IMG/VR virus record: IMGVR_UViG_3300038551_000082
Span: 1 to 28,797 of that record
Reading direction: 5' to 3' (one strand)
Source: a virus
Length of the DNA: 28,797 nucleotides
In this document: piece after piece, positions 1 through 28,797 of the stretch
Layout of the letters: each line of letters starts with the position of its first letter
How positions within the stretch are numbered: the stretch's first letter is position 1
Translations under genes and position numbers: made by a program
Notes under the pieces: generated by a model
The model's database searches: none
What the model was told of the DNA's origin: nothing
The model's input: the letters and a program-made list of their open reading frames with translations, nothing else

Positions 1-6
1 GCTTGA

Positions 7-261
7 TCAATTCTGGAAGCTTTCGGCGAAAGCGATCAGATTCTTGATGCTTTCATCCTTCGAGGAAGAGCCCAGCACTGCCTTCATCACCAGCTGAGCT
101 GCACCTGCATCTCGAGAACCAACCTTATCGAGCGCCGCAAGGGTACTGCTCGCCTTGTATTCATTTATTTTCATCAACTTTTCGATTACGAGCTCCGGAT
201 TCTCCATCATCTGCTTTTTCATGATCTGTTGGGCTTGTGCGAGTGTGAGTGTGGTGTTCAT
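7..261 (-). CDS. small hypothetical phage protein (84 aa)
   Basis: I do not recognise this protein. It is mostly helical and charged, with a Gln/Met-rich start (TLAQAQQIMKKQMMENPEL) and no membrane segment or Cys motif. The reading frame stays open upstream to a GTG at 297, but the ATG at 261 is preferred. It has AGAGAG a few bases upstream, and the extension is only a purine/CA-rich stretch that looks like leader. A good promoter lies just upstream, so it is probably transcribed apart from the primase gene that ends 88 bases upstream. Sure that it is a gene; function unknown. Confidence 0.7.
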   Translation of the reverse strand: MNTTLTLAQAQQIMKKQMMENPELVIEKLMKINEYKASSTLAALDKVGSRDAGAAQLVMKAVLGSSSKDESIKNLIAFAESFQN

Positions 262-301
262 TGCTGCTCTCTGTGTGTGTGTTTCTTCCTCTCTCACCTC
301 A

Positions 302-329
302 AGTATAGCTCATTCTGTCGCGACGTAAA
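302..329 (-). promoter_or_regulatory. candidate sigma70-type promoter for the small left-end gene
   Basis: Read on the minus strand, TTTACG (324-329) and TATACT (302-307) are 16 bases apart and point at the gene starting at 261. The spacer contains the perfect 8-bp palindrome GTCGCGAC (317-324), which could be an operator. This is inference from motif match only. Confidence 0.4.
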
Positions 330-348
330 ACTTTTTTGACAGATTATT

Positions 349-2709
349 TTAATCCTGCCACTCCTGCGGAGTCTCCGGCATCTGAATGACTTTCAGCCCG
401 AGCCAGTGGCGCCCTCGCGCGTTGTTGCGGACGTAGCGGAAGCCGTTTGCCGCAAGTTTTTCGTTGAGCTCGCGTTGTCGCCCGGGACGATCGTTGGCGC
501 GGGCGGCATAGTCCTTCCACGAAGTAAAAAGCCGCGTCGGTGTCTCCCAGCACTGCTCACCCAGCTCGCAACAGTCCTCCAGCCACTGGGCAAAAAGATC
601 CTCGCCACTGAAGTACTCCGCCGTCGCGCCCGCAACGATCGGTGGCGGATCGAGACCTTGCACCAGATATGCCTCGAGTCCATCGAGCATCCACTGCAGT
701 ATTCCTGGCCATTCGGCACTGAGCTTCTCGGCAAGATCTTTGTCGCGTTCTGCGGCCGGCACCGTGACGGTGAACGGAATCAGGTGCAGGCGGCGGCGCA
801 CCGATTCGTCTGAAGCCCGCAGCCTTGGCTTGTGGTTGCCGGCGATGAAGAGTTTGAATTTTGGCTGGTAGGAGAAGAAATCACGCCTCATGAACCTGGC
901 GCTGATTCGATCACCTCCGGTGAGAGCTTTGATTTTGCCATCGGCCCAGCTCTTGCCCTCCGAAGTCTCTTGCGAGATCACGATCCGGGCACCCATCAAA
1001 GCTGCCAATTCCGTTGGATGCTGCTCCGAGTGTGATTCCGCAAATGTCTGCATTGGCGCAACTGTTGCATAATCGCCACACACGGCCTTGACGGTATTGA
1101 GGAATACACTCTTGCCATTGGCTCCAGTACCGTAGCAGAAAAACAACGCATGCTCTCTTGTGCTACCAGATAGGCCGTACCCGACCGCGCGTTGCAGGAA
1201 CTTGGAGAGCTCGGCATTGCCAGACGTGATCTTGGCCAGAAATGCATCCCACAGCGGGCACCCTGCGGACGGCGCTGCTCCGGTGATCATCGTAGCGTAG
1301 GCATCTTTTCTGTGTGAGCCGATAGTGCCCGCACGCAGATCCACGATACCTCCGCCGGTATTCAGTGCCCAGTCATCGCGATCCCACTGCTCGAGCGTCG
1401 CGGCGGCTCTGCGATCGTAGCGCGACAGCTTTTCGACAGCGGCGATCGTTCGCGCGCTGCGCTTCGAAGGCGGCAGCCCACCACGCGCGCGCAGGAAATC
1501 GCGCACATCGGAAAGTGTATGGCCGGTATCATCGATACGCCAGCGCTTGCCATCCCATCGCCGCCAGTAGCCATGAGGCTCGACATAGCGCAGATCATCG
1601 TGCAGCCCTATGAACTCCATGGCCAGATCATCTTCGGATGGCTCGTCCGAGGGCTTGCCAGCATTGGCACGAGCAGATGTGGCAGATGTGGCAGACGGAG
1701 CAGACGGAGCAGACGTGGCATGATCCAATGCCTTGATCGCGGCCTTGAAATCTCCGCCATGATCCAAAATGGTGTACAAGGAGAAAGCATCATGGGCATG
1801 GCCATTGCAGAGTGGATCGCCATTATGAGATGAGTAGATAAGCCCGTTGTCGAGGAGGCGCACGCCAGGCATTCCGGTTTTACTGCCTGGCCATAGCCAG
1901 CGCTTGCCCCCTGCCTGTCCGGTACCTGCCTGTCCGGTAGGCAGGGGCAGGTCGGCGCCCGCGATGCCTGCCTGTCCCATGTCTGCCGACAGGCAGGCGG
2001 TAGGCAGGTAGCCATGCACGGCCAGGATGTCCTCCACCGAATGCGCCGCGTTGAAATCGCCTATGGGCCCAGAATCACGACCTGGTGATGCCACCTGCCT
2101 ATCCGGTAGGCAGGCGGGCTCCGCTAGAGGAATCTCGAGCGCCGAGCCATCGAGCATCGCACATTTGTAATCAGCCAATCTGGCCTCGGCACAGCGAGGC
2201 TCGTAAAACAGCCTGGCAGGATCGCTGCATGCCCGATCGTAGCACCTCTCTAATCCGGTGAGCTTTGCCGCATAGGCAACCGCGGCTTTCATCCGCGCCG
2301 GCTCCAGAGATTCTGTGGGTACGAATATGATTCTGTAGCGCGGGCTCTGTGGCGTGTGCGAGTATGTTGTATGGATGATACATGCTAGGCCGAGTTTTTC
2401 GAGCAGGCTTTTGGCGTCATCGAAGCTTGGCGGGATTTCCGACCTGTGTCCGTCTGTCCGGTAGGCGGGTCCCGGTTCCTCGATATCCAAAGCCAGAAAA
2501 GAAATAGACGCCACATTATTGTTTTTCCTTGGGCCGACCGCGATATCGCCCATGACCAGCCCTGAGCCATCCTTGGTGCCGACAATGGGCTTCCTGTACC
2601 TGTTATATATTTGTCGTAGTGAAAATGCTACAGTGGCTCGAATGGGCGATCTGCAATCGTCGACGATGCCGACATTGCGCCGAACTAAAGATATCGACTG
2701 CTCTTGCAT
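349..2709 (-). CDS. phage replicative primase/helicase (AEP-like primase plus SF3/D5 helicase)
   Basis: This 786-residue protein should prime and unwind DNA at the phage origin. The N-terminal part looks like a prim-pol domain: FLALDIE (about 71-77) carries an acidic catalytic pair, and DPARLFYEPRC follows near 163-173. The C-terminal part is a D5/P4-type superfamily 3 helicase with Walker A GTGANGKS (527-534), an acidic Walker B region in ARIVISQETSEG (574-585), a sensor strand LFIAGNHKPRL (620-630) and an arginine-rich SVRRRLHLIPF (636-646). The linker at about 198-275 consists largely of peptides encoded by palindromic repeats (LPDRQV, PTGQAG), followed by a Ser/Ala-rich stretch. The start lies only 5 bp from that of the divergent neighbour and has no obvious ribosome site, so a later start is possible. 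Family is confident; the N-terminal domain is less so. Confidence 0.92.
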   Translation of the reverse strand: MQEQSISLVRRNVGIVDDCRSPIRATVAFSLRQIYNRYRKPIVGTKDGSGLVMGDIAVGPRKNNNVASISFLALDIEEPGPAYRTDGHRSEIPPSFDDAKSLLEKLGLACIIHTTYSHTPQSPRYRIIFVPTESLEPARMKAAVAYAAKLTGLERCYDRACSDPARLFYEPRCAEARLADYKCAMLDGSALEIPLAEPACLPDRQVASPGRDSGPIGDFNAAHSVEDILAVHGYLPTACLSADMGQAGIAGADLPLPTGQAGTGQAGGKRWLWPGSKTGMPGVRLLDNGLIYSSHNGDPLCNGHAHDAFSLYTILDHGGDFKAAIKALDHATSAPSAPSATSATSARANAGKPSDEPSEDDLAMEFIGLHDDLRYVEPHGYWRRWDGKRWRIDDTGHTLSDVRDFLRARGGLPPSKRSARTIAAVEKLSRYDRRAAATLEQWDRDDWALNTGGGIVDLRAGTIGSHRKDAYATMITGAAPSAGCPLWDAFLAKITSGNAELSKFLQRAVGYGLSGSTREHALFFCYGTGANGKSVFLNTVKAVCGDYATVAPMQTFAESHSEQHPTELAALMGARIVISQETSEGKSWADGKIKALTGGDRISARFMRRDFFSYQPKFKLFIAGNHKPRLRASDESVRRRLHLIPFTVTVPAAERDKDLAEKLSAEWPGILQWMLDGLEAYLVQGLDPPPIVAGATAEYFSGEDLFAQWLEDCCELGEQCWETPTRLFTSWKDYAARANDRPGRQRELNEKLAANGFRYVRNNARGRHWLGLKVIQMPETPQEWQD
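1673..1717. repeat. five tandem 9-bp units in the primase linker
   Basis: GCAGATGTG, GCAGATGTG, GCAGACGGA, GCAGACGGA and GCAGACGTG follow each other directly. In the primase frame they encode the Ser/Ala/Thr-rich linker between the palindrome-rich region and the helicase. The unit is a multiple of 3, so changes in copy number would keep the frame. Confidence 0.8.
1910..1951. repeat. nested palindromic element (type A inside type A)
   Basis: Type A is 21 bp: arm CCTGCCT, loop GTCCGGT, arm AGGCAGG. Here a perfect copy (1925-1945) sits after base 15 of a second copy. Removing it joins 1924 to 1946 and restores a perfect type A. The total is 42 bp, which adds 14 codons to the primase (PLPTGQAGTGQAG) without a frameshift. 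Confidence 0.93.
1967..2008. repeat. nested palindromic element (type B inside type A)
   Basis: The outer type A is split after base 11 (1977). The inner 21 bp (1978-1998) is a type B-like copy, ATGTCTGCCGACAGGCAGG plus one flanking base on each side. Removing it restores a perfect type A. It lies 15 bp from the preceding nested copy, in the primase linker (CLSADMGQAG), and is again exactly 42 bp and in frame. Confidence 0.88.
2094..2114. repeat. palindromic element, type A variant
   Basis: Arms CCTGCCT and AGGCAGG flank the loop ATCCGGT, one base different from the common loop. In the primase it is read in another frame than the nested copies (CLPDRQV), which avoids the single stop codon that this variant carries on this strand. 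Confidence 0.9.
2450..2470. repeat. decayed palindromic element (type A)
   Basis: GTCTGTCCGGTAGGCGGG keeps the loop and most of the right arm, but the left arm is altered. It encodes PAYRTDG just after the LALDIE motif of the primase domain. It is probably an old copy that has drifted, but the match is partial. Confidence 0.45.
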
Positions 2710-2714
2710 AAACG

Positions 2715-3218
2715 ATGCCTAAGAAAGAAATCGAGTGTTACGGCTCCAATGCCGCTGGAGTCGGTGAGGCGTTCGCACGCTTGATGATATCGCCAAGCTT
2801 CATGGCCCTGCGAGGAATTTCGTGCAGCGCCAATACCGAGCTGCAGAAAAACATCGACATGCCGGCATTGCTGGCGGAGATTGCACGCGAGATCACGGTT
2901 CTCGCGACCGATAAACGCAGGGCAAACGAGTACCTCGCTGCACAGGCCTTGGTATTGGAGGCGGTATCAGCCGGCGTGCTGGAAAGAGCAATGCACCTGG
3001 CAGAGCGCGGCGAGCACGCCAATGCGCAAAAGTATCTCACGATCTCGATGCGCGCCAACGATCGGGCGAGACATGCATTGCTTGCCGTACATGGCCGGGC
3101 GCCTCGCGCGTATCATGGAGCGCCTCCAGAGCAAGCGCAACTGGATCTCGGCGAGCCAGTTGCCGCTCGCAAGCGGCCGTACCTGACCTGCCTATCCGGT
3201 AGGCAGGTCAAATCCTAA
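2715..3218 (+). CDS. hypothetical phage protein (167 aa)
   Basis: I do not recognise it with confidence. Residues 50-125 are predicted mainly alpha-helical and Ala/Arg-rich (EIAREITVLATDKRRANEYL), resembling the short helical proteins with no assigned role that many phages carry near replication or packaging genes. It is one of three plus-strand genes here. Its ATG is 5 bp from the divergent primase start and shows no ribosome site; Met24 at 2784 is an alternative start. Its stop overlaps that of the convergent regulator gene (3215-3218). The last residues (CLSGRQVKS) are encoded by a palindromic element that reaches almost to the stop, so the C-terminus has been rewritten by the repeat. Confidence 0.7.
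   Translation: MPKKEIECYGSNAAGVGEAFARLMISPSFMALRGISCSANTELQKNIDMPALLAEIAREITVLATDKRRANEYLAAQALVLEAVSAGVLERAMHLAERGEHANAQKYLTISMRANDRARHALLAVHGRAPRAYHGAPPEQAQLDLGEPVAARKRPYLTCLSGRQVKS
3187..3207. repeat. palindromic element, type A variant, at a gene end
   Basis: Arms CCTGCCT/AGGCAGG with loop ATCCGGT, the same variant as at 2094. It forms the C-terminal tail of the plus-strand gene, 8 bp before its stop codon, and lies just beyond the stop of the convergent regulator gene. Confidence 0.9.
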
Positions 3219-3577
3219 AACAGTTTCCGCGGCAATCTGTGGATGCCTTGCAGCGCCGGGTTTAATCTAGAAATCTCGATTCCGGTAAGGCGAGCGATCG
3301 CGACCGCCTTGCCGATCGGCACGTAGCCATCCCGATACCATCTGGATGCGATCTGCCTGGTAGTAGGGATTCCTGCCTTCACGAGCTCGTTAGCCAGAGA
3401 GGAGAGCGAGCCACCAGCGATCGCGATAGCCTCATCCAAGGCCGTGCGCACAGCCTCCTTCTGGAGGTATTCCTTCGACGAGCCCGCACTGTCTGCCGAC
3501 AGGCAGACGTCCTTGCGTACCTGCCTACCGGCCAGGCGGGTCGCGCCACCGAACAGCCCTACTTGTTTTTCGTCCAT
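3215..3577 (-). CDS. YdaS/Cro-like helix-turn-helix regulator
   Basis: A 120-residue DNA-binding protein whose residues 42-108 match the YdaS/Cro pattern: AIAIAGGSLSSLANELVKAG, a recognition helix near TTRQIASRWYRDG, then VPIGKAVAIARLTGIEISRLNP. YdaS-type proteins act as Cro-like repressors or toxin-antitoxin components of lambdoid prophages, so a role in the lysogeny or early-gene switch is likely. GAGGT lies about 7 bases before the ATG. The region before the fold, residues 13-32, is built from two palindromic elements (LAGRQV, CLSADSAG), so the DNA-binding domain itself is not interrupted. The nearby dyad at 3831-3851 is a possible operator, which is inference. Confidence 0.75.
   Translation of the reverse strand: MDEKQVGLFGGATRLAGRQVRKDVCLSADSAGSSKEYLQKEAVRTALDEAIAIAGGSLSSLANELVKAGIPTTRQIASRWYRDGYVPIGKAVAIARLTGIEISRLNPALQGIHRLPRKLF
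3491..3508. repeat. palindromic element, type B variant
   Basis: GTCTGCC and GGCAGAC form a perfect 7-bp stem around GACA. The outer bases differ from standard type B. It encodes CLSADS in the N-terminal part of the YdaS-like regulator. Confidence 0.7.
3520..3540. repeat. palindromic element, diverged type A
   Basis: CCTGCCTACCGGCCAGGCGGG is type A in reverse orientation with two or three changes. On the coding strand it gives RLAGRQV near residue 14 of the YdaS-like regulator, 11 bp from the type B copy. Confidence 0.75.
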
Positions 3578-3587
3578 TTCTATTACC

Positions 3588-3800
3588 TCATGAGATGCGC
3601 GTGTTCCAGGCCGTTATTGCCTTGAGCGTTGCGCGTACGATCGCTTTGTTATGGGAGCCGCCTCTCTCGACATCGAATGGTGGTCCCAGAGTGTTGCATA
3701 CACTGCAAATTATATTAATCACTCCAATTGGATCTATCCTCTCGATACGTGCAGCTCCGCCGCAAAATGGGCAGGGCAGTAAGCCTTCAAAATCTTTCAT
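3588..3800 (-). CDS. Lar-like restriction alleviation / zinc-ribbon protein
   Basis: This 70-residue protein has the layout of Lar-family proteins: LLPCPFCGGAARI near the start (CPFC knuckle), a second knuckle CSVC at 32-35, and the closing AITAWNTRIS typical of the family. The Rac prophage protein Lar lowers type I restriction by modulating EcoKI; many phage relatives are assigned by similarity only. AGAGGAA sits about 6 bases before the ATG. The gene is divergent from the DUF2800-like nuclease and ends 10 bp from the regulator start. Assignment to the family is good; the anti-restriction role is inferred. Confidence 0.82.
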   Translation of the reverse strand: MKDFEGLLPCPFCGGAARIERIDPIGVINIICSVCNTLGPPFDVERGGSHNKAIVRATLKAITAWNTRIS

Positions 3801-3816
3801 ACCGATTCCTCTTGCG

Positions 3817-3851
3817 TTGATATATAAGCAAGTGTATGCTCTATTTACACT
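3817..3851 (+). promoter_or_regulatory. candidate promoter and operator dyad between divergent genes
   Basis: AGTGTA (3831-3836) and TACACT (3846-3851) form a perfect 6-bp inverted repeat with a 9-base centre. TATGCT (3835-3840) lies within it and TTGCGT (3813-3818) is 16 bases upstream, a plausible -35/-10 pair for the nuclease gene starting at 3871. A repressor bound to the dyad would cover the -10 box. The YdaS-like protein encoded next door is the obvious candidate binder, but that is inference. Confidence 0.38.
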
Positions 3852-3870
3852 ATGTCAAGAGGATTTTGCA

Positions 3871-4584
3871 ATGCACCATGCCGTACTATCTCCAAGCTCT
3901 GCGCACCGATGGATGGCTTGCCCTGGCTCCGTGCGCATGTCGGAAAATATCGTCTCTGAGACGAGCATCTACGCCGCGGATGGCACGCTGGCCCATGCGG
4001 TTGCGGCCAAGGTGCTGCGGGCGCACCCGAACGACGCCGCCAGTAACTACATCGGCGAGCGCGGCATGTTGGCATCCAAGCTCAATCGCGCCGATACGGA
4101 TGCGATACAAGAGTACGTGGATTTTTGCCTCTCTCTACCAGAGATGAGAGCGATCGAAATGTCGGTGCCGATAGGCCACATAACCGGCGAGCAAGGCGCC
4201 CAAGGAACGATCGACTACCTGGCACACGACCAAAAAAAGTTGTGGATCGTTGATTACAAGCATGGCAGAGGCGTACGAGTAGACTCATACGATAACCCGC
4301 AGCTGGAGCTCTACGCCCTCGGCGCGTTGGATTACCTGGATCTGCATCCTGAGATCGTAGAGCTCTGCATCTACCAGCCCAGGGCTAGAGCCTCATCGAG
4401 TACGCTCATGACGCCGGCGCAACTGGAGGAATTCCGCGCCCAGGTGCGCAAGGCCGCGGACGCCACCAGGGAGCCCGATGCGCCGGTGGTGCCTGGGCCG
4501 CATCAGTGTCGCTGGTGCCCAGCAGCGCAGAAGAGCGCGCCACTTGAACTGCAGTGCGATAAGGCGTGGAGGAAAGTCCCGTGA
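3871..4584 (+). CDS. DUF2800/Cas4-like PD-(D/E)XK nuclease, short form
   Basis: A 237-residue nuclease of the RecB/Cas4 type. The active-site pattern is visible: Asp in GTIDYLA (D115), D128 and K130 in IVDYKHG, and a glutamine helix in NPQLELYALGAL (Q144). HQCRWCPA (212-218) is the start of the Cys cluster that often holds an Fe-S or zinc site. Phage DUF2800 proteins are thought to act in recombination or replication. From memory, most family members run about 130 residues past the CRWC motif; this one stops 21 residues after it, so it may be truncated. AGAGGA before the ATG at 3871 decides the start, although the frame is open further upstream. Its stop overlaps the next start as GTGA. Confidence 0.82.
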   Translation: MHHAVLSPSSAHRWMACPGSVRMSENIVSETSIYAADGTLAHAVAAKVLRAHPNDAASNYIGERGMLASKLNRADTDAIQEYVDFCLSLPEMRAIEMSVPIGHITGEQGAQGTIDYLAHDQKKLWIVDYKHGRGVRVDSYDNPQLELYALGALDYLDLHPEIVELCIYQPRARASSSTLMTPAQLEEFRAQVRKAADATREPDAPVVPGPHQCRWCPAAQKSAPLELQCDKAWRKVP

Positions 4585-4772
4585 AAATACTAAATGGCGT
4601 AGAGCTCACCGGCGACGAGGAGGTGCTGCTTAAGAGCGTTCAGGAACTATTCAAGACCAAGGGCGGCCATGATGGCAACGAGTTCCGGTATGCGTTCTCC
4701 CGCGAGATCATGCATGGATATTGCATGGACTGTGGAGCGCCGGAGATGTGCTACTGCATCATGGATGAGTAA
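4581..4772 (+). CDS. small Cys-rich protein translationally coupled to the nuclease
   Basis: Unknown 63-residue protein. A strong GGAGGA 7-8 bases before the GTG at 4581 decides the start, and the GTG overlaps the TGA of the nuclease gene (GTGA), so the two are made together. The body is acidic and helical (ELTGDEEVLLKSVQELF) and the tail CMDCGAPEMCYC has four Cys suited to metal binding. Because the nuclease upstream lacks the rest of its Cys region, this protein might complement it; that is speculation. Confidence 0.72.
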   Translation: MKILNGVELTGDEEVLLKSVQELFKTKGGHDGNEFRYAFSREIMHGYCMDCGAPEMCYCIMDE

Positions 4773-4783
4773 CTCCGGCAAAG

Positions 4784-5083
4784 CTAGATGTACTTATCCA
4801 ATGATTCGACGGCGATCTTATCGTCTTTGATATCCTTGGATAAATCGTCTTCAGCCTTGGTTGCCGCATAGACCAGCACTGCGGCAACTATTTCCTCGCC
4901 GATGCGGTACCGCAGTTGCTTGTGCACGACATCGAGGAGGATATCCCTGTTTTCGGCGGAAAGTCCGCCAAGAATGGAAATCAACTCGTCCCAGGTGATG
5001 GTATCGGAAATCTTGGTCGATAGCCGCTTGGAAAGCCATTGCTTGGATGCCTCGCCAGCGACTTTTCCATTTTCCGTTGCCAT
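4784..5083 (-). CDS. hypothetical protein downstream of the tail fibre
   Basis: This 99-residue, mostly helical, acidic protein has no motif that I recognise. ITWDELISILGGLSAENRDILLDVV reads like an amphipathic bundle. GAGGTG is placed well before the ATG. The gene follows the tail-fibre gene by 9 bp, a position where phages often keep fibre-assembly chaperones or small virion proteins, but nothing in the sequence proves such a role. It is convergent with the plus-strand Cys-rich gene, with 11 bp between stops and no visible terminator. Confidence 0.68.
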   Translation of the reverse strand: MATENGKVAGEASKQWLSKRLSTKISDTITWDELISILGGLSAENRDILLDVVHKQLRYRIGEEIVAAVLVYAATKAEDDLSKDIKDDKIAVESLDKYI

Positions 5084-5092
5084 ACCAGCACC

Positions 5093-6658
5093 TCACAGCA
5101 AAAACAGCGCGGCAAAGCCGCCAGAGTTGAATAACCCGGACCCAAGCACGATTATGATCCGGTCGATATCGGAAGTGGTTGTAATAAACCCCTTCGAGTG
5201 ATGCACGTATGATGTTCCGGCCGTATCAGTCGCAAATAGCCCATCGATCATCCATGCCTTTGTACTCCCGTTGGTGATCTTAGCGAGATTGATCGCCCCG
5301 TTGCATGGGCTGCTCTGGACGATTGAGGACAGTACAAGAACATCGCCCGTGTTGGAATCATCGCCATACCAGGTGCCACCATCAGACATTCTGCCGTACG
5401 TGCTTTCATATCCGCTTTCTATGTATCCTCCGGAGTGCCCAAGACGCAGCTTGGCCTCGGTCGCTCCGGGGCGCGTCAACCCATAGGCCGCCAGCCTGAG
5501 AAGCGTAGCGGTTGCTGGTATGCCGGTGATCTCCAATTGGTTGCTGCCAGTCAGAGCGACCGTACCAAGGAGCAACGAGCCAAGACTGGTGCGCCCGGAC
5601 AGCAACGCCAGCTCGGTTGCCGTGACCGCCGAGACCGCTACCTTTCCGCCAGACGAAGACTCCAGCGCCCTCGATGCCGTGAGATTCGATGATGTGATCG
5701 TGGTCGCGCCGCCGGTGATCGTTGCCTGCTTGGAATCGATCTGCGTCTGGATTGGCGAGGTTACTCCATCGACGTACCCAAGCTCGATTGCCGTTGTGCT
5801 GCTCACGACGATCTTACCCGACGTATCGGATTTCAGCGCCCGGGCCGTGGTGAGATCAGCGTAGGCCACGGTCGTTGCTGCGCCGGTGATCGTTGCGGCC
5901 TTGCCATTGATCTGCGTCTGGATCGCGCTGGATACTCCAGATACGTAGCCCAGCTCTGTTGCCGTTGTGGCGCTGGCCGCCAGATCGCCGGAGCCATCCG
6001 ATACCACGGCGCGGCTGGCCGTGAGATTGATCGCCGGCTCCTTGCCGTCGATCTGCGTCTGGATCGCACTGGTGACGCCTGATACGTAGCCCAGCTCCGT
6101 TGCCGTTGTGGCGCTCGCGGCAAGCGCACCGGAGACATCGCTGGCAACTGCCCTCGAAGCCGTGAGTGAGATCGTGGCTTGCTTGGAATCGATTTGCGTC
6201 TGCAGTGCGCTGGTGACGCCATCCAGATGCCTGATCTCTGCGATCTGGATAGCCGCCGGATGATAGGAGATGCACCTCCAAGTGCCGGCGCCCTCGTCAC
6301 GCATGATGGCCACGTCGCCGGCCGCTGTCGTGGTGTTGGCGCTGCCAGGGAGCAAAAAAGCCGCGCCATGCGTGAGCTGCAAGGCGCCCGAAAACACCAG
6401 CACCACGGTCCGCCCGGTCCACGATGCTGCAATCCCGGCAATGGTAGTCGTTCCGGTTACCGCAAATGAGTTCCCGGCGGCCGGGATCGTTATCGATGAC
6501 GCGGATGCAATATTCGCGCCCGCAGAAGCATCCTGCTTGATGATGGCTTGGATAGCCTGGAGGTACCCGGTAAGGCTGGTCCCGATATAGTCGGCGAGGA
6601 TCGGGTAGTTGTTGCCCGGAGTCGTCGATATCTCGGTTATATCATTCGGGATTGGCAT
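5093..6658 (-). CDS. tail fibre / receptor-binding protein with four internal repeats
   Basis: This 521-residue protein has the composition of a trimeric fibre: Ala/Ser/Thr/Gly-rich with regular beta repeats. Residues 143-357 contain four units of about 48 to 58 residues, each with a form of ELGYVSGVTSAIQTQIDGK followed by LTASRAVVSDGSG. The N-terminal 140 residues would attach to the virion. The last 160 residues (WYGDDSNTGDVL and following) have no repeats and could be the receptor-binding head. It probably recognises the host surface. The start at 6658 is a clear ATG just downstream of the ejection-type gene. Assignment is by architecture, not by a named family. Confidence 0.8.
   Translation of the reverse strand: MPIPNDITEISTTPGNNYPILADYIGTSLTGYLQAIQAIIKQDASAGANIASASSITIPAAGNSFAVTGTTTIAGIAASWTGRTVVLVFSGALQLTHGAAFLLPGSANTTTAAGDVAIMRDEGAGTWRCISYHPAAIQIAEIRHLDGVTSALQTQIDSKQATISLTASRAVASDVSGALAASATTATELGYVSGVTSAIQTQIDGKEPAINLTASRAVVSDGSGDLAASATTATELGYVSGVSSAIQTQINGKAATITGAATTVAYADLTTARALKSDTSGKIVVSSTTAIELGYVDGVTSPIQTQIDSKQATITGGATTITSSNLTASRALESSSGGKVAVSAVTATELALLSGRTSLGSLLLGTVALTGSNQLEITGIPATATLLRLAAYGLTRPGATEAKLRLGHSGGYIESGYESTYGRMSDGGTWYGDDSNTGDVLVLSSIVQSSPCNGAINLAKITNGSTKAWMIDGLFATDTAGTSYVHHSKGFITTTSDIDRIIIVLGSGLFNSGGFAALFLL
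5588..6232. repeat. tandem repeats inside the tail-fibre gene
   Basis: Four diverged units of roughly 145-170 bp share blocks such as GATCTGCGTCTGGATCGC and encode the fibre shaft. The two central units are most alike, so recombination could change shaft length. Confidence 0.75.
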
Positions 6659-6670
6659 TTTTACATCCCA

Positions 6671-8575
6671 TCAGTCGTTTCGTGTCTGCGAGTACCCGAT
6701 CCCAGCCGCGGCGATGCGCCTGGCGATCGCCTGCTGAATCGTGTCGGCAGACATTTTATTGGCCTTTGATAGCAAGGATTTTGCAAGCTGCGGATTTACG
6801 AAGGCATCTCCGATGATGTCGACCACATCCTCCGATGCCCCGCGAACCAAGCTCGCCGGTATCATGCGGGTCAGGATATCCGCGGCCGCCGGCATGTCTC
6901 GCAGGCTGCCACCGGCCATGGCATTGCCGATCAGAGCAGCAATGCTGAGATTGCGATACGTCGCGGAATTCTTGGATGCCGCGCCCGCGATCATCTGGCC
7001 TCGCCGGAATTCCGCGCGCACATCATCGAGCGCCTTGCGCTGCGCATCGCTGAGCTTTGCCAGCTTCGGGCCGGATTCGAGTCTCCGCATTACGCCCTCG
7101 AAGATTCCTGGCATGAGCATGGGCTCTGGAATCGCGCCGATTGCGGTCTGTGCCCTGGAAACGGATTGGCGCATCGTGTCGTCGAAGATCTGCCGTCGCT
7201 CGGCGGCCTGAGATTTGCTAGCGAATGGCTCCATCCAATTCTTGCGATATCCAGGCATGCCGGTATCGATCACGTCATCGACGCCACGGATGACTTTGCG
7301 CATGAGCTTCTGCGCATTCGTCGACAGCCTCGTCTGCCTGCCCTCGATCATTCTGGTCTCGAGGATGTTGTTCAGCGTTTTCCGCATGCCGTTGTAGAGG
7401 TACCGAGGATCGGTCGACAGATCCGGGCCCTGAGGCACCCCATCTGGCCCATCCTTTGGACGCAGCCGATCGAGCTCGTGCCGTGCCGTGCTCAGTACTT
7501 TGCGAGATTCCTCGTCGCTGTATCGCGGCCTCGATGAGAGGTTCTGGAGCATATCATCGATGGCCGTCGAGTCGACGGGCTTCGCGGATCGCTCCATCTT
7601 CTGGATTACAGGGCGCAGGGATTTGTTGCGCTCCGCGATAATCGCCGCGCGCTCCTGCGGAAATTGCGCCTGCATGTGGCTCATGGCGGCTCTATTCGAT
7701 GCCTGCTCGGCACCGACGAACTTACCGGTTTGCCGGTGCATCTCGCGCACGGCATTGTGCGATGCCAGCAGACCCGGATCGAGCGAGAGCACGGCAGTTG
7801 GTTGCCTGTAGCCGCTCACCCTGGGCTCTGGAGCCATGGCCAGGGCTTTTGCCGCCGCTGCTGGATCATCTGCCAGTTCGCGCAGTGCCATCCCAGCGAT
7901 GTTCTTGCGCCCTGCCTCTGTTGCGAACTTGCCAAGCCCGGCTACCGCGCCGGCGCCACCAGTTGCCAGCGATGCCAGGATAGCAGCGGTTTGTTGCCCC
8001 GCCTGCCCAGCACCCAATTGCTCTGCACCCTCGGCGCCCATCGCGCCGGCAATGGCAGAGCCAGCCTGAGCCGCTGGCCTTGCTCCGAGCGTCGTGAGCA
8101 CATTTTTCAGCAGCGGGTTGTTGCCGATCCTGCCCAGAATGGTAAGAGCCGGAGCACCTGTGAGTGCAGCTCCCCCAGCTCCTGCCACGCTTTCGATCAT
8201 CTCTCCAGCCCGGTCCTCGGCCTTTGGAAGCAGGCCAGCGACCAGCCAGTCGATATTTTTGTCAGCCGTGTTTTGCGTGCCAAAAATCAACTGGGTAATC
8301 GGATCGGTAAACAGCGCGGGAAGGGCGAGCGCGCCCTTTGCCGCGCCGGTAACAGCACTACCCAGGTAAGGCAGCAATGCCTCTGCAGCGCCGGTTACTG
8401 CTTTCTGGTACTTCTTCAACAGCGAGGGGTCTACATTGGCGCCTGCCTGCCTGCCTGCCTGCCCGGGGCGGGTTGTTTCCCCTTGCCCTTGCCTTTGCGT
8501 TTTTGCCTCGACGGCTTGTTCTTGCAGCCCATTCGGTACCTCCTCGAGGTAATCGGCTCTAGAAAATTTAGCCAT
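6671..8575 (-). CDS. large virion protein, probable internal/ejection protein
   Basis: A 634-residue protein with a hydrophobic Ala/Gly-rich first half (about 55-225, with stretches like GSAIAGAMGAEGAEQLGAGQ) and a charged helical second half. This mix is typical of podovirus internal virion or DNA-transfer proteins, which insert into the host envelope during ejection. I cannot assign a named family. A diverged palindromic element encodes PGQAGRQAG at 37-45. The gene is followed after 12 bp by the tail fibre and preceded by a 153-bp gap with tRNA-like remnants. The ribosome site is weak (GGGTGG, rather distant), but the ATG is supported by the gap upstream. Confidence 0.68.
   Translation of the reverse strand: MAKFSRADYLEEVPNGLQEQAVEAKTQRQGQGETTRPGQAGRQAGANVDPSLLKKYQKAVTGAAEALLPYLGSAVTGAAKGALALPALFTDPITQLIFGTQNTADKNIDWLVAGLLPKAEDRAGEMIESVAGAGGAALTGAPALTILGRIGNNPLLKNVLTTLGARPAAQAGSAIAGAMGAEGAEQLGAGQAGQQTAAILASLATGGAGAVAGLGKFATEAGRKNIAGMALRELADDPAAAAKALAMAPEPRVSGYRQPTAVLSLDPGLLASHNAVREMHRQTGKFVGAEQASNRAAMSHMQAQFPQERAAIIAERNKSLRPVIQKMERSAKPVDSTAIDDMLQNLSSRPRYSDEESRKVLSTARHELDRLRPKDGPDGVPQGPDLSTDPRYLYNGMRKTLNNILETRMIEGRQTRLSTNAQKLMRKVIRGVDDVIDTGMPGYRKNWMEPFASKSQAAERRQIFDDTMRQSVSRAQTAIGAIPEPMLMPGIFEGVMRRLESGPKLAKLSDAQRKALDDVRAEFRRGQMIAGAASKNSATYRNLSIAALIGNAMAGGSLRDMPAAADILTRMIPASLVRGASEDVVDIIGDAFVNPQLAKSLLSKANKMSADTIQQAIARRIAAAGIGYSQTRND
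8452..8473. repeat. diverged palindromic element / CCTG tandem
   Basis: Four or five CCTG/CCTGC units followed by CCCGGGGCGGG resemble a type A copy whose left arm has expanded and whose right arm has drifted. It lies in the N-terminal linker of the ejection-type protein and is a weak family member. Confidence 0.45.
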
Positions 8576-8582
8576 GGTTATT

Positions 8583-8720
8583 ATGCCACCCGCCTCGGAC
8601 TCGAACCGTGGATCATGACATCTTCACTGACCGCAAATAGCCTGTCTGCCGACAGGCAGGCCGGAGTCGAACCGGCGGGATCTCATATGTTCCTGACCAC
8701 TGCACCTGCTGTGGGTCAAG
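8583..8720 (-). pseudogene. tRNA-like remnants (two T-arm motifs) in an intergenic gap
   Basis: On the minus strand this gap has two T-arm sequences, GGTTCGACTCC (about 8661-8671) and GGTTCGAGTCC (about 8594-8604). The first forms a full T stem, GCCGG/CCGGC, around TTCGACT. A D-arm-like GGTGCAGTGGTCA precedes it, but the D-loop to T-loop distance is about 9 bases too short for a tRNA, and I could not fold a complete acceptor stem for either. A type B palindrome sits directly after the first T arm. The best reading is two decayed tRNA genes, one disrupted or trimmed; a functional non-standard tRNA is less likely. Confidence 0.4.
8641..8660. repeat. palindromic element, type B, intergenic
   Basis: Perfect CCTGTCTGCCGACAGGCAGG. 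The perfect stem is CCTGTC/GACAGG around TGCC. It is one of the few copies outside coding sequence, placed where the acceptor stem of the tRNA-like remnant would continue. Confidence 0.92.
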
Positions 8721-8728
8721 GTAGCAAT

Positions 8729-9877
8729 TCATTTCCCGAGCAGCCTCTTTGCTGTCCCGGTGCCGAATACTTCATCGAACGAGCGCTCGAATTCAGCATC
8801 GCCGGCATTGGCCTTCAGAGCGGCGACTTCTTTTGCCGTAGGTGTCGGGTACATGTAATTCGGCACCTCCACCGTAAACAGGTCAGCTAGCTCTCCGTAC
8901 TCCGGCGCCCTACCGGCAAATTTCCTGATGCGATCATTGCCAAGCTCGATCAATCGCCGATTAATGCGCTTATTGAGATCTACATATTCCTGCAGCGATC
9001 GAGCTGTAAATTTACTCAGGTCGCCAGATTCGGCCATCGCCAGCAAGACTTGCTCGTGTTCCGTGATGTCACCTTGCTTGAGCATTTGAGATCGCGCCGA
9101 CACCTGTATCTTGGCAAGATCCTGCATGATGTTGCGGGTATTGGCCAGTCGCTCGCTTACGGTGTCGCCGGCAACGCCAAAGAAATCTGCGACTTGCAGC
9201 CCTGTCAGTGCAACGTTGCTCGCTGCTGGGCCGACGAATGCGCCCTTCGCGATCGATTTGTCGATTCGATCGAGCGACTCCCATGAGCTAAGTGCCGCAT
9301 CCATTCTTTTGCGGGTATCCTTAAAATCATCGACGATGGTCTCCGCGACCTTGCCACCAAGCTTTTCTCCCTCTTTTCCGAGCCCGATCGTCGGTGATAC
9401 CGTAATCTGCGATGGCATGGCCCGCCCAGCCTGTGCTTTGCGGATTGCCTGTGCTTCGGCCTCCGGTGATTGCACATCCAACCCATAGTAGCGGCTCAGT
9501 GCTTGCTCTCCCAGCTTTGGCGATGCTTGCATAAGCTGGCGATACTCCTGCGGGATCGATTGCAGAGCTTGCTCTTTGTATGCCTCGGCAGCTTGCTTCG
9601 TGCGATATTTCTCGACCAGCATCGTATCGAGCAAACGCTGCTGTTGCGACTCCTGGTTGGCTTGCATCTGCTTCAGGCCACCAGCAAGAGCTGGGCCGAA
9701 TTGGCCGCCTCGGTTGTACGAGTTGGCGATCATGCCCAGGCCGAGATTGACCAGTGGATGCGCCATGATCGCATCGATCTTGGATCTCCCCGCGGAGCCG
9801 ATCAACCCTTGCTGTGCCGTGAGCCTCGGATCGAGAAGGCCCATGAGCCGTGCGTCAGGCATCGAAGCATTAGGCAT
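8729..9877 (-). CDS. virion-associated protein, probable ejection protein
   Basis: A 382-residue protein of unnamed family. The first third is Gln-rich and helical (MQANQESQQQRLLDTMLVEK, likely coiled coil), the middle has a Gly/Ala stretch (KSIAKGAFVGPAASN), and the end is helical with ITEHEQVLLAMAESGDLSKF. Its position between the lysis/nuclease block and another large helical virion protein suggests an internal virion or DNA-transfer protein. The ATG at 9877 is chosen over the one at 9904: TTTGGAG lies at a good distance, and the overlap with the VRR-NUC gene shrinks to 8 bp. A second ATG shortly downstream is possible. Confidence 0.7.
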   Translation of the reverse strand: MPNASMPDARLMGLLDPRLTAQQGLIGSAGRSKIDAIMAHPLVNLGLGMIANSYNRGGQFGPALAGGLKQMQANQESQQQRLLDTMLVEKYRTKQAAEAYKEQALQSIPQEYRQLMQASPKLGEQALSRYYGLDVQSPEAEAQAIRKAQAGRAMPSQITVSPTIGLGKEGEKLGGKVAETIVDDFKDTRKRMDAALSSWESLDRIDKSIAKGAFVGPAASNVALTGLQVADFFGVAGDTVSERLANTRNIMQDLAKIQVSARSQMLKQGDITEHEQVLLAMAESGDLSKFTARSLQEYVDLNKRINRRLIELGNDRIRKFAGRAPEYGELADLFTVEVPNYMYPTPTAKEVAALKANAGDAEFERSFDEVFGTGTAKRLLGK

Positions 9878-10457
9878 CGAAAACTCCAAACAAATCAGAC
9901 ACATCAGTTACGAACATGCCAATACCTCCGGCCGATTTCACGGTCTCGAGGAATGCATATTGCTCGGCCTCTCTCAGCCCGGATGGCTTCTTCCAGCCAG
10001 GCCTCTTGCACTCGATGGCGAACATTTTCCCGGCCGTGGTAAGGCCCCAGAAATCCGTTAGCCGCATCTCCCGGCCACGCACGAACCGATAGAAATACAC
10101 CGGCGCATTAGAGGTATTGTACGCCATGCCGGAGTTTTGCCGCACCGCGAACAGCACGCCGCGAGCTCTGTACAAGTAGCTCGCAACAGCTGCCACAACA
10201 GGTGCTTCAGCGTGCTTCTTGCCGCCGCGTTGAGTCACGGTTTTGCTGCTCGGTTTGGCCTGCCTGCCTGCCTGTCCGGTAGGCAGGTCCGGTAGGCAGG
10301 CTGGTGTTGGCTTGCCTAACCATTCAGGTGCCGGCTTGCCCGCCAGCGTGCACATAGCAGTCAGCACAGATGTATTGGCTTCCATCGTTTGCTTGATGGA
10401 TTTCTGCTTCAATCCTTTGCCCTGTCTGCCGACAGGCAGGCTGCGCCCTGGCATCAT
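9870..10457 (-). CDS. VRR-NUC domain nuclease with palindromic-element insertions
   Basis: This 195-residue protein carries a VRR-NUC (PD-(D/E)XK) domain in residues 83-190: E84 in AEAPVVAAVASYL, an Asp in LTDFWG (D135), the ECK signature (E149, K151) and a helix glutamine (Q166). Phage VRR-NUC proteins act like Holliday-junction or structure-specific nucleases, probably in recombination or in resolving DNA before packaging. The fold starts only after residue 80. The first 80 residues are a low-complexity leader containing two palindromic insertions, LPVGRQG (7-13) and LPDLPTGQAGRQA (55-67). Start and upstream stop overlap as ATGA with the glucosaminidase gene, so the two are co-translated. 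Confidence 0.85.
   Translation of the reverse strand: MMPGRSLPVGRQGKGLKQKSIKQTMEANTSVLTAMCTLAGKPAPEWLGKPTPACLPDLPTGQAGRQAKPSSKTVTQRGGKKHAEAPVVAAVASYLYRARGVLFAVRQNSGMAYNTSNAPVYFYRFVRGREMRLTDFWGLTTAGKMFAIECKRPGWKKPSGLREAEQYAFLETVKSAGGIGMFVTDVSDLFGVFDA
10259..10300. repeat. nested palindromic element (type A inside type A)
   Basis: A perfect type A copy (10267-10287) interrupts another after base 8. Joining 10266 to 10288 restores a perfect 21-bp copy. Total 42 bp, in frame in the VRR-NUC gene leader. There is no duplicated target sequence at the junction. Confidence 0.94.
10421..10440. repeat. palindromic element, type B
   Basis: Perfect CCTGTCTGCCGACAGGCAGG, encoding LPVGRQ just after the start of the VRR-NUC protein. 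Confidence 0.92.
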
Positions 10458-11383
10458 GTTATCGACCTGTATATCCTGAGCACCTTATCGGCATACTCTG
10501 GATCTGTGGCATACCCGGCATTGTGGATGTTGCGGATATACCGCTCCGGATCGCCAGATGATGCAAGCGCGCCCTCGTATCTCTTGGAGCCTGTGATCAA
10601 TCTGGCGTAATCGGCAAACGATTCCTCGGGCGATTCGTAGGCTCGGAATTTCGCTCGTTCCTTGGCTGGAGCTCCGTCGCGGTACTCGGTGGTCGAAACC
10701 TCGGATGTATCTCCGCTCCACCCGCGCCCAGCCTTGATGTTGAAAAGGTTATTCCGCCCTGCCATGTGGCGGCCCCAGCCCGTTTCCAGCGCAGCTTGCG
10801 CCACGAGCATCTTGGGGTCGATGCCTATCTCGGCGCCTGCCGATTCGGCCATTGGCAGCAGGCTGCTCAGAAAGTCCTCGTGAGATACCGGCTTGCCCGG
10901 CTCGGCTGCTTTTGGTGCGGCCGGCACTGGAAGAAGCCCAGCAGCAGGTCCGGTAGTCAGGCCAGCAGGCTCCGCCTCGGAGATACCAGAGCCTGCCTGG
11001 CCGATACCTGCCTGTCCGGTAGGCAGGGGCATGCCACCAAAGACAAGCAATGACAATAGATCATCATAGGATAGCCCGCCAGTCGTCATTGTATCTAGCG
11101 TGCCACCTGCCTGTCCGGTAGGCAGGGGGAACGAGTCATCATCACGCTGCGATAGTAGATCTGGAATGGATGCGCTGGGTGATGTAACGGCAGGGATCAG
11201 CCCGGTCGTGCGCTGCACCGGAGCGTATGGCAGTGGCTGCCTGCCTGTCCGGCCTGCCTGTCCGGTAGGCAGGTAGGCAGGTGATGGGCGGCCTAATAAA
11301 CCCTGTCTGCCGACAGGCAGGCGCCCGATCAGCCCGCGCGGCAAAGCATTAGTAATCAATCCACCACTCGTAGTGGTTGCCAT
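10454..11383 (-). CDS. FlgJ-like glucosaminidase (peptidoglycan hydrolase)
   Basis: A 309-residue cell-wall enzyme. The C-terminal part (about 160-309) is a glucosaminidase/FlgJ-type domain: MLVAQAALETGWG holds the catalytic Glu, followed by NLFNIKAGRGWSGD, a strand with TTEYRDG, KFRAYESPEESFADYARLI, and the ending NAGYATDPEYADKVLRIY, all characteristic. It should cut glycan strands, either as part of the lysis set or as a virion hydrolase. The first 150 residues are a Pro/Gly linker containing four palindromic sites (five copies, LPVGRQG and LPTGQAG peptides). The ATG at 11383 is preferred over 11473 because GGAAG lies upstream and the 5' extension overlaps the M15 peptidase gene heavily. 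It overlaps that gene by 35 bp. Confidence 0.88.
   Translation of the reverse strand: MATTTSGGLITNALPRGLIGRLPVGRQGLLGRPSPAYLPTGQAGRTGRQPLPYAPVQRTTGLIPAVTSPSASIPDLLSQRDDDSFPLPTGQAGGTLDTMTTGGLSYDDLLSLLVFGGMPLPTGQAGIGQAGSGISEAEPAGLTTGPAAGLLPVPAAPKAAEPGKPVSHEDFLSSLLPMAESAGAEIGIDPKMLVAQAALETGWGRHMAGRNNLFNIKAGRGWSGDTSEVSTTEYRDGAPAKERAKFRAYESPEESFADYARLITGSKRYEGALASSGDPERYIRNIHNAGYATDPEYADKVLRIYRSIT
11007..11027. repeat. palindromic element, type A, with a half copy beside it
   Basis: Perfect type A. CCTGCCTGGCCG (10992-11003), 3 bp before it, looks like a drifted left half of another copy. Together they encode LPTGQAGIGQAG in the glucosaminidase linker. Confidence 0.9.
11106..11126. repeat. palindromic element, type A
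   Basis: Perfect type A (arms CCTGCCT/AGGCAGG, loop GTCCGGT), encoding LPTGQAG in the glucosaminidase linker. Confidence 0.94.
11240..11281. repeat. nested palindromic element (type A inside type A, near the centre)
   Basis: A perfect inner copy (11253-11273) lies after base 13 of the outer copy; joining 11252 to 11274 restores a perfect type A. Total 42 bp, encoding YLPTGQAGRTGRQ in the glucosaminidase linker. This is the clearest case, because both copies are free of mismatches. Confidence 0.95.
11302..11321. repeat. palindromic element, type B
   Basis: Perfect CCTGTCTGCCGACAGGCAGG, 20 bp downstream of the nested site, encoding LPVGRQG near the N-terminus of the glucosaminidase. Confidence 0.92.
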
Positions 11384-11681
11384 CGTTGAATCTTCCGCCC
11401 CAGATACCTCCTTGCGCTTCCCAGAAGCAGCCAAGCTGGGCGTGATCTTCTGTGGCGACCAGCAATTTACCATCCTTGAATAGATTGAGATCTATCGCAA
11501 GCCGCTGTTTGTGCTTGCTGTTTTTCGCCCCATAGCCTTTTGACTCGCCCATGGCTCCAAATATTCTTTGATCGCGGTAGGCATCGCCAATAGTTACCTC
11601 GTACCCGAGCTCGAATGCCCTGTTGATCAGTGCTGGTAGTGCTCGAGCGAACTCTACTTGTTTATCTCTCAGTGTGCTCAT
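11349..11681 (-). CDS. M15-type L-alanyl-D-glutamate peptidase endolysin
   Basis: A compact 110-residue VanY/M15-type zinc peptidase, the fold used by many phage endolysins to cut peptidoglycan peptides. The metal site is clear: H57 and D64 in SKHKQRLAIDLNLF and H103 in GNHYEW, with DAYRDQRIFGAMG as the preceding conserved region. There is no signal peptide, so export would need a holin or it is carried in the virion. Its ATG overlaps the upstream gene's TGA (ATGA), and its end overlaps the glucosaminidase start, so two wall enzymes of different specificity are made together. Family assignment is firm. Confidence 0.9.
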   Translation of the reverse strand: MSTLRDKQVEFARALPALINRAFELGYEVTIGDAYRDQRIFGAMGESKGYGAKNSKHKQRLAIDLNLFKDGKLLVATEDHAQLGCFWEAQGGIWGGRFNDGNHYEWWIDY

Positions 11682-12298
11682 ATCAATCCGGCCATTTTTA
11701 GTTTCTGGATGCCATATGGATCAGGCATGCCAGGATACTTGTATTTTGGATTCCCGAGCAAGGCCTGGTATGGCGATGGCTGTTGCTTGGCCATCAGATC
11801 CATGAACCGCTCTTGCTGTTGTTGTTGCTGAGCAGCGCCGGATTGCCGCATCGGTCCCATCGATGTGATATCGCGGTTGATGGTGGAGGGCGTACTCGCC
11901 TTCGGCGCCATCATGCCCATGCCCATGCTCATCAATGGCAGTGTTTTGGCAGCCGTACCCAGCGATGGAGGCAGCACCTGTGCTACGCTGGGCGCGGCAA
12001 TTCCAGCCGCGGCTCCTGTAGCACCGAGCCCAGCCGTGCCGAACTCTCCTGTCTGCGCCGCCAACATCCCGGCCTGCTGCGCGCCCATGCCACCCAAACC
12101 AGCGTAGCTCGGCGCGGCCAATAATCCGCCGAGCCCACCACCTTCGGCAACGGAGGCGCCCATCGCTCCGAGCGCTGGCCCCGCGGCCCAACCGCCAAGA
12201 GCTCCGAGCGCGGCGCCAGCAACCGGATTGTCCTCGTTCATGGCCGCGCCGATCCCAGCGCCGGCGATAACCGGAATGAATGGTATCGCAGCGCTCAT
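11678..12298 (-). CDS. Gly/Ala-rich membrane-active virion-type protein
   Basis: This 206-residue protein of no recognised family starts with a hydrophobic glycine-zipper stretch (IPVIAGAGIGAAM, then VAGAALGALGGWAAGPALGA), continues Ala/Gly/Met-rich to about 135 and ends in a polar tail with a Gln run (AQQQQQQERFMDLM). It could be an internal virion protein that inserts in membranes during ejection, or a holin-like protein given the endolysin gene immediately downstream; the tail and length fit a virion protein better. ATGA overlaps link it to the genes on both sides. Confidence 0.62.
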   Translation of the reverse strand: MSAAIPFIPVIAGAGIGAAMNEDNPVAGAALGALGGWAAGPALGAMGASVAEGGGLGGLLAAPSYAGLGGMGAQQAGMLAAQTGEFGTAGLGATGAAAGIAAPSVAQVLPPSLGTAAKTLPLMSMGMGMMAPKASTPSTINRDITSMGPMRQSGAAQQQQQQERFMDLMAKQQPSPYQALLGNPKYKYPGMPDPYGIQKLKMAGLI

Positions 12299-12621
12299 TT
12301 CTTGTCCTCTTCTTTCGGTGCCGGAGGCTGCGCGTAGACCATGCTCATCGTTTTCGGGTCCCAGACGATCGATGGCTGGCCGATCGGAATGCCAGTCGGC
12401 CCAGTTGGCATCGGAATCAGCCCGATCGCCTGCGCCGTGCCCTTTGGGATATTCCCGGCCCCAGCCCCGCTGTACAGCGCTTGCAGCGTGGCAAGCAACT
12501 GCTGAGCTCCACCTGGGTACATCGCTTGCATGCGCGCATTCGGTTGCTGCGATGCGATCAGTGGCGAAACATAGCCACCAGCCAAGTTATTCATCGGGTT
12601 GTAAGGCGCTGCCGTGCCCAT
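12295..12621 (-). CDS. small Gln/Pro-rich phage protein
   Basis: A 108-residue protein of unknown role. It is rich in Gln, Pro, Gly and Met (NPMNNLAGGYVSPLIASQQ, GLIPMPTGPTGIPIGQ) and ends in the charged EEDKK. The ATG at 12621 with a perfect GGAGG upstream is preferred over the GTG-type extension to 12642. Its stop overlaps the next start (ATGA). The neighbours are similarly low-complexity proteins in one operon, which suggests a set of virion or assembly proteins rather than enzymes. Confidence 0.65.
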   Translation of the reverse strand: MGTAAPYNPMNNLAGGYVSPLIASQQPNARMQAMYPGGAQQLLATLQALYSGAGAGNIPKGTAQAIGLIPMPTGPTGIPIGQPSIVWDPKTMSMVYAQPPAPKEEDKK

Positions 12622-12623
12622 GC

Positions 12624-13178
12624 TTACCTCCGGCCCAACCACGGATTGTAATACGTCTGCGGGTATTCTTCGTCTTCGTCTTGCTGGCGCGACGACAGCG
12701 GCATTGGAATTCCGGTCGCCGCTGTAATGTCGCTCGAGAAATCAGGCAGGAATTTCGGCACGTATGGCGGCATGTACGGTTGTTGTGGAGGTTGCGTTGG
12801 CGGCTGCCAATTTTGTAACCAGTTCCGCAGCACGCCAGCATTCGGATATGGCGGACGATTCACCGGGCCTTGGGCGCCAAATCCAGGGATAGGGAATACT
12901 CCTGGGCCAGATGCTCCTATCCCTACTCCAGGACGCCCTATGCCGGGAGTTGCCGCAGCGGCAGATGCGACCGGGAACCCGCGCTGCGCCCGAGTTTTTG
13001 CCCGGTTGGCGATGGCGCTCTCTGCAGCCGCTCTCTGTGCCTGCGCAGTCTGTGCCTGCGTGCGCATCGGCGAGGCTGCTCCGCCGGCGGCTCCAACGAT
13101 GCTGCGAACATCCGTAGGAGTTACCGCTCCGCCACCGAGCAAGCCCGACTGTACCAGTGCTGAGGATGATGTGCTCAT
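12624..13178 (-). CDS. Pro/Gln-rich phage protein
   Basis: A 184-residue protein with an Ala/Gln helical segment (MRTQAQTAQAQRAAAESAIA), a Gly/Pro region (GIGRPGVGIGASGPGVFPIP) and a Pro/Tyr/Gln-rich end (PPTQPPQQPYMPPYVPKF), so it is largely disordered. No family is recognised. The frame is open to 13415 upstream, but that part is the antisense-like shadow of the next gene; the ATG at 13178 overlaps the upstream stop as ATGA and is the likely start. It lies in the same operon as the other low-complexity virion-type genes. Confidence 0.62.
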   Translation of the reverse strand: MSTSSSALVQSGLLGGGAVTPTDVRSIVGAAGGAASPMRTQAQTAQAQRAAAESAIANRAKTRAQRGFPVASAAAATPGIGRPGVGIGASGPGVFPIPGFGAQGPVNRPPYPNAGVLRNWLQNWQPPTQPPQQPYMPPYVPKFLPDFSSDITAATGIPMPLSSRQQDEDEEYPQTYYNPWLGRR

Positions 13179-14428
13179 GCCATATACCCTGCTGCCGCCC
13201 CGAGAAGTCCGCCGAGCCATGGGTAATCCATGCCGGCACCCGCTGCCGCGCCGTACCCTGCCAACCCGCCGCCGATGGCCGATGCATACGGATTTTGATA
13301 ATAAGCCGACGGCGCAGACGTGGTTGTGGTACCGCCACCACCGGCGATTGCCGTGCGCAGAGCGTTGGCCATGACATCCAAGCCCTGATACGGCCACTGC
13401 TGAGCCGCGAGCCACTGCTGATAATCCTCTTCTCGCTCGAGTTTGGCCTGATCCTGGTAGTACTGGCCTACCTCGAGCTCTACGGTATCAGGCAACAGCT
13501 GCAACTGAGCTATCTGTGGGAGCATGCCCAAGGCCTGCATCTGCCGCCCTCGCTCTGCCTCGTATTCCGCGAGCTGGCCTGATAGGCGTTGCTGCTCCAG
13601 TTCGGATGCCCGCGCGATATCTGCCTGCTGCCTGCCGAGCTCGGCCTCCTTGAGCCCGGTAAGCTGCGAGTATTGCTGCAAGGCTTGAGCGCGTTGTTGT
13701 TCGAATATCTGTGCCGCCGATTGCCGCTCTGCCTGCTGGCGGGCGACATCGGCCTCGCCAAGCTGGGCTTGCAGCCCGTAATTCTCGTACCGCATGCCGG
13801 TAGAGATATCGGCCAACTGCTCCATCAGAGCTCGTTGTCGTTGAGTTTCCAGCTGCTCCAGCCCGGTATTCCCAAACGACCCGGCTTGCGCCCGGGCGGT
13901 TGTAAGAGATGGCTCCACGGTGTTGCGGTACTCGCGCATCACATCTTCCTGAGCTTCTCCGATTGCCGCATTGAGAAACGCGTTATTCATCCCGTATAAT
14001 GGATTGGCCGTGTAGCCATAGGCAAATGGGTTCTCGCCCCATGCCATTTCGACGCCAGTGGCATAATTCGCCCACGGGTTGGTCGCCGTGAATTGCTCGG
14101 CCCATGGGTTCCTCAATTTTCCAGCGTACTGTGTGCTCGGAGTGAGCCATGCATTCTCGACCAATCCCTGCATTTGGCCCACAGACGAGCCAATGGCAGG
14201 CATGATGCTGGTATCTGCCGCATATTCCAGGCCACCAAGTGCAGATTTTTGCTGTTCCGATAGCGGCGCAACTCTGTCTTTTGTATATGCCTTGTAAGGC
14301 AAATCAGACAAATACTGAGCCTCGTTGAGGAATGGCTTCATGAAGTACTCGACTTCCGGGTACATCTGTACCGTGGTCGTCTGAGTCACGTTTTGCGTGC
14401 CTGATGTCCCGCCGCCACCACTGCTCAT
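13175..14428 (-). CDS. Gln-rich coiled-coil virion protein
   Basis: A 417-residue protein. The N-terminal part (YPEVEYFMKPFLNEAQYLSD, then YTKDRVAPLSEQQKSAL) resembles the opening of a phage structural-protein group that I know only by this pattern. Residues about 175-330 form a long Gln/Ala/Glu coiled coil (QSAAQIFEQQRAQALQQYSQ), and the C-terminus is a glycine-zipper stretch (AIGGGLAGYGAAAGAGM). A coiled coil with a hydrophobic Gly tail suits an internal or DNA-injection protein. ATGA overlaps join it to the GNAT-like gene upstream and the Pro/Gln-rich gene downstream. Confidence 0.65.
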   Translation of the reverse strand: MSSGGGGTSGTQNVTQTTTVQMYPEVEYFMKPFLNEAQYLSDLPYKAYTKDRVAPLSEQQKSALGGLEYAADTSIMPAIGSSVGQMQGLVENAWLTPSTQYAGKLRNPWAEQFTATNPWANYATGVEMAWGENPFAYGYTANPLYGMNNAFLNAAIGEAQEDVMREYRNTVEPSLTTARAQAGSFGNTGLEQLETQRQRALMEQLADISTGMRYENYGLQAQLGEADVARQQAERQSAAQIFEQQRAQALQQYSQLTGLKEAELGRQQADIARASELEQQRLSGQLAEYEAERGRQMQALGMLPQIAQLQLLPDTVELEVGQYYQDQAKLEREEDYQQWLAAQQWPYQGLDVMANALRTAIAGGGGTTTTSAPSAYYQNPYASAIGGGLAGYGAAAGAGMDYPWLGGLLGAAAGYMA

Positions 14429-14853
14429 AGGCTTAGTTCCCAGAGGGTCGAAGACTTGCTGAATCCAAGCTTGCCTGCCGCCCTATCCCACCCAGGCCGC
14501 GGCGAGGCGAATACGATCCTGCGCGCGAATGATCGTGCCAGCTCCTTGAGATATTCCATTCCGGCCGCGATCACATCCGGCCCATTGCGCGAGTAGGCTA
14601 TCCACACAAAAAGTATAGGCCCATCATAGTCTTGTCGTCGTTCCGTTACAAGAATACCGCATGGCTTGGAGTCTCGGATGGCGAAATGCAGCTCGGCTGC
14701 TCCGGATCGCAAGGCGCAATACACATCTTCCGCCCTCCAGTGCCCGCCGTACTTTGCAACTTCCAGGCAGGCAAGCGCGGCGGCTGGCCATGCATCATGT
14801 ACATTGGCGTGGTGGACTGTCGTGAATGTCACACCGTGCACGATGGCTACCAC
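14425..14853 (-). CDS. GNAT-fold acetyltransferase-like phage protein
   Basis: A 142-residue protein with the strand-helix order of GNAT proteins: a beta strand at ELHFAIRDSKPCGILVTE, a central strand LFVWIAYS, a helix GPDVIAAGMEYLKELARSF, then RIVFASPRPGWDRAAGKLGF, close to the usual GNAT ending. The acetyl-CoA loop R/Q-x-x-G-x-G/A is not obvious, so it may not be an active acetyltransferase; T7 gp13 and other podovirus virion proteins keep a GNAT fold as structural parts. The GTG at 14853 is assumed. The GTG four codons downstream (14841) has GGTGG upstream and is a good alternative. It overlaps both neighbours. Confidence 0.6.
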   Translation of the reverse strand: MVAIVHGVTFTTVHHANVHDAWPAAALACLEVAKYGGHWRAEDVYCALRSGAAELHFAIRDSKPCGILVTERRQDYDGPILFVWIAYSRNGPDVIAAGMEYLKELARSFARRIVFASPRPGWDRAAGKLGFSKSSTLWELSL

Positions 14854-15233
14854 CAGCCATCGGCCATGATCTCGCGGATTACGGATGGGTACGTATCGTC
14901 GAACTCAGCGATGTCCGCGCGCAGCTCAGCCAAAGTTTCCGGTGCGTCATCGAACAGAGCTTCGATGTATTGCTTTTCCAGGTCGAGTCGCTGCTCGCCA
15001 AGCGTTAGCGGCACCGGGATCTTTTCAGTGCGCATTTTGTATGCCAGCGCTTCGCCTTCGCCAGATGATTCCCACCCGGCCTTGATCTCATTCCATTTCT
15101 TGCGCGACATGTAATCGATATTGTAGCGTACTGTATGTACTAATCGTACGCCTTCCACATCCAGTGTGCGTGATTCGATTTTCACGTCGCAATAACCGCG
15201 ATCGACGAACCTGCATTCTTTAAGGTGTTTCAT
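14847..15233 (-). CDS. hypothetical acidic protein (128 aa)
   Basis: I do not recognise this one. It starts with a beta-rich part (CRFVDRGYCDVKIESRTLDV) and ends helical and acidic (ETLAELRADIAEFDDTYPSV). ATG 15233 is chosen, preceded by GGGA and overlapping the upstream zinc-ribbon gene by 14 bp; the longer frame to 15401 is a shadow of that gene. It belongs to the run of small genes from 16209 down to 14425, probably one transcript. Confidence 0.62.
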   Translation of the reverse strand: MKHLKECRFVDRGYCDVKIESRTLDVEGVRLVHTVRYNIDYMSRKKWNEIKAGWESSGEGEALAYKMRTEKIPVPLTLGEQRLDLEKQYIEALFDDAPETLAELRADIAEFDDTYPSVIREIMADGWW

Positions 15234-15456
15234 CGTCGGATTCCCATGCGTAAGGCAACCCTTTGTCGCTTGCCCGCCACGGGAGCAGCACCGTGTTGAC
15301 GGTCTCCCATCCGTCGTCCGTGAGCCACAATGTCCCACAGCCAGGACAATGCCATGAGCAATCGACGAGGTCGAACTCCCTGGGCGGCGATATGCGCGCA
15401 ATCACTGCCGCACATCGTGAGCAGACCATGATCGTCGGTGTTGGTATCTTGCGCAT
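15220..15456 (-). CDS. small zinc-ribbon protein
   Basis: A 78-residue protein with two CxxC knuckles: CSRC near residue 12 and CPGCGTLW near residue 37, so a zinc ribbon of unknown partner. Its ATG overlaps the last base of the upstream stop (TGATG). GGGAGGT, 12 bases before the ATG, directly abuts the palindromic element at 15473-15493, so the repeat has inserted at the edge of its ribosome site. A TTG one codon upstream would have better spacing to it. Function unknown; it may bind DNA or a host protein. Confidence 0.65.
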   Translation of the reverse strand: MRKIPTPTIMVCSRCAAVIARISPPREFDLVDCSWHCPGCGTLWLTDDGWETVNTVLLPWRASDKGLPYAWESDDETP

Positions 15457-15716
15457 CAATGTCGATTACCTCCCTGCCTACCGGACAGGCAGGCGCAGAC
15501 ATGGCAGATAGCCTTCCCGGGCTCTGCTAATCTGTCGCAAAACTCACACAGCCGTTTCTTGCCAGCTGCCGCCCGGCGTACCATCGCCGCAGCCTTGTAC
15601 ACCGCCCGTGCCGATATCATGCCGACCGGGTAAGGCATTCGTTCCCAGATCAGCCATTCGCAGACCTCGCTGGTGGCGTCTGGGATCGCGGCTCTGATAA
15701 CCTTTTGTATATCCAT
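15456..15716 (-). CDS. small protein with double CxxC and a repeat-encoded tail
   Basis: An 86-residue protein: a helical N-terminal half (DATSEVCEWLIWERMPYPVG, then SARAVYKAAAMVRRA) and a zinc-ribbon-like CEFC/CHVC pair at 57-60 and 71-74. Immediately after the last Cys the palindromic element supplies CLSGRQG, so the present C-terminus differs from the ancestral one. ATG 15716 is assumed, and no clear ribosome site is seen; a TTG at 15722 is an alternative. Function unknown. It shares the operon with other Cys-rich mini-proteins. Confidence 0.6.
   Translation of the reverse strand: MDIQKVIRAAIPDATSEVCEWLIWERMPYPVGMISARAVYKAAAMVRRAAAGKKRLCEFCDRLAEPGKAICHVCACLSGRQGGNRH
15473..15493. repeat. 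palindromic element, type A, reverse orientation
   Basis: CCTGCCT, loop ACCGGAC, AGGCAGG: the exact reverse complement of type A. It encodes the C-terminal tail of one zinc-ribbon protein and abuts the GGGAGGT ribosome site of the next. Confidence 0.93.
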
Positions 15717-15718
15717 GA

Positions 15719-15937
15719 TCAAAATGGAGGATTTGGTAGTTTATCGGCCGAGACATCGAATCGCTGCCCGCAGTGTGGGCAATACGCCCATTCTCGCAGG
15801 CCATTGGTGTGGATCGGCAGGCTCTGCCCTTCGCAGCTGCACATTCTGATGATTGCGCCTGTCGCCATGCCGCGGCACGCGCCTCCAGATTCACGGATCT
15901 GGCAAGCGCGGATTTCCTTTGCTTGGTGACGGTCCAT
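15719..15937 (-). CDS. small zinc-ribbon protein (72 aa)
   Basis: The sequence shows CSCEGQSL and YCPHCGQRFDVSADKLPNPP, plus an earlier Cys pair (ACQIRESGGACRG). The CPHCGQRF knuckle is typical of short phage zinc-ribbon proteins with no assigned role. AGAGCA precedes the ATG at a plausible distance. It lies between two other small genes with nearly no spacing, so it is part of the same transcript from the promoter at 16238-16264. Confidence 0.62.
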   Translation of the reverse strand: MDRHQAKEIRACQIRESGGACRGMATGAIIRMCSCEGQSLPIHTNGLREWAYCPHCGQRFDVSADKLPNPPF

Positions 15938-15957
15938 CTCGTGCTCTGCAGTCTCGC

Positions 15958-16209
15958 CTACCTGCTGCTGCAGCAGCTGAGTTTCACCAGTTTCCCATCC
16001 TGGATTTTGGCTAGGTACTGCTCGGCCTCATTCCACGAGTACCTCCGGTGGATATCGTACACGTGGCCTGGTTCCAGCTCGTACACGATGTGGCGTCGAT
16101 TCCGCGCGGAAGGCGTTCCGCGCAGGAAGATCCGTTTCTCGCCACTGACATCGGCAACCCATGAACACATAAGTGCCGAACCGCGATCGAGATCTAGTGC
16201 GTATGTCAT
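15958..16209 (-). CDS. hypothetical protein, first gene after the early promoter
   Basis: An 83-residue protein of unknown function, beta-rich with alternating charged and hydrophobic residues (HIVYELEPGHVYDIHRRYSW) and ending in SCCSSR. The ATG at 16209 is chosen because GGAGAG lies about 7 bases upstream; the extended frame to 16254 would start inside the promoter. It is probably the first gene of the rightward-to-leftward run of small genes. Confidence 0.65.
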   Translation of the reverse strand: MTYALDLDRGSALMCSWVADVSGEKRIFLRGTPSARNRRHIVYELEPGHVYDIHRRYSWNEAEQYLAKIQDGKLVKLSCCSSR

Positions 16210-16237
16210 TCGTGCTCTCCAAGTTGCTCCCATCTTG

Positions 16238-16264
16238 AATATAGCACAAATCATGTATCGGCAA
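16238..16264 (-). promoter_or_regulatory. candidate extended -10 promoter for the small-gene run
   Basis: On the minus strand TTGCCG (16259-16264) and TATATT (16238-16243) are 15 bases apart, and TGC directly before TATATT makes an extended -10. Transcription would start about 25 bases before the ATG at 16209, leaving room for the GGAGAG ribosome site. The only other unpaired region nearby is the repeat-rich gap upstream. Confidence 0.5.
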
Positions 16265-16306
16265 GTTTTTTTCGCGATTAGGAGTGCAATCTCTCCGAGG
16301 ATTCAC

Positions 16307-16333
16307 TGCCTACCGGTGGTCAGGGCAGGCAGG
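16307..16333. repeat. disrupted palindromic element (type A-like)
   Basis: CTGCCTACCGG and AGGCAGG match the two ends of a reverse type A copy, with about 9 bp of other sequence between them. It may be an old copy with an insertion. It is in non-coding sequence. Confidence 0.5.
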
Positions 16334-16370
16334 TCGCCTTTTTAGCCGATGGCCTGGCTTGCGGGCTTCG

Positions 16371-16454
16371 CATTTCCGGCTTATCAGGCCGGCGTGAGCT
16401 ATCACTGTCGCTGGGCGCCGGATTATCACCGGCATTTCCGGCTTATCAGGCCGG
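16371..16454. repeat. REP-like hairpin cluster with a 22-bp direct repeat
   Basis: CATTTCCGGCTTATCAGG followed by CCGG occurs exactly at 16371-16392 and 16433-16454. Each contains a hairpin, CCGGC/GCCGG on the minus strand around CTGATAA. Between them CCGGATTATCACCGG (about 16418-16432) is a third related hairpin. The TTATCAGGC core recalls enterobacterial REP sequences, but that similarity is from memory only. The cluster fills the 16255-16478 gap between two genes and could act as a terminator, processing site or target for insertions. Confidence 0.75.
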
Positions 16455-16478
16455 TGGCTTCCGAAGAAGAATGCACTC

Positions 16479-16709
16479 CTAATTGCTCTTGGCAGGGGCA
16501 TGCTCGCCACCACACTCCATGCACCACGGCGCGTGCGGCGCAACATACTGGCCGCACCGAGAACAGACGTTCCACCCAGAATCGTCAAGGTATGGATCGC
16601 CCAATGCCATGCATCTGTCGCAGCGGCCGATCCATGCACAACAGATGCAACCATCGCCATGGTCCGCATTGTTGTGCCAGCTGCCGCATCCAAGGCATCT
16701 GGCTGCCAT
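16479..16709 (-). CDS. zinc-ribbon protein with at least four CxxC knuckles
   Basis: A 76-residue, Cys-rich protein: CLGC, CICC, CDRC, CSRC and CMEC, the last two as VCSRCGQY and WCMECGGEH, giving two or more zinc ribbons. GAGGAT before the ATG supports the start. The overlapping longer frame at 16310-16693 has no such pattern and is a shadow. The function is unknown; tandem ribbons of this type often mediate protein or nucleic-acid binding. The gene ends next to the REP-like cluster and follows the HTH-like gene by 16 bp. Confidence 0.72.
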   Translation of the reverse strand: MAARCLGCGSWHNNADHGDGCICCAWIGRCDRCMALGDPYLDDSGWNVCSRCGQYVAPHAPWCMECGGEHAPAKSN

Positions 16710-16725
16710 CTCGATATCCTCGTGA

Positions 16726-16983
16726 CTAGGTTTCCCGCCTATTGATCCGCTCGAGGCAACGGAAGAACTCCGCCTCGTCTACCAGTACGCGCGCGCCGAC
16801 CTTCTTGAAGGCGCTCGCAAAGCCATTTTTCGCGCAGTTGAACCGCAGGTGACGCATCCCTCCGGCCGGAGGCCACGGGTGATTGTCATTCCACTGGGTA
16901 ATAGGGATCAGACGGGTTTTCGTGTCGCTTTGCAGCAATTCCTGCGGCGGTCGAAATGTTCTGCGATCGGTGATGCTCATCAT
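16726..16983 (-). CDS. small DNA-binding-like protein (excisionase/HTH type)
   Basis: An 85-residue protein whose core, HPWPPAGGMRHLRFNCAKNG, continues with FASAFKKVGARVLVDEAEFF. This is the pattern of a common phage/plasmid group of short winged-helix proteins related to excisionases, where the G-x-L-R-x-L-x-F turn and the VLVDEA strand are typical. It could regulate transcription or assist excision. Two ATGs are adjacent (16983 and 16980) and no strong ribosome site is seen. The name is by pattern, not by a search. Confidence 0.65.
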   Translation of the reverse strand: MMSITDRRTFRPPQELLQSDTKTRLIPITQWNDNHPWPPAGGMRHLRFNCAKNGFASAFKKVGARVLVDEAEFFRCLERINRRET

Positions 16984-17005
16984 AACATATCGTCAAGTAT
17001 TTTGC

Positions 17006-18988
17006 TCAGCCCAGAGGCCCGGGCGGAACGCCTGTCTGCCGTACAGGCAGGGCTTGCGGCTGCGGAATGACCCCTGCTTTGATCATCTCGAGCTCCAGCT
17101 TTTTGGCTTCGAGTGCATACTTTCGGTCCAGATCTTCCTTCTTCAGTGCGAGCTCTGCCTTCTCCAGGCTCGCATCTGCCTCCATCGAGGCCACCTTTGC
17201 CTGCATCTGCATGTACGATTGCTTGCCTTGTTCCAGCGCCTGCTTGAGCTGCATCGCTTGCATCTGAGCACTGGCCACGGCTGCCCTTGCCTCTGGCGGC
17301 ACATTCTGTGCGGACTCCAATGCCCGCACCGGAGCCGGGAGCATCACCTTCAGACGCTTGGCGATCTCGTCTGCCTCCGGCCAATCCTGCGACTTGGCCA
17401 ACAAATCGCCGATGAGCTGGGCCGACTGTGGGAATACACGAATCATCTCCATCATTTGATCAGCAGCTTCTTGGCGCTTGGATGTGTAGCTCGGCCCCAT
17501 ACTGGTCGTGAGATCGTACTTCCTGGCCGTGAGGTCGTAGACGCGGACCGCGCCGGAAACTTCTGTTGGCGAATTGACCTGGACAGCTCTGGTGTTGCCA
17601 TCGTAGCCACGCACCCGGAGCACGCGCGGCGAGTTGTACACGGCAGGGATGATATCCAGCAGGATCTTGCCGGTATGGTTTATGGCGCGAGCCAGATTAT
17701 CCAGGAAGTGGAATGTGCTTATATCGCCCTCTCTCTGCCTTGCCATGATCGCGCGCCCACTGGTCTCGTTCGACCGCGCCCCGAGCGACGCATCGTACAT
17801 GCCGACGATAGCCTTGATATCATCCGATGATGTCAGAGCTTCCTGGATGGCGGCGACCGGAGGCCCGATTTGTGGCTCGCGGCTTGGGCGTATAGGCCCA
17901 TCGTATTCGAGTGTTGCGTGCGAGATACTGTTTGCCGTAGCCCACTTATCGGCGTCGCTGGCGAATGCTCCGCGCGGCCCGACATACGGAACGCGCGACA
18001 TCAGCCCGGCGATCTCCGTCGTGGTCGACCGCCAGAAATTGAGCATGCGCTGCGAATCTTTTGCATCGCGGATCAATGACTTGAAGTAGCGCTTGCCTTC
18101 GACGATCACCTCGTCTCCGTAGATCGGGACGATCGGAATGTAGCGCCCCTTCCACCTCGTGGTATCGAGCACTTCCGAGCCCGAAAGGATGTGCTGCACC
18201 ACCTTATGCGATACGGTGTCGCGCACTCCAACGACGCTCAAGCCCGCAGCAACGAACAACTCCTGCCCTGCCAAGAATCGATCTTCATCGAGGATCGTGC
18301 CATCAGAAAGCCGCAGAAGCTTTGTTTTCGCTTCCTCGCGGCGCCAGAACTCCGCGACGTAGACCTCATCGTCTCCGACATCGGAATTCTGCCATCTTAC
18401 ATCCCAGCTCGACGCGGCAGCATCCGGCCACCGTTTCTCGAACTCGGCTTTGCTCATGCCGTCGACCACGAAGCAATAGTTCCAGTTTGCGGAATCCGGA
18501 GCCATGCTCGTGTGGTCAGGGAGCACGGCAAACTGGTTGGGTATTCGCTCGATGCCGATATCCATATCCCAAGAATCTTCTCTGGCGTAATCGATGCCGA
18601 TTCGCCAGTAGCCGATTCCGCCGCTCACTGCTTGCTCCATACCGGTATCGTAGGCCACCGAGCTTTGCGAGTTGTTTTCGATGTGGCGGATCAAATCTTC
18701 GATGATCTGCGCCGTTTCCGGGTCGCCACCGGAATCCACGGGGTGCACCGAGATCGCGGGCTTCGACTGCCGCGCATCATTCACGACCTGGCGGATGAAC
18801 GCCTGCAGCCTGTTGATCACCAGCGCAGGGCGACCTTCGCGCCGGCGCCGCTGAAGCGTTGCTTCGTCCCACTGCTCGCCAAGGCGGGCGAACCGGATAT
18901 CATCGATGGCATTCGTGTAGTTCTCTACATACTCATCCTCTGATTCCTGGTAAAGTTTCCGCGCTTCTTCGATGATATCTTTACTCAT
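17006..18988 (-). CDS. portal protein, P22 gp1-like
   Basis: A 660-residue portal, the dodecameric ring through which DNA enters and leaves the capsid. The order is typical of P22-type portals: a helical N-terminus (IIEEARKLYQESEDEYVENY), the RRREGRPALVINRLQAFIRQ segment, a beta-rich wing, the RYIPIVPIYGDE strand, SGRAIMARQREGD before the tunnel helix, and a long Gln/Lys C-terminal coil (about 580-645). The last residues, QALPVRQTGVPPGPLG, come from a palindromic element, so the disordered tail tolerates it. The ATG at 18988 lies 1 bp after the terminase stop and is preferred over 19009. Confidence 0.93.
   Translation of the reverse strand: MSKDIIEEARKLYQESEDEYVENYTNAIDDIRFARLGEQWDEATLQRRRREGRPALVINRLQAFIRQVVNDARQSKPAISVHPVDSGGDPETAQIIEDLIRHIENNSQSSVAYDTGMEQAVSGGIGYWRIGIDYAREDSWDMDIGIERIPNQFAVLPDHTSMAPDSANWNYCFVVDGMSKAEFEKRWPDAAASSWDVRWQNSDVGDDEVYVAEFWRREEAKTKLLRLSDGTILDEDRFLAGQELFVAAGLSVVGVRDTVSHKVVQHILSGSEVLDTTRWKGRYIPIVPIYGDEVIVEGKRYFKSLIRDAKDSQRMLNFWRSTTTEIAGLMSRVPYVGPRGAFASDADKWATANSISHATLEYDGPIRPSREPQIGPPVAAIQEALTSSDDIKAIVGMYDASLGARSNETSGRAIMARQREGDISTFHFLDNLARAINHTGKILLDIIPAVYNSPRVLRVRGYDGNTRAVQVNSPTEVSGAVRVYDLTARKYDLTTSMGPSYTSKRQEAADQMMEMIRVFPQSAQLIGDLLAKSQDWPEADEIAKRLKVMLPAPVRALESAQNVPPEARAAVASAQMQAMQLKQALEQGKQSYMQMQAKVASMEADASLEKAELALKKEDLDRKYALEAKKLELEMIKAGVIPQPQALPVRQTGVPPGPLG
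17031..17051. repeat. palindromic element, type B with one extra base
   Basis: CCTGTCTGCC plus GTACAGGCAGG: type B with an inserted T, giving 21 bp, a multiple of 3. It encodes LPVRQTG in the C-terminal tail of the portal. Confidence 0.88.
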
Positions 18989-18989
18989 T

Positions 18990-20240
18990 TCATGCCATCC
19001 AATCGGCAACTGGCCGATGTCCGCGCTTCGTGTGTTCGTGAGGTGGGCGCAGCCCGAGGATCATATATCGCAACGCATCCGAGCCATGTGTTGCAATGCC
19101 TGCCTGCGGCCTATCCGTGTACTCTTGCATGGCAGAATTATACGCGCGCACATAACTGGATAGGCGCTCCAGCCCGACCTTGCACTTTACAGGGTCGACG
19201 AGCAGCGCTGGGAAAGTCACGCGCACGGCATGGATGCCATCATCCAAGCTTTGCGCTGGGATTGGCGAAAACCGAATCCCCAGCTGGTGAGCCGTTGATA
19301 GCCTGGACTTGTCTGCGCCCCATTCCCGCACGTTGATGTCGTGCGGTGCGAAGTGATCGCCGTACGTATATCCTTTGTTTTTCAGGATGTTGACGTAGTG
19401 CGGAAGGCCTTGACCCTCGCCCTCGTAGTAATCGATCAGCCTGATCTCGCCGCCTCTGGAAATCTGCGCGAACCAGATCGCCGTCGATGACAGCATGCCG
19501 ATATCCCATGCTGTGTGTACTGGCAATACCGGATCTGGCACGAGCGACAATACCCTGCCCTCGCGGTACATGGTATCGATTTCATCTCCGTAGATCGCGC
19601 CTTCCGTCACATGCCGAACCTCGCCCTCCCAGATATTGCGGTACCCGATCGGATCTCGCTTCTGCGCGGCTTGGCGCTCAGCCTCTAGAGCCTCGTTCCA
19701 CCATGGGTTATCTTGCCAGCGCAGCCTGATCACGATCGAGTCTGGCGGCGGCGGATTGGCGACAAAGCGTTGATAGATCTCATCGTGGCGGCTAACCGGA
19801 TTGAACGATGCCCAGATCTCTGCGCCATCTTTGCGCAGCGTTGGCGTGAGGATATCCCATGATGCCTTGGAGATCGTCTGTGCTTCCTCGACCCATGCAA
19901 TATCCGCGGCTTCGAGCGATTTTATCGATGTTGGGTTGTGCTTGAGCCCCGCGAACAGAAATACGGAGCCATTGCGCCCGCTGATCGTAGCGCGCTGTAT
20001 ATCATAGTGCCCGGCAAGGCCGAGCTGCTCGATCTGCGCGGCAAGCAAACTGTGCACGGACTCCCGGATCGAGTTCTGGAATTCACGACAGCACAGTATC
20101 TTGAGCCGCTTCGAGGCGGCCATGATCAGCAGGGCCCGGGCAATAGACCAGCTCTTGGCGCTCCCACGGCCACCGTACAATACCTTATAGCGCGCCGTCT
20201 GGAATAGTGGCAGCGCTTTCGCTGGGAGCAGAATCTCCAT
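18990..20240 (-). CDS. terminase large subunit (packaging ATPase/nuclease)
   Basis: A 416-residue motor protein that packages phage DNA and cuts it. Walker A GGRGSAKS (23-30), Walker B IAWVEEA (114-120) and the coupling motif SFNP (145-148) make up the ATPase. The nuclease half shows D246 in HTAWDIG, HDINVREWG near 300-308 and a final SDALRY (387-392). The layout fits the Terminase_3/PBSX-type group. Its stop is 1 bp before the portal start, and its first 56 bp overlap the end of the smaller upstream gene. The ribosome site is weak, which fits coupling to that gene. Confidence 0.95.
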   Translation of the reverse strand: MEILLPAKALPLFQTARYKVLYGGRGSAKSWSIARALLIMAASKRLKILCCREFQNSIRESVHSLLAAQIEQLGLAGHYDIQRATISGRNGSVFLFAGLKHNPTSIKSLEAADIAWVEEAQTISKASWDILTPTLRKDGAEIWASFNPVSRHDEIYQRFVANPPPPDSIVIRLRWQDNPWWNEALEAERQAAQKRDPIGYRNIWEGEVRHVTEGAIYGDEIDTMYREGRVLSLVPDPVLPVHTAWDIGMLSSTAIWFAQISRGGEIRLIDYYEGEGQGLPHYVNILKNKGYTYGDHFAPHDINVREWGADKSRLSTAHQLGIRFSPIPAQSLDDGIHAVRVTFPALLVDPVKCKVGLERLSSYVRAYNSAMQEYTDRPQAGIATHGSDALRYMILGLRPPHEHTKRGHRPVADWMA

Positions 20241-20451
20241 GCGGGCCTGACACGCCTACGATTTTGTACGATACATTATAGCTCCCAGCCATTACACCAG
20301 CCTGTTGCGCGGCGAGCTGCATGGCCTTGGCGAGCAGCGCCAGATAGGCCGATGGAGTTTCCTCGGCTTGCCGGGCCAGGTACTCTTCGTTTCCGGCCAT
20401 GGCCAGGGATGCCATGATCTGATCATGGATGGGCCTATGGATATCGTGCAT
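20185..20451 (-). CDS. probable terminase small-subunit-like protein (short)
   Basis: An 88-residue protein directly upstream of the large terminase, overlapping it by 56 bp. EETPSAYLALLAKAMQLAAQ then KIVGVSGPHGD resembles the C-terminal part of some small terminase subunits (AYL...L...LP...G), but the usual N-terminal DNA-binding domain is missing, so this is either a minimal form or an unrelated gene. The start at 20451 is preferred over a TTG at 20505: AGGTG lies 8 bases upstream, and its AGG is the last three bases of the nested palindrome at 20462-20501. Function is inferred mainly from position. Confidence 0.55.
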   Translation of the reverse strand: MHDIHRPIHDQIMASLAMAGNEEYLARQAEETPSAYLALLAKAMQLAAQQAGVMAGSYNVSYKIVGVSGPHGDSAPSESAATIPDGAL

Positions 20452-20461
20452 GGCAGCAGCA

Positions 20462-20501
20462 CCTGCCTGTCCTATCTGCCGACAGGCAGGCGGCAGACAG
20501 G
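20462..20501. repeat. nested palindromic element (type B inside type B), intergenic
   Basis: The outer copy is type B in reverse (CCTGCCTGT + CGGCAGACAGG). The inner copy, CCTATCTGCCGACAGGCAGG, differs from type B at one base and sits after base 9. Removing it restores a perfect outer copy. It fills the gap between two genes and supplies part of the ribosome site for the small terminase-like gene. Confidence 0.92.
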
Positions 20502-20756
20502 TCAAGGCGCCGATATCGTAATATCGATCCTTCCATTGCCTGGATTATCGGCAACGGTAATGGTCACGCCAGCGCCGGCGATGAGATTTATCGTGGGCGC
20601 TACTCCGATTCTCGTGCCATCCTTCTGCACGATGATCCGCTCGTTGACGGCATTTGCGGTCGTGCGCCAGATCTGTGAGAGCCGCAGCACGAGCCTGTCG
20701 AGGTAATCCTGCCTGTTATCTGGCCTTGGGATGAGTGGATCGCTATTGATGATCAT
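20502..20756 (-). CDS. small structural-type protein (84 aa)
   Basis: A short protein with a helical N-terminal half (QDYLDRLVLRLSQIWRTTAN) and a beta-rich, Gly/Thr/Ile C-terminal half (TINLIAGAGVTITVADNPGN) like the repeat ends of fibre or baseplate proteins. I do not recognise the family. It follows the gp10-like gene by 2 bp, and its TGA is the base next to the nested palindrome. A minor tail protein is a fair guess from position. Confidence 0.65.
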   Translation of the reverse strand: MIINSDPLIPRPDNRQDYLDRLVLRLSQIWRTTANAVNERIIVQKDGTRIGVAPTINLIAGAGVTITVADNPGNGRIDITISAP

Positions 20757-20758
20757 GA

Positions 20759-22204
20759 TTATATGCTGCCGCGCTGCGATGCCTGCACGATCAGATCGGT
20801 GATCTCGACATCGCCGGTAAAGGAGATCCCGAATTTATGCCACTTGGAGCTTGCCAACAGATCCCACTTGCCCTCGTAGAGTTGCTTACCCGTATCGCCA
20901 GTTACAAATGTAGTGCCATACTCGTTGGAGTATGCATGATCCAGCAGAGCATTGTCGGGCTCCTCGAGGAAGCGCGGACGAACATCACGAATCATCGTCC
21001 AACGCACATCATCTCCGTAGGTACCGGTTTCGAGGCTCGAATCCATGTGCCCTCCGGCTGCCCTGTACAGGATCTTATCGCTCTCCACCCAGGTCGGCAC
21101 CGAGATGCTCGGGATCAGAATCGATGAATTATACTGCACCCAGGATGGTATATCGGCATAAGTGCTGTACAGCCCGCCGAGGCCGAGGTAGGTGACCCCT
21201 GGCAGGGGCACCATGCCCGCCGCATTGACGACGCGCTCGACGACCCCGAACTGGCCAGTTTTGATGTTGTAGATCAGTGCCTTATTGCAAACATCGTCGC
21301 CCTTGTCTGCTGATACGTAATGCCACCAGCATTGGCCGTTGACATTATCGTAGTACCCGATCGTGCGGTGCAGGTAATTGAGATCTACCTGTGCAAAAAA
21401 CCAGTCCCTGACTTTATCGCCGATGGGCACTGGCCGGACCCCGTCGAACTGGTAGATATTATCCAGCCCGATGAAATAATGCATATTGCCGGTGCTGATT
21501 ACGCCGTGCGGCGTGATGCATCCTATGCCGCCCGGCACCACGGCCCACTGCCAGACGATCGGATAGCCCGAGTAACTGCCGACGAAAATTCCATCATGCT
21601 TATAGGCCGCGAACCCTGAGCCCAATGCTTCGAGCGCCGCGATCGGCCCAGGTACGTCGACGAGTCGCCCGGTCGTGCACTGCGTGATCTGGCTCGGAGT
21701 CCAGTCGCTTATGTCGAAGAGCCCGCTGCACCACCACCGATCGGGCTGATCTCCGTAGGTAGCCTCGTTGGTATCTGCGAGCATCGCAAATCCACCAGAT
21801 ACGGCAACGAGCGATGCCTTCGGGCCACCGGAGATGTAGGCAAATGCTCCTGATTCGGATGATTGCAGGTTGGCGTACTTGTTCGCGGCAATCGTGGAAT
21901 CGCCGAACTGGGCAAAGCTCCAGCGAGAATTGCCGACCGCATATCCGCCACCCGCGCTGCGATCCGTCCATGTCGCGCCGGAGTCTTCGTAAATCGCCGA
22001 TGCCGTGCCGGCGAATTTGCGGTGAGAGCCATCGAGCTTTGCGATTGCCACGACCGATGTGGCATCCTCGGTAAGCGCCGGCAATCCACCATCGATTCCG
22101 CTGGCGACGCCGGAGTACCCGACCAGCGTCGGAGCCATGTTGGTTACGGCGACCAGCACGCCGGGGATCGTGTGCGGAACATCCGGGGCAAAATCCAGTG
22201 GCAT
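20759..22204 (-). CDS. packaged-DNA stabilisation protein, P22 gp10-like
   Basis: This 481-residue protein is the likely tail-hub ring that plugs the portal channel after packaging. It is almost all beta, with repeated blade-like segments (AYKHDGIFVGSYSG, GIGCITPHGVISTGNMHYFI, LDNIYQFDGVRPVPIGDKVR, WHYVSADKGDDVCNKALIYN), as in the beta-propeller of P22 gp10. The sequence IYQFDG...PI corresponds to a common signature of such proteins. The neighbours support it: the adaptor gene is directly upstream, as gp4 precedes gp10 in P22. The ATG at 22204 follows the adaptor stop by 6 bp. Confidence 0.85.
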   Translation of the reverse strand: MPLDFAPDVPHTIPGVLVAVTNMAPTLVGYSGVASGIDGGLPALTEDATSVVAIAKLDGSHRKFAGTASAIYEDSGATWTDRSAGGGYAVGNSRWSFAQFGDSTIAANKYANLQSSESGAFAYISGGPKASLVAVSGGFAMLADTNEATYGDQPDRWWCSGLFDISDWTPSQITQCTTGRLVDVPGPIAALEALGSGFAAYKHDGIFVGSYSGYPIVWQWAVVPGGIGCITPHGVISTGNMHYFIGLDNIYQFDGVRPVPIGDKVRDWFFAQVDLNYLHRTIGYYDNVNGQCWWHYVSADKGDDVCNKALIYNIKTGQFGVVERVVNAAGMVPLPGVTYLGLGGLYSTYADIPSWVQYNSSILIPSISVPTWVESDKILYRAAGGHMDSSLETGTYGDDVRWTMIRDVRPRFLEEPDNALLDHAYSNEYGTTFVTGDTGKQLYEGKWDLLASSKWHKFGISFTGDVEITDLIVQASQRGSI

Positions 22205-22210
22205 CGTTGA

Positions 22211-23407
22211 TTACCCAGCAGTGATGTCGTACCCGCCGGCACCGTACAGGACTGACAGGTCCGGGCGCATGACCAGATTCGACCGCACCGAGGAATTGGC
22301 CTCGTTGATCGCAGAGCTGAGGAGCTCGCCCCACAGAGCTGCGCGCCCGTCATCGCCGATGAAGGGAGCCGATACGAGCAGTGCCGAGTACAGATACAGA
22401 TCAGGGTATGCCTCGGATATCGGATTCGTGCCGTCCGCAAGCATATTCAAGCGCTTGCGATAGATCAACGAATACGCATAGACGCCGTTGGCCTTGCGTT
22501 CGAAGTTGAGCCGCGAGGTAATGCAATAGTAGCGCGGCCGTCCAGCCGCTGATGTCGCCGCCATCTTCGATAGTTCTTCGGGCGATATTTCCCGAAGCTC
22601 GATGCCCTGATCATCCACCAGCGATACCGTGGATAGGTATCTCAATGGCAGAGTTACATAGTTAACGTCGGAGCTCGGGACTATCTGCGTAATCTCGAGC
22701 ATCAACGATAGTTTTATCAGCCGATTAAGGCGCGCCTCGCCGAACCGAATGAAATCAGGAATTCTGGCGTCGAGGTCGCTCCGGTGAAGCCATGCCTTGA
22801 CGGCGCTCACGATTTCTGCGTATGTCATATCGCCCTCGGGCGGCTCCTCGTATTCGCTCGCCTCGCCAAAAAATGTATCTGCCGATTGTGTTACCGATAG
22901 CGTCCCGGTAATTTCGACCGCGGAATCAGAGCCTGAGAATGTATCGCCAGCCTGCGTGACGGCAAGCACGCCGGAGATGGCGACAGCACCGCTCGACGCC
23001 AGTGTATCGCCAGCCTGCGTGACGGCGATCGTGCCGCTGACGAGTACCGTCCCCGCACTCGCCAGTGCATCCGGCTCCTGGGTGGCGGCCAGCGCTCCAA
23101 GCACAGCCGTGCCGGATGTCCCGGAAAATGTGTCGTCCGCCTGCGTAACCGCGATGGTGCCGGACACCAGCACCGAACCGGCCGACGCCAGCGTGTCTGC
23201 GGCTTGGGTAGCGGCCAGAGCTCCAGCGATGGCAACCGCGCCTGCAGCTGCCAGGGCATCACCAGCCTGAACCGCGGCAAGCACGCCGCTGATGCCACCA
23301 CCACCCTCGCCGATGATCTGCAGCCAGCCATCCGGATAAACACGCGATACCGATGATGCGCCAGAGCTCTGCGTCCATCCGGCTGGCGTAATCCTCGAGA
23401 CGGCCAT
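22211..23407 (-). CDS. head-tail adaptor (gp4/SU10-like) fused to seven 21-residue repeats
   Basis: A 398-residue protein in two parts. Residues 39-184 are seven repeats of about 21 residues (unit GTIAVTQAGDTLASSGAV). Residues 194-398 start with MTYAEIVSAVKAWLHRSDLD and continue with IPDFIRFGEARLNRLIK and TLPLRYLSTVSLVDDQG, the pattern of gp4/SU10-type adaptors, which are normally independent proteins of about 170-210 residues. An ATG at 22828 with GAGGG 5 bases upstream could start a free 204-residue adaptor from within the same frame. The repeats resemble those of phage spike or decoration proteins. Either a true fusion or a dual-start gene. Confidence 0.85.
   Translation of the reverse strand: MAVSRITPAGWTQSSGASSVSRVYPDGWLQIIGEGGGGISGVLAAVQAGDALAAAGAVAIAGALAATQAADTLASAGSVLVSGTIAVTQADDTFSGTSGTAVLGALAATQEPDALASAGTVLVSGTIAVTQAGDTLASSGAVAISGVLAVTQAGDTFSGSDSAVEITGTLSVTQSADTFFGEASEYEEPPEGDMTYAEIVSAVKAWLHRSDLDARIPDFIRFGEARLNRLIKLSLMLEITQIVPSSDVNYVTLPLRYLSTVSLVDDQGIELREISPEELSKMAATSAAGRPRYYCITSRLNFERKANGVYAYSLIYRKRLNMLADGTNPISEAYPDLYLYSALLVSAPFIGDDGRAALWGELLSSAINEANSSVRSNLVMRPDLSVLYGAGGYDITAG
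22826..22839 (-). promoter_or_regulatory. possible internal ribosome site and start for a free adaptor
   Basis: GAGGG followed after CGAT by ATG (22826-22828) lies exactly at the junction between the repeat region and the adaptor domain. It would allow a second, shorter product from the same frame. This is inference from spacing and motif. Confidence 0.4.
22856..23293. repeat. seven tandem units of about 63 bp in the adaptor gene
   Basis: The units share blocks such as GTATCGCCAGCCTGCGTGAC and encode 21-residue beta repeats with a conserved VTQAGDT core. The unit length is a multiple of 3, so copy number could vary without a frameshift. Confidence 0.85.
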
Positions 23408-23414
23408 CAGCGTG

Positions 23415-24692
23415 TCAGCTCAATCCGCGGATCTGCGGATCAACGTAGACGGTATAAGCTCCGGCGACCTTGACGGACACTGAGATAGGCCCGGCTTCCG
23501 CTGGCGTTATCGAGCTCGACGGCGCCAGCTTGCCGCTCCACGTCGTACCGCCTCCGGTCCAACTGGCGCTTCCTGATGCCTGATTGGTCCCTGTCGCGCC
23601 AAGAGGTGCCGCATCGTTGACGATGGTTGCCTTGGTAGAGCCGCTCGTGCCTTTGTACGACCAATCAGACCAGACCTCGTTATCCTTGTACGCCGTCGAT
23701 GATCCATTGCGCAGAATTTCGAGGAATGGAGTTATCGCAGATGTGCCGGTATGATGTACCGAGATCGCGGGAGCTTGGTAAGGATTTTGTAAGCTTGCAT
23801 TGGTTCCGGTTACGACCCAGCTTAAATCAACGTCCGCGATATTATCATTGGCGTAGATTGATGAGCTTATTATTGTCTTTCCTTGATAATTCTCGTGGAT
23901 TAAATGGTAATGCTCATCTCCAACCGCGCAATCGTATAAATATGCCTCGGCACCATTAATGCTCGGTGAATACAAGATATTGGTCGAGCCGAGCTTGCAA
24001 TTGAATAATTCCGATATCGTCGAGGTAGAATTATCGTATATCAATGCAACAGAGCCCAAAGCAGAGAAATCACAGCCGATGGCCTTGAAATATCCCAATG
24101 TTACATCGAGGAATCTGGTGCTATGAATCGATCCTGCAGGATCTATCGAGCAATCGCGAAATAGAGCGTACCCTCGTAATAATGTTTCATGATTGTTGGC
24201 GCCAAACTTGAATACGCATCCGATCAGTTCCACGGTTACTCTGCAGCTTGTACTCAGTACTCCAATATTTATTCCAGTGTTTGTATTGTTATTAGGAGTC
24301 TCCAATCTACATTGAATGCATGTTATATTCGATGGCGCAGTAGTTCCCAGATTAATACTACCCCCGCTGCTGCCAGAATTGGTTTTAAGAGTTAGCCCGA
24401 AGATGGTTACTGGCCCGCCAGTAAAGGTGATACTAATGCCCGTGGTGGATGTGCCATACAATGTCGCGCCGACAGTTGGCGTAGTGCCGCCATTAGTAGC
24501 GCTGATTACGTATGTATTGGCGGGATATGCTACCGTGAGGGCCGATGTCAGCTCCTCATTGTGCGTATGATCTACATACAATGTATCGCCGGTAGCCAAC
24601 AATGCCGCTCCCGCGGCAAATGTCGTCTTGGCGGTTGCCCAGCTGGTCCCCGTCGTGTTGTCGCCGGATGCTGCTACGTAATATGCTGTCAT
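23415..24692 (-). CDS. beta-helix (pectate-lyase-like) virion protein
   Basis: A 425-residue protein. It begins MTAYYVAASGDNTTGTSW, and LLATGDTLYVDHTHNE is the usual opening of parallel beta-helix proteins with the repeated DTLYV motif. Short repeated strands follow (LYDCAVGDEHYHLI, LFNCKLGSTNILYS). The C-terminal 90 residues (VWSDWSYKGTSGSTKATIVN) look like a separate beta domain. Such proteins are tailspikes, decoration or capsid-surface proteins; a glycan-degrading activity is possible but no catalytic set is evident. Its middle (about 23,760-24,330) is visibly more AT-rich than its neighbours, a sign of transfer. Met at 24692 overlaps the upstream stop (ATGA). Confidence 0.8.
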   Translation of the reverse strand: MTAYYVAASGDNTTGTSWATAKTTFAAGAALLATGDTLYVDHTHNEELTSALTVAYPANTYVISATNGGTTPTVGATLYGTSTTGISITFTGGPVTIFGLTLKTNSGSSGGSINLGTTAPSNITCIQCRLETPNNNTNTGINIGVLSTSCRVTVELIGCVFKFGANNHETLLRGYALFRDCSIDPAGSIHSTRFLDVTLGYFKAIGCDFSALGSVALIYDNSTSTISELFNCKLGSTNILYSPSINGAEAYLYDCAVGDEHYHLIHENYQGKTIISSSIYANDNIADVDLSWVVTGTNASLQNPYQAPAISVHHTGTSAITPFLEILRNGSSTAYKDNEVWSDWSYKGTSGSTKATIVNDAAPLGATGTNQASGSASWTGGGTTWSGKLAPSSSITPAEAGPISVSVKVAGAYTVYVDPQIRGLS

Positions 24693-24898
24693 GGCAGCTG
24701 GGCCTCGAATTCCTGGGCAGCCCACATCTCGTCAACATGTGGCACCAGTCCGGCGAGCATGCTCGCCTGATTGACATCGCTTGCGGCTTCGTGAGCCATG
24801 CAATACACCGTGCCATCGTCAGCTGTAAATTCGCACAAATACTGCGACGTCGCGGCATTGATAATGGCAGTCGAAATCACCGATGCTTGCGTGCTCAT
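24689..24898 (-). CDS. small hypothetical protein (69 aa)
   Basis: Unknown. It has a beta hairpin-like part (YLCEFTADDGTVYCMAHEAA) with two Cys and a helical end (HVDEMWAAQEFEAQL). Its start and stop overlap both neighbours as ATGA, and it sits among small genes between coat and beta-helix genes, so a minor capsid or assembly role is possible. No family recognised. Confidence 0.68.
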   Translation of the reverse strand: MSTQASVISTAIINAATSQYLCEFTADDGTVYCMAHEAASDVNQASMLAGLVPHVDEMWAAQEFEAQLP

Positions 24899-25182
24899 AG
24901 ATCGGCCTCATCGAGGATTTCTTGATAGCGTTCTGCGATCGGAATTATCCGATCATTGACGAAGGTGTTCCATTCAGAAGAGGTCAAGCTCTTATTATAA
25001 GCATTATTATAGCTATTTCTGACCTCGTTGCTCGTGAAGGTGCCATCGAGCACGCGCTGGTACAGCCACCAGACGAGCCGGGCGAAGGCTTCCTTGTCAT
25101 TGGCTTGATATGCTTTCTTGACTGCATCCCAAAACCGAGCCGCGAACTCGGCTTTGGTTTGCTTGGTCAGTGTAAGAGCCAT
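24895..25182 (-). CDS. small helical hypothetical protein (95 aa)
   Basis: This protein is almost entirely helical (AEFAARFWDAVKKAYQANDK, then YQRVLDGTFTSNEVRNSYN), with no Cys or membrane segment. ATG 25182 has AGAGGA about 6 bases upstream and is preferred over the ATG two codons earlier, which leaves no spacing. Unknown function; it is in the operon of small head genes. Confidence 0.68.
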   Translation of the reverse strand: MALTLTKQTKAEFAARFWDAVKKAYQANDKEAFARLVWWLYQRVLDGTFTSNEVRNSYNNAYNKSLTSSEWNTFVNDRIIPIAERYQEILDEADL

Positions 25183-25194
25183 TGGCATCCTCTT

Positions 25195-25608
25195 TTACGC
25201 ATTACCAGCCGTGAACGATGCCGATGTGATCGTCACGGTTTGCGATGTGGTGATGCTGGTGTTGTCGAGCGTGATGTCGCCGCCTCCGCCCGTTGCTGTA
25301 ATGGTGCCCTGGGTATGTACCGTGGTACCGGTAGAGTCTTTGATCCGCCAATGCCCGGCTGTGCCATCGGCTGTAGCAGTGCCGCTCCATGTCCCGGCCT
25401 TGTAGACAACGCCGGCATCAGGCGTGCCCGGCGTGCCGAGCCAGTCGGATGGAAGGGTAATCTCGACGAGCAGGGTGCCACTATCGGCAGCTGCACAGTT
25501 CGCCGGCTTCGAGCCGGTGCTGATCCTGAGCTTGGGCGCGGTGCCGATCGTGGTTTCTATCTGCCCAAGCTGGTTATTCCGGAGAGTCACCGAATATTGG
25601 ATTGCCAT
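25195..25608 (-). CDS. small structural protein of a common phage type
   Basis: A 137-residue protein. MAIQYSVTLRNNQLGQIETT, with IGTAPKLRISTGSKPANCA, LVEITLPSDWLG and TWSGTATADGTAGHWRIKDS, matches a well-represented group found beside coat genes in tailed phages, possibly a decoration or minor capsid protein. Beta-rich throughout, ending in a Gly/Thr stretch. It lies just after the terminator that follows the coat gene, so it is expressed at a lower level. Confidence 0.78.
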   Translation of the reverse strand: MAIQYSVTLRNNQLGQIETTIGTAPKLRISTGSKPANCAAADSGTLLVEITLPSDWLGTPGTPDAGVVYKAGTWSGTATADGTAGHWRIKDSTGTTVHTQGTITATGGGGDITLDNTSITTSQTVTITSASFTAGNA

Positions 25609-25625
25609 GATTCATAGGCCTCTAG

Positions 25626-25649
25626 AAAAAACCCCGGCCGTAGCCGGGG
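25626..25649 (-). terminator. intrinsic terminator after the coat gene
   Basis: On the minus strand CCCCGGC and GCCGGGG form a perfect 7-bp stem around TACG, followed directly by a run of six T. It lies in the 67-bp gap downstream of the coat gene. Read-through would supply the genes that follow. Confidence 0.92.
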
Positions 25650-25675
25650 TGGAGCAACGCACACACACGGGAGAA

Positions 25676-26872
25676 TTAGTTGCTGAAGATCCTGCACGCA
25701 AGCTCCGGATATAGAGTTTTGTAGCCATATTGAACATCTATACGGCATGGGAACTCATCATCCGATATCGTGTACTGGCGGATCAGCCGCATCGAGATGC
25801 CGTCGAAAACCTCTTGTCGCGCGAAGTCTACGCCATCCGGCATTACAAGAGGTTGGGTCGCGAAGGCGAATGCTTCCTTGTGATACACGACCGATGGGTA
25901 GTAGTACTCGCTCGCGCCAGCACCGACCTTGACGATCGCGGCATTATCTGCCCAGCCCGCGGCAACCACATTTTGCTTGCCGCCAGAGGTATAGATTGCC
26001 GGCGAAACATCGATAGCGCCGGCACCGCCGGCGTAATCGGCTGTCACGACGAAGTTCTGAAGCACGCCAGTCGTCGCCTTGCTCTCCGGATGCACCCGAT
26101 AGCAGCCGGCAACCGTGATGACATCGCCGGCCTTGAACGTGGTCGTCCCGGTATCGACGGTCAACGTGCTATCGCCATTGGTAGTTTGGGCGCCCTGTAC
26201 CAGATAGGTCGTGGTTTTCGCCGCAGTACCGGTAAGTTGCGAGGATAAGAGGCTCGACTCGGAGAAATCGAATCCGGCGAGCATGCCGATCGTGCCTTCG
26301 CGATTCTGTTTGGCAATCTCCTTCTGCTCGTTGAACAATCCCTTGAGCTCGCCTACCACGGCAACGTTGTCATCGGTATTGAGCAGAGCCGTGCGATCGC
26401 CCATCGGAGCAAGGTTATTCTGCAGCACTCCGCGGGCGGCCATGAGCTTTGCAAAGGTCAGGGTCGCCCCGTCGTTGTCGACCGCGTTGTAGACATCCTT
26501 GACCATGTTCAGCGCATCGGCTTCGATATTGGCCGCCAGCACAGACATTGCTGGGCGAAGGTAATTTTTCGAGAAGTCGTTGATATGCATCGACAAATCG
26601 TTTGTCGTGAAATGCAGGTCGACGCCCTTTCGGGTCGATGTTTGCAAGGTCTGGCTTTCCTCGGCCGTGTCTTGCACGGACAAGGTTACGCCTGAACGCA
26701 CTACGTACTTGTTGGGCTTCTTGATCAGGATAGATCCGCCATTCGGCGAGCCTCCGATCTTGAACCGATCATCGTATTGCCGATCGATGGATCCGACAAA
26801 TGTAAGCTTCTGGTGGAGAAGGCGCTGCGCCTCGCGCAGAACCTCCGTGGAGGTAATGATCGTGTTTGCCAT
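25676..26872 (-). CDS. major capsid (coat) protein, P22 gp5-like
   Basis: A 398-residue coat protein, somewhat shorter than the 430 of P22 gp5. It opens MANTIITSTEVLREAQRLLH, continues IKKPNKYVVRSGVTLSVQDT with HFTTNDLSMHINDFSKNYLR, and has the late PSVVYHKEAFAFATQPLVMP and MRLIRQYTISDDEFPCRIDV, which are the signature of P22-type coat proteins. The central part (TTNGDSTLTVDTGTTTFKAG) suggests an inserted Ig-like or telokin-type domain, as in P22. Scaffold lies immediately upstream with no gap, and a strong terminator lies downstream. Confidence 0.95.
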   Translation of the reverse strand: MANTIITSTEVLREAQRLLHQKLTFVGSIDRQYDDRFKIGGSPNGGSILIKKPNKYVVRSGVTLSVQDTAEESQTLQTSTRKGVDLHFTTNDLSMHINDFSKNYLRPAMSVLAANIEADALNMVKDVYNAVDNDGATLTFAKLMAARGVLQNNLAPMGDRTALLNTDDNVAVVGELKGLFNEQKEIAKQNREGTIGMLAGFDFSESSLLSSQLTGTAAKTTTYLVQGAQTTNGDSTLTVDTGTTTFKAGDVITVAGCYRVHPESKATTGVLQNFVVTADYAGGAGAIDVSPAIYTSGGKQNVVAAGWADNAAIVKVGAGASEYYYPSVVYHKEAFAFATQPLVMPDGVDFARQEVFDGISMRLIRQYTISDDEFPCRIDVQYGYKTLYPELACRIFSN

Positions 26873-27763
26873 TTAATTGCCTGCCAGCTGTTTGTTGCGA
26901 TGTTTCATCCACTCGTCGATACTCATTTTGTCGGGGGAGCGCATCCCTGCAGATCGTCCAGTCAGGCTTTTCGCCGGCACAGCCGGCTCAGCATCTTTTG
27001 GCTTCGATGCGGCTTTTGCCATCATCTCGTCGTAGAGCCGCGCCTTGTTTACGATCTTGATATGCGCCGCAATTGGAGTTCCGCGGATCTCAGCCTCGGA
27101 AATCCCATGTTTGATCGCATAGGCGACTATCTTTTCGCCAACATCAACCGACCATCCCGCAACATCTCTAGCCAGCTCACTTCGGCCTTGCTGCAGCAAC
27201 TTGGCGCGCTCTGCGCGCTGTTGCATTTCAGTGGCTTGGTGTTTTTGCTGCATCTGTGCAGCGACTTGAGTTGCTTGATCCTTCAATCTTCCGTACTGGA
27301 AGTATGCTTTCTGCGCGGCAACCGGATCGTCATCCGAGAATCGGTTCCAATCCACATTCTGGTACGCTTCCAGCTGGGCGCTCAGCATTGCGAGCTGTCC
27401 ATACTCTTGTTGATACTGCTGTTGCAGTGCCGTAGCTTGTTGCAATTGAGCAGCATACGATTCCAGAGCCTGCCGTTGCTCTGATACTTCCTGGGTCTTG
27501 CGCGTGTAATCCGTCTGCCTCAGCAGAGCTTCGCGCAGCTCTTTCGGTACCGAGTACTTTTTACCTTCGTAATCAACCTCTTCTAGATCTTGTTGGTATT
27601 CCTGTGTGCTAGCGCCTTCCTGGCCTGGGAGCAGGTCGACATCGCCGGTGCCAGCATCTTCTGATGCATCTTCGCCACCCTGTCCGGTAGGCAGGCCTGC
27701 CTGGCCGGTAGGCAGGTGCAGATCACCGGAACCCGGTATCTCGAGAACGGTTTCATCACTCAT
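26873..27763 (-). CDS. capsid scaffolding protein
   Basis: A 296-residue, Gln/Glu-rich, helical protein directly upstream of the coat gene, the usual place for scaffold. The middle is coiled coil (QQATALQQQYQQEYGQLAML, and QVAAQMQQKHQATEMQQRAE), and the end is basic (MSIDEWMKHRNKQLAG), like the coat-binding C-terminal helix-turn-helix of P22 gp8. The acidic N-terminus contains two palindromic elements (LPTGQAGLPTGQGG at 17-30). AAGG lies before the ATG at 27763. The assignment rests on composition, position and the basic tail. Confidence 0.88.
   Translation of the reverse strand: MSDETVLEIPGSGDLHLPTGQAGLPTGQGGEDASEDAGTGDVDLLPGQEGASTQEYQQDLEEVDYEGKKYSVPKELREALLRQTDYTRKTQEVSEQRQALESYAAQLQQATALQQQYQQEYGQLAMLSAQLEAYQNVDWNRFSDDDPVAAQKAYFQYGRLKDQATQVAAQMQQKHQATEMQQRAERAKLLQQGRSELARDVAGWSVDVGEKIVAYAIKHGISEAEIRGTPIAAHIKIVNKARLYDEMMAKAASKPKDAEPAVPAKSLTGRSAGMRSPDKMSIDEWMKHRNKQLAGN
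27679..27716. repeat. tandem palindromic elements in the scaffold gene
   Basis: A left-truncated type A copy (27679-27695) is followed without a gap by a full copy with loop GGCCGGT (27696-27716). They encode LPTGQAGLPTGQG near the N-terminus of the scaffold. This is side-by-side rather than nested placement. Confidence 0.85.
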
Positions 27764-27792
27764 GTGCCTTATTTAGCACACTGTTGCGAAAA

Positions 27793-27847
27793 AAGCAACA
27801 CTACTAATCCGGCGGACGGAGTGCCGCCGCTTAAGCTGGCGTTATGC
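27793..27847 (+). other. integron attC-like recombination site, short form
   Basis: R'' is about AAGCAAC (ending 27799); spacer ACTAC; L'' TAATCCGGCGG (27805-27815); loop; L' CCGCCGCTTAA (27824-27834); spacer GCTGGC; R' GTTATGC (27841-27847). L''/L' pair with CGGCGG/CCGCCG and a bulged A/T part, the spacers are unpaired and 5-6 bases long, and the outer AAC/GTT pair. This is the normal attC layout at about 55 bp. R'' is a weak match to the consensus. Confidence 0.7.
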
Positions 27848-28101
27848 GTCAAATATCCCCCACGCATCACCTGATTTCCGATGATCATTCCAATCATTCA
27901 ATATTCTTGATATAGGCTCTGGCTTAAATACTATGCACAAAGAGATCCACACGATAGGGATAAATAAAAAAGCGATTACAGTTAGAACATTATGCAGTAC
28001 GTTGCGCATAACAATTAGCTCCAGCCGACCCGTAACCGCATCCGGCTTTTGTGGTAAATTTAAAGTTCATCTCAGGCGGTTACGGTCGCCTGAGCATGGC
28101 G
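27842..28101 (+). mobile_element. 260-bp integron-like cassette without an evident gene
   Basis: The boundaries are the G^TT cut points of the two attC-like sites. The R'' of the second site (GCATAAC, 28006-28012) is the exact reverse complement of the R' (GTTATGC) that spans the cassette start, as expected when one excised circle carries its own matching pair. About 165 bp precede that R''. No gene is seen there; TTGATA (27907-27912) and TACTAT (27929-27934), 16 bases apart, could be a promoter pointing out of the cassette. Confidence 0.68.
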
Positions 28102-28107
28102 TTAGGC
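28006..28107 (+). other. integron attC-like recombination site, long form
   Basis: R'' GCATAAC (28006-28012) and R' GTTAGGC (28101-28107), a canonical G^TTRRRY. The arms 28018-28039 and 28076-28095 pair along GTAACCGC/GCGGTTAC, CGACC/GGTCG and GCTC/GAGC, with single extra C bases bulging from the left arm, like the extrahelical bases that set strand choice in attC. The 102-bp length is within the attC range. A perfect 8-bp hairpin, CTCAGGCG/CGCCTGAG (28071-28094), competes with the right arm. Confidence 0.72.
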
Positions 28108-28133
28108 TGCCGCTATCGTGTGACGGATTCACA

Positions 28134-28358
28134 TCACGGTCTTGCCCACTTGGCTTTCAATTCCCACTCGGTATTTTTGCCCCATTTCTCGATGGCGGCG
28201 ACCTTGGCATCATGCGTATTTTCATGCACGCCGATGCCGCATTCCTGGCCATCGGCGGTTGTCCATGAATACCCGCCATCGCACTGGCGGAGCACCAGCG
28301 ATACATCTCCCGTATCTGGCATCCACACGATCGAGCGTAGTATCGCTTTGTTACCCAT
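28134..28358 (-). CDS. small hypothetical protein (74 aa)
   Basis: Unknown. The sequence reads as a mostly beta protein with Trp/Gly-rich strands (LRQCDGGYSWTTADGQECGI) and a helical, basic end (AAIEKWGKNTEWELKAKW). The ATG at 28358 is chosen, although its ribosome site is weak; the open frame upstream to 28454 is a shadow of the next gene, whose stop overlaps by 8 bp. It is the first gene on the far side of the integron-like stretch. Confidence 0.62.
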   Translation of the reverse strand: MGNKAILRSIVWMPDTGDVSLVLRQCDGGYSWTTADGQECGIGVHENTHDAKVAAIEKWGKNTEWELKAKWARP

Positions 28359-28707
28359 GATTGGCCCACTGCCGCTTGTAGTACATATGATTGGCGTCCG
28401 CCAATCCTCCAATCCGCCAATCCAAGGCTTGGGCCACATCGCTCGGGAGCACACGGCGATCTATGATCTCGCCAAGGTGCTCATTGTTGATGATATTACA
28501 TATCACATCTGCCGCCGCTTGGGATGGCATATTGCGCATCCCGTATATCTGAGATCCAGGCTTCGCTGCCAGGATGTAATCTCGCAGCACATCGATCTCG
28601 ATCGAGGCTGCCAGGCAATTCTCGTGCTCGTACTCGGCTTCGCTCGAGGGCTGGAGCTCGTCGTCTCCGTCTTCGAAGCCTACGTATCTCGATAACGAGG
28701 CGTACAT
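28351..28707 (-). CDS. hypothetical acidic protein (118 aa)
   Basis: Not recognised. An acidic N-terminal half (FEDGDDELQPSSEAEYEHEN) precedes a helical part (SQAAADVICNIINNEHLGEI) and a basic end. GGGAG about 7 bases before the ATG at 28707 decides the start over the longer frame to 28749. It lies directly upstream of the 74-residue gene with an 8-bp overlap, so the two are probably co-transcribed. Confidence 0.65.
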   Translation of the reverse strand: MYASLSRYVGFEDGDDELQPSSEAEYEHENCLAASIEIDVLRDYILAAKPGSQIYGMRNMPSQAAADVICNIINNEHLGEIIDRRVLPSDVAQALDWRIGGLADANHMYYKRQWANHG

Positions 28708-28708
28708 T

Positions 28709-28797
28709 TTACATCTCCCGCGCCATAGCGGCCGCCTTAGTGATGCCATTGGCCTCGCCCCTATCCACAGGTCCCTCCACCAGCCCGTGCTGCTCGA
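28709..28797 (-). CDS. 3' end of a gene cut by the window edge
   Basis: The last 28 codons of an open frame, ending GLVEGPVDRGEANGITKAAA then MAREM and TAA (28709-28711). Its stop lies 1 bp before the next start, matching the tight spacing of this operon. Too little is visible to name it. Confidence 0.5.
   Translation of the reverse strand, partial: EQHGLVEGPVDRGEANGITKAAAMAREM

Follow-up and report, generated by a model that had tools for sequence, protein, structure and literature searches.

Exactly inserting palindromes of 20-21 bp, nested within one another, in a phage genome and in bacteria

Introduction

Rickettsia palindromic elements (RPEs) are in-frame palindromes within genes, much longer than the 20-21 bp elements considered here, while the cyanobacterial small dispersed repeats (SDR) of Elhai et al. 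2008 are reportedly very small mobile bacterial repeats. REPs are thought to be mobilised in trans on single-stranded DNA, and some of their families lie inside other palindromes, as do GTAG-23 of T. roseum and the GTAG-15 dimers of A. variabilis (PMC3733652). Purified TnpA-REP enzymes cleave single-stranded REP DNA at CT or CA, and mutation of the guide shifted the cut to CC (PMC8266576). The short palindromic repeats of Volvox carteri organelles are tiny, often inserted into one another, and have been called selfish DNA (PMC2670323), and the GC clusters of yeast mitochondria (GC42) are small GC-rich hairpin elements that show presence/absence polymorphism and merge together (PMC4478555). Palindrome nesting is therefore already known, both from Volvox organelles and from REPs within palindromes. 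Insertions of REP-like palindromes have rarely been caught in the act.

The window analysed here, that is, the whole stretch of 28,797 bp (IMG/VR virus record IMGVR_UViG_3300038551_000082, positions 1 to 28,797), carries two related palindromes that are repeatedly found inside copies of themselves. In common with the REP/REPIN (RAYT/TnpA-REP) systems, these elements are short (20-40 bp in REPs), GC-rich, high-copy palindromes that are patchy between species; with 20-21 bp and up to 223 copies per genome, they fall within the REP definition of a 20-40 bp palindrome present in many copies. Unlike REPs, they carry no GTAG/CGTC tag and no flanking RAYT gene was found at the 24 Y1 loci checked; neither tetranucleotide occurs in the tables of element flanks, which show only a single preferred base (G^ or ^C). 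They further differ from REPs in that one near-identical core is common to many phyla and phages, and in their precise self-nesting at a near-constant loop position. The GC42 clusters differ in being 18-86 nt long and in having AG/ACT direct repeats at their flanks, described as target-site duplications (PMC4478555), and the Volvox repeats in residing in organelle genomes and having longer, more variable units, with no split-point or target rule given in the available part of the text (PMC2670323). RPEs are CGTC-tagged (PMC3733652), so that membership in that group was rejected despite the in-gene copies. A miniature element of a DDE transposon (MITE) was also rejected, since inverted repeats are present but insertion is exact and without target-site duplication; compared with IS200/IS605-derived elements, there is no duplication and the target preference extends over just 1-2 bases. 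A CRISPR array does not fit the irregular spacing and the two orientations seen in the window. The palindrome is apparently one of the smallest pieces of mobile DNA.

Results

Two palindrome types in the phage genome

The window contains 11 copies of type A (CCTGCCTGTCCGGTAGGCAGG, 21 bp) that carry at most 2 mismatches, of which six are exact; for type B (CCTGTCTGCCGACAGGCAGG, 20 bp), under the same limit, there are 6 copies, of which three are exact. As 100 dinucleotide shuffles of the window yielded 0 matches to either, both copy numbers are far beyond chance. The two types have the core CCTGCCT...AGGCAGG, and the ends of the element are set by the foot of the hairpin. When folded as single-stranded DNA, A and B are predicted to form stems of 8 bp, and the form found in a Bacteroidales genome described below (G003) a stem of 7 bp; these GC-rich hairpins have z-scores of -2 to -4 against shuffles. 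On balance, we favour the view that A and B belong to a single family of miniature mobile elements, palindromic and 20-21 bp long. A search against Rfam gave no match, and a tRNA search found none. The copies outside nests are as follows.

2094-2114, plus strand: single A, 1 mismatch
3187-3207, plus strand: single A, 1 mismatch
3520-3540, minus strand: single A, 2 mismatches
11106-11126, plus strand: single A, perfect, within the ORF at 10454-11473 (glucosaminidase)
15473-15493, minus strand: single A, perfect
27675-27716, plus strand: two A copies head to tail, with 2 and 1 mismatches, within the N-terminal portion of the scaffold gene
3488-3507, plus strand: single B, 2 mismatches
8641-8660, plus strand: single B, perfect, intergenic (between ORFs)
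10421-10440, plus strand: single B, perfect
11302-11321, plus strand: single B, perfect

The majority of the copies in the window lie within ORFs, on either strand, and the peptides that they add are poorly conserved. The length of A is a multiple of three, and it is translated as LPTGQAG, CLPDRQA and similar peptides. In phage genes, 21-bp copies persist as small in-frame peptide insertions; REP-like elements also enter phage genes in this manner. At 8442-8463 the window contains a microsatellite-like (CCTG)5CC run, possibly made of decayed palindromes.

Nested copies in the window

Six sites in the window consist of one copy split by another.

1910-1951, plus strand: A in A, outer 1910-1924 and 1946-1951, inner 1925-1945, split after base 15; the site lies within the primase ORF (349-2709)
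1967-2008, plus strand: B-like 21-mer in A, outer 1967-1976 and 1998-2008, inner 1977-1997, split after base 10 (C^C), equivalently 11
10259-10300, plus strand: A in A, outer 10259-10266 and 10288-10300, inner 10267-10287, split after base 8 (G^T)
10992-11033, plus strand: A in mutated A, inner 11007-11027 perfect, outer with 3 mismatches, split after base 15
11240-11281, plus strand: A in A, outer 11240-11252 and 11274-11281, inner 11253-11273, split after base 13 (CCGG^TAGG)
20462-20501, plus strand: B in reverse-complement B, outer 20462-20470 and 20491-20501, inner 20471-20490 (1 mismatch), split after base 9 (T^C)

The initial annotation had listed five of these sites, all of which are real, and had missed the sixth, degraded one at 10992-11033. 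At each of the five, removal of the inner copy does restore a perfect outer copy, with no duplicated base, as it had proposed. Its placement of every split in or at the edge of the hairpin loop needs a small correction, in that the split after base 15 falls one base pair into the 3' arm. Two more corrections concern inner copies: the B-like one at 1967-2008 has one extra A (CCATGTCTGCC...), and the one at 20471 has one mismatch. The nest at 10259-10300 can be read in the encoded protein, where the ORF gives CLPD[LPTGQAG]RQA. The arrangement at 11240-11281 recurs as an identical copy in two bacterial genomes (L062 and L064). Near position 100 of L064 (G002), the left half is present three times and the right halves are incomplete; this arrangement seems to be what is left of a nest after the loss of a direct right-half repeat.

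Empty and filled sites in a bacterial genome

The Bacteroidales genome G003, of which a sample of 1.16 Mb was analysed, is especially informative in that the contexts of its insertions are themselves repeated and so provide natural empty sites. One such context occurs in three states: empty (AAGCCCCATTAGG^GGTGACCTATACATTGAATG), filled by a single element, or filled by a nested pair. We compared 66 single copies from this sample with paralogous empty sites, that is, sites within the same genome and not in other strains, allowing offsets from -8 to +12. A paralogous empty site was available for 39 of the 66, and the best fit was offset 0 alone, corresponding to an exact 20-bp insertion, in 26 of these; in four others offsets 0 and -8 tied, the latter being the shift of a local 8-bp repeat, and exact insertion was thus best or equal-best in 30/39. 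The best fits of the other nine were scattered (+4 three times, +11 twice and each remaining offset once), and no target-duplication class was found among the 39. At L244:18201, a single repeat among many is filled; these repeats are otherwise identical, and 13 exact empty sites correspond to the filled one. Comparison across the family of G003 at one locus yielded relatives that are ~80% identical and can be aligned in genes only. Overall, the elements add exactly their own length, with neither duplication nor loss at the target site, in agreement with what had been read from the nests of the phage, and we consider it very probable that they are mobile, exactly inserting elements.

Within this one genome, the same contexts are present empty, filled and nested, with junctions exact to the base, and each nest shows where in a known hairpin the element went in, so that both the target rule and the single-strand hypothesis can be tested directly.

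Target choice

In G003, all 30 nested copies are split 1 nt from the dyad (after base 9 or 11 of 20), against ~34% expected at these two positions from a sequence-only model of the flanks. A wider search, which could return only splits at 6-15, gave 57 nested cases at 56 loci from many phyla, of which 45 were split at 9 or 11 of 20 and the rest at 8-14. The split points, whose tabulation the initial annotation had proposed, are clustered at the loop. Loops of other hairpins are also enriched: five of the 66 G003 singles lie in loops of hairpins with a stem of at least 7, versus ~1% of random positions (~8-fold enrichment), and 7/43 viral and window A and B sites lie in loops with a stem of at least 5, versus 4.9% (P = 0.004), one of the seven (window 1978) being a nested site overlooked by the filter. 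An unrelated palindrome was found both empty (ACTCCGCCTTAAAAGGCGGAGT) and interrupted (ACTCCGCCTTAAAA[element]GGCGGAGT), and a nested pair lies precisely at the midpoint of a palindrome of 14 bp (CACGGAGACACAGA^TCTGTGTCTCCGTG). The elements thus land preferentially in hairpin loops, which accounts for their nesting in unrelated palindromes as well as in copies of themselves.

The junctions also follow a base preference: when elements are read as B or as the reverse complement of A, the base 3' of the junction is preferentially C, which corresponds to G^ when they are read as A. In G003, the upstream base is C in 56/66 junctions, mostly as C^C or C^T, with TC^CA as shared flank bases; A-type junctions have an upstream purine in 33/39 and a downstream T in 25/39 (mostly G^T), and B-type junctions a downstream C in 20/28. 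As the window splits after bases 8 and 13 are at the sole two G^T steps in A, which is its preferred junction, base preference alone could have placed them. A flank-only model for A puts ~50% of splits in the loop; given this and the ~34% for G003, the loop carries extra weight in G003 and less certainly for A, the copies not all being independent. The proposal that insertion targets the loop therefore stands in part: nests are almost confined to the loop and unrelated loops are enriched, but most single insertions (61/66 in G003) lie outside the loops of hairpins with a stem of at least 7 and follow the base preference, so that an extruded hairpin is a favoured and not a required target.

Distribution in bacteria and other phages

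The pattern in which a left half-copy precedes a full copy was found in at least 117 stretches of species-representative bacterial and archaeal genomes; the lineages among the matches listed include Bacteroidales, Candidate Phyla Radiation, WOR-3, Melioribacteraceae, Ignavibacteria, Omnitrophota, Chloroflexota and others. Counts of the element in 12 genomes searched range from 1 to 223, and the control with the pattern reversed gave 0 except for 1 match in one genome; the highest count, 223 versus 0, is that of G003. The distribution is patchy, as 8/80 genomes of one order match, two of them being rich, and the exact A 21-mer occurs in 13/380 genomes of one phylum and 9/395 of another. Exact A is also present in G788, a 3.86-Mb single-contig genome, so that it is not confined to fragmented short contigs and an assembly artefact is unlikely. 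One region of this genome (L356, 3777000-3790000) contains four exact copies of A ~3 kb apart, adjoining a run of ORFs of 826-868 aa; given this spacing beside the ORF series, these copies were probably multiplied together with the gene.

Both A and B are present in further viral contigs. A fully A-specific nested pattern had no match in viral_contigs, and a generic one had 5, of which at least 2 (L231 and L234) are clear nests. The nested 40-42-mers gave only weak partial matches to named plasmids and phages. In a literature search by literal sequence strings and by topic, with partial coverage, we found no description of this palindrome family.

Discussion

Origin of the nests

That nesting reflects insertion is well supported. 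Tandem slippage, which the initial annotation had named as the finding that would overturn it, could formally mimic a nest if each half, left and right, had been duplicated on its own (L-L-R-R), and a few half-duplicated sites do exist, L064 with its extra left half among them. The G003 sample, however, contains 30 full nests and only seven half-duplicated forms (4 left, 3 right), which argues against slippage. Moreover, the inner copy need not match the outer one in type or orientation, as at 1967-2008 and 20462-20501 in the window and in 6/30 G003 nests (the other 24 having both copies in the same orientation); triple nests also occur; and slippage cannot yield insertion into unrelated palindromes. 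We consider it extremely unlikely as the cause. Template switching or end joining is a more serious contender, albeit an unlikely one: a polymerase stall, or an SbcCD cut, at the extruded loop would lead to another hairpin being copied through microhomology, with return to the same base and no dedicated enzyme. The centring of splits on the loop, the short common flank bases TC^CA, which could serve as microhomology, and the co-orientation of 24/30 inner/outer pairs are all consistent with it, but the copied segment keeps the same two ends across unrelated flanks and phyla, the return is as a rule to exactly the original base, with nothing gained or lost, slippage products are rare, and the majority of single insertions are outside hairpins.

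Two further explanations concern the spread of the copies more than their nesting. Homologous recombination or gene conversion might have carried the palindrome within larger repeats, true insertions being few and old. Several filled sites of G003 do share larger repeats (GTTAGG^GGTGACC, TTCC^CATT), and since most targets in this genome are in repeated contexts, gene conversion may have multiplied some copies, so that the nests there are not all independent; as the main route it is nevertheless improbable, given the filled site at L244:18201 amid its exact empty counterparts, the insertions in unique contexts and in other palindrome families, and the unrelated phyla and phages that carry the element with unrelated flanks. 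Finally, the palindromes could have a function as hairpins (as terminators, mRNA stabilisers or packaging signals) and be kept in place by selection, without being mobile DNA, a notion to which their GC-richness and z-scores would lend themselves. We regard this as very improbable, since most window copies are in ORFs on either strand, with peptides of low conservation, and the bacterial genome has empty paralogous sites.

A possible mechanism

The elements are probably trans-mobilised miniature hairpins that move as single-stranded DNA. An enzyme provided in trans would cut one strand at the target base step as well as at both feet of the folded hairpin; the single-stranded hairpin, 20-21 nt long, would then be joined into exposed single-stranded DNA; the hairpin loop would be one such exposed target, and other single-stranded stretches, for example during replication, would take the rest. 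Strand-specific cutting and joining of a single-stranded hairpin fits the fixed ends, the exactness, the lack of duplication, the base step at the junction and the liking for loops. We lean, with reservations, towards this explanation as a whole, mobile hairpin and enzymatic route together. The foremost candidate for the enzyme would be a Y1/HUH transposase of the IS200-IS605/REP-associated (TnpA-REP) kind, a class that we put forward only tentatively. The steps at which TnpA-REP cuts (CT/CA, and CC in the mutant) resemble the C^C/C^T junctions of our element (PMC8266576). Genes of the Y1_Tnp type were found in 15/15 genomes with elements, but also in 17/21 without them, and are not discriminating; a palindrome of the family lies within ~0.5 kb in ~4/24 of the Y1 loci checked and flanks both sides in 0/24, so that no enzyme was tied to the elements among these loci and genomes. 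In G788, where replichores are visible in the GC skew, the orientation of the elements shows no clear bias relative to the direction of replication. It is doubtful, yet conceivable, that they represent a distinct class of mobile DNA, a 20-21 nt hairpin with ends set by structure alone, spreading through phyla and phages as a single-stranded insert into loops and exposed strands by means of an enzyme unlike known REP transposases.

The phage genome around the palindromes

No close relatives of the window phage were found in viral_contigs when empty sites were sought, nor any empty site for this phage or its nearest relatives, and joined-flank searches for the empty sites of two widespread viral A/B sites also found none. 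The closest named portal homologue, from Chlorobiaceae phage CV-1-33, has 44.5% identity and is thus too distant for DNA comparison. The window carries P22-like podovirus modules at 17006-19009, 18990-20240, 25676-26872 and 26873-27763: portal (PF16510), terminase (PF04466), major head protein and scaffold. The ORF at 349-2709 encodes a P4-type primase with several palindromes in its linker, and its C-terminal half is 48% identical to Acidithiobacillus phage AcaML1. Periodic repeats inside ORFs at 22943-23305 and 5716-6238, with periods of 63 bp and 141/171 bp, are likely to be protein repeats. At 16370-16454 there is a perfect 23-bp direct repeat pair (GCATTTCCGGCTTATCAGGCCGG) whose copies start 62 bp apart, each with an inverted repeat within it.
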